From Tridacna crocea (Eukaryota > Mollusca > Bivalvia > Cardiida > Cardiidae), in the NCBI GenBank assembly GCA_943736015.1, contig OX031062.1:4012501-4076500 (forward strand): 64,000 nt of DNA. Reading direction: 5' to 3'. Of the stretch, positions 1-64,000 are shown piece after piece (the stretch's first letter is position 1; every line of letters begins with the position of its first letter). The notes under the pieces were generated by a model that worked only from the letters and a program-made list of their open reading frames with translations, was not told the origin of the DNA and made no database searches. A program made the translations under genes and the position numbers.

Positions 1-31
1 TCATAAAGGTCTATGGCCCATAACTGTCATA

Positions 32-250
32 TTAACTCTAAACCAAAAGACAAAATTTAAGACTTGTCGAAATTGAAAGCACTTGCAGACGACAAAATAA
101 ACGTAACTTAAAAATTGAAATTTGTTTCCAGTAGGATAGAAAACATTGTGGGACAAGGGGTTACCAGCATTTTGTCCTTTCCCCACAATTTTTTCATAAG
201 GCTTTTATCTCAGAAACGTAAAAACCAGGGATTGTTTCGTGAAGGGTTAA
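32..250. mobile_element. TTAA-flanked palindromic MITE, core-damaged copy
   Basis: TTAA at both ends (32-35, 247-250). The inner parts match the family seen many times in this window: a left arm with a GCAGACGAC block, a central hairpin, and a right end AAGGGTTAA. The left half of the central palindrome is missing in this copy. Confidence 0.7.
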
Positions 251-355
251 AAGACGGAAAGTGCCGAGATTGGCCGAATAGGCTTTACGAAAACGTCGAC
301 GTTTACCGATGAATCAAGGGATGTCGACCTTAATAGAGACTGTTTCACAGATTAC

Positions 356-644
356 CTTCTTCTTTCTTTGTCTGTTCATCTGTCTGTTTGTTGGCCTCGT
401 CCATAGTGGACCAGGAGTTCGATGACGACGGCGGGGTGTACTCAGGCTCGGGGCTTCCGTTTTCTGCCTGTGCCTTTGTGTCGTCAGTCTGTGCCTCTAA
501 GGACGTGGGTTCAGGTGCCTCGTTTATTTTTTCATCGTCTGTTTTAACATTTTCACTTTGTAGCCCATTTTCAGCTACTTTTTCCTCGTCCGTTTGCAAT
601 TTTGTGGTTGTGTCGTTATTTTTATCCTCAGATTTAGTGGACAT
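356..644 (-). CDS. N-terminal exon of an acidic, disordered protein; gene runs off the left edge
   Basis: An open frame reads leftward from an ATG at 644 in a fair start context (AACAATGTC) for 96 codons. It is very rich in Asp, Glu, Lys, Thr, Ser and Gln, opens MSTKSEDKNNDTTTKLQT, and has no predicted globular, membrane or signal segment. A possible splice donor (GAAG then GTAATC) lies at 350-355; without it the frame stops after four more codons. Clean composition bias and a continuous frame argue for a real exon, and the acidic low-complexity style is common in N-terminal tails of cytosolic proteins. No family is recognised. It could also be a single short protein ending at 345. Confidence 0.45.
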
Positions 645-733
645 TGTTTATTTTTTTTTTCAGAAAAAAGCTAGAGTATTTCAAAATGTTATTTGAAGCA
701 AACGAGTTTTGAAAGAAACTGTGTAAAGTATAT

Positions 734-814
734 ATCGTCGGTTTACGTCAAAAACCTCGTAACTACAGCGTGATACAAGCTGTAGTTACGAGGTTTTTGA
801 AGTAAACCGACGAT
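734..814. repeat. Perfect-arm hairpin (palindromic MITE)
   Basis: Two arms of about 36 bases (starting CGTCGGTTTAC and ending GTAAACCGACG) surround a loop of about 9 bases. It lies roughly 90 bases upstream of the ATG of the exon at 356-644, so it may sit in that gene's promoter or 5' leader. Confidence 0.7.
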
Positions 815-2538
815 GTCCTTTTCAAATACAATGCCGAGTTTTAAGGACAATGAAGAAGATTGAAAACATTGTGAAAAAAAAGAAAATGAAGGTTACCAGT
901 TTACCAGCAGTTTCCCCTTTTTCTTTTTCCACTATGTTTTCCACTCTATTGATGACAAAACCCTCCATTTTAGCCACAATAAAGTAATTTCTTACAAATG
1001 CTTTCAATTTGGCCAAGTCGTAAAATTTTACTACTCGATCAAAATTCGCTCATTGTCATTTTTTTCCCCTTCCCTACAATGTTTTAACTCATAACCACAT
1101 AGTGATGACTTTTAATGCCCATGAAAATGAAGCCTTTTGAAAATATGGTGGGAAAAGGAGAAAATGCTGGTAACCAGCATTTTCTCCTTTTTCCACAATG
1201 TTTTCTACTCCTCACAAAACAAATCTAAACTTTTCAGTCTCTTTTATTTTGTCGTCTGCAAATGCTTTCAATTTGGACAAGCCTAAAATACTGTCGCTTG
1301 GCAATGAATTAAAACCATTTTACAGACAAATCTCAGCTATAATGAGTTAGTTTCTAGCAAATGCTTTCAATATGGCCAACTCTCAAAATCATATCACTCA
1401 ATCCAGATTTGCTAAATTTTTAGAATTGTTTTTGAAAACTCAGTACACAGCAACTCACAATGTCTTGAAACGAAAATCTTTGCCACACAGACTCAGAATA
1501 TAACCAGATACACTTGTTAATTAAGCCTAATTACACAATTATTGCTCTTCCTTCCAAATAAGAGTAAAAGAAATCAATACACGAGTTTCTGTCGGATCAG
1601 AAATATTGTGATTATGTCTGGTAACATTTAACCCTTTACTATACAATCACAAGTTTTCACGACCCTGAGAAAGCAGACTTTTGAAAAACATCGTGGGAAA
1701 AAGAGAAAATGCTGATAAACCAGCATGTCCTCCTTTTCCCATAGACGAATCTCATTCTTTTAAGGCACATTTAAGTTAACTTTTTCAATTTGAACCTTAT
1801 TAATTTTTATCGTTAGGGAAAGAGTTGACGAATAAGAACTTGAGTTCATTGTATTGGTCACAGAGTAAAATAAATTTTTAATCCTTCACTGCACAATTCC
1901 GTATTTCACCCGCCCCGAGGCTTTCTAGAACATCATGGAATTTAGGAGAAAAGGAGCGAAAATAGAAATTCTTCCTTGACTACGAGGTTTCTTAAATGTA
2001 TCCTATCATAGACGAAAATCATTATTAGGGCCACATCTTATCTTCTTCTGCAAATACTTTCTATTTGATCCATTTAAAAAAAAACCGTTTGGTAAAAACT
2101 TTGCTAATTACCCCATGTGCATTTTTAAGGCGGACTGATAGTGTTTTTTTTTTTTAAAGTGAAAACTTGCACGACGAGGCATGCTAAAATACGTCGTAAC
2201 AGATGGAGAAATTGCCCGTTTTGATAGCTTTCTTTTTACCGGTTATTCCACACTCCATGAGTGTATCAACCCTGAATAAGGAAGCTAAATAATGATAGTA
2301 ATAATAATAATGATAATAATGAACATTGTGGGAATGGGAGAAAACGCTGTGAGAAAAGGAGAAATAATGTTTTCAAACCTATAAGAAAACTTTAATTGAT
2401 TAATCGCCAAGTTATTGTCTGCAAAACACATTTAACTTTCGAGAAAGATTTAAAAATTTTGTCATCTGGTAAGAGGTTAATCTTTGCACAATAATCTTAA
2501 CGTACTTAATAAGCTCTACTGGCACGTTCGGAAATGGG
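815..2538. other. Non-coding stretch of decayed TTAA-MITE copies
   Basis: No convincing exon. Pieces of the palindromic MITE family recur at about 830-1060, 1628-1790, 1890-2110 and 2320-2500, each with recognisable core or GTCTGCAAATGCTTTCAA blocks but many changes. Only the copy at 1084-1312 is near complete. Confidence 0.5.
1084..1312. mobile_element. TTAA-flanked palindromic MITE
   Basis: TTAA at 1084-1087 and 1309-1312. The central palindrome around GCTGGTAACCAGC is intact, and the right arm carries the GTCGTCTGCAAATGC block. Confidence 0.7.
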
Positions 2539-2768
2539 TTAAGTCCTTACCAAACGACACAATCTAAGACCTGTCCAAATTGAAAGCATTTAGAGACGAT
2601 TAAAAAAAGTGTTACTCAAAATTTGTAATTCGATATCGGGAGGGTAGAAAACATTGTGGGAAAAGGAGAAAATGCTGGTAACCAGCATTTTCTCCTTTTC
2701 CCACGATGTTTTCAAAAGCCTTCTTTCTCCGGTTAGTTTATACTCGGGATTATGTGATAAAGGGTTAA
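2539..2768. mobile_element. TTAA-flanked palindromic MITE
   Basis: TTAA at both ends and a core palindrome of about 60 bases centred on GCTGGTAACCAGC, with arms GTGGGAAAAGGAGAAAAT and its complement. One of the better-preserved copies. Confidence 0.75.
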
Positions 2769-3249
2769 TTCTAGTGCTTACTTTGTTAAGTTGACAACAG
2801 CACTGAAAACCTGCTTTCTTTATTTAAACTTGTCCAAATTTCATATTGTTAATTAGTTTTTCAGCTATTCTTGTACAAATATTAAACTCTTTACCAAACG
2901 ACAAACTTTTTAGACCGGTCCATATTGAATGAATTGTAGACAACAAATGAAATGAGACTTAAACGACATCTAGGACAAACCGAAATTGAGAGCATGGCTC
3001 AAATATTTTTATTTCATTGATGGAATTCTGAAACGAAACTCTGTGAGGGAAAGGTTATTAAAGGTCAGTACTGCCCAACAAATTAATTCAGTTAATAAGA
3101 GAATAGCCCTGATCTGACTAAAGCTAATTCGGTTTGATTAAACTTGAGGCCCTGATTTGAAACTGTGTCTGCAGATTTGGGCGTATTTTTACTGAACTAA
3201 TTTTGCGCCAAAGGCTAGAAAATGAAGCTTTTTGTGGACTGCATACATC

Positions 3250-3286
3250 CAAGATCAGACTGCACAATACGTGCAGTCTGATCTTG
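3250..3286. repeat. Short hairpin CAAGATCAGACTGCAC
   Basis: A 16-base arm, a short loop and an exact inverted copy. The same motif occurs in the second TTAA-MITE family (28655-28857) and in the repeats that accompany the D-type stalk exons. Confidence 0.6.
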
Positions 3287-3442
3287 ATTATATACTGTCC
3301 GCATTTGGCATCGATTGTAATTGGGAAAAAAACCGAGTTAATGAAATTTATCATGTGGAGCTATTTCTTTTTTTTTTAAAGAAGATTACAGTTTGTCAGA
3401 TTAAAAAGTTATGACCTGAGTACAACGCCCTTTGACTCCTAG

Positions 3443-3575
3443 CGTGGTTTATCGTTCAATAAACCACAGTTGTGAATTATGAGGCACAATAAATAATCCA
3501 TGAGGGCGATAGCCCGAGTGGTTTATTCATTGCGCCTCATAATTCACAATGTGGTTTATTGAACGATAAACCACG
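3443..3575. mobile_element. Hairpin MITE with CGTGGTTTATCG ends
   Basis: Terminal inverted repeats begin CGTGGTTTATCGTTCAATAA and are mirrored at 3553-3575. The arms extend through GTGAATTATGAGGC. No coding content. Confidence 0.7.
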
Positions 3576-4165
3576 ACAGAAAGAAAATTATTTCGATTCT
3601 AACATGGCCAGTTCTTAATAAAAGTAAAACAAGTTCAAACTTGGAGTAAAAACGCGGATGAAGATTATGTTCCATTGAATAATCCACACATTGAATCAAC
3701 GTCACTCGATATTGAATGACGTCACTCCACAGCAATGCTGATAATCATAAATGGAATTCTCGAACGTATTTCTAGATGAAGCAAAGTGGAGTCTCGGAAT
3801 ACAGTTTCGATTGCATTGATTATATTACATAGTACTAGAACGTGGCATTGATTGTTTTCTCCCAAAGAGTCATTTAAAAAATCATTCAACAGTTTTTTTT
3901 TAAACCCATCGTTCGAAATATACACGAAGGTTTCAGTTAATTTGCTATAAATCATCCCATATACAGGGCCTCTTGAATCCGAATGAAGCACTGTTATAAG
4001 TTGTTAGAAACATCAATACTCGAGACTCTTTGATTATAACACTATTGGTCATTATGTATATACAAGGTGAAATACTGTGTATAGAATTTATATAATACAA
4101 CCCTTTCGAGGGTATCTGAAAGCGAACAACAAAAAAACCCCCCAACTTTTATGGACTGTAAATTA

Positions 4166-4487
4166 CCTGGACCCCGTTTCACTAAGGTAGTTACGAATAG
4201 CATTTGCGTAATTTTTACGTAACTATAGTAAAGTGGCATTAATCTGCTACGAGATACATGAAAACTATCATGATAATTTTAGAAAACCATGGCGATAAAT
4301 CAACGTTTCTCGGAAATTTCTTCTGGATAAAATGAGAAGATAAACTTTCCAGAAAACTTTGATTTTATTTCTAAAACTGTCACAATAGTTTCCATGTGTT
4401 TCGTGGCAGGTAAATGCCACTATACTATAGTAACGTAAACCTTACGAAAATTTTGTTCGTAACTACCTTGGTGAAACGGGCCCCAGG
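4166..4487. mobile_element. MITE with CCTGGxCCCGTTTCAC terminal repeats
   Basis: The left end CCTGGACCCCGTTTCACTAA is matched by an inverted right end over roughly 30 bases (through GGTAGTTACGAA). The AT-rich centre has no coding content. The end sequence resembles widespread animal MITEs, but I cannot fix the superfamily. Confidence 0.7.
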
Positions 4488-4548
4488 TGTAGATCTTATA
4501 TCGAAGATCAACTGGGCTTATATTTACCAACCATTCTTAAGATCGCTT

Positions 4549-4677
4549 TTAGTCTTATTCTGTAGAATGTCCAAAATTTGAAAGTAACACAACTTTATAT
4601 TGGCTATTCAGTTTAGCCAATCAGAAGTTGTGTTACTTTCATTTTAAAAAAGGAGAAATCTTATAGAATAAGGCTAA
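4549..4677. repeat. Nested hairpin element
   Basis: Outer arms (TTAGTCTTATTCTGTAGA and complement) enclose inner arms (GAAAGTAACACAACTT and complement) around a loop of about 30 bases. Confidence 0.55.
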
Positions 4678-4734
4678 TTGGGTCGCCGATTCGAATCTCA
4701 AGCTTTGTTAATTTCTTGTCGAGGATTAATGATA

Positions 4735-5935
4735 GTGTCATTTGTTAGGGGAGACCACTCCTTCATGCATGGGTTTGTCCCCATTTAAGGCAGTGGACCC
4801 GTAATACTTCTAGGGTAGCATGGCATAAAATTTCTTGACAGTTGATAAAGAGAGATTCATGCAGATGTAATACTTTTGCTCATTTTTAACCGACCAGAAA
4901 TTCCTTTGATGTCTGTCTTGAAATTATTTGTTGATACTTTTGTCAGTTTTTAGAAAAGGGAGGTAATTATCATATCCCTTTGTAATGAGAATAAAGTGGT
5001 TTTAGATTTATAAATGATAATTCCAGGATGGCCAAAATGGAAAAAATGGCTCGGTGAAAGAAGTATAATACTCATTTTCAGTGTTAGAAAATTTTTAAGG
5101 ATACTATTATAGTGGAAACAGCTGTTTTCTTTTACGGGTCCACTACTTTATATGCAATACGTAACCACTGCGTTGGGGAGATATCTCTTTGGCTTAGTGG
5201 TTATGGTATTGTCCTTTCATACGGGCGTTTTAGGGTTCGAATGCTGCCCGTTCCCTAATTTCTGATATGCTTTTGTCCATTTGTTTCTTTGTTACGGACT
5301 TTGTTCGTAAGACATTGGAACCGACTTTCTGCCTAATAAGGCTTGAATAATCAATAAACGATGACTTTAAAAGTAGGTGTGTCACGGGAGACCACTCCTT
5401 CATGCATGGCTTCGTCCCTATTTAAATACAAAACCTGGCAACTGCGTTGGAGAGATATTTTGGCTCAGTGGTTAAGGCATTGGCCTTTTATCCGGGAGTT
5501 CTAGGGTTCGAATGCTGCCCGGTCCCTTAGAGAGAGAGAGAGAGAGGTTTCTGCCATGTATTTGTTTATTTGCTTCTTTGTTCGTAAGATAGGGTCTCAT
5601 CCGGGATTGGCAATTGAGCAATTAATTCCATTTATTGTCCTAAACGGACTTTCTGCCTAATAAGGCTTTGGGTAATCAATAAATGATGACTTTTAGAGGG
5701 GGGGGGGTGTTTTACGGGAGACCACTCCTGCATGGCTCTGTCCCTGTTTAAATATAATACTTAGCCACTGCGTTGGGGAGATATCTCTTTGGCTCAGTGA
5801 TAAAGGTATAGGCCTTACGTCTGGGTGTTCGAATGCTGCCCTTTTCCTTATTTCTGCCATGTATTTGTTCATGTTACGGACTTCGTTCGTAAGGCATTGG
5901 AACAGGCTTGATTCGTCTCACACCGCCGATCCATG
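4735..5935 (+). repeat. Tandem array of a tRNA-derived SINE
   Basis: Three units begin near 5170, 5445 and 5771, with a partial unit before them. Each has a tRNA-like head with an A-box-like GGCTCAGTGG and a B-box-like GGGTTCGAATGC, then a shared body (TAATAAGGCTT, AATCAATAAA) and a joint containing GGGAGACCACTCC. They look like pol III retroposon units that became a short tandem repeat, not working tRNA genes. Confidence 0.7.
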
Positions 5936-6246
5936 TTTCAACAGTGGCTACGTTGGAAAGTAGCCAGTGACTTAGGAAGAATGCTGTGCTAAGTATTGGT
6001 GAAAGAAACTCTAGAAAAGTATGAATAGGTGCACTAGCCGTCGCAACATTAATTAGATAATGTTGAGCACAGCTTTAGTCGGTCTGTCTGTCGGTCGATC
6101 TGTCAGGCGGTCGGTCAGTCAGTATTCATAGGGGCCTACCAGAAGTACCTAAATCTCTTTGAATAATAAAATCTTGCTTTATTCATGACAACTGCACCGG
6201 GATACTATAACAACCATGTTTATATAATAAAATGGCCATTCATTTC

Positions 6247-6462
6247 TTAACCCTTTCCCAAACAATCCCTGGTTTTTACGGGTCTGGAATGGTAGCCTTT
6301 TGAAAACATTGTGGGAAAAGGAGAAAATGCTGGTAACCAGCATTTTCTCCTTTTCACACAATGTTTTCTACCCGATCATCTTTTCAGCAAGAGTTGAATT
6401 GTCGTCTGCAAATGCTTCCAATTTGGTCTAGTCCAAAAGTTTGTCGTTTGGGAAAGGGTTAA
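6247..6462. mobile_element. TTAA-flanked palindromic MITE
   Basis: Starts TTAACCCTTTCCCAAACAA and ends with the inverted form ...TTTGGGAAAGGGTTAA. Central palindrome intact. This copy shows the terminal inverted repeat of the family most clearly. Confidence 0.8.
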
Positions 6463-6716
6463 CACGGTATCCATGTAGCTTGACAATACTATGTTCTGTA
6501 CTTGTCATTCCCTTCATTATGCTTTGTATGCTTCTAACAGCCGAACTCTTGTGAAATCATTGTGGCGAAATTGCTCGCGACGCTCAATTTGTCCTTTGCC
6601 GAAATGTTTTCACATGTATTACATACAAATAAAAATATTGTGGTAAAGGAAAAATTTGATATGAATTTTATGTACGAGTTCGAGTAGCTTATGCGTATTA
6701 AGCAATAATTATAAGT

Positions 6717-6722
6717 TTTATT
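6717..6722 (-). promoter_or_regulatory. Possible polyadenylation signal AATAAA
   Basis: AATAAA on the minus strand, about 200 bases after the stop codon of the large membrane-protein gene. The position suits a 3' UTR end, but AT-rich DNA gives many chance matches. Confidence 0.35.
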
Positions 6723-6919
6723 ATTGGACCAAAACTGCCATTTGAGTTTTTTCGAAGCTCTTAAGGATTAAAACAAACTGTCCCTGATTTTTTTACATGT
6801 AAATACTACCATATTTTCCACGAAAGATGCAAGCTACATTGTAAAATTGACAAGTTGTCAAGAAACTAAATCGTCTGAAAAATAAATCTTAAAATCTCTT
6901 AAGAAATGTTTGCATGTCG

Positions 6920-7186
6920 CTATTCCATATACCATTGCGGTGTTTTGTGGATTCTTTGCACACGGTCTTGGCTCCTGGGTTTCTTCATTCTCACGACCAC
7001 GTGGTATAAAACAAGGCAGATAAGTAACACCCCTGTCATGGCACCTGCGCCGTACCCAGCATGCTTTAGGATTTGGGCAACCGTCATCTTTGGTCGCCTC
7101 TTTATAATCTGAACTCGTCTCTCCACATTATCCGGACCACGTACAATACAGTAACAGCTGACCTTCCCGCTGTTAACAACTTGTTT
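6920..7186 (-). CDS. Terminal exon: membrane-proximal segment, TM helix, cytoplasmic tail
   Basis: After the acceptor TTTCTGTTTCAG the frame reads 88 residues to TAG at 6920-6922. Residues 9-13 are VSCYC, followed by a basic stretch (IIKRRPK). A hydrophobic helix (residues about 44-66, including TGVLLICLVLYHVVV) follows, then RMKK and a 20-odd residue tail ending QWYME. Positive charge just after the helix fits a type I membrane protein. The exon starts in phase 0 like the A exons, so it may be a modified A exon fused to a TM. No known signalling motif is visible in the tail. Confidence 0.85.
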   Translation of the reverse strand, partial: KQVVNSGKVSCYCIVRGPDNVERRVQIIKRRPKMTVAQILKHAGYGAGAMTGVLLICLVLYHVVVRMKKPRSQDRVQRIHKTPQWYME

Positions 7187-7807
7187 CTGAAACAGAAACC
7201 AAATAATTTACATGATAGTTGATTTTTTGTATAATCACTGATAAAACGGAACTGGTACAACTGACATAATCAAAGCGTTGAGAACGCTGGTGTGGTATTT
7301 GTCAAGGAAACCCATTGTGTGGAATTAACAGTTTGAAATAACTTTAGCCTTTTATATCTAATTTCCAATATTACAATATTACTTGGATCTATATTCATAA
7401 GCAATCAAATGTAGTAGCGCGCAAGCATAGGACGAACAAGCCATGGAATTAATTGGTTTTGGAACAATAAAGCCCATGGTCAGTTGATAAAGTTGTACCA
7501 TTGCACCAATAAAAGGCTAGGAGCGAGAGAAGCTATTTTCAATGAAAAATAAGTATCTCAACGATCGATGGCATCGCCCAATGTACTTTAATATGCCATT
7601 TCAAATTACATATTTGGGTGCCACCGAAAAATTCATTTGCCTGAGAAAAAAAAGAATTTAACTGGGTTTATTTCCTTCGGCTTTGCACAAAATAAGATAC
7701 ATGGGTATCAAAATTCAATCTTGAACTCATAGTGGTATTGTCTTCCACAAATACCACAAAAACCATTGACGATAGAATTAAATCGCATACATAGGTTAAA
7801 AAAACAT

Positions 7808-7846
<39 letters not shown>

Positions 7847-10800
7847 GTTTTTTCTCAATATAGTTTTATCAAAGCGATTGTTTATAAAAGATACTCACCG
7901 CTCTTTGTGCAGCTGCAATTACAAATATTGATAATAAAATTAAAACAATGTATACATAGACACAATGTTAAAATGCCTAAGAAATACTCAACATTGTTAT
8001 ATAGTATAAAAAGCAAACCTTTTATTAGTTGCACACAATTAGGAGTAGATAACTAACCCTACTGATCAGTGTATTCGAATGCTCGGGAAAAAACACAACA
8101 GAGGGTATTGTGGATCAGTAAATTTTGTGACTATATATAGTATGTATAATCATTCATAGATATATGCTTTTTCAACCTATAAAAGTGCAATGATAGTTTT
8201 ATGACGAATCATTGTTTTCTAATCTATCAATAACGATTTCATTTTTTTTTTTGCATAAAATAAAATAAAATTATTCCTTTGAAAGGTTGTAGCAAAAACA
8301 GAGACAGCTCTTCCAAGCGAAAATAATACTCACCCCCTCTTGCAGCTGCACCAGTACATACATCTGTTACGAAAATCAAGACGAGAAATACAGAAAGAGG
8401 ATTTAATGCTTCTTTGAGATGTATTTTATCTAGCATTATTTAGCCAAATTTAATTTGGTGTGTGCAAATGGTTAAACCCTTTCCCAATTAATCCCTGGTT
8501 TTTACGTGTCTGGAATAGTAGCCTTTTGAAAACATTGTAGGAAAAGGATAAAATGCTGGTAACCAGCATTTTCTCCTTTTCCCACAATGTTTTCTACTCT
8601 ATCATAGACAGAAATCATCTTTTCAGCAAGAGTTGAATTGTCGTCTGCAAATGCTTTCAATTTGGTCTAGTCCAAAAGTTTGTCGTTTGGGAAAGGGTTA
8701 AATATGAAGAAGTCTAAACATTTCATCTTCTAGTAAAGTGTTATAAGGCTGCAAATTTAACGAAATCTTCATTTCATGCAAGATCAACAGGACAGGTTAA
8801 AGTGTCAAATGCCATTGAATGTCAGACAGACCCCTTGGTTAGCGACACTTGCATAGCAGCCTTCGACTGAATATCCGTACTCAAGATGTAGAGAACAGAA
8901 CAAAACATGGATTATCTGACAAAAACTACATACATGTAATTTATAGTCATACAGTAATATATATAAATTCTAAAACAGATGCATTTAGTCACACGATTTC
9001 TTACTACATGTGTTTACAATTCCAAATCATTTTATGAAACTTTGAAAAAGAAAAGGAGTAAATAAGTGAAAATATAAAACAGACGAGTATTTAAAGAATT
9101 ATACTTCATTGGTAAAATATCATGAAATAGAAGTGGGTAAGTTGGCATTTTTGTGTATCTGTCTATTTTTCGCTTTTTTTTTTTTTTTTTGAGAAAAGCA
9201 GTATGCCCTCAAATTAAAACTGCCACGAAATATTTGAAAGAATCGGCACAATAAGTAAAAAAAGACGTGCCTGTTCATTATGCTGATAGCTTTATTGAAC
9301 TGTTCAATACAACCAGTGTTGGCTTACCTGATGTCATCGTTGTGTTGTCAGTAACAGAAATGGTGTCAGACACTGTGCAAAAATTAAGTATATACACGTG
9401 CAGTGCTTACAAAATAATTTACTCTAAGCCGCTAAGTGTGATACAAGGACCTTTAGCAGACAGTGCAGATCAAGATCAGACTACACAACACATGCATTCT
9501 GAACTTGAATATATACTGTTCGATACTATGAGTGTATTTCTCTGGAAACTGCAATGGTTTGGTATCTAGGATTACTGTTGGCAGAAAATCTTTATTCTAT
9601 TCATTTAGCAGTATAAGAGCTAACAAATGAATATCTTATGTTGTCTTATGTTGATTATATTGGATTTGACAAAGATAAGGGAAGATTGGGTCGAAGAAAT
9701 ATCTAAGGGAATTAAGTAAAAGACAATAACATCGATTTCAATATAATAATTCACATACGGCGCAGTGTCAAAAATTGATGAAATTAAAGAATAAAAAAAT
9801 AGATAATAATAAAAAAAAATGTGAATGCCATTGGAGGTCCAAAGAGTAGCTATACATTTTTTATAAGAATTTATAGTAAAGTTACAAATGTTTAACCCAA
9901 TACCAAACGACACTATTTTAGACTGGTCCAAATTGAAAGCATTTGCAGACGACATTATTAAAGTGACTGAAAATTTTTAATTTGTTTTGTGAAGGGTAGA
10001 AAACACTGTGGGAAAAGGAGTAAATGCTGGTTACCAGCATTTTCTCCTTTTCCCACAGTGTTTTCAAAAGGCCTCTTTCTCAGGGGGCGTCAAAAGTAGG
10101 GATTGTGTGGTAATGGGTTAATTTAGTTTTGTTGCTATCATTGCTGTTTTCTAGACTCAAGACTTTTGAATTTGTAGGTGCTTTGTGTTTGTGTATTTCT
10201 CAGATATTCATTTCTGTGAGCTTATTGTCTCCTACAACATGTGGAAAATACCATTTCTTTATACTGAATTCATTGATACAGAAAACACAAAGTTTCAGAT
10301 GTTTACTTTTGCTGCTGTCCTTCTTATTTCTAGACACAAGACTTTTGAATCTTTACATAGGTATTTGGCGTTGATATATTTTCAAAATTTCCGATGCTTT
10401 AAGCTTAGTGTCAAAATCAACATACAGAAATTATACTTCTTTACGATAAATTCATAAAATCCATTATATATAGATCTACATATTTTACACATTTTTTTAT
10501 CCTAAAAAATCCAGTTATGCTGTCAAATGAAAACTGTCATGAAATTACTGATAGACTAAGCACAATGAAGTAAAAAGAAACCAGCGGAATATTTATACTT
10601 ATATCTTTATTCAAGTAATAAATGCATCCAGTGATAGCTTACCTGATGTACTCGTTGTGTTGTAAGTAGCGGAGGTGGTGTCAGACACTGCTACAAAAAT
10701 AAAGAATATACAAGTGCTCACAAAACCTTCACCCATAGGCTGGTGAGCGTTACTCAGGAACCTTTCGCAGATAGTATTATCAAGATCAGAATACACAATT

Positions 10801-13800
10801 TATGCAGTCTGCGGTTTGTAGTAAAAGGATATTTTAATTCAAACTTCTCTTCACTTGTACTGCATGGTGTTTTTGAAACATACATTACACTTTCAAATTC
10901 AAATTGGCAAAAAGTCATGAACAGCATGGGCAAAACTGGATTCGAATATGTGCGGGTTAAAGTTAAAGGAATTTTTTAATTAATTTTTTTTTATGCAACT
11001 GGTATTTGTTTACCTGATGTACATGTTACGCTGTTGGTCACAGAAGGGATTGATGGAACAGCTGAAGAAAAAAAGAGAAAATATACCTGTACATGCATAT
11101 CCTTATAAAATGAGTATTTTTTATGTCTGCTATGACACCTACAAGATTGGACGAAAAGGAAACAAATTTAAATATGACCTTCATGTGAATGAGCTACGGC
11201 TTGTGAAAATGGGGTTTACTATACCTGAAAAAAGTATCAACTCTTGCAGCCTGTGCAGTCCAACCTGGCAGATGTTCGTTGAATTTTTTTGCTGTGTGAT
11301 AATTGTTTGCATGCCAAATGACTATTCTTTATTTCATGCTTTCCGGTAGGATATCGAGAAATAGCAGTGAAAATATTTTTCGATCTTACACTGGTACCAC
11401 CAGTAAAAATACCGATTTTCACGTATTTGTTGCCTAGGTAAATTGTGCGTGCCTGACAACCAGATGAGAAATATGACGTCATATACCTTAGATTTCTCGC
11501 CCTTGACGTAATATTGTTATGCGTTTCTATGCGGGAGGGGTACGCCACGGGGAATAACAGAAAAAAAAAACTGTACTGGATTTTGATAAAGCTCCTCCCA
11601 GGAAGGGTTAAGAGCATGAAATAAATAGAATATTTATTTTTTTCGGTGAAAGATCGAAATTTATTTCATCTCGCTGCGCCACTCGTGAAAATATTACCCA
11701 TGGTGTTCACTCGATGAAATAAATTTCTATCTTTCACCGAAATTCATGCTTTTCGGTAGAATATCGAGAAATAGCAGTGAAAATATTTTTCGATCTTACA
11801 CTGGTACCACCAGTGAAAGTACCGATTTTCACGTTCTTGTTGCCTAGGTAAATTGCGCGTGCCTAACAACCAGATGGGAAATATGACGTCATATACCTTA
11901 CATTTCTTGTGCTTGACGTAACGTTGCTATGCGGGAGGGGTACGCCACGGGGAATAACGGAAAAGAACTGTACTGAATATTGATAAAGCTCCAAGCAGAA
12001 AGGGTAGAAAGCGTGAAATAAATAGAATATTTGTATTTTTCGGTGAAAGATCGAAATTTATTTCATCTCGTAATTATTTCATCGAGTGAACACCATCGGT
12101 AATATTTTCACGAGTGGCGCAGCGAGATGAAATGCTGCGCCACTCGTGAAAATATTACCGATGTTGTCCACTCGATGAAATAAATTTCGATCTTTCACCG
12201 AAAAATACAAATATCCTCTATGCCTTCAGGTCCAGTCCAACGTTAGACCTAATTGATTTTATGGATCCATTATATTGTGATAAAATGCTTAATACAATCC
12301 ATTATATACACATTTTTCACCTTTTTAGCCTAAAAGAATAAAAGTATGCTGTCAAATGAAAAGTGCCATGAAATCACTGATAGACAAAGCACAATGTAGT
12401 AAAAAAGAAACGTGCGTAATAATTATACTAATATCTTTATTCAACTAATAATGCAACCAGTGTTAACTTGCTAACCTGATGTACTCGTTGTGTTGTATGT
12501 AGCGGAGGTGGTGTCAGACACTGTTGCAAAAATAAAGAATATACAAGAGCTCAGGAACCTTTCGCAGATAGTGTAAATCAAGATCAGACTACACGGCACA
12601 TGCAGTGTAAGGATTAACCCTTTGGTTGCTTATCTTGTATCACTGGCCTTTTTCGAGAAAGTGTAGATCAAGATCAGACTGCACATAACGTACTGTATTG
12701 AAAAATAAATTTCATGTAGATGAGCCATGGCTTGTGAAAAAGTGGCTTACTGCATCTGAAAAAGTATGAACCATTGCAGCCCGTGCAGTCCGTACAATAG
12801 GCCGGAGCCTTTTTGTTAAAAAAAAAAAAATGAAAATTTGGAGGGTGCGGCCTATCAGACGAATCGGCTTATATGTTATTTGTATTTCTCTAAACGATCT
12901 TTCCTGCGGCATGTTATACTGAAAATAAGTTAAAATCAGTTTTTGGATTTCCCTTATGAAGACCATTCTGGTTCACGTCCGTAAAGAATTTTTCGAACAC
13001 TAGTACCTTTAGTTGGTAGAAAAATTGATCTGCTTGCAAAACTTACGAATGCGTTAAAATTCGTTTCCAACCTTGAGTTTTACACCTGTTAATTGATAAT
13101 AACTCTTAGTACCAATCAGTGGTAACTGCGAATGCAGTGAAAGGCGTTGTTTGGTGTATAGCGTAAATTAATCAATCGAAATGACAGTTTGACTACTTTA
13201 TAAATTACGTTAAATATTCGACAAAGGATAAATGAATGTGAACGGTATCAACTCCTTGGACTGATTTGATCTGCGGAAGTAGAATTCACTCTGATGGATT
13301 GAAAAAAACAATGCAAAAATAACGTATTTGTTTCATATGTTAATTATTAGCGTAACTAGTAAAAAAGAAAATTGCGTTTAATTGATTATGCCTTTTTATT
13401 TCATACTTTCCTGTATATCATAAAGAAATATCGGTAATGTATTCTTCGACATGTCATGGACACGACCAGTAAAAATAAGACTTTTATATTCTGACGCTTC
13501 AATTGAAGGCAGAAACAGTGGTTCCTGCGCACTAGTTACTGAGGTAAAATGCGCGTGCCTCACAACTAGATGTAAATATGTGTGCCATTCGTTGAAATAT
13601 TGCTTATTATATTCAATTAGATTTCAATCTTTCACCGTAAAAAAAAACAAATATTCTCTATATCTTTATACAGTTGATAAATGCAACCAGTGTTGGCGTA
13701 CCTGATGTACTCGTTGTGTAGTAAGTAACGGAGGTGGTGTCAGACACTGCTGCAAAAAATAAAGACTATACAAGTACATATAAAACCGTCATCCATAGCC

Positions 13801-16800
13801 TGCTAAGCGCAACTCAAGCACTTTTCGCAGATAGTGTAATTCATGACCAGACTTCACAACATATGCAGTCTGATCTTGAATCTACTCTGTCCGATACTGC
13901 CAAGTTTATTTCTCCAGCAATATGCACTTTGTTATAACAATGTTTCGGTATCTAGGATTACTGTAGGCTGAAAATCTTCGTTTTATTCATTTAGCAGTGT
14001 AAGGGTTAAACAATTAGCATCGTCTGTTTTTTTTTTTTTGGATTATACTAAAATAAGGGAAAATTTGGTTGAAGATATATCAACAGGTAAAGAAATAAAA
14101 ACAATAACATGGATTTCAATATCTTGAACATCATATGACGCAGTGTTAAAATAGATAAAACTAATCTTAGAAGATTGAATGTCATCGAAGATCCTTATGA
14201 AAAGTTGACGTATTTTGTAAGAATTTATCGTAGAGTTACAAGTGTTTACTTAAGTTTTGTTGTTGTATTTTCTATTTGCTAGACACAAGACTTTTGAATT
14301 TGTTGGTGCTTTGCGTTGATGTTTTTTTTTTTTTTTAATACATATTTCCAACAACATGTAGAAATATCATTTCTTTACATAGAATTTATCGACACAGAAA
14401 AAACAAATATTACCCCTGGCTTACATATATATCACGGAGAGTTTTAAACAAAACAGACCAAAAAAGAGAAAAGGGAGTTGACATTTCCTGTGACCGTGTA
14501 TGCTTAGTCCATTTATACACATTTCTTTTTGTCTTTTTAAAATTCAAAGTGTCACGCAGTCATGAACCACAAAGGCAAAACTAGCTTCCAAAACGAACGG
14601 ATTTTCAATCAATGGATATTTTAAGTCAACTTTTTTATGCAGCCAGTATTTGCTTATCTGATTTATTAAGTGCATTGTAAATAACAGACGGAGACATAAA
14701 ACAGGTGAAAAACAAAAATAGAAGAGAATATACCGATGCATAAAAAACCTTGACAAATGATTGTTTTTGCGTATCTGCAAGGAAAACCTTGTAAGATGGG
14801 ACGTAAAGGAAATATGCAAATGAGCAATACACGGTGAAAATGTAACTCGCTGCGTCTGCAAAAAGTATAGACTGATGTTCATAGACTCACATCTTTATTC
14901 AACTTGTAATTGGAGAGGTCATCAGACCTCTCCAACAGTGTTGAGTTTAAAAGGCAGACTGCCTCAGAAATTGCTGTCTAAATCCAATCTTTGTAGGGGA
15001 ATTGTTCCGATACACAGTCTGTTTCGTCATGATTTTATAAAGAAATCGAAGTCTAAAAACTGAAATAGGAAATAGACGTGGTTTGTTTCTATATCACGAA
15101 TTTCAACAAAATTGTAAGGATTTAATTGCATATTCCCTTTCCAACAATTTTAATTTTGTATTACAATCTTAAATCTTAACAAAAAGAAGAAAAAGAAAAA
15201 AAAAAGAATTTCGTTAAAAATAGAAACGAACACAGCGGAAAAAATCACGTGACCTTAAAACGCGGGAAGAAGGTCGTGTGACTTACATAAATTACAAGGA
15301 CGGATGAATACGGAATCCTGTTTTTGCCATCCACTTTGATGAATGTGTATTTACAACTGAACAGATTTCAACTTCCCGTTTATTGTCTTGCTTGTTTCTT
15401 TACATGTACCTAGATTATATTTAACCTAAAAGCATAAAAAGTATTAGAAAAAAATGATGTCGACCTCTCCTGGCTTCTTTTTTAAAGAAGCCACTTGTTA
15501 CAACCAATGTTAACTTACCTGATGTACTCGTTGTGCTGTACGTAACAGAGGTAACGTGAGACAATGCTGCAAAAAATAAAATTAGACTAGTGCTCACAAG
15601 ACCTTTATTCCAAAGCTACTAACCGTGACTCAAAGACTTTCGCAGACAGAGTAGACCAAGGTCAGACTACACAGTACACGCGGGCTGATTTTTCAATTAC
15701 ACTGTCCGATAAGGTGAGTTTATTTACCCAGCAATAAGCACTTTGTTATTGCAATGTTTTGGTATATAGGAATACTGTTGTCTAGAAATGTGAATATCCG
15801 TTTTATAGCAGTGTAAGTTTTAAGAAATTACTATCTTTTTTTTTACAATAGATTGAATTCAGATTAGATTAAATTCTGTCGAAAACATATCTATAAGTAA
15901 AGAAATAAAAACAATAACATGGGTTTCAATATCGTAAATATCATACTGCGTAGTGTTAAAAATGGACAAAACCAAAGAATCGAAAATTGAATGCCATCTG
16001 AGGTCCTAAGAATAATTTTGCATTTTTTGTAAGAATTCATTGTAAAGTTACAAAGTCCTTAGTTTTGCTGTCGTCGTAGCTGTTTCCAGAGCAAATACTT
16101 TTGAATCTGTAGGCGTTTGGAGTTAATGGATTCTTTAGATATTTATTTCTGTGAGCTTTGTATTGCAAATAACACAAAGAAAATGGTATTACCTAACAAT
16201 GAATTCATCGATACAGAAAACAGTTTCCCTTGGTTTTATATAACACGGGGGATTTTCAAACCAAAACAGATGAAAAAAAGAAAAAAGAAAAGAGTTGCTT
16301 GAATTGACAGTTCCTGTACCTCAGTATGATTAGAGAATGTACATACATGTATATGTACATGGTTTTCTGTATTGTATGTTTTAAACAAACATTACGCTCT
16401 CAAATTCAAACTACCACGAAGTCATGAAGAACAATAGCAAAACTAGCTTCGATTATGTGCTGATTGTAGTCAAAGGATACTAGTATTTCAATTCAACCCT
16501 TTTTATGCAGCTGATGTTTGCTTACCTGATGTACTTATTACGTTGTTGGTCACAGACGGGGTCAGTGGAACGGCTAAGAAGAAAAAAAAAATACCTGTGC
16601 CTACAAAACCTAACAAACGAGTACTTTTATGTCTGCCATGAAACTTACTGAGATAAGATGAAAGGAAAATATATAAAAAAAATGATCTTCATATAAATGA
16701 ACCATGGCTCGTTATCTGGAAATAAAGTATTCACCCATGCAGCCTGCGCAGTCCACATAGGCTGACATTAGTCGAAACTTTTTTTCTGTTTGAAAATTGT

Positions 16801-19800
16801 CGGCACGTCAAATGACAATTCTGTCTGAAGGTTTAGTCGATCGTCTGACTAAATAACTTTATGGTTCTATTAAATTGTAGTGACATGCCTGGTATAGTAC
16901 ATTATAGATACACATTTTAGCCTTTTTTTCTTTTTGAAAATAGTATGTTGACAAATGAAAACTATTATAAAATCACTACTCGTTGCTGTTTCTGGACAAG
17001 AGACTGTTGAATCTGTAGGTGTTTAGGGTTGATATGTTTTTTTCAGATTATATTCACTGTGAGCTTTGTATCTCCAATAGATGAAATATGCTATTAATTC
17101 ATCGATACAGAAACAAAAATATTTCCCATGGCTTATGTTTAAAACGGAGAAACCAAACCAGATAAAAGAAAGAGAGAAAGGATTTTCTAAAATAGACAGT
17201 TCCTGTGACACAGCATGCCTGGCGCATGGACATGTGCAAGGAATTCCACTTTGTATTTTTTTAAACAAACGTCACACTCTAAAATTTGGATCGGCACAAA
17301 GTCATGAACAATAAGGGCAAAACTCGCTTCGAAAATGTGCAAATTATAGTTAAAGGACATTTTAATTCAACCATATTTTATGCAGCCGGTGTTTGCTTAC
17401 CTGATATACTTGTGACGTTGTTTGTCAAAGAAGGGGCCATTGAAACAGCTGAAGAAACAAAAATAATCACCAGTGCATACAAAAAACACAGACTTTTTAA
17501 ATCTGTAGATGCTTAGTGTTTCAGTATTTTTAAGGTATTAGTATCTGTGAGCTTTGTATTGCAAATAAAACAAAGAAAATGCTATTCCCCTTCCACAATT
17601 TCATCGATACAGGAAAAAAACCAAGAATTTCCCCTGGCTTATATATAACACAAACAGTTTCAAACAAAAACCCATAAAAAAAACCAGGAATCAGTTGCTT
17701 GAATTGACAGTACCTCTGTCTCAGTATGCATAGTGCATGTACATGGTTTTCTGCATTGTATGTTTGAAACAAACGTTGCACTCTCAAATTAAAATCCTCA
17801 CGAAGTCACGAACTACAAGGGCAAAACTAACTTCGATTATGTGTGGGTTATAGTTAAAGAATGTTTCAATTCAACATTTTTATGCAGCTGATCTTTGCTT
17901 ACCGGAAGTACTTGGTACGTTGTAAGTTACAGAAGGGATCATTGGAACAGCTGAAGAAAAAAATGCATGTATATCCTTAACAAATGAATATTCTGATGTC
18001 TGTGATGAAGCTTTCTAAGAATGGGCAAAAAAATAAAAAAAATCAAAATTGAACTTCATATAAATAAGCTATAACCTGTGAAAAGGGGTTTTCATGCATC
18101 TGAAAAAATAAAATATTTGCTTATGCACCCTCGCAGTCCACACAGGATGACATGCATCGAAACTTTTTTCTGCGCTAGAATTGTTTGTCACATGACCATT
18201 TAGCATCTGGTCCAGTCCATCGACAGATTAATTGATTTTAGGTTTCTATTAAATTGTAGTGACATGCCTGGTATAATACATTACAAATACACATTTTTAA
18301 CATTTTTTTTCTTTTTCAAAAAAAGTATGTTGACTATTATAGAATCACCAACAGACTTTGCTTAACCAGTAAAAAAGTAATGTGTGTAATAACGATACTT
18401 ACATCTCTAATTCAAGTAATAAATGCAGTTGATGTTAGCTTACCTACTGTAGTCGTTGTGTTGTAAACAACGGATGTGGTATCAGGCAATGCTGCAAAAA
18501 TGAAAATATACTAGTGCCTGCAAAACCTTATTTTCTAGTCTGCTGAAGGCATTTCAAGGACCTTTCCCTGATACTGTAAATCAAGATAAGACTACACAAC
18601 ACATGCAGTCTGATTTTAAATTTTCTCTGTCCGTTACTGTGTGTTTACTTGTACAGCAATAAACACTTTGTCATTCCAATGATTTGGTATTTAAGATTAC
18701 TGTTGGCTGGAAATCTTCATTTTATTCTTTCAGCAGAGTAAGGGTTAACAAATTAGTATCTTCTGTTGTTTGTAATGCATTACACTTAGATATGAGAAAA
18801 CTGTGTAATATCATCTGAGATTCTACTAGGAAGTTTAAAAAAAATAAGAATTTATAGTGTGGTTACCAATGTTTCCTTTAGTTTTGCCACTATCAATGCT
18901 GTTTCTGGACACGAGACTTTTGAATCTGTAGGTGTTTAGGGTTGATATATTTTTTCAGATATATATTTTTGTGAGGTTTGTATGTCCAACGACAGATAGA
19001 ATATGCTATTCCCGTACAATTAATTGATCAATACAGAAACAAAAATATTCCTCCTAGCTTATATTTAACTTGGAAAGTTTTTAACCCAAACAGATAAAAG
19101 AAAAAGAGAAAGAAGTTGCTAAAATTGACTGTTCCTGTGACACAGAATTCCCAGCATGTACATGTGCAAGATTTTCTTCTTTGATTTTTTGACACAAACA
19201 TTACACTCTTAAATTCGAATCGGCACAAAGTCATGTACAATAATAGTTTCGAAAATGAGCAAATTATAGTTAGAGGATATTCTAATTCAACCATATTTTA
19301 TGCAGCCAGTGTTGCTTACCTGATATACTTGTGACGTTGTTTGTCAAAGCAGGGGTCATTGAAACAGCTGAAAAAAAAATTTAATCACCAGTGCATACAA
19401 AAAACACAGACTTTTTAAATCTGTAGGTGCTTAATGTTTCAGTATTTTTAAGGTATTAATATCTGTGAGCTTTGTATTGCAAATAAAACAAAGAAAATGC
19501 TATTCCCCATTCCACAATTCCATCGATACAGGAAAAAAAAAAAGAACTATTTTCCCTTGCTTATATATAACACAAACAGTTTCAAACAAAAACCCATCCA
19601 AAAAAAAGAGGAATCAGTTGCTTGAATTGACAGTACCTGTGTCTCATTATGCCATGATAGTGCATGTACTTGGTTTTTTGCATTGTATGTTTGAAACAAA
19701 CGAAGTCACGAACTACAAGGACAAAACTAACTTCGATTATGTGTGGGTTATAGTTAAAGAATATTTCAATTCAACATTTTTATGCAGCTGGTGTTTGCTT

Positions 19801-22800
19801 ACCGGAAGTACTTGGTACGTTGTAAGTTACAGAAGGGATCATTGGAACAGCTGAAGAAAAAAAAAGATGCATGTATATCCTTAACAAATGAATATTTTGA
19901 TGTCTGTGATGAAGCTTTCTAAGAATGGACAAAAAAATAAAAAATCAAAATTGAACTTCATGTAAATAAGCCATAACTTGTGAAAAGGGGATTTAATGCA
20001 TTTGAGAACATAAAATATTTGCTTATGCACCCTCGCAGTCCACAAAGGATGACATGCATCGAAACTTTTTTCTGTGCTTGAATTGTTTGCATGCCACATG
20101 ACCATTTAGCATCTGGTCAAGTCCATCGACAGATTAATTGATTTTATGTTTCTATTAAATTGTAGTGACATGCCTGGTATAATACATTACAAATACACAT
20201 TTTTAACATTTTTTTTTTCTTTTTCAAAAAAAGTATGTTGACTATGCAAACTACTATAGAATCACCGACAGACTTTGCTTAACCAGTAAAAAAGAAATGT
20301 GTGTAATAACGATACTTACATCTTTATTCAAGTAATAAATGCAGTTAGTGTTAGCTTACCTACTGTAGTCGTTGTGTTGTAAACAACGGATGTGGTATCA
20401 GGCAATGCTGCAACAATGAAAATATACTAGTGCCTGCAAAACGTTATTTTCTAGTCTGCTGAAAGCAGTTCAAGGACCTTTCCCTGATAGTGTAAATCAA
20501 GATAAGTCTACACAACACATGCAGTCTGATTTTAAATTTTCTCTGTCCGTTACTGTGTTTACTTGTACAGCAATAAACACTTTGTCATTCCAATTATTTG
20601 GTATTTAAGATTACTGTTGGCAGGAAATTTTCATTTTATTCTTTCAGCAGAGTGAGGGTTAACAAATAAGTATCTTCTGTTGTTTGTAATGCATTACACT
20701 TAGATAAGAGATAACTGTGTAAGAAGGGGTCAATGAAAGAGGTGAAAAAACAAAATTTATCACCAGTGCATACAAAAAACACAGACTTTTTAAATCTGTA
20801 GGTGCTTAGTGTTTCAGTATTTCTAAGGTATTAATATCTGTGAGCTTTGTATTGCAAAAAAAATTAAGAAAATGCTATCCCCCTACGATCATTATGTCGA
20901 TACAGAAAACACAAATATTTCCTCTGCATTATAAATAATACAAACAGTTTCAAACCAAAACACATCTAAAAAAAAAAGAGAAAGAAGTTGCTTGAATTGA
21001 CAGTACCTGTATCTCAGTATACTTAGTGCATGTAAATGGTAACATGGTTTTCTGCATTGTATGTTTGAAACAGACGTTGCACTCTCAAATTAAAATTCCC
21101 AGGAATTCATGAACAACAAGGGCAAAATTAACTTCGATTATTGTGCGGTTTGTACTTAAAGAATGTCTTAATTTAACATTATTTTATGCAGCTGGTTTTG
21201 TTTATCGGAAGTACTTGTTACGTTGTATGTTACAGAAAGGATCAATGGGACAGCTGGAAAAAATGCATGTATATCCTTAACAAATGAATATTTTAATGAA
21301 CATGTCTGCGATGAAACCTTCTAAGAATGTGCAAACAGAAAACATATTTCAGATTTAACTTCATTTCAATAAGCCGTACCTTGTGATTTAAGGTGACTTA
21401 TTGTATCTGAAAATAGAGCCTGCGCAATTAGCACAGGCTGACATGCATCGAAACTTTTTTTCTGTGTGAAAATTGTTTGCATGTCAAATGACCATTTACC
21501 ATCTGGTCCAGTCCATTGTTAGACTAATGATTTTATGGTTCTATTAAATTGTAGTGACATGCCTGCTATAATACATTATAAATACACATTTTTAACATTT
21601 TTTTTTCTTTTTCAAAAAATGTATGTTGACTATGCAAACTACTATAGAATCACCGACAGACTTTGCTTATCCAGTAAAAAAGAAATGTGTGTAATAACGA
21701 TACTTATATCTCTATTTAAGTAATAGATAAATACATTGAGTGTTAGCTTACCTGATATACTCGTTGTGTTGTAAGTAACGGTGGTGGTGTCAGGCACTGC
21801 TGCAAAAATGAAAATATACTAGTGCCTGCAAAACCTTTATTCCTAGTCTGCTGAGGGCATCTCAAAGACCTTTCAAACGAGATAAAATTACACAACACAT
21901 GCAGCCTAATTTTGAATCTTCTCTGTCCGATACGGCGTGTTTACTTGTCCAGCAGTAAACACTTCGTTATTACAATGATTTGGTATCTAGGTTTACAGTT
22001 CGCTGGAAATCTTCATTTTATTCATGTAGCAGAGTAAGGGTTAAAAACTAGTATATTCTGTAATGGATTACACTTACATGTAGATAAGGGAAAATTGTGT
22101 CGAAGATAATTATATCGACAGGTAAAGAAATAATAACATGGATTTCAATATCTTAAATACCATACGACTAAGTAATAAAAATGGATGAAACCAACCTTCG
22201 CAGATTGAATGTTATAGGAGGTCCTAAGAAAAAAACTTGCATAACATTTTGTAAGAATTTAAAGCAAAGTTAATGTTACTTTACTTTTGCTGTTGTCGTT
22301 GCTTTTTCTAGACGCAAGAACTTTTAAACGGGCCAATGTGCACATGAATATCTGGTTTTCACCTTTCATACATAAATTTCATTCATTCCCTCTAAAAACA
22401 GAGCAGCTGAACAACCGGATGCTTATATATTATTCTTAAAATACATGTTAACACAAAAGAATACTTAGTTATGATTGAATGTCTCAAATGTGAACATAAT
22501 ATTTGAAGTCATATCTAAGGCTTCTTTTTTGTGAGATTTAACTCATTACCACACGAGAAAATTTTGGACTGGTCCAAATTGAAAGCATTTGCAGACGACA
22601 AAATAAAGGTGACTGAAAAATAGAATTTTTTTCTGGGAAGGGTAGAAAACACTGTTGGAAAAGGAGAAAATGCTGGTTACCAGCATTTTCTCCTTTTCCA
22701 ACAGTGTTTTCAAAAGGCTTCTTTCTCAGGGGCGTCAAAAGTAGGGATTGAGTGGTAATGGGTTAAAGGACCTGGATATAAGGTTAGTATCAGTTTAAGA

Positions 22801-25800
22801 TTTATCAAAGTTACCAAATATATAAATTCGACGTCTTTATGCGGCTGAATACATAACTCAGTTAAGGACAGGGCACCCTAATGGGATTTGTGTAATATCA
22901 CCGTTTATTGCTCAAATCGTACATACTGGGCTAAAACTCTGATAATCTGAAATCTGAAATCGAAATCGAAGTATCGGCCGATCGGTTACGGATTACGAGT
23001 GTCTTTGCCGAATCTTCTTTTTTTTTTTGGAGGTGACAGGCGATGTAACAAGAATCCCATCAGGGTGCCCTATCTTTAACTCTGAAAGATTTCTGTGTTA
23101 TAGGCTTGCCTTAACAAGCTGGAGGTGTAGAATCAAGATCAGAATGCAGGTTCTGCCTTTGTTTTCGCCCATGGCGTTTAAGCATTGAAATGCAAAGTAT
23201 GAACAAGACACAGTTAGTACCTATTTCACATTCCGATCCCGAGAACCGGCTTGTGCATTCGCATACAGGGATGTTGTTGCTAGCGTTGCAAAATCCACCA
23301 TTTGCGCAGTGTAACCTTTGGCACGGACCATATTCTAAAACAAAAATTAACTCTTTACCAAACGACAATATTGTAGGCTTGTCTAAATCGAAAGCATTTG
23401 CAGACGACAAAATAAAAGTGATTGAAAGTTTGAATTTTTTTTTTTGTGAAGGGTAGAAAACATTGTGGGAAAAGGAGAAAATGCTGGTTACCAGCATTTT
23501 CTCCTTTTCCCACGATGTTTTCTAAAGGCTTCTTTCTCAGGGGCGTCAAAAGTAGGGATTGTGTGGTAATGGGTTAATGCATACACTGTTAGTCCTGGGG
23601 CTGCTGAGCTTGACTTGATCCTGAAACTTTCAAATGTATTTTACCTGTATGAAGTTCTTACAATTTGTATCGGTTTATTCGTAAATCACTAAATACTTAA
23701 AGCCACTTTCAAGGCGTATATTTGGCATCTGTTGTAGAAACACAGGAAACAGATTTAAGAGCAAGACTGGGATTGAAGGCTTTACGCCATTAAAATCCAA
23801 TTCAGTCACACTCTTAAACATACTGGTAAAAAATATCTTAAAGATAGTCTTAGCTGAAATCAAAAACAAATTAAGGAAATTGAACCATCCGACATTATCA
23901 CATCATGGGAGTTAAACTGGTTGTTTTTATCGGATAGAAAAAATAGAAGGTAACTAACATAGATCATGTATGTAAGTTACTTACCTGTTCTGGTTCTTAT
24001 TTCTACTTGAATATGTCTTTCTTCACCTCTGTTGAGATATAATAATGATAATAATGATGATAATAATAATAAGACCATAGCTACTAAAACAAACATTGTT
24101 CAGTAAACTAGAGAGTAAGTGTTCAAAATTGGTACATAATCTGCCAGTGCATACCAAATACTCTATTTTTACATCAGTTGCGGTTTGGACACTGGATTAA
24201 GGTAAGACCTGTGTAATGGAAAACAGCTATTTCCACTAAAATATCATCCTGCAAAATTAGCTATAATTAAAAATGAGTATTATTGAACTACTTTCACCGA
24301 TTCATTTTTTTTTTTCCATTTTTTCCTTCTTTGAATTATCATTTATAAATCTAAAACCACTATATTCTCAATTCAAAAACAGATAATAAATACCTCCCTT
24401 TTCAGAAAACTAACAAAAGTATCAAAAAATAAATTCAAGATAGACATAAACGGAATTTCTGATCCGTTAGAAATGTGCAAAAATATTATTTCTGCATAAA
24501 TCTTTATTTATCCTTATTTGTTAACCAATTAGGATTTTTGCCCCATGTTCACCGGAAGCGCAATACACAAGTCTTACCTTAAAAAAAGATGCATCGCGTA
24601 GCTAAAAGGGGTCGGTGTGAAACGAAAATAAGTACCTGAAAAGGTACAACGATCAAAAGTCTAACATTAAATCAGTCTAAATTATAAATAAAGACAATGA
24701 ACTTAGTGACTTAACTATCTTTGAATGAAATATTTTGAATTTCATTTTCTGTAGTTGATATATTTTATGAAAGTTAATTATCGTAGTCAGAAGTGGTACA
24801 ATCAAAGATAGATTCTTTTTATGAAGGAACCAACCGCCTTCAATAAGTCATAAATATTAAAATCCTACCCAGACGATAAGCAAATATCTTGAAACGTGCT
24901 CGAGTGTCCAGTTTTGATAGCCACGTCTGCAAGGCAGCTGGTACCGTGTTGTATATCAAACACATGTAAACCTGGGACACCTACACCACATTCTCGTAGT
25001 TCGGTGCTGTTAAAAAAAGAAGTTAATGATCCATGCTCTAGAACAAGGGGTTAACACTTTCCCAAACAAGTCCTGGTTTTTACGTGTCTGCAGTAAAAGT
25101 CTTTTGAAAACATTGTGGGAAAAGGAGAAATTGCTCGTATCGAGCAATTTCTCCTTTTCCCACAGTGTTTTTTTACCCTTTTTGAGAACTTTCTGCCATT
25201 GTCTCAAAATCTAAAATTGTCGTCTGCAAACTCTTTCAGTTTGGAAGAGTCCTAAATTTGGGTTAAATAAATCTCCGTGGATGCATTTATCCTAGTAAGT
25301 CATCACATAGTTTTGGATTTATGTACTATTCAAACTTTGATAGGGGTCACTTACATATTTCTGTATGGATTTATAAGTTACAACACTTTTGCATAAACTC
25401 ATTACCATTCTTTAAAACTCTAGATTTGTCCAAGTTGAAAGCATTTACTGACTAAAAACTAAATGCAACGTGCACTATGCTGTCTGTAATAGAGTAGAAA
25501 AAATTGTTGAAAAAGGAGAAAATGCTGGTATCAAGCATTTTCTCCTTTTTCCAACAATGTTTTCCAAAGGCTTCTTTCTCAGTGTCTTTAATAGTCGGCA
25601 TTGTAAGGTAAAGACTTAAAGATCCATTTCCAGCGGTCATTTTATTGCTCAGTGTAGCAATGTAACTAATTGTAAAATCATACATGATACATGCCACATA
25701 TATATTTAGAGTGAATCTTTTGGGGTGATCCCTAGCAAATTTTGAGTAGTATAATTGGTGTGCAACACGCGAAAAGGGACATTCGGACATCTGCGTAAAG

Positions 25801-28800
25801 TGTCGTCTCGGATCAGCCTGCGCAGTCCGCGCAGGCTGATCCGAGACGGCACTTTACGACTACATTAGATTTTGTGCTACAGTAGACATGCGCAAAACAG
25901 AAAATGGAATTAAAACGGAATGTGCCGTCTCGGATTAGCCTGTGCGGACTGCGCAGGCTGATCCGAGACGACACTTTACGCAGATGTCCGAATGTCCCTT
26001 TTCGTGTGTTGCAAGCCAAATTATAATCCATCTAGTCTAACAACTGACTGAATCATATAAGAAAGTATTCCTTTGAATGATGAACATCGACCGATAGCAA
26101 AATGTTTGGACACAGATCAGCTTTAGCAAACCTCCACAGGCTGACCTGGGTCCTTATCTTTTGTAGATTGTTAAGCCCCATTTTCACAGAGCATGGTTCA
26201 AGAGTTTTTTGCACTAAATTTTTCTTGATTCTTGACCATGTATGCAAAAACAGTATACAGCTTTTGGCACGGAAAGACGGTTTAATTTAAATGTGGAAAT
26301 ATAGGTACCTAGTAATTACGTTCAGATTTTTATAGTAACCACGAAAAAAAAAAAAACTGTCCACGTGTTTCTGTAATAAAATGTTTGATTCAAAGAAGCG
26401 AAAACACATGGCAGATACCGTTGTGACAGACTGTATTAACTTTTGGACAAACTGGTATACATGATATAACTTAAAAAATACCGACGAGAATCGAAAAGAC
26501 TGGACCCGTTACTTGCAATAGGAACTTGTGGCAAAAGCATTGTAAATAGCCATATAACTAAACTTGTACTATACATTTTCAAGATAAATAAGACAGAATC
26601 AAAACTTTGGTTCAGGGTTTAGGATTAGCGTTAAGGTCGAATTAGTATCTTTGTAATAATGAATACCACGATACAATGAAAACACGTCTCTTACCAGTTC
26701 AGACTCCCGCTCATGACGAAAGACAAATGACATACGCTGTCAGTTTGGCATGATAAAGTAGATCCGTTTGAGTATGAGCTATTCCCAAAGTTAGAACCAG
26801 CCTGTAATAAAGCAATACGAAGTATGTTATTATTGATATCAGTCCTTAACCAGACACCATATGATTTCATCCATAAAGTATCGCATCAGTTTTGATGCTA
26901 CTGTGAGCCATCGATTGCTCATAGTCCGAAATTAGTTTGGTATCATTTTATCTAATACACTTATTGTACGTTTCTGAGAATTACGACAGGTAGCCCATAG
27001 GAGTAGTAATGGCAAGAGCGTATAACACTCGTTTCGAATTGTACTTGCAGCCGTGACCACTTGCGTATTTGTATTTCTATTTTGTATACTATTTCCCTCG
27101 AAGAACATTCAAGCTTCAGGGATGTGGAGTTTAAAAATAAACACTAATATTTATACGGCGGCATTTTCGTTTGAAGCCACTATTTTATTGTAGGAAAGCA
27201 TAACAATTATAATAATAAAAAGAAATAAGGAGTTCCAAAAGCAGTGACTGATTTCATCAGAATATCTTAGTTAGCCACCTTCACACAGATCTGAATGTTC
27301 TCTGCCCAGAAAATCATCCCAAATCATTTGACAACTAATTGGAATTAAAATAAAATTATTTTCGATCGAGAATATAACACATACCGAAGAAGGAGGCGTT
27401 GTTGTTAAACCAGCTGTAACAGAAAAGAAAGACGTTAGATACGGCCTTAAACTCATACTTTAATTGCTGATCATGTCACGGCCCATGCCAGGGTCCATTG
27501 TAACAAAACTAAAATGTAGCAGGTTTCCGCTTCTTCTTGGAGGTAAATCTTGGAATGATGTTCGAAAAGACAAAATTCGATTTAAGGCGTGCTTTAGTGG
27601 CAGAAACGTGTGCTTTAGATTAAAAGTGAGCAATAACCAAATGGTAATGTTGATGCAAAAAAGAAATTTTAATATATAATCATTATTGCTTAGTTCTGAA
27701 ATCACGAATAGCTTAGTATAGGTATCAGTACTGTTGAAAGTTTAACTTAAATAGCGAAGATAATGAAATTAAGAGTAGGCAAGTAGAGCAAATTTTTTTA
27801 AAAAATAGTACCTGAAACTGTAATATTGAAGCAGATCTCATCCAAATTTAACCTGAAAACAAATAATCAAGACTGTAGTTTTATACTAAAAATTTACTTC
27901 CATAATTTTTTTTTTCATTACGCGGATCCATGTATGAATCTTTAAAAAGCTACATTGGTGTTTTATATAAACAGCTAAGCCATAGAGAATGCTTTATAAT
28001 TTTCAAAAAGATTTTGCACCTCAACTGCTTCAAACCTGAAGACAAATAATCAAGACTGTAGTTTTATACTAAAAATGTACTTCCATAGTATTTTTTTTTT
28101 TATTTATTTGTTTCATTACAAGATATGAATCTTTAAAAAGCTACATTGGTGTTTTATATAAATAGCGAAGCCATAAGGCTTTATAATTTTCAAAAAGATT
28201 TTGCACCTCAACTGCTTCAAACTTCGTTTAAAGATCGAACAACAAGTATCTTGCTACAGTTTCAACAACACAAGCTACAAAGCCTTTCGTAATAAAAGTC
28301 TACCTTGTGAAATGCCTATGTACCTTTTGGAAGAAAACACATCTTTGATTTTGATTTTTTTCCTCATGAGATAACAGGTTTGCGTTCAGTATGTTTATCC
28401 CGAATATGTTGATACCGAATCTGCATTAAGTTCCCTTAACCCATTACCACACAATCCCTACTTCCCTGAGAAAGAAACCTTTTGAAAACATTGTGGGAAA
28501 AGGAGAAAATGCTGGTAACAAGCATTTTCTCCTTTTCCCACAATGTTTTCTAGCCTTCACAAAACAAATTTCAAATTTTCAGTCACATTTATTTTGTCGT
28601 CTGCAAATGCTTTCAATTTGGACAAAACCTAAAATTTTGTCGTTTGGTAATGAGTTAAGATGCTCAGCGCTACACGAGGCGCTTTTGGGGACAGTGTAGA
28701 TCAATATCAGACTGCACAAAATGTGCAGTCTGATATTGATCTACACTGTCCGAAACGTTATTTTTTTTGCGGTGAAATCAACTTTGAACTGCAATATTTG

Positions 28801-31800
28801 GAGTTTTACTACCCTGAAGAAATACTCGTTTCATTTATTTGGCAGCTAAAGGGTTAAAAGACCAAAAGATAGTTGGCAGATAAAATAATTGGACGCCCAA
28901 CTTGCTACTAACCCATCTCTTGATCCATTAAGAGTAGTCTGTATGCACGACCTGTGTACACCAGCATGAATGTTTGTTAGAGTATACAGCGCAATATGGG
29001 TTCCATTGGCTGGTGTAGATGCCACAGTTATGTTCGATACACTTAATGGTGAGCTTATATATCCTGGCAAAGGTCTGAAAAATGGATTCATTGCCCATTT
29101 TCTCAATTTTAACACTAGTCATCGTAATAGTCTCAACCAATTGCATGGCTGTTTTCATAAATTAGAGTAATATCAAATTTTAAGCCTACTGTCGTAAAAG
29201 GGGGATTGATGAGTCTACGTGATGCAATTTACAAGGAAGTCATTAGTTTACAATGGATCCATAAAACCAGTTTTGTTTAACAACAGCTAAATTTTAAAGT
29301 AAAATAGCCCTTTGACAAAGAGGAAGTTTACAAACAGAAAACAGGTACGCCTTGTCTCAGCCTTGGCAGACTTTCTAGAAATGCATTGAAACCCTTTTCA
29401 CAAAGCAGATTTTTTTTTTAAATTTCCAAACACCAAAAAGGCAATGATAACAATGTCGACAAATCAGATAGCTACTATGAGAATTTTGAGAGTAAAATGT
29501 AGAATAATTGATGTATGTGGTGAAAAAAAAATCGTAAAGGTTCCAGAAAGCATTTCAGATAATTTCTCTTTCAAAGGACTAGTATATTCAAAAGAAGTCA
29601 CTCATTTCTTTTTCATAATGCCAGATAGTAAATAAACAAGATCATTTTTCACGTTCTATTCCACCTTGAACTACTGAAGCGGCACGCTCCTTTCTGTCAA
29701 GACGTGTAGATGAGCAGTTTTCTACGTGTTGAAATAGTGAAAGACAGAGATTCTTCATGACACTATTTATAAATATTAAACTATTTTTATTATCTATAAA
29801 CTGTGCTGTAACTATTGGATAAAATGTAGCTTGCACGAGGTTCTTTTATCCAGAGAAAGACCAGTCAAGGATACGGATAACGACAATTATGTATTAGATT
29901 TGATAATTAGAGACATATTTAAATATTCTGTTCGATGAATTGATTTAAGTACGATTTAGTTTGATCTCTATACTGTTCCAGCTTTATCTACATGTATACA
30001 TACACTGTACCCAATATTTCGATATGTAATTGCATGAAATGTAATGAAATTCAAATTTAGAAAATAGAACGATAAATTAAATGTTGAAAGGTTTACTCAC
30101 GGTTTGTTTGCATCACCTCTGTAGGTAATTTGAACAGTACATGGTCTGTTTTCTATACACATAACATTTGAAGGAATGCCACTCGTTTGATCAAAATGAG
30201 GTGTTTTATCCGACTGAGTGGAGTTTTTAGAAGAATTAGTATCAAAGTAGCCTGGTAAGTGTGTTACTGACTGGTTATCTGCCAATAAAAAAGTAAGATG
30301 CCGTGAAGGGTCGAAGGTCTTATATTGTACGTATAATTAAGAAAAAGTACTAAAAAAATAATTACACCCAAACGTTACTTTTGCTTACAGATCATAAACT
30401 ATATAGGCACTTACCTAAATCAGTGTTTCAATGAAATAACGTCGAATGAGAGTGGTGTCAAGCACTGAACTACTTGTTTTTTTTTTTTTTCACAGTTTTC
30501 AGAGACGTCACTATTTGCGTTTGTAAACTCAAACGAGATATTCGATTTCATAAGCATGCTCTATTCACGAGACCATAAAAAATGAAAATTTCACTTAATA
30601 TATGTTTGAATGGTGAAAAGTTGCAGTATAGAGTTATGAATTCGTTTTCCGGCTAGGTGGCAGGGCACTTGGAAACTTGTTCACGGCTGTGGCGAATCAT
30701 GTCATGTCATGCCTTTAACTCAGGCCTACTTGCATGCGACAGCCGTGAACAAGTTTCAAGTGCTATGCCACCCGACCATAGTGTGCATCTTTTTTAACAG
30801 TTTCTGAAGGTCCAAGGTAAATCATTAAAGTCAGTATCGCAGATCATAAATGATGCACACAAATGGTTTAACACCTAGAAAGTGCCCTTGAAACTACAGT
30901 TTCACTTAAAATAAAATAAAAAATGTCAGCGGTATTCTTGATGACGATAATGATAAAAAATTTTCCATGATAATAGCTTTAAATACATGTACTTCTGAGT
31001 GTGTTGCACAAGTTAAACATTACTTACCTTGAGAACAGTCATCTCCAATATATCCGCTTTGACAAATACAATTTCCGGTTGAAGGTTGTACAGACAGGTC
31101 GGCAACACACACTGCACTATTCTCACACGTCATTCCAGCACACGGTCTGGTCACTGAAGATGATTAAATCACAGAAAGCTATGCCGTATAAAAAAACTTA
31201 CACCGTCCTTGAAAACATTTTCAGTGGAAGTTTAGTTTTTTTGGGCATTTCTAGATTATAGATAAACCCTTCGAAAACTATTCCATATTTTAAGTAATTT
31301 TTAGACGTTGCAAGCCGAATTAATAGCTACATTTCACAATGTAGTAGTCCTAGTGATGGTTCACATATTTCAGTGAATACTGCGTCTGTTTTGTGATAAT
31401 GCCATTTCATATATTGCCATAAACTGCATTTTAAGTAAAGATAACCCGATTTCAGTATGTTGAAAAAAATTAAAGGAAAATAAATCAATAAATGAATGAA
31501 AATTAATCGGTGGTGATAATAATAATAGCAATAATAGGCAAGAAGCTTGGAAGTTATTCTAGACCAAGATCGCGTTCATAAAATCAGCTAAATTACGTAG
31601 AGATCTCACAATCCGCTCCGACTTTATGCCTACTTTGCATAGCAAAACGGTCGACATCTTATTCTTAATAAATGCTGATTTTATTCTTTAAAATACATTT
31701 TGATAAATAGCGAGTCGATTTCGTTGTTTCAGATATTATCTGAGGTAGTAGTTCATCTTACATATCATTTTAAAATGTTGAGAAAGTTATAACCGAAATT

Positions 31801-34800
31801 TCAAAGGATAAGAACCTGTATTTGTGATGTTCGGGACAATCAGCATAACAAAGCATCTTTCTTCTCCACGTTTGCTGTAAAACAAAGGATACAAAGCTTA
31901 AATATGATTATATTGTTTATTCAATAGCGCGCTTAATACTTATTTGTCATCCGCTATTGATAAACAAATAAAAGTTGAATACCGTCACTATGTAGAAAAT
32001 AGATTTTATTAGACCTTATATAAGTTTAAAAAGCCCGATAAAAAGAACAGCCGAGCGATGGCAGATACATGTACAACTGCAACAACTTGGAAAGTGGCAG
32101 GGCGTTAAGGATGGTAAACTTGGTTACGTGAGAAGCACGACGTATTTATTTGTCCTTGATCATATCTTTTCCAAATGGCACAACTTCAGATTCGACCAAA
32201 ATAAAAGCATTGTTAGACATCTAAATCGATATGCATGTATCTTAAATATGATTTCTGCCTTCGAAAAGTTAAAAGACGTTATTTGAAAAAGAGAAGATGC
32301 TGATCACCAGTATTTTTTCCTTTCTTTTTACTCTAAAAAGTTTTCATCTTCAGGGTCTTTTGTAGAAGGTCAAGGTGGTCAAAAGCTACGACCCGTCAGA
32401 AAAGATTTGCACATTTGAAGTCATCTATATAAAACTGTACATAGAATTCGAAAGTAAAACGTAGGAATCTGATTACCCGGGTAGTGAAACTTGGAGACAG
32501 AGGTCTTTTTGTGTGTCTTTGTTAACGTAAGGTGTTATATACGATACATCACTACTACAATCTGTAGGGTTCTCTGTGCTCGGGAAAATATACACTCCGT
32601 CAACTGGTGTAGTGCTTGTCTCTGAGAGTGCGGGGCTGAAAAAAAAGAGATCGGTATTGTCAGATCAGGCATCAGGTGTTGACTCTCTGCTTTCAAGTTT
32701 CTTTTTTCTTGCTTATATGTTGCTTTGAAAAAAAGAGACGAACGGCAACTGTTAATATTCCGAGAAAAAGCTGGATTAGAATGTGAACTCGAGTGATCTG
32801 CAAATTCATACTGAATCTTCATTGTCATTACCTTTTGTACTAGCTGAACCGGTTTGGACTGGGCTTTTGTTTACTTACCGAGAAGCGTATGTCATTTATT
32901 ATAATAACTCTAATATCCAATCCATTAACAAGGGCGTAGGGCCCATAACGCACAATACGCAAGGCTGACTTAAGCAGGTTTTTTAGTTGCATTAACCCCC
33001 CCTTTTCACAAAGTATCTCATTTTTCACAGCTGAACATTCTATAATGAAGAGTAAGCAGTAGCTTTGAAAAAAAATGTGCAAAGAAATGGTAAAGTAGCC
33101 TCCAGGAGGAAATGGCAAGGTGGATTGGCTGATGCTTTACAATTAAAATAAGGTTTAAAGCTGCTTTAAACATCAGGGTACATTTCACTAAACTGCTTAC
33201 GAAATTTGTGCAAGCAGTATTTGAAAGCAGGCATAATGTCTGAGAATAAGTTTCACTGAACTGCATGGCTTTACGATTTGAGTAAGAATTTGCATCATTT
33301 ACACCATTATATCTTTGAGAACACCAGGGATCGTACTGTTGTATATTCAATCCCAAACTTTTGTGTAAATCTACACAGTTTAGTGGAGGTGCCCTTTGCA
33401 TGTAAATAACATATTTTATTTCTCCACAGAAAACATTGGTGTACCCATTGAAAGATTGGCTAAGTGTTCTACATTTCATTATTTTTTTCGACTTACCATG
33501 TTAGGGCTGACCGGAAGAGGTTTCCCTTGGGGAAGTGAATATCTAGATGACATGATGAATTCGTGTTACACAAAATGACAGACTTCCTCGGCGGAGTTGG
33601 TGCTATGAAATAAGGTTTTCCCTGGAAAGTAAGTATATCATTATAAATCTGCATGACATATAATTTAGTTGTTCATGTTTTCTTGTGGTATGTTTTAACG
33701 AGGGAAGGCATACAATGAAATATATGCAAAGCAAAGTGTTTTAGTTCATACCTAGGGTACTTAAATGGGACTATTGAGATACTCATCATTTCATAATTTC
33801 ACCAAAGTTATTAAACAATGATTTATCACTAAACTGAGTAGTTGACAAACCCTAAGTAAAGAGGAAAGACACGAAAAAAAGACAATTATTAAGTTTACTT
33901 CGTGAATGGGTCACAAAACCTTCTTAGGCATGTTTGAGTTAGTGGCAGAGTTTTGTAAGTACCTTTAGGAATGTTATATGTAAAATAAAGAGGTTGATAA
34001 CGAGGATTTGTATTCAAATCACCATGCAGAATTCGTACATGTACCTGATGTAGTAGTAGCAGGCCTAGTTATCATTTGCGACACGACCATCCCGTTACGT
34101 ATTTGAAAGCTAAAAGTACCTTTTTTATCGACCCTAGCTTCTTATGCAGTTTTAAAAAAGAGCATATCTAATTGTATTTATTGCAGTGTAACCATTTACA
34201 GTAGATAGTGAAGTAAACAAGATAATCGAAGTCTGAAACTATTCAGTTCTAAATATTTTTGAAACTAGTGTATAGTGAACATTAAAAATATGCGGTAAAT
34301 ATTCATTACATGCTCAAGCTGTCAATTAATCACAACCACTTATAACAAGTTGCACAAGCACCTTTCACAGTCTTTATCTACTTGCAGGACAAACATAACT
34401 GTATAAGATTCTCATGTACCTCATAGAGATGTTGTTATGGATATCATTTTAAATATGCGTGCAGGTGCAGTAGGTGCGAAATTTAAATGGATGGAAATCC
34501 CATGCCCCATGTTGTACAATAATATATACAAGGAAAGAGTATTGTGCGTTTATAATGGCAGTTGCATCTCATGTGGACCTCTGCTCGAAGGAAAAGTTGG
34601 GTTGCAGGTTCGATTTTTTGCCGACAAGTTTAACCAAGAAGTATCCAGGAGCTTTGATCTATGCCAATCAAAGATTAGAACATCATTCCATAAAAAAGAT
34701 GCAATGTGTCACATACTCTATATCAGTCACATATCAGCTTGCTTCGTTAGCTGTTTTGAAAAAAAAAAACAATGAACATTTGAATTCTTCATTTTTCATT

Positions 34801-37800
34801 ATCATTCTACTCTTATTTTAAAAAAATATACTAAAGTACGATGCAAAACGTTAACAGGTTCTGCAAACATGATTTAAGAAATTACAAGAGAAATGTACAC
34901 AAAATAATTATACTCGTATACTTCAGCTGTCACATAAACTTTGCCTGTTTTGCACGCACTGTTTGGTGTTTTAGCAATTTTTGGTGACCAAATAGTTTGA
35001 TGGTATTATTGTCTTATTGTGTCACGAAAAAAAACTGTAAATATCAAATGATTTCATGGCTATAATTCTACGTATCTGTCCTGTTTTTGTTTCATTATTT
35101 CTTTTTTATCATCTTTTTTGTCATTTTCATCATTGTGAAATTAATGCCATTATATTAAAACTCTGGCAATATGTAGTATAACACGATAATTCCAATGCTG
35201 TCACATTATTTTTTATGCATTTTAGTAGATATTAGAAGTGTCTACCTGACTTGGTGCAAGGATAGTAAATAGTTTTATTTTTACCTTATCCACGGATGAT
35301 CCACCATTAACTGAAAAAAAAGATAAGTACACAAAATCGTATTCAGCAATATCAATAATTATCATTTTTATGTATATATATATTTTTAATTTGTACTTTC
35401 AAAAGTGCGTTCTTGATCCTGTAATCGAATAGTCCAAAACTTTTCTTTAGAAAACGTGCTGGCTTTCATCGTGATTTTCAGGGACATGTCTGCCCCGAGC
35501 AATTGAAAGAGCGTCAATATCGATGAAAGCAGCCTGATATCTTTGTACACTATACTCTTTCAAACGACTGTGAAGTTCAAGTTTTTTTTTTCTATTTGGC
35601 GCACATTTCACACAACATAGCGTTGAATAATACTGCATTCGAAATACTGACAATCATGTTTATTTTTGAAAAACTGAAATCGTTACAAAAATGTTCTCTA
35701 ATGTCTAACACTACGATATAAATTCATTTGAAATCTACACGTATTTAGCTCAATCAAACATTTGTCATAACGTGTTTCTTGGATGTACAACATGTGAACA
35801 TACCTACAAAGTTGACAGTCATGCATTGTTCATCTTTGACCAGACTGAAAAAAAAGCAGAACACTTATGCAGTGATCACCCAACCTTTTACAAGATAATT
35901 TCCTAATTTTACGACTTGAGTAAAAGCAATTTTTAATAACATGGTAGATCAAATGTGAAATGCTCGTAAACTGCTCTTCCCATTCTACCCTAATGTTTTT
36001 CACACTGTCAAACACAAATCATATGTAAACTTTGCTGTGGTGCAGTCTTTTCCATTTGGATGAGTTCGAAATTTTATCATCCAAGGGAGTCCAGAAGAAT
36101 GAGGCATATCTCAACTTTTAATTTGGTTATCTTGAATACATGTATGTCTTGACGTAATATTTTAATGTATGTAATTGTATACTGATTATCTCTTTTCCAC
36201 TCAAGCTTTTAAAAACGGTGTATTTAGAATAATTTCAAACCTACGAGTTGAATTTACACGTATGTTCAAAATGAGTACACTTTTGCAAATCTAAGTCATA
36301 TGCAGGACGATTTTTCATTAAGGTCTAGGTTTTCATGATAGAATCAAAACAAGTTGAGATAAAAGACATAAGATGAAATAAATAAATAAACAAATAAATG
36401 AAAACTACCTTCCTTGCAGCGCCTGTAGACATAAAACTTTTTTTCCGGGTGAACTAGAATAAACTGTTAATGTCGACTGTCCACTGGTGATGGAAGACAA
36501 GTTGGTTTTCAATCCCGGTGCAATATATCCTGTCGTCAGAGTTAAACTACAAAAATATTTTTTGTGAAAAATGAACTTGCAAATATGTATTATTCATCGG
36601 GTTAGGGGGGAACATAAAATACAGTCTTTAAAAATAGATTTTCAAAAAAGATTCCACTCCAAATGATGCGTAAAAATGCTCTCTTAGAAAAGTGCGAATG
36701 AAGAAAATGGATATGAAAACGGATGCTTCTTTCCTCATAATGGTCTAATGACGTTCAGTTCAGAGGTAAGAAACAAAAATCTAAAAACAAAATTAACGTT
36801 CTAAAATAACTGGCTTCAGTCAGTTAAAAACTTTATAAACATTGATAAGATTAAAAAAAATGCCTGTAACTCTTTGACAGCTTTAAACAAATATGACATT
36901 TTTTTTAAATGTAACTTTTTTGACAGTCAAATACTGTCTGAAATATAACCTTCCTGCTACAATAGGAGACGTTATTCTAAACATTTGAAAGACCCAGATT
37001 TTAATGGAATAACTACTAAAATGTCTATATAGAAAATACATAAAATATATAATTCGGGTAGTCTGACATAAAAGAAACCCAGAAATTAGTTTTGGCGTAT
37101 AAGACAATAATACAATATCAAAGTACTGATAGTACTGAAGGCCAGGAAATTGAGGATACGAAACAACACATGAGGTCAATTTTAATACAAACAGGTAGAC
37201 GGACAGGGATACAAGCCGATTCCACTAAGCCCCTGGAATTCTTTGTTTTATCAGGAAATTTTGAACTGATACTAGAAAGCATCAGCCAGAAACTAATTAA
37301 GCCAGAGCTAGGCATGTGCTCACAGTTATGCGGTGCTTGATAATGGCTTAGAATACTTAGTAATTTGTCGTGCTTGTAAACAATCCCAAGTCAAAATTGA
37401 ACCGTATTCAATCGGTGCAATACCAACTTTGGTTATCTGAATTTTCTGAGACATGTGATGTCTTGTAGTCCTGAATAACGCTATTTTTTACATTTATGAC
37501 GCAAGAACATATTTATTTTTATTGATTTCAATGAAAATGCATATAAGATAGATATCAAGGTAAAATGTAATGAATAATAAAGATTGGAGTGATACGGCAG
37601 TTGGTCATGTCGTCTCTACCTTCCACAAGTCGACGAAATTTTTAACTGGCCATATTTGAAAGAAGTTGTAGATGAAAATCCAAAGTAGTTCTTCGGGTAT
37701 ATTGAAAAGTAAGATTTTGGGGAAATTGGGAGGAATTGCTTGTTACAAGCGAATTCTCTTTTAGCCAAAATATTTTCTCAATAAAATACTGTGAAAAGGT

Positions 37801-37901
37801 TGGATTGTTTTGGGAAAACGATTAGGCTCGGTTTTCCTATTTTACTTGTCTATTTTACGGACAAGTCACAGTGACTTGAGCTTCGATACTTATATCTACA
37901 T

Positions 37902-37935
<34 letters not shown>

Positions 37936-40900
37936 CATTAAATGACAAGTGAAAGACTCTAAAATTTCATTTGGGGACGATTTCACCAAAGAAATCGTCT
38001 CCAGGGGACGATTTCTCCGGAGTGATAAACATAACACGGGCCAAGCAGTTCGGTGACGATTTCTCCAGGGGCCGATTTCTCCAGCATTCCGCTGAAGTAC
38101 CCTAGATTTAGTCGATATACATAAGAAAAAGTGATAAACATAACACGTGCCAATATTCTATATGTAGTTTGCTTTATTTACAATCGCATTTTAGCGGAGA
38201 CGCGTTTTGTGACACACATGTTCAAATGTCAACACAACGTTATAGACAAACTCCGAGCAGAGTCGTCGTTCGTTAATCTCACCATACCTGAATGTGAATG
38301 ATCCGGAGTGCAAGAGAGAGCGTTATAGATATTAACCGTATATAGCGCGTAGGAATACACAACTGCCAGATAAAACTAATTTCATTAGGTTACGCCTTCA
38401 GTGTTAGCGCAAAAAACGGGATAAAAAACACATTCGTCAGTTATTAAAGGATTGTAATACCCTTGCAATTCCATGGCGTTTTGCAGATGGAAGCTTTGAG
38501 GAAAGGAAAGCATTTACACCGTGTGATAAGCAATTTCTGTATATACTTGGGAAACTAGTTGATTTGGCGGACTCGGCGATATACAGTGGACACACCGTCC
38601 AACATTTTTGTCTGAATAGGCAGCTTACGATCCCTGTAGGCAAGGGAATCCCTTGAGGGATTCCCTGGCCTAAAAAGCAGATGCAGTCAAGGAACAGGTA
38701 ATCGCATGCGTCATCAGAAGGTCTAAAAAATGTTGTCTTTCAAAATAGTACAGCAACACCCACAATTTTCTTTCCAACGATAAACAAATACAACACGTTT
38801 TTTTCTTTTTTTTCATATATGCCTGCTCTTAAAAACGTTTTCAAATGACCCGTATTTGGATGTATGGTATGTTTCTGATTATCAAAACTGCATTTTTTCG
38901 GTTTAAAATGGCATTATGAGGTTAAGGTTAGTAAAACTAGTAATGGGTGAATTAGTATACCTTGGATCTAACACGCTATGCACAATTTCACATGCTTTCC
39001 CAAGTTGACAGACGACTTCATTCGGAACCCCGCCAACGCCTGTCAGAACCTGCAGAATGTTAAGTTTATATAGACACCTTATGACAAACGCAAGCTCAAG
39101 TGACAGTATTAAAGAAGCCAACTTTCAGTTCGCATAACATTGCACAGAAATATTTCTCTCAACATTATACATTTTTGTAAGTTCGATTCGTACTCTTTTC
39201 AAGAATTGATTATGCTCACTCCGACAGGATTCATTCTCCTCTCAACGCAGGACACAATTCCGATCTTAATTGTTTGGGAAAGCAAGCAGGGGCTTGGAAA
39301 TAGTCTCATCTGTAGTACCGGTGAAAAGGTGGGAAAAAGGTATACAAACAAAGCTGTACCAGTTAGTCACAAGGATGAAACTGAGATATGCTCAAATGCC
39401 ACATAAAACGAAAGGCAAAACAAAAATGACAGGCAAAGTTTATTTAAAAAGAATTATGTTTGCTTTTATAGTGGTAAAGGGACAACAAAAGCATAAGCCA
39501 TACAAATGAGAATATTTGGTTTTGAAAATACAAATAACCATATATCAAAAGACTTACATTGTTTTCTAAACTCGATAAATCTGAGGATAAATCTGCAAAT
39601 ACATGATTTAAGATACGTTTTAATTATGTGAATTTTGTTTCAGTAATATAAGCTTGACGTATTCTTTCTAAATCTGTTTGACTTGTATTTCAATTGATGA
39701 GATAAATTAAGGCTCCTTTAGAAAAAAAAGCAAATTAAAAAGCGATTTTACTAGATAGATTTCGCACATAAAATGTGACAAACACGCGTACAGGCGTAAA
39801 GTAGGAACATGAAATGTCTGTATCATAAAATTTATGCAAACGCAAACTCTAAAGTGGGATATAACTCAAACAATTTCAAACATTATGATATGGAAAAACG
39901 TAGAACATGATTCTAAACGGAAACTACTTCTCAGAATATTTCTCTTATTACCACAATGATTGAGCAGTCAGGATGAAAACTGTCGCTTGCATAGGACATG
40001 TGGTCCTACACTGATAAATTCTATTAACATAATTTCTGTACCTATTTCACACATTGTGCCGGTATACATCGCAGGGCAGTGACATTTCGCTGGTTCCACG
40101 TGTCCATCACAAAACCCATCATTCTTACAATGTAGAACTTGGCAGCCCTTTTTAGCTGTTATTAGAAAGAATAGATATAATTTCATATGCAGTGATTTTC
40201 TATTAATCTAAACTCTCACTTATTTATGCACAAAGACGTTTGTCCAAGGATTAATCCAAGCCTGAAAGTAGGTGCCAAAACACTAGGGACAAAAGATTCA
40301 GGTTCGAAGTTGTTTTTTTTTTTTTTTGCGGGTACCTGTATACATCTGGTTGACAGATACCATGTGACATTACTATACTAACTTAACTGTTTCCTGTAAT
40401 GATCTTCCAAGGAAGAAATGAAACAATTGTAAAGAAATTCTGGGTCTGTGTCGTCCTGTCTCGGCTGTCGAGCTTAGAAAATGACTACCATTCCATGTGA
40501 ATTTTATCTTTCTAGCTCTTTGTCGATTTTTCTATGTATATTTCTAGGAACCGTTGTCATTACTCAATTATGATGTAATTGTGGTGAAAGACAGGAATTG
40601 TTTTCTTTGAAGACTCGGTGAATTTCACGGATATTCGTTGCGTTGCATTATACCTAGTATTTCTATTTTAGAAGGAATATTTATTGTAGTAAAGGTATTA
40701 TTAGACGTTCCCGACAATTGTTAGGTTAAATGATTGCACCTGATTTAACAGAATTTATTAAGAAAACGTTGTGGACAATTTCAATATTTATGGTCCAACA
40801 AGAACTATCAGCCTTGTTTCTATTTGTTAAATATTTTTTCCATTTGCCACATGGTTTGTGTTTATCTTTCCTTTAACCCTTTCCCAAACAAGCCCTTGTT

Positions 40901-43900
40901 TTTACGTGTCTGCAGTACAAGCCTTTTGAAAACACTGTGGGAAAAGGAGAAATTGCTCGTAACGAACAATTTCTCCTTTTCCCACAGTGTTTTCTACCCA
41001 TTTTGAGAACTTTCTACCATTTTTATCAAATTTGAAATTGTCGTCTGCAAACTCTTTTGGGAAAGGGTTAAGCTTCTGGCAGGATTTCTTGCTTCTTCTA
41101 TGCTTGTAAGGGTCTTGCATTAAGTAAGCAATAATTCCCGTCTTTGTTTCGACACTGATACAGATATTCGAAAAGAATTTATGACATTGCGAATTAGATA
41201 GCACTATATATTTATTTGAAACATGAATAACTTTTTTTCCTAAAAAAAAAAATGATTTTTATTTATTCATTGTTTTCCATCTATTTTCTTTAAGCATACA
41301 TTTTCACCAATTTAAATGTTCAGTTTATAGGCAAATAAATGTACAAACAAGAACTCGATATGGGATTATTTCCCATACAGCACAAAGGCTAACATAATGA
41401 ATCAGGCAACCTCGATGAAAAAGTCACACGTGGGATTTGAAAGCAATTATGCCTGAGGCTGCTAATATTGTAGACTGTGCGGTGAATTCTTATTGTCCGA
41501 GGAAAAATTTCGGGGGTAAAAAATAGACTATTCTAAATATACTACTCAAAATTGGATAGAGATCGCATCGGTACTCTAAATTCAATTTTAATGGTGGATA
41601 GGATACAATATCGCTAAGAGTCAAATGTAGATCATGTATTGGTTCAGAAATTTATGTACACTTGATTTTGAGTTGACATAAAATGTGGTAACGTGCATTA
41701 CAGGATAAAATTGCGTTTCATTACAAAGAAATTTAATAATGATATAGGAAAAACCAATGCGGTTTTTTCGATTACAAAACTACAGTTAATGTCAATAACG
41801 GGTGTGCCCCCTTGCTTGGATGACAGTTTGACAACGTCGACTCCTTGTGTCAATAAGAACGTGGACACTTTCAAAGGAAAAGTTGTTCCATTTTTCAACA
41901 AGAGCATTCCTGAGCTCTTCTAGAGTTGACGGTTTGTCATATGGTCTGAAATGGCCACCTACAGAATGTTCCACACGTGTTTGATCGGGTTTAAGCCCAG
42001 AAAACGCGCTTGTCAGTCCACCCTAGCCCGATGAGGATGTGCGTTACCGTCCATTAACATGAAGTGATATTCAACAGCACCAAAGTATGGTCTTATATAC
42101 ACATTGAGGATCTCATCTTTGTATCGTACACCAGTCATACTGCCTTCCTCTAGAATATGCAGATCTCTTCTTCTGTTTCTGCTTATGCCTCCCAAAAACA
42201 TAATTGATCCTCCCCCTTAACGCCCAATCGTCATCCGACCATGTGATGCGATCTTCAGCCAAATCCAAACGTTCACGTTGGTGATGTGCGGTCAATAGGA
42301 TAAGAATGGATGGTCCTCTGGAGTAAAGGTCACCACTGTGAAGACGATAACTTATCGTCTTGGTGGATACGTTCACCCCGCAGGCGTCCAGATCATTTTG
42401 CAGAGTGGTGGCTGTCCAGAAAGGGTGACGTCATGCCTGAAGTGTAATTAAGCGGTCTCGTCTTAATGGACCTCTGGCGCTCTCCGCCTTGGCGATATGC
42501 TGTTGAAGCAAATGTTTGATATCTATTCCACGCCCTGTTAATAACGCTTTGGCTAACGTTATGTGCATCAGCCACATCACGTTGTGTGACACCAGATTCA
42601 AGCATTCCGATGCATTTGCTCAATTGCTCGGTAGTGAAATGACGTCTGCGACGTTCCGGAGGCATTGTTAGCGATAGATGTAATGCAAGAAGTTTATAAA
42701 GTCTAAAATCTTCAACAATAGCCAACATGAGTGTCGGTTCTAAAGTATCAAAGTGTACATGGAAGCAAGAAATGCAAGGCAGCACGCTAAATGTGCTTCG
42801 TGTCTGACTCCATGCCACTGTGACAGTATATCATACATTAACAATGTGAGTAATTTTGTGTAAAATTCCATATGATCCCTTTCAAATTTTGTGGGATACA
42901 TTTGTTTAGATAGAATCAGCTGGAAATGATCTTTATTCACTCATAAAGCATCCGAAGAGTTAAAGTGTATTCAACACTGATAATGACAGGTAGAATATTC
43001 TTGAAACTGACTAAACTATTGACGGCTCTCGAATGGAATGGCATGTAATTTGCATCCATTATCACTAACTGAAGACTGGTAGGAGGAAGGGGAGGGAATA
43101 AGAGTTTTAACCTTGATATATGGTGACATTATTTATAAATCGAAACCCATACTCTAGTAGATATTTTACAGCTTTAAGTTCACACTTTTCGGTAGTTTAT
43201 CGGAAAATAATTATGTATCATTTCTTATTAATTCATATTTTCGATCAGTGAAATTTAGTGATTTGATAAGTCAATGATACGAACTACTTAGATTATTGAA
43301 CCATGTTTATAATCTTGCCCTTTCTAGCGCATCAGACCTACTTCAAATACTGGAGAAATCTATAAGCAATCCTACCTTTTCGTAATGCTGATTAATCCCA
43401 TTAAATTCAAGTAAATGAGTCATGGTGATTCTGTCACGTAGAACATAAATGAATGGCGCATGTTATTGGCTAGAAAAAATGTATATGTCAATCGAATGAT
43501 TACTTTTCTAAATAAAAAAAATGTTAAAATGAAAAGGGATCTTTGTCTTGTTTTAAATTACTCCCAAACATGATATTCCCTCAGATTGATTAAAACACAC
43601 AACTGGTATTGTACCTGGTCTAAATTTACGTTCTGTTAAATGGTAAACACATTCTCATTTTACTGAGCACTCATCTGCGAAGGGGTTATTGAAAACAACT
43701 TTACTGGGTTTTGATGATAGTCCCAAGTAAAAACGGATCAGAAGCATCAAATAAATAGAAGGATGAAATAAATATAATCCCGTGAATATCATATGGTAAG
43801 ATGTTCGCTCGGGTTTGCGACGGTGTAATGCAGAGAAATGACCCCCATTACAAAATGACCCCCGGGTCATTTCTCGACGTAGAGGAATGACCCATGGGTC

Positions 43901-46900
43901 ATTTCTCTACGTCGAGAAATGACCCATGTGTCATTTCTCGACGTAGAATAATGACCCGGGTCATTTTTCTACGTCGAAAAATGACCCATGGGTCATTCCT
44001 CTACGTCGAGAAATGACCCGGGGGTCTTTTTGTAATGGGGGTCATTTTTCTGCATTACATCGGCTCTAAACATATGATCAGTGATGTTTATGCGATAAAA
44101 GAAATCTCAATCTTTCGCTAAAAAAGCACAACATGTACATGTATATATACATATCCTTTACCTATTTCAGGTGTCGATGATAGATGGTAGCATCTCTTTT
44201 CTCCCAAGACTTTAGATCTGTTGATGATAGTAATTATAATGGTAATGATAATGGCTTGCAACACACGAAAAGGGTCATTCGCACATTTGCGTAAAGTGTC
44301 GTCTCGGATCAGCCTGCGCAGTCCGCGCAGGCTGATCCGAGACGACACTTTCCGATTTCATGTGATTTTCTGTTTTACGCAAGTCTACTGTGGCACAAAA
44401 TGTAATGTAATCGTAAAGTGCCGTCTCGGATTAGCCTGCGCGGACTGCGCAGGCTAATCCGGGACGACACTTTACGCAAATGTCCGAATGCACCTTTTCG
44501 CGTGTTGCACTTCATATAGTTTCTCTTTTTCACAGAACATAGAAATTTATCGTTTTGGTCAAAGATTTTCCTTACAAAAACAAACTTCTGAAATATCTAA
44601 AGCTTATTATTTTCAGACCCAATAGTTTTATTCTTCAAAGTCTACAGCAAGTATTTTCCGTCATAGTAATTGAAAAGATGGAGTTCTTGTGATATAATGG
44701 CTGCTTAGACCAGAACATGTTGCATAATAATCGACACACGAAATTCAGTCACATTGGTACTGATTTATAATGTCCGTAAAACACATTAACTCAAGTTCTG
44801 TATCGTACAATTAACTGATATAAATATATATGTCGTAGGCCAGATTGGAATCTAGGCAGATCCGGAATCTGCCTAGACCAAATTAGAATTCAAATTTTGT
44901 GTAGACCAAAATGCATCGTTTTCTAATATTTTTTTTTAAATATAATGATTTAATTATGTTTGCAATTGAGAGGTATTTTCATTTAAAGCATTTTATATGA
45001 TTTTTTCCACAATCGCTCTTTTTTCCACCTTTTTTATTAGTACAAAACATTCAAAATTTATATTTACTCTGAATTTCTGACTAAAACTTCTTTTATTTTG
45101 GAGTTTACGTTTAAAAGTAAGATGATTCATATGTAGACGCCTTATATTCAACGAGAAATTATTAAAATTTAGTTTAGGCAGATTGTACAGCTGCAAAGCT
45201 AAACTGGAATCCTGATTTGTTATAGACAAATTCCAGTTTGGTCTAGGCAGCTTCCGGATCTGCCTGGATTCCAGTTTGGATTACGACATATATATATCTA
45301 CTAAAGTCTGATGAGAGATTATGTAGATCTATTATCTAACTTCATCGTTTGCATTTAAAGACAAAGCAAAACTAAAATCTCCTGTCAGAAAAATACATCA
45401 TGTATTGTTTGTCCATTTTCAATTCACGTATGTTACCCATAGTCAGATATGTGTTCCATTGCTATATGTAAAATGTATCATGATAAATGAAAAGAACATA
45501 CTATTCTAGTAAACGATTTGCAACATATGTTGTTGCTTTTCTTCAACTAAGGTTGTATTTTTATATATTTTCCTTACATCAATGAAAGTTATCATCACAT
45601 CAATGCAACATATTTTTTGAGAAATGAAAGACTGGTGCCAAAGTGCCATTTCCAAAAGTACGTAATTGATCTACGTCTGCAGGTCTGAGAACCTATCAGC
45701 CGTACATTGGCTTTAACTTACGGTACATTATCGTCAAGCAAGACCATAATGGACCAGTCACCAATTGAGTGAGGTTGTTTTACAAGTGAGTCTCAATTTA
45801 AAGCCGATTTTTGTTAATGGACGAGCCAGTTAGTGGCCGCGACTGGTCGAAAGATTCCTTGATCCTTATGGTGGAGGTAGTGGTCATGGTATGGGACAGA
45901 ATTCTTCGTCCAGTGCTTATTCAACTTTTAAGCCATAGTTATGCTCGTAAGCTGCAACGGGACAATGTTAGCCGTCTTGCCGCACAATAGACTCGGTGTC
46001 ACTCCAGCAACTCGGTGTTTGTACCTTTGCATGACCCGCAAGATTCCCAGATCTCTCGCCTATTGATAGACTTTGGGGTCAATTGGGACGGCACACAAGT
46101 AAACGTCATATCATTAATAACTTTATAGACCTCGAATGCATTTTACGTAGAGATTTGGATAGAATCCCTTTTGGGCATTGTAAGAACCCTCATCTCAAAA
46201 ATGAGGCGTAGATACACTGCTACCCATAGAGAAGTTTCACATGGTATTAAAAGTGACAAATTTTCTGAACTTTCGTCAATTTAAGTATTCAAGTTCATTT
46301 ATTTTCAAATTGTTTTGATTGTATTTCACATCAAGTGGTCAATTAAAGAGGAAATGAGTCCATGTTTACATTTTTTTTTCTCTGCAAAACCTTGTAGTTG
46401 CCTCATCTCGGAATATCATAACTTGCTACTAAACATTTTTTCTGGAGTATATTATCTGTAAAGCAGCCTATATGGAATAAGACATTGGTATCCATAAAAA
46501 GGAGAATTTACTCACATGGTGGTTCTGGCTTGCAGACACAAATCCACATCAACAGTAAGATACATAGCAACATCAAATTGACAATACTCTATATTACTGG
46601 AACCATTCATGCATCTCTCACATTTAGAGAAAATATTATACTTTGTGACGTCTTCAGGAGTGACCGTTACAGACAGTTCAACACTGCAATAATAATGTAA
46701 GAGTGAGAAAGACGAAAATAGATCGTGTTAATCACGCGCTGTGCAAAGAAACGGGGAAAAACCAGGTAAAATATGTTTCCTTTAAAACATAGGTCATCCA
46801 TTATTTTCAAGGGAACGTGTTTTAAGTTTTGATACTATTGAACTCAGAATATGGCATCTAAGGCACACGTGATTCGGCTAGCCTGCTTTTTTTTTTCATT

Positions 46901-49900
46901 TTCTTCTGACACAACCCAATTTCACACCGTAAGCTAAAGACAAACATTCTGACTAAGTTTTATACGCACTGAACCGAGAATGATTCATAAGTATAACAAT
47001 CGTTTAACTTCGACCCTTTGCATTTAAAGACCAAAATAGTTCATAAATGGTTCATAATTACATAGATGGTCTTTAATATGAAAGAAATGGCTATTTGCTT
47101 TAGCACTGATAATCATTATTCACTGAACTTTAAATAGTATGACATTTAAAATTACTGTGCGGCACACTGGCAAGGTGTGGGAATCTTGACTTAGAGGCCC
47201 TGGGTTTGGCCACAAGGAATCAATGAGAATTTTCCTAAGAGTGTCTTTAGGCAAGACAATTCAGAGCCCCAGCAAAATTCTGGTAAAACCCAAGAAATAC
47301 AAAAATATGTGACCTGTAGCATTGACATGACTAGAAAGGTTGAAAGCGGCATAAAACACCATTCAAACAAATCAATTTCTGGAATACCACAGAAGAAAAA
47401 CGACAATATTACCATTCTGAGCTCACAAACTGTCCTCCCGGTGTCGCATTCATAAACAAATGACATGATTCATTCACTTTACAAACTAAGTCTGAATTCG
47501 GAGGAACGCTAGGATCTGTAAAATGGGGCTTATCCTGTTGAATGTAAGAGAGGAAATAATAAATAAAAGCTTTTATATTTTAAGTTTCGTGTGCCTTGCA
47601 GAAGTCTTCTTTGTTGTTTACATACTAAGGAGATTCTGCGTAAATTCTTGTAAACGAAAGTATAGTGGATCGGTAGATAATAAAAGTTGTATTTTTGGTG
47701 TGTGTATGAAGACTATTTTGTATATTCAAGTCAGATAACAGCAATGTTTCATGCAATGTAAGTCACCCTGGATACACCAGAAAAATCACTCTTCCTCAAT
47801 CGATTTTAGCTGAATTGGTTCGTAGGACATTGTGACAAACAAACATAAATTAGGTTTCGAAGTTTTACCGGAGCTCAGCAATCAAAATTCATATCACGCA
47901 GAAAGTATAGGTGCAATCATTTCTGTTTCAGCGAAACCTCATGACTTTTTGCCAAATTTATGATAATGTGTGGCAATTTATTCGAAGTATACACGTTTGA
48001 AATATAAAAAAGAAAAAAAATACAAAGCAAGTCTAAGTTTCGGGACATAGTTGAATTACCTTTTCACTGTATACAGAAGATGTGCCTGTAAATATAAAGG
48101 ATAAAAAAGAAAATTAGTTTTACGCACACTTAAGAAAGTCAGGCCTGTTTGTTAACCTTGTTAAGGTAAGGCCCAACTGCATTAACTCTTTACCAGACGA
48201 CAAAATTTTAGACTAGTACAGATTGAAAGCATTTGCAGACGACAAAATAAAGGTGACTGAAAAATTGAAATTTCCTCTGGGAAGGGTAGAAAACATTGTG
48301 GGAAAAGGAGAAAATGCTGGTTACCAGCATTTTCTCCTTTTCCCACAGTGTTTTCGAAAGGCTTCTTTCTCAGAGGCGTCGAAAGTAGGGATTGTGTGGA
48401 ATGGGTTAACCATTACAAATGCAGTATATAAACCTGGGAAAAGATATTTGGAATGTTTGCAAGCAATGACCTTTCTAAAACTATGTATTAAGATTCTATT
48501 TCTGCTTCCTCCCGATATCAAAGCCAAGTCCATAGAATTTAAAAGACTGTTGGAAATCTAATAATACTTTATACTTAATTCCATGTCTTTAAAGAGAAAA
48601 ATCATGACTTTTGAACCTCTGTCATTCTTTCTTCCAGAAGGAATCATTTTTGTTTTATTAACGACCAAACTTCTTCTCTGTATTCACGAAAAAAAGCTAG
48701 TATAAATTACAACAACTCTTACTGAACAGTATTTTCTAATCGACTAAGATCAGGATCAAAGAGTATGTAAGAAAACAAAATATTTTTTATGATGTCGTTC
48801 TTTAACTTCAAAGAGTTGTATAATACTATAAGCGTTTACAAATGGAGGAGACAATTTTACCTTTCTCTACATTTACTTTGAAGCAGAGCTCATCCTTGTT
48901 CACACTAAAAATGTAAGAAGGAGAAGATTTACATTATTTTAGCCGATGGTTGAAGAAATATGGCATGATTTCTCGGCCTTTATCCATTTGACTAGTTCGA
49001 ATTTAGAGAAAGTCAAAATAATCTGAATATCCTGGTATTAGTATGACTGGAACGTGTCCAGTCAACAGTAAAAATTTATGTATTGGATCCTTTTCCACAT
49101 TTGACAGCATCTTTTCAATCACATGAATTGGTAATTAAGTGTTCCATTAGCGCACGACATGCATCTTTCATAAAGAACAACTAAACAATAATATAAGATA
49201 ATAGTAGAAAAAAACATTTTGGAAATGATCATTTAAAGTATAATCTACGACTGAATGACAGTAAAAGAAAGTAGTACTACTACAAGCTCACACCATTTTT
49301 ATGTTACTATGTATGATATACCACGGATGAAACTTTTCAAATAACACTTTCCCAAACAACAAATTTTAGACTATTCCAAACTGAAAGAGTTTGCAGACAA
49401 CAATTTTAAATTCGGTGAAAATGGTAGAATATTTTCCTAAAGAATAGAAAACACTGTAGGAAAAGGAGATATTGCTCGTGATGAGCAATTTCTCCTTTTC
49501 TCAGTGTTTTCAAAAGACTTGTACTGCAGTCACGTAAAAACCAGGTTTGTTTTGGAAAGGGTCAGTCTGATAAGTGTAATTGCAATGTTTTATGGGCGTT
49601 CATGCATGTGCTGGAAACAACACAACTATTTACCTCATATTGTTCATGGACAAAACACATGTATCCCAAAGACCGACTCTGTGGCCAATAAGATTTAAGT
49701 TCACGAGGTAACTTCCGTTTTCCAGGCTTTGTATCCCTATATCAGCAATGTCAATATATGAACTTGTGTACCCCGGTCGTATGTTGGGTCTGAAATCATT
49801 AAACGACAATTAACCTTCAAACGACCCAAGCCATAGAATTTAACATGTCATCTCTTTATTTTTTATCCGAATTTTCTTTCCTAGCATGAGTTTGTTTCTA

Positions 49901-52277
49901 CTAATCCTACTTGCAGGGTTAACGAAAATAATCCCGATAGCATCCACTCGGTATTTTCGAAAACATTGTGTACTACTTCAAACCAACTAAATTTAGTGTT
50001 CTGCGCGATAGGAAGAAAACAGATATTTCCTAGAAATATGAAGCGTTTAATTAATACTCTGCTCTGGCATGTGTATTGACCATCGAATGGTTATGGTGGC
50101 GTCAACAAAGTGTTACGTAAAAAAACTTAAAACTTAAAAAAAAAAAAATGACCATATCCATACAACTTTTACACTATCATAATAAAAACGAATGACACAA
50201 CTATAGACTTACATTTCAATTCCAGATGCTATAAGTGGTACGGAGCATAGTCTGTTTCTTACACAGTTTATAAGTGACGGCAAGGCTATATCTGTAAACT
50301 GAGCCTGGAGTTTGAAAAAATATTATTGGAGTGAACTCTTTATAAAGAGACTCATCTACAGACACCATTACCATTAAAAAACACATGAAAACACCAAATA
50401 TAATGTAGAAATTGCATTTCCCGTTTGATTTCCTTGTATAGGGGAGGTTTGAAATTATTGGCGTGGATTTTTTTCCGGATGACGTGAGGGACACTCGTGA
50501 AGAAAGCTAAGCGATAGAATCTAAAGCACAGACGCCTAGCCAAAGTATTTACGAATACGAGTAAACCAGTAAAATCAAATTAGGTAGGTTTATTAGCTAA
50601 AGATTAAAAAGGTATTTGAATTTTATTGGAAATTGAACATGCATTTCCTGCTCGGCCAATTTCTTTCCGAGGATTGATGATAGTCATTGCGACAGGATTC
50701 ATTCCTCCCCCACCGCTGACCATTGTTTCGATGATGATTATGTTGGAAATCAGCCAGTTGCTTGGAAAGAAAATTGTGTGGAGTACTGGTAAAAGAGACT
50801 CCAGGAACGCATGGATAGCTGCACTAGCCGCCGCGATATAACCGAAATAATGTTGAAAACTGCGTTAAACACCATACAATCAATCAATTACTCATGAACA
50901 TGCATTTATTATCTAACAAGGTTAAATTGTTTTACTCAAATTAGTAAAGAAAAATGCTACTAACCAAATCAAAAAATAAAATAATATCTACTCGGAAGTA
51001 GGAGATATGATTGTCTTTAATAAAGCTACGAAACTTACTCCATTATCAGTAGGGTCGACAATTCCCTTTGGAATACCTGTGGTAAAAATCATGATGATTA
51101 AACATGGTGAATACAGGCTTGAAGCTACTTGGTGTAAAAGCATTTAGACCATATTTTTAAAAAACAGAATATTTTGAGTGATCTCTGTTTCCATGATGTG
51201 GGTACCTTATAACTCAGAGATAATCAAAAACCTTGATGTGTTTGCAAATAGCTTACAGGTAGTAACTGTACCAATCAGCAAAGCTTCTACTATCCGAAAA
51301 CTCAGTCTCAACTCTTCTTTAAATACAGTCGTATATGATCACTGTATAATGAATTTGCAAATGACAAACCGTATTTGAAGACAGAAGAAAGAGAACAGTA
51401 CATTTAGGATTCGCTTCACAGTGTTACAGTAACATTGACTTACTTGTCTGACACCGATCTCCCTTGATCCCTATCGGGCATATGCAGGTAGTGTTGTGAT
51501 CATTGACATCGCAATATCCGTGAAGACAATTGTTATCAGCAGCTTGACATGGACCTGTGATTGCAAGAAGACGACTAAGAATGATTAAATGCTCTTTCTG
51601 GGGATAAATTACTTATTTTGATCGAAAATGCTAATTATCCTTGAACCAGGTACAGATCTAACTACAGCTTAAGAAAAACGATTTCTTGACAGGTTACAAT
51701 GTAGTTGTATTTATTTATTTATTTATTTTTTTTTTAATACATATTGCTTATAGATTCTGCGACTTTATCAACGTCGAGTCGAATACCAGTACAGCAGCTA
51801 GACATCATCTACTGAAGAAAACACATTTGTAACACTGTTGAAAAAAAAATGTAAAAAAAATGTAGCTTGCAGAATGATTCATTATTTTACATTCTATCTT
51901 TTTCCTTATGGCAGTAAAAGTGTATGTAGAAAGAAAAACAGTAAATCTCAACTATAAACTTGGAATTGGTTTTTTCTGGAATAGGTTGGAAAAAAAAAAG
52001 ACAAATTGATTTCGATGTCTAGACCGCGGTGCAGCTATGTGATTATAGATTTCTTGCTGCTTAGTTTTTTTCTGTCACCAAATACTCTGCTTTTCATTTG
52101 TTCATTTCATCGTAAGAAAGCGTAAAAAAATTACTTTTTCAAAGTAAGCTGTAGGCTTACCTCTCTCACAGTGCACACCTCCGTAGCCGGTCTCACAGGC
52201 GCAAGTAGTGTTGTCGGATGCATCGCCGTTATACAAACATATTGCGTTGTTCTGACATTTACCGTCAGGACAGGGAT
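6920..52277 (-). CDS. Large multi-exon type I membrane protein: EGF-like domains, repeated Cys modules, Thr/Ser stalk, TM (5' end not found)
   Basis: Forty-odd exons join in one frame on the minus strand, with GT-AG sites and matching phases at every junction I checked. Order: EGF1, EGF2, module 1, module 2, EGF3, module 3, module 4, EGF4, module 5, module 6, EGF5, stalk exons, transmembrane exon. All intact exons total about 1,210 residues; the signal peptide exon is missing from the model. Each module uses exons L (linker), A (C-x5-C motif), C (long, Cys near its end) and B (Cys followed by alternating hydrophobics). Odd modules share a PGY-like start; even modules have an extra Cys pair. 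EGF-like domains plus a glycosylatable stalk and one TM helix suggest a cell-surface adhesion or recognition protein. That role is inference; I recognise no ortholog. Confidence 0.8.
7814..7841. repeat. (GA)n microsatellite
   Basis: About 14 uninterrupted GA units in the last-but-one intron of the membrane-protein gene. Confidence 0.9.
7899..7912 (-). CDS. Micro-exon of 14 nt (last linker)
   Basis: Acceptor TTGTAATTGCAG and donor GTGAGT bound the 14 bases CTGCACAAAGAGCG, entering in phase 1 and leaving in phase 0. That is exactly the shift needed to connect phase 1-1 stalk exons to the phase 0 terminal exon, and linker exons L1-L5 do the same. The frame logic is the main support. Confidence 0.55.
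8334..8363 (-). CDS. Candidate 30-nt phase 1-1 exon
   Basis: Acceptor TTTTCGTAACAG and donor GTGAGT bound 30 bases encoding DVCTGAAARG. Frame-neutral like the stalk exons. A shorter 12-nt version using a second AG is also possible. Its last part resembles the micro-exon at 7899, suggesting a local duplication. Confidence 0.4.
8472..8701. mobile_element. TTAA-flanked palindromic MITE
   Basis: Near twin of the copy at 6247-6462, with the same arm variants (TCATCTTTTCAGCAAGAGTT), so one is probably a duplicate or both come from the same recent source. TTAA at both ends. Confidence 0.8.
9328..9372 (-). CDS. Stalk exon, D type (45 nt)
   Basis: Encodes VSDTISVTDNTTMTS, phase 1-1, donor GTAAGC. 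The acceptor AG has moved three bases into the exon (GCACAG), so it is one codon shorter but still frame-neutral. The last copy before the membrane exons. Confidence 0.7.
9892..10121. mobile_element. TTAA-flanked palindromic MITE
   Basis: TTAA at 9892-9895 and 10118-10121; core palindrome centred on GCTGGTTACCAGC. Lies between two D-type stalk exons. Confidence 0.8.
10643..10690 (-). CDS. Stalk exon, D type
   Basis: 48 nt, phase 1-1, encodes AVSDTTSATYNTTSTS, with an N-glycosylation sequon (NTT) and many possible O-glycan sites. Donor GTAAGC; acceptor TTTTTGTAG. Confidence 0.75.
11014..11061 (-). CDS. Stalk exon, I type, with a cysteine
   Basis: 48 nt, phase 1-1, encodes AVPSIPSVTNSVTCTS. 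The only stalk exon with a Cys, which could allow a disulfide within or between stalks. Donor GTAAAC; acceptor TCAG. Confidence 0.7.
11333..12207. mobile_element. Two tandem hairpin elements ending in TTTCACCGAAA
   Basis: Copy 1 starts near 11333, copy 2 near 11741. They share a long body (GATATCGAGAAATAGCAGTG, TACGCCACGGGGAATAAC) and end in large palindromes built from GGTGAAAGATCGAAATTTAT and GTGGCGCAGCGAGATGAAAT. The palindrome of copy 2 is expanded. Both lie between stalk exons. Confidence 0.65.
12476..12520 (-). CDS. Stalk exon, D type (45 nt)
   Basis: Encodes VSDTTSATYNTTSTS, phase 1-1, donor GTTAGC. The usual GCAGCAG acceptor has become GCAACAG, which moves the cut by one codon. Confidence 0.65.
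13395..13650. mobile_element. Diverged third copy of the TTTCACCG hairpin element
   Basis: Matches the body of the elements at 11333-12207 in several blocks (CGCGTGCCT, ACCAGTAAAAATA, TCAATCTTTCACCG) with many differences. Confidence 0.45.
13702..13749 (-). CDS. Stalk exon, D type
   Basis: 48 nt, phase 1-1, encodes AVSDTTSVTYYTTSTS. Asn of the usual NTT sequon is replaced by Tyr. Donor GTACGC is weaker than in the other copies. Confidence 0.65.
14658..14704 (-). pseudogene. Dead stalk exon (I type)
   Basis: Clearly related to the I-type exons (CFMSPSVIYNALNKS) but 47 nt long. The donor GT has become AT and the acceptor AG has become AC, so it cannot be spliced normally. Confidence 0.7.
14705..15518. 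other. Intron with small hairpins, no exon seen
   Basis: Holds a 22-base hairpin GGAGAGGTCATCAGACCTCT (14912-14933) and a second near 15470-15492 (TGGCTTCTTTTTTAAAGAAG). Otherwise AT-rich with no splice-bounded frame. Confidence 0.4.
15519..15566 (-). CDS. Stalk exon, D type
   Basis: 48 nt, phase 1-1, encodes ALSHVTSVTYSTTSTS. Donor GTAAGT; acceptor TTTTTTGCAG. Confidence 0.7.
16526..16573 (-). CDS. Stalk exon, I type
   Basis: 48 nt, phase 1-1, encodes AVPLTPSVTNNVISTS. Donor GTAAGC; acceptor TTCTTAG. Confidence 0.7.
17401..17448 (-). CDS. Stalk exon, I type
   Basis: 48 nt, phase 1-1, encodes AVSMAPSLTNNVTSIS with an NVT sequon. Donor GTAAGC; acceptor TTCAG. Paired with the copy at 19320-19367. 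Confidence 0.75.
17903..17950 (-). CDS. Stalk exon, I type
   Basis: 48 nt, phase 1-1, encodes AVPMIPSVTYNVPSTS. Donor GTAAGC; acceptor TTCAG. The coding bases look identical to those of the exon at 19803-19850. Confidence 0.75.
18444..18491 (-). CDS. Stalk exon, D type
   Basis: 48 nt, phase 1-1, encodes ALPDTTSVVYNTTTTV. Donor GTAAGC; acceptor TTTTTGCAG. Same peptide as the exon at 20360-20407. Confidence 0.75.
   Translation of the reverse strand, partial: HCLIPHPLFTTQRLQ
19320..19367 (-). CDS. Stalk exon, I type
   Basis: 48 nt, phase 1-1, encodes AVSMTPALTNNVTSIS. Donor GTAAGC; acceptor TTTCAG. Confidence 0.75.
19803..19850 (-). CDS. Stalk exon, I type
   Basis: 48 nt, phase 1-1, encodes AVPMIPSVTYNVPSTS. 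Donor GTAAGC; acceptor TTCTTCAG. Confidence 0.75.
20360..20407 (-). CDS. Stalk exon, D type
   Basis: 48 nt, phase 1-1, encodes ALPDTTSVVYNTTTTV. Donor GTAAGC. The base before the acceptor region changed (GTTGCAG) but the AG is kept. Confidence 0.75.
   Translation of the reverse strand, partial: HCLIPHPLFTTQRLQ
21206..21253 (-). pseudogene. Dead stalk exon (I type, donor lost)
   Basis: 48 nt and still open (AVPLILSVTYNVTSTS), with a good acceptor, but the donor reads ATAAAC instead of GTAAAC. Probably skipped. Confidence 0.7.
21752..21799 (-). CDS. Stalk exon, D type (first in protein order)
   Basis: 48 nt, phase 1-1, encodes AVPDTTTVTYNTTSIS. Donor GTAAGC; acceptor ATTTTTGCAG. Joins directly in phase to EGF5 at 23221-23334. 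Confidence 0.75.
22538..22766. mobile_element. TTAA-flanked palindromic MITE
   Basis: TTAA at 22538-22541 and 22763-22766, core centred on GCTGGTTACCAGC. Lies in the intron between EGF5 and the first stalk exon. Confidence 0.8.
23221..23334 (-). CDS. EGF-like exon 5
   Basis: 38 residues, phase 1-1, cysteine spacing C-4-C-5-C-8-C-1-C-8-C (starts GPCQRLHCANGGFC). Donor GTACTA; acceptor TTTTTGTTTTAG. Closes the modular ectodomain and opens onto the stalk. Confidence 0.9.
   Translation of the reverse strand, partial: NMVRAKGYTAQMVDFATLATTSLYANAQAGSRDRNVK
23347..23577. mobile_element. TTAA-flanked palindromic MITE beside a splice acceptor
   Basis: TTAA at 23347-23350 and 23574-23577, full core palindrome. 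Its end is only 12 bases from the EGF5 acceptor, so the branch point and part of the pyrimidine tract must come from the element. Confidence 0.8.
23985..24028 (-). CDS. Module 6, exon B (Cys lost)
   Basis: 44 nt, phase 2-1, reads GGEERHIQVEIRTRT. The other five B exons have Cys where this one has His. Acceptor CTCAACAG; donor GTAAGT. Confidence 0.8.
24869..25006 (-). CDS. Module 6, exon C
   Basis: 138 nt, phase 2-2. Starts with a Cys made across the A/C junction, has TSCLADVAI in the middle and ICLSS near the end. Even-type module. Acceptor CTTTTTTTAACAG; donor GTAGGA. Confidence 0.8.
25051..25266. mobile_element. TTAA-MITE, second core subtype
   Basis: TTAA at both ends and the family's terminal repeats, but the core palindrome is AAATTGCTCGTATCGAGC and the flank has CTGCAGTAAAAGTC. 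Ends 44 bases from exon C of module 6. Confidence 0.75.
25392..25619. mobile_element. TTAA-MITE, diverged copy
   Basis: Core GCTGGTATCAAGC palindrome retained; right TTAA at 25616-25619; left end mutated (ATAA). Confidence 0.6.
25761..26013. mobile_element. GC-rich double-hairpin MITE (TGCAACACGCGAAAAGG ends)
   Basis: Terminal inverted repeats TGCAACACGCGAAAAGG. Two internal hairpins are each built on GCCTGCGCAGTCCGCGCAGG-like sequence inside CGTCTCGGATCAG arms. Same length and layout as the copy at 44257-44509. GC content is clearly above the surroundings. Confidence 0.8.
26695..26801 (-). CDS. Module 6, exon A
   Basis: 107 nt, phase 0-2. Contains LSCQTDSVCHLSFVMSG (C-x5-C). Several N-glycan sequons (NSS, NGS). 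Acceptor TTATTACAG; donor GTAAGA. Confidence 0.85.
27385..27413 (-). CDS. Linker exon L5
   Basis: 29 nt, phase 1-0, reads AGLTTTPPSS. Acceptor GTTACAG; donor GTATGT. Confidence 0.7.
27812..27852 (-). CDS. Module 5, exon B
   Basis: 41 nt, phase 2-1, reads GLNLDEICFNITVS. Ends the odd-type module 5. Acceptor TTTTCAG; donor GTACTA. Confidence 0.8.
27853..28220. repeat. Tandem duplication of about 183 bases next to exon B5
   Basis: The block with AATAATCAAGACTGTAG through GCACCTCAACTGCTTCAAAC occurs twice in a row. The left edge of each copy holds the splice-acceptor sequence (CTGAAAAC or CTGAAGAC on the plus strand), so the acceptor itself is doubled. Confidence 0.8.
28436..28658. mobile_element. 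TTAA-flanked palindromic MITE
   Basis: TTAA at 28436-28439 and 28655-28658, core around GCTGGTAACAAGC. Its right TTAA is also the left end of the next element. Confidence 0.8.
28655..28857. mobile_element. Second TTAA-ended MITE family
   Basis: Begins at the shared TTAA, contains a near-perfect hairpin on AGATCAATATCAGACTGCAC, and ends AAGGGTTAA at 28857. Related sequence follows each D-type stalk exon on its + strand right flank (for example 13797-14010). Confidence 0.65.
28913..29074 (-). CDS. Module 5, exon C
   Basis: 162 nt, phase 2-2. Odd type: LPGYISSPLSVSNITV near the start and SCIQTTLNGSRDG at the end. No junction Cys. Acceptor TTTTTCAG; donor GTTAGT. Confidence 0.85.
30101..30278 (-). 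CDS. Module 5, fused linker and A exon
   Basis: 178 nt, phase 1-2, so it does the work of separate L (1-0) and A (0-2) exons elsewhere. Thr/Ser/Asn-rich first half, then IPSNVMCIENRPCTVQI with C-x5-C. Acceptor ATTGGCAG; donor GTGAGT. Confidence 0.85.
30654..30775. mobile_element. Hairpin MITE (GGTGGCAGGGCACTTGG ends)
   Basis: Arms of about 38 bases (GGTGGCAGGGCACTTGGAAA and onwards) mirrored at the other end. A decayed relative lies at about 62345-62415. Confidence 0.65.
31028..31153 (-). CDS. EGF-like exon 4
   Basis: 42 residues, phase 1-1, spacing C-4-C-5-C-12-C-1-C-8-C (RPCAGMTCENSAVC). Longer third loop than the others. Acceptor CTTCAG; donor GTAAGT. Confidence 0.9.
31816..31874 (-). 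CDS. Module 4, exon B
   Basis: 59 nt, phase 2-1, reads GKRGEERCFVMLIVPNIT. Acceptor TTTTACAG. The donor GTTCTT is unusually weak for this gene. Confidence 0.75.
32477..32635 (-). CDS. Module 4, exon C
   Basis: 159 nt, phase 2-2. Even type: junction Cys, PTDCSSDVSYI in the middle, DLCLQVSLPG at the end. Acceptor TTTTTTCAG; donor GTAATC. Confidence 0.85.
33497..33621 (-). CDS. Module 4, exon A
   Basis: 125 nt, phase 0-2. Starts GKPYFIAPTPP and has ILCNTNSSCHLDIHF with C-x5-C. Acceptor CTTTCCAG; donor GTAAGT. Confidence 0.85.
33622..35284. other. Intron, no second gene seen
   Basis: AT-rich with only short chance frames. The longest plus-strand frame (34437-34821) has no splice or start support. 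Confidence 0.4.
35285..35310 (-). CDS. Linker exon L4
   Basis: 26 nt, phase 1-0, reads VNGGSSVDK. Acceptor TTTTTCAG; donor GTAAAA. Confidence 0.7.
35804..35844 (-). CDS. Module 3, exon B
   Basis: 41 nt, phase 2-1, reads SLVKDEQCMTVNFV. Acceptor TTTTTTCAG; donor GTATGT. Confidence 0.8.
36409..36546 (-). CDS. Module 3, exon C
   Basis: 138 nt, phase 2-2. Odd type: TTGYIAPGLKTNLSSI and VLCLQALQGR. No junction Cys. Acceptor TTTGTAG; donor GTAGTT. Confidence 0.85.
36547..38960. other. Intron with microsatellite and small repeats
   Basis: Holds a (GA)n run at 37904-37932, a repeated GGACGATTTCTCC block at 37970-38090, a decayed TTAA-MITE-like core near 37735, and a hairpin at about 38641-38668. 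A plus-strand frame at 37092-37340 (82 codons) has no support. Confidence 0.45.
37904..37932. repeat. (GA)n microsatellite
   Basis: About 14 GA units in the intron between A3 and C3. Confidence 0.9.
38961..39049 (-). CDS. Module 3, exon A
   Basis: 89 nt, phase 0-2. Reads VPNEVVCQLGKACEIVHS with C-x5-C. Acceptor CTGCAG; donor GTATAC. Confidence 0.8.
39180..39370 (+). mobile_element. Decayed SINE body
   Basis: Matches the body of the SINEs at 50650-50893 and 54361-54675 (CGACAGGATTCATTC, CTTGGAAA, TAGTACCGGTGAAAAG) with many changes. Confidence 0.45.
39558..39592 (-). CDS. Linker exon L3
   Basis: 35 nt, phase 1-0, reads DLSSDLSSLENN. Acceptor ATTTGCAG; donor GTAAGT. Confidence 0.7.
40042..40155 (-). 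CDS. EGF-like exon 3
   Basis: 38 residues, phase 1-1, spacing C-4-C-5-C-8-C-1-C-8-C (GCQVLHCKNDGFC), the same spacing as EGF5. Acceptor ATAACAG; donor GTACAG. Confidence 0.9.
   Translation of the reverse strand, partial: LKRAAKFYIVRMMGFVMDTWNQRNVTALRCIPAQCVK
40873..41071. mobile_element. TTAA-MITE, second core subtype
   Basis: TTAA at both ends; core AAATTGCTCGTAACGAAC; right arm shortened so that CAAACTC joins TTTTGGGAAAGGGTTAA. Confidence 0.75.
41540..42905 (-). mobile_element. Tc1/mariner relic
   Basis: Near 42665 a start reads MPPERRRRHFTTEQLSKCIG into a helix-turn-helix region (VTQRDVADAHNVSQSVINRA). Further down, in other frames, come a DDE-domain fragment and the C-terminal DTRSRRCQTVIQARGG motif typical of Tc1-like transposases. 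At least two frameshifts and several stops. Loosely matching inverted ends (CTCAAAATTGGATAGAGATC and complement) near 41540 and 42905. Confidence 0.7.
43825..44072. repeat. Palindromic element built from ATGACCCATGGGTCAT units
   Basis: Outer inverted repeats (TGTAATGCAGA, GACCCCCATTACAAAA) enclose five or so units of about 30 bases, each a GACCC palindrome plus CTACGTCGAG or CTCGACGTAG. Both a palindrome and a tandem repeat. Lies 90 bases from exon B2. Confidence 0.75.
44162..44217 (-). CDS. Module 2, exon B
   Basis: 56 nt, phase 2-1, reads ISKVLGEKRCYHLSSTPEI. Squeezed between two MITEs (43825-44072 and 44257-44509). Acceptor CATCAACAG; donor GTAAAG. Confidence 0.75.
44257..44509. mobile_element. 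GC-rich double-hairpin MITE (TGCAACACACGAAAAGG ends)
   Basis: Second copy of the element at 25761-26013, of equal length and with both hairpins intact. Begins 39 bases upstream of exon B2 in transcript direction. Confidence 0.8.
44822..45294. mobile_element. MITE with long compound inverted ends
   Basis: Ends TATATATGTCGTA and complement. Next to them lie inverted blocks GGAATCTAGGCAGATCCGGA and relatives, so each end also carries its own hairpin. AT-rich middle, no transposase. Confidence 0.65.
45690..46215 (+). mobile_element. Tc1/mariner transposase relic
   Basis: Around 46035-46110 the plus strand reads, with frame changes, the Tc1-type motif DLSPIDRLWGQLGRHT, followed by a fragment ending RRDLDRIPFGHCKNPHL. 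Many stops; ends not located. Not the same copy type as 41540-42905. Confidence 0.6.
46516..46683 (-). CDS. Module 2, exon C
   Basis: 168 nt, phase 2-2, the longest C exon. Even type: junction Cys, an extra CERC pair, EYCQFDVAMY, then LCLQARTTM. Acceptor TTATTGCAG; donor GTGAGT. Confidence 0.85.
47155..47385 (+). mobile_element. SINE, partly decayed
   Basis: A weak tRNA-like head (GGCAAGGTGTGGG, CCTGGGTTTGGCC) followed by GTGACCTGTAGCATTGACAT and a tail GGCATAAAACACCATTCAAA, a layout common in mollusc SINEs. Confidence 0.5.
47413..47534 (-). CDS. Module 2, exon A
   Basis: 122 nt, phase 0-2. Starts DKPHFTDPSVPPNSDLVC, which aligns with the start of exon A5, then C-x5-C. A nearer AG (47516) would break the frame, so the acceptor TTCAACAG at 47535 is preferred. 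Donor GTAATA. Confidence 0.85.
48060..48085 (-). CDS. Linker exon L2
   Basis: 26 nt, phase 1-0, reads GTSSVYSEK. Acceptor ATTTACAG; donor GTAATT. Confidence 0.65.
48182..48409. mobile_element. TTAA-flanked palindromic MITE
   Basis: TTAA at both ends, perfect core around GCTGGTTACCAGC. Begins 96 bases from linker exon L2. Confidence 0.8.
48861..48904 (-). CDS. Module 1, exon B
   Basis: 44 nt, phase 2-1, reads SVNKDELCFKVNVEK. Acceptor ATTTTTAG; donor GTAAAA. Confidence 0.8.
49340..49565. mobile_element. TTAA-MITE, second core subtype, ends decayed
   Basis: Core ATTGCTCGTGATGAGCAAT; both TTAA ends mutated (ATAA, GTCA). Ends 69 bases from exon C1. Confidence 0.65.
49634..49789 (-). CDS. Module 1, exon C
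   Basis: 156 nt, phase 2-2. Odd type: RPGYTSSYIDIADIGI near the start, DTCVLSMNNMR at the end, no junction Cys. Acceptor TTTCAG; donor GTAAAT. Confidence 0.85.
50213..50304 (-). CDS. Module 1, exon A
   Basis: 92 nt, phase 0-2. Reads LPSLINCVRNRLCSVPLI with C-x5-C. Acceptor AAACTCCAG; donor GTAAGT. Confidence 0.8.
50650..50893 (+). mobile_element. SINE body and tail (no head seen)
   Basis: Matches the inverted form of the SINE at 54361-54675 through GAGGATTGATGATAGTC, GACAGGATTCATTC and the tail ATACAATCAATCAATTA. The tRNA-like head is absent. Confidence 0.65.
51039..51076 (-). CDS. Linker exon L1
   Basis: 38 nt, phase 1-0, reads SIPKGIVDPTDNG. Acceptor CCACAG; donor GTAAGT. Confidence 0.7.
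51444..51554 (-). CDS. EGF-like exon 2
   Basis: 37 residues, phase 1-1, spacing C-6-C-4-C-8-C-1-C-8-C (GPCQAADNNCLHGYC). Acceptor ATCACAG; donor GTAAGT. Confidence 0.9.
52161..52277 (-). CDS. EGF-like exon 1 (first exon found)
   Basis: 39 residues, phase 1-1, spacing C-4-C-5-C-11-C-1-C-8-C (DPCPDGKCQNNAIC). Acceptor CCTTTGCAG; donor GTAAGC. A phase 1 upstream exon, presumably with a signal peptide, must exist further right. Confidence 0.9.
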
Positions 52278-52422
52278 CTGCAAAGGGTTTTCACACCAGA
52301 TAACTATACTTTTATCCAATTGCAAGAGTTTACATACCTTTGAAGAGTATATAGATATGCCATGTTCGTTTTTTTTACCTGTGTTTTCATTCCTATTTTA
52401 GCGCAGAATTATCCCGAGCATC

Positions 52423-52971
52423 TTAAAGGTGGGTATTTAGAATTTTTACATCTCACCAAATTAAAAGATATACATATCACTGAAATTCATCTTAAAAAAA
52501 TATTACAAATAATCAACAATTAAGATCCATAAAATTACACGAAAAAATATTTTGATGGTATTCCCTTAAAAGGCTACGTAGCCTCTTAAGGTATTTTTAG
52601 ATTTCGCGCCAAAAATCAATAAAGCAATCTGGGAATGTCAAGTGACTGGCACGTGACGCATAACGCTTAAATTCCATTACATAACAAACATACAATAATT
52701 ATTTTCCATAATTTCTTCTTCGGACGCTATGTTTGAAACTTCGTCTGTGTATTCCTGTATGTGAATGAGCGAATTGATCATCTAAAAATAGAACGTGTCT
52801 CCCATTGGAGTCAACCTGGGCCGTAGTAAATCTCTAATTTCTCGTGTTGTCGGATGGTTTTCGATTACTGGGGTTTTATGAATGGAAATTAAAAGGCTTT
52901 GGGAGTATAAGGATGATTTTTTTTACATTTTTGTAAAATTTTCGTCCCAAAATCTGAAGGGCCACCTTTAA
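52423..52971. mobile_element. TTAA-flanked MITE with AAGGTGG ends
   Basis: TTAAAGGTGG at the left and CCACCTTTAA at the right. Contains a palindrome GGCTACGTAGCC near 52570. A third TTAA-ended family, so piggyBac-like mobilisation is a fair inference. Confidence 0.5.
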
Positions 52972-53485
52972 TACTGTATGCAATCATCATAGTCAGAGTC
53001 ATAAAGTTGTATATCAAGAACTTTTTGCCTGCCGTAAAAGGTATTCCAGTCTCCTATGAATTCAGAAATGTGCATTTTTGTGTATTAATTTCTTTAAAAC
53101 GTTTGCTCAAATTCTCTTAAACATTCGTTGTTGTATTTCCTTCTTATGTGCGTTTTTACCCCTCACATTTTAGTATAACCCATTAAGATATGTCACAGTT
53201 GAGTACATGCATATGGCAATTTTCAATACATTTTCATCAAGTATTACCGTAATTAAAATAAACCTAGCTGATTAAAGTAACAATAGCGTCCAAATGTAAA
53301 CAGTGGGAGCCGTTCAAAAGCAGTAAATTCATATTACACCATATAAAAGTATGTAAATTAATATGAGGTTGACACTCTTTAAATGTGCGATTGGTCAAAG
53401 TTCCATTCGCTGACAGAAGAATTAAATTTAAATCTAGTACAAGTCCAACCAAGCCGACTAAATTTTTGTTTACATCGATGACCAT

Positions 53486-53504
53486 GACGTAATGATCACG
53501 TGAC
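53486..53504 (+). promoter_or_regulatory. CRE-like TGACGTAA and E-box TCACGTGA
   Basis: TGACGTAA at 53486-53493 and TCACGTGA at 53497-53504, about 180-200 bases before the ATG at 53683. Paired CRE and E-box sites are common in TATA-less promoters. Suggestive only. Confidence 0.35.
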
Positions 53505-53682
53505 AGCCTGAAACTAAGGTAAACGAAAATACAAAATGGAGGACCGTGAAGGTTCAAATTCGACAGGGGAGCAAGTTTATTAACCGAATTCGCTGAAGTC
53601 TTGCAAAGGGCAATACAGCAGAACAATCGGGCGTCTATTTTAGAAATTGCTTTCGACTAAAAACCCCATGCAAATAAAAAGA

Positions 53683-53744
53683 ATGAGCGAAAAGCCGGAA
53701 AACAGATGCGGATTTCAGTTCGCACGGAAACCTGTTCACGATCG
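53683..53744 (+). CDS. Candidate first coding exon of a rightward gene
   Basis: The ATG at 53683 (AAAGAATGAGC) opens 20 codons, MSEKPENRCGFQFARKPVHD, ending phase 2 at a consensus donor CG/GTAAGT. Composition differs from the AT-rich flanks and CpG is locally higher. No family recognised. A second upstream ATG (53535) runs into a stop after 15 codons and could be an upstream ORF. Confidence 0.4.
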
Positions 53745-53984
53745 GTAAGTCACCTCCATTTACTATTGTTATAGAACATGAAGAACTTTTCGATCCATGA
53801 ATATGGGATGGTTTGATAAAAATGATCATTTTTATGCATAATTCAGCACTCGATTGACCCATTTACTGTGCAGGTATTGCAAAGATTAAATGTGCATAAT
53901 TATGTCTGATCCTCGGATATTCCAGCCTCGTTGACCCAGTTTCGATCATAGGCACTTGGTTTCTTTGTCTTTTACTTTTGTGCC

Positions 53985-54197
53985 TTAACTCTTCTATTTC
54001 TGCTGATCTTAAATACTCTGTCCAAATTGAAAGCATTTGCAGACAACAATTTCAGTGTGGCTCAATTGATTAGGCAGAAAACATTGTGGGAGAATGAGAA
54101 AATGCTGGTTACCAGCATTTTCACTTTTTCTGCAATGTTTTTAAGAGGCTTCTTTTCCAGGGGCGTCAAAAGTAGTGATTGAGTGGTAACGGGTTAA
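53985..54197. mobile_element. TTAA-MITE, diverged copy
   Basis: TTAA at 53985-53988 and 54194-54197; core GCTGGTTACCAGC kept, arms altered. Confidence 0.65.
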
Positions 54198-54360
54198 TTA
54201 TAGATCTAAATCTAGTCTAATGCCTAGTTCTAACGCCACTGAGAAATGGCTTTGGAAAATTTTGAGCAGGATTATATTCTTATGTACATTGCATACATTA
54301 CTTCTTGCAAGCTATGGGATACATACCAATGCAAATTTTATAGATGAAAATTGAGGGAAA

Positions 54361-54675
54361 AGATTGATTGATTGTATGCTATTTAACACTTTTTCCAACA
54401 TTATTTCAGTTATATTGTGACAGCCAGTGCACTTGTCCATGCTTTCCAGGAGTCTCTTTTACAAGTTGTCTGCACAATTTTCTTTCCAGGCCACTGGCTG
54501 TTATCCCATATAGCCATTGTCAAGACTATGGTCAGAGGTGGGAGAAGAATGAATCCTGTCACAAGGGACTATCATCAATCCACCGAAAGAAATTTTCTGA
54601 GCTTGGGATTGAACCCACGACCCGCTCTTTCTCAAGTGCTGCATGCTACTGACTAAGCTACTGTGGGTCGGTTTG
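54361..54675 (-). mobile_element. tRNA-derived SINE, full length
   Basis: On the minus strand: tRNA-like head TAGCTTAGTCAGTAGC, then a B-box-like GTCGTGGGTTCAATCCC, a body with GGATTGATGATAGTCCC, and a tail of GATT-like repeats at 54361. Same family as 50650-50893. Confidence 0.75.
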
Positions 54676-55047
54676 GTGGAACAGAATCACTTCCAAGCTT
54701 TTAGCACTGTATATTACTAAGTCACTAGGCATACCCATGATAATGATAAGGGGAAAGATTAGAATCAGGTTGCTGGTTTGTCCATAATTACTCTCAGATT
54801 TGTTAAGGGCTCTTCTTGGACAATTTTCAACTATTGTCCTTGCAGAACTAATGTATGTATGTAATTTTCATAACGATTTGTACACATAACGTTAGGTGGG
54901 ACTACTGAAGGACTCCTTAATACATGTGGTACATGTAGTATGGCCCTTATGATTTTATTTTTCATCTGAACCAGAGATACAGCCACTGTTTGATTGTGTT
55001 GGAGGTTGTAGACCTACATGTATCTAATTTTAATGAAATGTAAAGTC

Positions 55048-55330
55048 TATACTTCCTCTAATGTTGGTTGGTTGTATTGGAGTTTAACACCACTTTAACA
55101 GCTAAGGTCATATCATGGCGGTCGGTGATGCACATGTGTTTCCTGGCTTTCTCATACCACTACTAACACTACTTTCTTTCCAAAGCCACCGACTACTTTT
55201 CTCACATGCTTCAGCAGAGGTGAGAGGCGAAAGTACGCCAGAAAGAAAGTTTGCCTCAACCGGGTATCGAACTCACAACCACCAGGTCACACCACCGAGC
55301 CACCCGGGCGGGCCTCTTCTAATGTGGAAG
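55048..55330 (-). mobile_element. tRNA-derived SINE, second family
   Basis: On the minus strand the head has GTGGCTCGGTGGTGTGACC (A-box-like) and GTGAGTTCGATACCCGG (B-box-like). The tail reads GTGTTAAACTCCAATACAAC. Confidence 0.8.
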
Positions 55331-55426
55331 AACTCTTAAGAAACACCTCTAAAAACTGATGTGTAGGTCACTTTCATTTCCCCAGTCATTTTCATGTAAC
55401 CAAAGAGTTTAACCTTCATAAAATGT

Positions 55427-55656
55427 TTAACCCTTTACCATACAATCCCTACTTTTAACGACCCTGAGAAAGAAATATTTTGAAAACATTGCTGGAAAAG
55501 GAGAAAATGCTGGTAACCAGCATTTTCTCCTTTTCCTGCAATGTTTTCTAACCTGATGGAAGCAAATTTCAATTCTTGAGAAGCGTTTACTTTGTCGTCT
55601 GCAAGTGCTTTCAGTTTGAACCAGTCTAAAATTTTTGTCGTTTGGTAAAGGGTAAA
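55427..55656. mobile_element. TTAA-flanked palindromic MITE
   Basis: Left TTAA at 55427-55430; full core around GCTGGTAACCAGC; right end mutated to GTAAA. Confidence 0.75.
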
Positions 55657-55699
55657 ACAATATTTGGAGCTCTCACTTGTTTTGTAATTGATATTTCAG

Positions 55700-55811
55700 A
55701 GTACAGAGGGAACTATTTTGCAATTCTCTGGCCAATGCGAATGGATCCTCCGACAGAGTGATACACAAACAGAATCATACTATGAAGATGCAGAATAGCC
55801 TTGGTTTCTGA
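55700..55811 (+). CDS. Candidate downstream exon of the rightward gene
   Basis: Acceptor GATATTTCAG at 55690-55699. Two frames are open: one continues from the phase 2 exon at 53683 (VQRELFCNSLANANGSSD, stop at 55809); the other, in phase 0, reads TEGTILQFSGQCEWILRQ and stops at 55796. The second looks more protein-like but needs a further exon in between. Which is used cannot be settled here. Confidence 0.3.
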
Positions 55812-55885
55812 CTCTTTCATCATTCCATTCCAGTAGACACAGAATTTGGCCATCTGCTTTCAGGTAACTTAATTAGGTAAAACAT

Positions 55886-55925
55886 AATGAATGAATGAAT
55901 GAATGAATGAATGAATGAATGAATG
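55886..55925. repeat. (AATG)n microsatellite
   Basis: About ten uninterrupted four-base units. Confidence 0.9.
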
Positions 55926-56635
55926 TTGTTTTATGGCGCATCGACAGCTTTGATTAGGTAAAACAGATTTTATTTCAAAAGCCATATTCTTATTTACATG
56001 ACTGGTTAGTGAAAATTGAATGTATGTATTACCGTTTCAGTGGTTCACCTCTACCCAAACTCACAAGCCATCTACCCAGAGAACCATTGTAGATACAAGA
56101 TTACTGGTTTACTGTAAAAAGATTTTGCTGTCTCATCTTGATCTTGAATGAACCCATCATTATAGACTGGGTTAAAAATGGAGTGGAATTCTTAAAAATG
56201 TTCTGTAGGACAAAGTAGACAATTGAGATAAGTACTGCTGTTCTTGTGTGACTGAATTTGGTATTGTCACCTAGGGCTATACAGTCCTTCTATACCATTT
56301 GTGACATTAGTAATGTCCTGATTTTTATTCAGCTGAACAGCTATAAAGGGCTTCAGGATTACTTCATGACTCAGTGGTTAATTTAATGCATAATACAAGT
56401 AATCCATAACTACAAATCAGTTCTCTCTGGGTTTTGTTGGGATGTCCATGTGCATGTTACTTCAGATATTGGTAAAAGTAAAAACTCCAGAAATTAAGAA
56501 TATTATAGTTTATCAAATTGGTATGACTGATATCATGTTGAAAGTTACACAAATGCATCACTCATTCAGTCAAGCCTGGCTTCATTTACAAAAGTGTCGT
56601 CGATTTTAGTGAAAGATAATGCATTACATTGTTAA

Positions 56636-56797
56636 TTAAAGGTAGCTCAGACTATGAAAATTGTCCTTGATAGGGTAGAAAACATGGTGGGAAAAGGAGA
56701 AAATGCTGGTTACCAGCATTTTCTCCTTTCCCACAATGTTTTCTAAAGGCATTTGTCTGAGGGTTGTCAAAAGTAGGGAGTGTGTGGTAATGGGTTG
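56636..56797. mobile_element. TTAA-MITE, left arm missing
   Basis: Core GCTGGTTACCAGC and right arm present; right end reads GGGTTGA. Confidence 0.6.
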
Positions 56798-56816
56798 AAC
56801 AAAGCCAGTTTTGACT

Positions 56817-57041
56817 TTAACCCTGTTCCAAACGACAAATTTTGGACTCTTCCAAACTGAAAGAGTTTCCAGACGACAATTTTAGATTTTGAGAAAATGG
56901 CAGAAAGTTCTCAAAAAGGGTAGAAAACACTGTGGAAAAAGAGAAATTGCTCGTTACGAGCAATTTCTCCTTTTCCCACGGTTTTTTAAAGACTTTTACT
57001 GCAGACATGTAAAAACCAGGGCTTGTTTGGGAAAGGGTTAA
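56817..57041. mobile_element. TTAA-MITE, second core subtype
   Basis: TTAA at both ends; core AAATTGCTCGTTACGAGC; flank CTGCAGACATGTAAAAACC. Confidence 0.75.
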
Positions 57042-57538
57042 ATAATGTATGGAAAGTATTGTGAAGATGACAATATGTTGGTTTTATGATCAATGCAAGT
57101 GCAATTTGATGGCAAAAAACCCCCGTTTTTTGAAATCAGGTAAAAGAAACCAAAGGACTGAGGGACATGGCAACTTTTGACCTACCTTTAAACTCCATTT
57201 TCTGCCATTAACTAACACTTACACAGGCTGCAAAGTAACAGATTGTCACCTTCCATAATTTCCATACTTCTGTTATTATTCAAATTTAGATGCATTTTAA
57301 GACCTACTTCGTGTACTTTTGCTGCCATTGGGGCATTATGACATACCCCAACTCCTTACTAGTACAAACAACATGTGAAGTAAATTAGTAAAAGGTTGGA
57401 GATGCACCAACAATCCAACAGTCCAATTATAATTATGCTGGATATTATGCTGGAGGTTATTCTGTCGTCAAATGGAATGAAGTGGAGTATAAAAACACCC
57501 ATTTCAATAATTCCATTTTTTTCTTCCCCAAATTTTCA
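57042..57538. other. Non-coding stretch, nothing recognised
   Basis: No exon, repeat end or RNA gene seen before the LTR element. Confidence 0.4.
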
Positions 57539-57543
57539 GATTG

Positions 57544-60500
57544 TGTCGCGAATTCTGCGAGTTTTTTATCCTTTTGTCACAATGTTTTCAAATATTACTT
57601 GTTGAATCACCTGTTTATGTAATTTCAGTTACTCATGTAGTAAGAGTACATTTTTGTCTACTCCGGTAAGACTCCGGTTTTATACCAAGTTAAAGTTTTA
57701 CTCCGTTTATTGCTCCTTTGGTGTGCTAATTGGGTGTCAACTGATTCTTATGTTTCATATGATTTTCATGCAGCGGAGCCAACGGAGCACTAAAACCATA
57801 TAAATAACAGGGTTTGAATGACGAAGGAGGTTTTTGAAAAGGAGTTTGGAAAGCAAACCAGAATAAAAAGAACGTAAAAGTGTTCTTTCGATAGCTGTAA
57901 ATCGGCTAATTAAAATAAGAAGAAAAACAAAGAAATGAAAATAAAAAAGGTTCTTTGGATAGCTGTTGTTGGTCAGCTAATTAAAAATAATGAAGAAGAT
58001 TGTCTTCGTTGCTGTTATATTTTTGGCTTATAAATAGATGAATAAAATAAAGAATGAAAATAAAGGAAGTAAACTGAAACTACGGACTTGTTTAAAATAA
58101 CACCCAATGCGCAGAGAATTAAAATAAAGGACTGAAAGGATCTTTGCGACATTGTTTGGCGCCGGAACCCGGGAACAGAATAAGACTTGAGAATTTTAAA
58201 CTCATTAAACCATGGCGGACTTGAAATACATTAAAGGTGTAAGAACAAGATACAGGAACGTTTTAGAGAATGAACTACAACGATGTGCTTCACTAATAGA
58301 CAGTGACTTTGAATTCGATGCTAAAGAAGAAATACTAATGAAAGTTAACAAGTGCATAAAGACACTGGATGTATATCGTGAGAAACTTGAACACAAATCT
58401 AAAGAATTGTGTTGTGCTATTGACGACTCGGACGAGGATTTGGTTGGCGAAATTCTTAATGAAGACGGAATTCTTTGTGAGCAGATTATCAGTAGCCGTA
58501 TTGAACTTGAAGAATTCAAGGATTCGATCCTTGACCCACAAATAAAGCACGAGGAACAGTTTGACCAAACTACTGTGGGAAAAGATCTAGTTAAATTGCA
58601 AAGTGAGATGCAGAAAATGGTAATGGATCAGATGAAGCTGCAACAAGAGTACTTTGAAAGACAAGAGAAAGGACGTCATGATCAATCCACTGTAAAACTA
58701 CCTAAATTAGAAATGATACAATTCGATGGTGACAAAATCAAATGGACAGAATTTTGGGATACTTTTGACTGCGCTGTCCACAGCAACAAAAACCTGTCTG
58801 ATGTAGAAAAAATGACATACCTGATGAGTAAATTGACCGGAGAAGCTAAGAAAACAATATCTGGTCTAGCACTATCGAATGATAACTACGGAGTGGCGGT
58901 AAAACTCTTACAAGAGAGATTTGGCAGAAAACAAGATATTATTGACTTACACTATTCGCATCTGATGAATATCCAAAGACCGGAAGAAACCGCCGAGAGT
59001 TTGCGCTCATTTTTAAGTGAAATTCAAAGACATCTGAGGAGCCTGGAGGTTTTAAAACAGGATGTGAACCAAGCAGTATTTGTATCTATGATAAAATCCA
59101 AATTGCCGACTAAAGTTTTGGTTCAACTTGAAATGCAAAAAGATACCAGTTCTTCATGGACAGTTGCTTGGTTACTGGATGAGCTAAAACGTTACGTAAC
59201 TGCCATTGAATCTGCTGTTCCAGAACAGACATTTTGCCAATATAAAGGAAATGTACAAACTTCATCTCCCGATAAATCACGAGTGGAAAGTGGCTCTGGA
59301 AGGAAAGAGAATGCTCCGTTAACTGAAGTGAAAAGTTCAACGGAGGCTTTATTCGCAGCCTCTAATCGGAATAAAGTGGATAAACCTGTCTCTACAAAAT
59401 TCTCAGCTGATCAGTGTAGATACTGTACAGAGAAACACTACAGTGATGAATGTTGGAAATATAAGACTGATATCGAAAGAAAGAAACAATTAAAAGGAAG
59501 CTGTTTCAGATGTTTACGTGAAGGACATTTGTCCAAGGAATGCAAGAGAAACAAAACGTGTGTTCATTGCGGAAAAGAAAACAAACACCACCGAAGCCTT
59601 TGTCCGAAAATGTTTGGAACTAAAACACTTCATGAATCTTCAAATATGACTTTCATTGAAAAGAATGATCAGAGATCTGAAAAGACTCCTAAAGAAAATT
59701 TCTTAGTATCATCCAATGATATGGTTCTAATGCAAACTGCATTTGTAGAAATTAACAATCCGAGAAATGCTTTTTGTCTTAAGACTCGACTACTACTCGA
59801 TTGTGGTTCGCAACGAACGTATATAACGGAGTCACTGGCAAATCGGCTAGGACTAAGACAGGAAAGTGAGCAAGAAATACAAATAACTACTTTTGGTAGT
59901 GACAATCCAAAGGTAATTAAGACAGCTTTAACGACGTTGTCTCTAAAATTGAATAATTGCCAATACATGAATGTGACAGCTAATATAGTTCCTGTCATAT
60001 GTGGAGGCATCATCAGAAATCATATCGATATGTCGTCGCTAGGACATCTTGAACATTTGTTAAAGAGTGTAGATATGGCAGATACAATTCCGACAGAAAC
60101 TGAGAGCTCAAGTGTTGAAATTCTAATCGGAAATGATTACTACCTTGATTTAGTATTGCCACATAAGCTTGAGCTGCAGCCCGGATTATATCTACTTAGT
60201 TCTAAATTCGGTTGGATCCTGACTGGACGTACAAGTGAAGTAAACAAAGCTGTGAATGAAACAAACTTACTGATTCTTTCCCACGAATCAAATTTGACGA
60301 AGAATGAAGCGTTGATTAGTTCTGTAAATGTGATCCAAATGAAACCTGAATTGGAAGACTTTCGGACTATCGATAGTATTGGAATAAAGGACTCGACTAT
60401 GGTAGAAAAAATGAGGACCTCTGTACACAGGAACAATGAGCAGCATCAAAATAAAGAGGAAGTCAAAATGCTTAGCGCAAATCATAACGTAAATAAACAG

Positions 60501-61564
60501 TCTGTGGTTGGTCCGACATCTCAGTTTTCCTTGAACACAAATAAATTTTCTTTGATTAGTAGGTTATTCAGAATACCTATCTATACTTTACGGTTCATTA
60601 AATGTCTGAAAAAGGCTAAATGTAAAAAGGGTCCATTGAAGAGCCAAGAAGTGCTGTTTAGACCACTAAAATCTGCTGAGTGTACTCTGGATTAGGGTGT
60701 TAACGATGTTCGGCAACAGCCTTTGAGTAATATTTCAAATCTAAAGGCAAGACATTTAAGGCAACCGGCAGTGGAAGCAAGAGAATAAAGAAAATAAAGA
60801 ACAGCTGTCTTACTGAAATAATTCTTAATTTTCATAAGGGACAGTTGTCATATTGAAATAATTTTCAACTTTCTGAACTTCAACTAACTGATTTTAAAGA
60901 ATGTGTTAAATTTGAATTCTCATTAACTCATTATTTGATTTTCCCTCAGGTGGGAGTGTCGCGAATTCTGCGAGTTTTTTATCCTTTTGTCACAATGTTT
61001 TCAAATATTACTTGTTGAATCACCTGTTTATGTAATTTCAGTTACTCATGTAGTAAGAGTACATTTTTGTCTACTCCGGTAAGACTCCGGTTTTATACCA
61101 AGTTAAAGTTTTACTCCGTTTATTGCTCCTTTGGTGTGCTAATTGGGTGTCAACTGATTCTTATGTTTCATATGATTTTCATGCAGCGGAGCCAACGGAG
61201 CACTAAAACCATATAAATAACAGGGTTTGAATGACGAAGGAGGTTTTTGAAAAGGAGTTTGGAAAGCAAACCAGAATAAAAAGAACGTAAAAGTGTTCTT
61301 TCGATAGCTGTAAATCGGCTAATTAAAATAAGAAGAAAAACAAAGAAATGAAAATAAAAAAGGTTCTTTGGATAGCTGTTGTTGGTCAGCTAATTAAAAA
61401 TAATGAAGAAGATTGTCTTCGTTGCTGTTATATTTTTGGCTTATAAATAGATGAATAAAATAAAGAATGAAAATAAAGGAAGTAAACTGAAACTACGGAC
61501 TTGTTTAAAATAACACCCAATGCGCAGAGAATTAAAATAAAGGACTGAAAGGATCTTTGCGACA
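57544..61564 (+). mobile_element. BEL/Pao-type LTR element, non-autonomous form
   Basis: Two 608-bp LTRs (57544-58151 and 60957-61564), TG...CA ended, appear identical by eye, and a 5-bp GATTG duplication flanks the element. A primer-binding site (TGGCGCCGGAACCC) follows the 5' LTR and a purine-rich tract precedes the 3' LTR. The single long ORF (58212-60695, 827 residues) has a gag-like DUF1759 region (about residues 155-300), CCHC zinc knuckles (about 400-465) and a DUF1758-type aspartic protease region (about 510-680). No reverse transcriptase, RNase H or integrase region is seen. It looks whole for a gag-protease type and very young, but it would depend on another element's enzymes. Confidence 0.85.
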
Positions 61565-62104
61565 GATTGAGATGAATTGAAAAAGAGATTATGATTTTTT
61601 TTTTAGGGTATACAGCAGAACAATCAAATTTCCAAAGACCTATTCTGTGGTGTTGCTGAAGAATATGTAGCATAGGAATATTTGGCCTTCCGTATGCTTG
61701 TTACAATATATAACTGGCCACTTTAGATGACAGTTCATACAAGGACAGATATGTTTCATGAAATAAGCAAGGCAATAAGGTGTAAATATTAGTTTATAAT
61801 TTTAAATACATTATATAATCACAATAAGAATTCGTAGACAAAAAATAAAATACATTCATACATACAGCGATGTTAAAGGGTGTTGCCTGTTGTCAGCTCT
61901 TAACCCAAACATCAAAGTTTTCCATGTTAAGAATTATTTAGTAATTCTAATATTGAAAATGATTTCAAGGCATTTTTGCAAATGGAAAAATTGCAGGTAA
62001 CCAATATTTCTTTTCCCTTTTTCAAAACATTAACATCTCTTTCAGAAAAAAAATCATATCATTTCAGCTATGTCTAATTTTTCATCTGCAAATGTTATCA
62101 ATTC

Positions 62105-62296
62105 CGAACTTTTACAGCTTTTTGATAACATTGTGGAAAAAAGGAGAAAATGCTGGTAACCAGCATTTTTACCTTTTCCCACATTTTCTACTCTATTAAT
62201 GACAAATTTCATCATTTGAACCATGTTTCAATTGTCGTCTGCAAATGCTTTCAATTTGGACAAGTCTATTATTTTGCTTATGTGGTAAATAGTTAA
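62105..62296. mobile_element. TTAA-MITE, left end lost
   Basis: Core GCTGGTAACCAGC and right arm with GTCGTCTGCAAATGC; right TTAA at 62293-62296. Confidence 0.6.
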
Positions 62297-62461
62297 CAAA
62301 CGTCAGAATGATAAAACTTTGCAGTCTAATAAATTTGTTTTGCGGTCAGGTGGTAGGGAACTTGGAAACATGCTCTGACCGTAGAACTAATAATGTTTCA
62401 AGTGGTACAAAATGCTCCGACAAACAAAAATCAAATACTAGTATTTACTGGAGAACAACAA

Positions 62462-62692
62462 TTAACTCTTTCCCAAACGACAGAGTCTGGACTCTTCCAA
62501 ACCAAAAGAGTTTGCAAACGACAATTTTAGATTTGGAGAAAATGGCAGAAAATTCTCAAAAAGGGTAGAAAACTCTGGGAAAAGGAGAACTTGCTTGTTA
62601 CGGGTAATTTCTCCTTTCCGGAATTCCCAGTGTTTTCATAAGACTTTTAATGCAGACATGTAGAAATAAGGGCTTGTTTGGGAAAGGGTCAA
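62462..62692. mobile_element. TTAA-MITE, second core subtype
   Basis: Left TTAA at 62462-62465, decayed core (CTTGCTTGTTACGGG), right end GGAAAGGGTCAA. Confidence 0.6.
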
Positions 62693-63370
62693 GTCTTTTC
62701 TAAATTGAAATTTTTTGCTGATGAAAAAGTAACTGAGATAATAAAAGTCTCTTTAAAAGGGTAGAAAGGAATGAGACGAAAATGCTGGCTATCAACATTT
62801 TCTCCTTTTCCCACAGGCTGCATTTGACCAACATTTTGTCAATGTTTGCATAGAGGGTCTTTCTCCAGGTTGTTAAAACTTGTATTGTTTTCAAAAGGGT
62901 TAAAATGATGTTTCTTTTACATCTGTTTCGTTTACTAGTATCTTTTGCAAAGTCTTTAAAATTTTCAGGTTTTTCCACCCTGCCCCATGAACAAAATCCA
63001 AATTATGTTCAAGAGTTACAGAGGGTCGATTCCTTTTCCAATGACACTTAATATACATTGGCAGTAAATTGAAAAAAACCGAGGATGTGACGGTGCATGT
63101 ACATCCGCCATAGCCTTTTGGTTAATTTGATGTTTTAAATATTGTTCTAAATATAAACTGTAGCTGGAGCTAAAGAGGTACATGTAGTTTCAATGAATAT
63201 GTAACCTCCTCTAACTCTTTTGCCAAAAATATCTGTAACTGACCAAGTAAACATGAGTAAGTGTTCTGCTCCTCCTATACAGTTGAAATACTGTTGAAAA
63301 TAGAGTTATTGCATTGCACCACAAATCAATTGAATATATTTACTTGTTTCTCTTTCTCTTTCTACCTTAG

Positions 63371-63590
63371 GTGCTTAATGATGGAAAGTCCAAAGTCCAT
63401 AGACAACAATGCTGAACAATGATATAAGGCATGATCATTGTGTTGTATATTTGCATGACTATGTGTGATACAAAAGTGACAATTATTCATGTATATCTAA
63501 CTCTACACCCAGTTTAAAGTTCTAGAATTTAGCAACAAAAACATATCTTACAAAAAGTTCAAGACCAATAAAAAGCATGTTTGAGCAAAC
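63371..63590 (+). other. Possible 3' terminal exon with AATAAA
   Basis: A long pyrimidine tract (TTTCTCTTTCTCTTTCTACC) and AG end at 63370. Short frames then stop within about 60 bases, and AATAAA lies at 63567-63572. This fits the last exon and 3' UTR of a plus-strand gene, perhaps the one starting at 53683. No peptide match supports it. Confidence 0.3.
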
Positions 63591-63630
63591 TGCAGTTGTT
63601 TTAATAAACATTTTCAAGCTTTTTATAGCC

Positions 63631-63790
63631 CTGTAGATAACAATCCTGTATTTCAACGACCCTGAAGAAGAAAGCTCTAGAAGCTTTGTGGGAGGAGTAG
63701 AAAATGTTGATAACTAGCATTTTTTTCTCTTCCCTGTATGCTTTCTGTTATTTCATACACAAATCCAAAACCTGTCATCTGTTATTCAAC
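63631..63790. mobile_element. Decayed TTAA-MITE
   Basis: Recognisable CAACGACCCTGAAGAAGAAA and a worn core (ATGTTGATAACTAGCAT). Ends not identifiable. Confidence 0.45.
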
Positions 63791-64000
63791 CTATTTCTGT
63801 ATTATGATTTATAAACTCTTTACATACAACAAAATTGTAGACTTGAAAGTATTTACAGATGAAAAATAGTACATGTTTAGTATGGAAATTTGTTTTGGAA
63901 AGTTGAAATTTTGTAGCCTGTAAAGAGTTCAATGTTGATATTATGGTACAAGCTACTTAATGATTGGATTGTATGGTATTGTAACACCATTTTTTCAGTT

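Follow-up and report, generated by a model that had tools for sequence, protein, structure and literature searches.

A run of very short exons on one strand of Tridacna crocea DNA can be joined in any combination without a change of reading frame, raising the question of what these exons encode, and whether the length of the encoded segment would be governed by splicing or by the number of copies in the DNA.

Fourteen frame-neutral mini-exons on the minus strand

In the window (the whole 64,000-nt stretch of DNA analysed), 14 mini-exons bounded by AG and GT occupy positions 9328-21799 of the minus strand. All are stop-free and in phase 1-1, with a length of 48 nt in 12/14 and of 45 nt in 2/14, and each of them is frame-neutral, such that any subset reads through. 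An earlier sequence-only reading had proposed this set of usable exons and their frame-neutrality, and both were confirmed. The 14-fold recurrence of phase 1-1 does not represent independent coincidences, given that the copies descend from one another and that the EGF exons of the same gene are also in phase 1-1. When both strands of the window were searched with a profile, exon-bearing copies of the family turned up on the minus strand only; a plus-strand reading of the array was therefore rejected for want of any family exon there. On the plus strand, five ORFs of 95 aa or more within the array gave no Pfam match above cut-off and two weak ones below it, and Rfam and tRNA searches found none.

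The mini-exons fall into two classes, A (n = 8) and B (n = 6), which are interspersed along the array and whose split was supported 100/100. Class A consists of A1 (AVPDTTTVTYNTTSIS; 21752-21799, 48 nt), A2 (ALPDTTSVVYNTTTTV; 20360-20407), A4 (18444-18491), A8 (ALSHVTSVTYSTTSTS; 15519-15566), A10 (AVSDTTSVTYYTTSTS; 13702-13749), A11 (VSDTTSATYNTTSTS; 12476-12520), A13 (AVSDTTSATYNTTSTS; 10643-10690) and A14 (VSDTISVTDNTTMTS; 9328-9372), and class B of B2 (AVPMIPSVTYNVPSTS; 19803-19850), B3 (AVSMTPALTNNVTSIS; 19320-19367), B5 (17903-17950), B6 (17401-17448), B7 (AVPLTPSVTNNVISTS; 16526-16573) and B12 (AVPSIPSVTNSVTCTS; 11014-11061), all on the minus strand. The two 45-nt exons are A11 and A14, in which the upstream AG is gone, yet an in-frame AG 3 nt further on is retained. 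A CAGCAG acceptor is present in 3/12 of the 48-nt mini-exons (A1, A10 and A13), allowing an alternative 45-nt reading.

Three further copies on the same strand are unusable, two of full length that lack splice sites and a third that is cut off within the exon. The donor of xB1 (21206-21253) has changed from GT to AT with its frame still open, while xB9 (14658-14704) shows an acceptor change from AG to AC, a 1-nt deletion and a GT to AT donor change. The truncated B copy (20722-20741) has lost its acceptor, and its homology ends inside the exon, where an A-type upstream flank takes over; its sequence marks it as a scar of recombination within a B exon.

The array joins EGF-like modules to a membrane exon in one frame

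The array lies between the last EGF-like exon (EGF5, 23221-23334, phase 1-1; Pfam EGF models matched only below cut-off) and the membrane exon (6920-7186), which agrees with the sequence-only reading, except that two small exons additionally intervene between array and membrane exon: J1 (DVCTGAAARG; 8334-8363, phase 1-1) and the 14-nt J2 (AAQRA; 7899-7912), both part of the in-frame chain described next. The last exon encodes a hydrophobic segment, GAGAMTGVLLICLVLYHVVV, assigned by eye rather than with a predictor, followed by a short basic tail and a TAG stop codon, and it had no match in Pfam.

An in-frame chain of exons totalling 2134 nt leads from 32635 to the stop codon (TAG) at 6920. Upstream of the array, the minus strand carries module M5 in three exons (23985-26801: 26695-26801, 24869-25006 and 23985-24028), module M4 with a linker in four (27385-30278: 30101-30278, 28913-29074, 27812-27852 and 27385-27413), the EGF-like exon EGF4 (31028-31153; Pfam score below cut-off) and module M3 in three (31816-33621: 33497-33621, 32477-32635 and 31816-31874). 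Further EGF and module exons are found at 40042-52277, comprising EGF1 (52161-52277), EGF2 (51444-51554), EGF3 (40042-40155) and module pieces; they probably belong to the same gene as the mini-exons, and three frame mismatches occur between exons located upstream of 33.6 kb. EGF1 and EGF2 jointly scored 38.4 bits in Pfam against a cut-off of 21.5, indicating that EGF-like domains are present, and the head pieces given to Pfam (EGF3 left out) returned EGF-type matches only. A profile of the Cys-containing module gave a single match against PDB, which was rejected (E = 1).

If expressed, the gene is predicted to encode a type I membrane protein. Its ectodomain would consist of five EGF-like exons and an unnamed Cys-containing module present in approximately five copies; below these, a stalk rich in Ser/Thr would lead to a single hydrophobic segment and a short basic tail. 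That the mini-exons encode a Thr/Ser-rich stalk, as had been suggested, is borne out by Ser/Thr accounting for 105 of the 222 predicted stalk residues and by the in-frame joining of the mini-exons from the head to the membrane exon. N-X-S/T motifs occur in 8/14 of the mini-exon repeats. A match of the joined stalk to PF17834 (20.9 bits, cut-off 34.5) was rejected as low-complexity.

The array probably grew by duplication of exons together with introns

A recent A-B-B duplication of three exons is visible within the array: A4 has the same sequence as A2 and B5 the same as B2 (48/48 nt each), while B6 matches B3 at 46/48 nt. Three of the four intron parts of this duplication are 94.8-96.4% alike, and the fourth is only 68% alike in the alignment used. 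Part of the class A upstream flank resembles a repeat present elsewhere in the window, so that intron similarity need not derive wholly from duplication of the unit. The probable history is that one ancestral 16-codon phase 1-1 exon was duplicated together with its introns into the two interspersed classes, and that the array would then have been enlarged repeatedly by unequal recombination.

Splice-site strength favors copy number over splicing as the source of stalk length

Donor scores of the mini-exons averaged 10.9 bits, compared with 7.4 bits in 20 other exons of the gene (P = 0.003), while acceptor strength did not exceed that of other exons (P = 0.33); the splice weights behind both comparisons are generic values rather than ones trained on Tridacna crocea. 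The stronger donors suggest that most intact mini-exons are probably included routinely in transcripts rather than skipped. Given routine inclusion, the length of the stalk would be set mainly by DNA copy number, amounting to approximately 222 residues with all intact copies spliced in. Because each unit is frame-neutral, its gain, loss or death would alter only stalk length and glycan load. We favor, with a probability of about 0.62, a reading in which the array encodes the juxtamembrane stalk of an EGF-like protein of predicted type I topology, with copies that are mostly spliced in routinely and a length set by their number.

The recent three-exon duplication and the dead copies make variation in mini-exon number between individuals plausible, and a change of copy number in the DNA is better supported than variable splicing as a source of stalk variation. 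A more far-reaching proposal, which we hold only tentatively, is that unequal recombination between the similar units has made mini-exon number polymorphic between individuals and that this, together with splicing, serves as a dial of stalk length, with receptor reach and glycan coat varying by animal or by cell. Such a dial would resemble the SmPoMuc mucins discussed below, but on a modular surface receptor.

Regulated splicing appears doubtful; under it, tissues or individuals would join different subsets of mini-exons into stalks of graded length, comparable to the use of three mucin-like exons in CD45. Frame-neutrality would keep every subset in frame, the three CAGCAG acceptors would permit variants of 15 or 16 residues, and the donors of A11 (7.8 bits) and B12 (7.9 bits) score below all others in the array with the same generic weights. 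However, the mean donor score of the mini-exons exceeds that of the other exons, and frame-neutrality was inherited from a single ancestor, such that it is to be expected even if no exon is ever skipped. It is improbable that the array is instead a mutually exclusive cluster from which each transcript picks one of fourteen pieces of 15 or 16 residues. Being neighboring, homologous, in the same frame and of similar length, the mini-exons do have the features by which such clusters are predicted, and on the Drosophila X chromosome these features were shared by only 0.56% (90/16180) of other exons (PMC3228551). By contrast, joining several mini-exons carries no frame penalty, and low-complexity repeats would fit a stalk better than a choice among binding faces. 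In a crude test for docking sites, no 12-mer of either flanking intron had its exact complement in more than 3/13 array introns; shuffles reached this level in 18/200 and 19/200 cases, so that there was no clear excess over them.

The mini-exons are maintained as exons

Exon columns contain 0% gaps in both classes, with identities of 82% (A) and 80% (B), whereas intron sequence lying more than 20 nt upstream or more than 8 nt downstream of the mini-exons shows 57-78% identity and 7-23% gapped cells. None of the 405 flank windows (which overlap) was gap-free in either class; in class B, 19/405 matched the conservation of the exon and 122/405 were open in one frame in all copies. Neutral drift was simulated along the array's own tree from two starting exons (A root and B root, 4000 runs each). 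The mean number of intact copies was 2.1/16 (A root) and 1.5/16 (B root), and at least 14/16 copies stayed intact in 0/4000 runs from both roots; with branch lengths halved, 0.8% (A root) and 0.3% (B root) of runs reached 14. That neutral drift never left 14/16 copies intact at full branch lengths supports selective maintenance of the mini-exons as real exons. A non-functional by-product, namely exon-like tandem duplicates within an intron, is very improbable, since despite three dead copies and pN/pS intervals that span 1 and give no clear evidence of amino-acid constraint (class A, 1.09 (0.54-3.28); class B, 0.56 (0.27-1.41)), neither the survival of 14/16 copies, which no simulated run from either root reproduced, nor gap-free exons amid gapped introns would be expected of it.

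A known layout in an unfamiliar predicted receptor

The suggestion in the sequence-only reading that such an arrangement is undescribed is wrong, as Schistosoma polymorphic mucins, chicken BG genes and micro-exon genes all show layouts of this kind; here, the tandem mini-exons sit in an unfamiliar predicted EGF receptor. As described in the cited sections on the SmPoMuc genes of Schistosoma mansoni, a 27-bp exon is repeated with its introns in tandem units of about 1 kb, up to 20 of them, each repeat carries predicted glycosylation sites, and repeat number varies among genes and transcripts (PMC2576457, PMC4015677). The likeness, a tiny frame-neutral exon tandemly repeated with introns, is one of layout only. 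In those sections, SmPoMuc repeats lie near the 5' end, are more than 93% alike in the genome and vary demonstrably in transcripts, whereas the present array lies between EGF modules and the membrane exon, contains two classes with exons of 45-48 nt, and has introns (57-78% beyond the splice sites) more diverged than its exons. Only the recent duplication, at 95-96% in 3/4 intron parts, reaches that homogeneity.

Chicken BG genes of the butyrophilin family, in the portion cited, have 21-nt exons whose number differs among genes and haplotypes (PMC5938342), and like them the present gene has many tiny one-phase exons in a putative membrane protein (its membrane segment judged by eye). By contrast, the repeats of BG proteins are heptads in the cytoplasm, presumed to assemble into a coiled coil, and the BG ectodomain is of the Ig-V type, while the repeats here precede the hydrophobic segment, are predicted to be extracellular, are Ser/Thr-rich and 15-16 residues long, and follow a head whose pieces given to Pfam gave EGF-type matches only. 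Schistosome micro-exon genes are described in the cited parts as having many short symmetrical exons, mostly multiples of three, and long introns (PMC10526429, PMC4015677). In such genes, the bulk of the coding sequence consists of micro-exons, whereas the mini-exons account for 666/2134 nt of the in-frame chain and form a single segment within a gene that is large and modular. Exons 4-6 of PTPRC/CD45 likewise each add mucin-like ectodomain and alter receptor reach, but in the cited account these are three exons with demonstrated alternative splicing and no such tandem array (PMC11969063), and we claim no homology. An oyster alternative oxidase is reported to have a duplicated exon, which is not an array (PMC5589949).

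Possible consequences for receptor reach

The mucin-like segment of CD45R0 is given in the cited part as 41 residues and 6.6 nm (PMC11969063). Assuming comparable glycosylation, one 16-residue mini-exon would then correspond to approximately 2.6 nm and the whole stalk to approximately 36 nm, and by this scaling the gain or loss of two mini-exons could matter. The stalk would hold the outer part of the receptor off the cell, and the layout could let its length change easily. The locus offers an example from nature of a receptor whose stalk could lengthen or shorten by whole frame-neutral units while the binding head is left untouched.

Results

Scanning the minus strand recovered 14 mini-exons, each preceded by AG and followed by GT, phase 1-1 and free of stops, running from 21752-21799 to 9328-9372 and being 48 nt long in 12 cases and 45 nt in two, so that the coordinates, number, lengths and phases proposed in the sequence-only reading were all reproduced. 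No exon of this family was found on the plus strand, either by exon scan or by profile search across the whole window. The mini-exons fall into class A (n=8, type VSDTTSVTYNTTSTS) and class B (n=6, type VPMTPSVTNNVTSTS), a split supported 100/100 in a tree built from exons plus 250-nt flanks. The profile search, with exon plus 40-nt flanks as query and matches accepted up to E = 1, returned the 14 mini-exons together with three additional class B copies, two of them full-length and the third partial. Both full-length extras are dead: one has its donor GT changed to AT with the frame still open, and the other has lost acceptor, donor and one base. The partial copy (20722-20741, minus strand) switches in mid-exon into an A-type upstream flank, a break read from the sequence as a recombination scar. 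In two class A mini-exons the upstream acceptor AG is gone, and an in-frame AG is retained three bases further on. Given that the separating introns measure 323-1769 nt, none appears too short for splicing.

Joined together, the 14 mini-exons would encode 222 residues, including 105 Ser/Thr and 15 Pro, with N-X-S/T present in 8 of the 14 repeats. Their donors score a mean of 10.9 bits, against 7.4 for the 20 remaining exons scored in the gene model (P = 0.003); acceptor scores showed no difference (P = 0.33). The splice weights behind both scores are generic metazoan values rather than species-trained ones. Because they are strong, these donors argue for routine inclusion of the mini-exons in predicted transcripts. 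Mutually exclusive use deserves weight as an alternative because the array shows the features by which such exons have been predicted (PMC3228551). Regulated cassette use is a further alternative, and strong donors would be compatible with regulation.

The remaining alternative, an array without function, was set against exon conservation and a neutral simulation. Class A exon columns are 82% identical with zero gaps, and class A introns outside the splice signals are 57-72% identical with 8-18% gapped cells; in class B, exon identity is 80% versus 57-78% in introns, where 7-23% of cells are gapped. Among overlapping, and hence non-independent, flank windows of exon size, none was gap-free (0/405 in A, 0/405 in B), 0/405 (A) and 19/405 (B) were conserved as well as the exon, and 3/405 (A) and 122/405 (B) were open in every copy in one frame. 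The simulation subjected an ancestral exon to substitutions as the sole kind of change along the midpoint-rooted tree of exons plus 250-nt flanks, covering 16 copies with the truncated copy at 20722-20741 left out. Starting from the A root, a mean of 2.1 of the 16 copies stayed intact, and from the B root 1.5; for neither root did any of 4000 runs attain the 14 seen in the array. When branches were made half as long, 0.8% (A root) and 0.3% (B root) of runs did so. Since neutral change in this simulation seldom or never leaves 14 of 16 copies intact, the splice sites and frame of the mini-exons are kept by selection. The evidence for selection covers splice sites and frame, and pN/pS (A, 1.09 [0.54-3.28]; B, 0.56 [0.27-1.41]) does not extend it to particular residues, a pattern consistent with a stalk in which composition outweighs exact sequence.

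A recent duplication is visible in two A-B-B runs (20407, 19850, 19367 and 18491, 17950, 17448), whose exons agree at 48/48, 48/48 and 46/48 positions and whose introns are 94.8-96.4% alike in three parts down to 19368, the fourth part (18492-19319) aligning at only 68%. Among the remaining copies of more than 200 nt, similarity is 66-83%, excepting two repeat insertions at 88-89%. In the intron between mini-exons A11 and B12, two direct copies of ~330-340 nt with 88% identity (11333-12070, minus strand) are apparently a repeat insertion. In a profile search of the window, a portion of the flank upstream of class A mini-exons had further matches outside the array (28657-28796, 3221-3304 and, weakly, 44289-44483), so that this flank seems to contain an interspersed repeat; the matches lie on both strands, as expected from a hairpin-like repeat. 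A different, palindromic interspersed element with core GGAGAAAATGCTGGTWACCAGCATTTTCTCC (≤3 mismatches) has 14 copies in the 64 kb versus 0 expected (1157-1187, 2665-2695, 6320-6350, 10017-10047, 22663-22693, 23474-23504, 48307-48337 and 7 others). None of the 14 lies within 10048-22662, a gap that would fit recent array growth from a shorter segment and that may be chance.

A one-frame exon chain of 2134 nt runs from 32635 to a TAG at 6920 in the order module end, EGF, two modules, EGF, the 14 mini-exons, a pair of small exons and the terminal exon, which encodes a hydrophobic segment followed by a short basic tail. Additional exons of the EGF and module types extend upstream as far as 52.3 kb, and three out-of-frame joins among them indicate that the gene model misses exons. 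Of the EGF-like exons given to Pfam, EGF1 and EGF2 taken together pass the cut-off, and EGF4 and EGF5 fall below it. The unnamed extracellular module (minus strand, 23985-33621 plus pieces up to 50.3 kb), interspersed among the EGF-like exons, has 95-126 residues across three exons where its exon structure was worked out, with F, S and three C invariant in five copies; the four copies given to Pfam had no match, and a PDB search gave nothing better than E = 1.

Elsewhere in the window, a contiguous 828-aa plus-strand ORF (58209-60692) matching DUF1759, DUF1758/aspartyl protease and, weakly, a zinc knuckle is interpreted as the gag/protease part of a retrotransposon, which we take to be BEL/Pao-like. 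Two overlapping minus-strand ORFs (42113-42830) match transposase helix-turn-helix domains, with Tc3-type PF01498 above the cut-off in one and weak matches in the other, and are probably a broken DNA transposon. The segment 43852-44030 is a tandem repeat whose units are palindromic and recur with a period of 32/62. An acidic 100-aa ORF (345-647, minus strand), which ends near a GT donor and has no Pfam match, is perhaps the first coding exon of a neighbouring gene.

Discussion

The sequence-only reading held this layout to be undescribed, which is mistaken: SmPoMuc, chicken BG and micro-exon genes already have it. The polymorphic mucin genes of Schistosoma mansoni (SmPoMuc) carry a 27-bp exon in tandem units of ~1 kb, up to 20 per gene (PMC2576457, PMC4015677), chicken butyrophilin-family BG genes build a long tail from 27-37 exons that are in most cases 21 nt long and vary in number among genes (PMC5938342), and micro-exon genes use short symmetrical exons (PMC10526429, PMC4015677). 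Among the literature matches listed (the top 10-20 where lists were longer), drawn from a collection with few subscription journals, no paper reported an array of this kind for bivalves or for EGF receptors. In CD45, receptor reach is altered by splicing of mucin-like exons (PMC11969063). By analogy, the Tridacna crocea gene may work like SmPoMuc, BG, micro-exon genes and CD45, a likeness that does not by itself place it in any of these groups.
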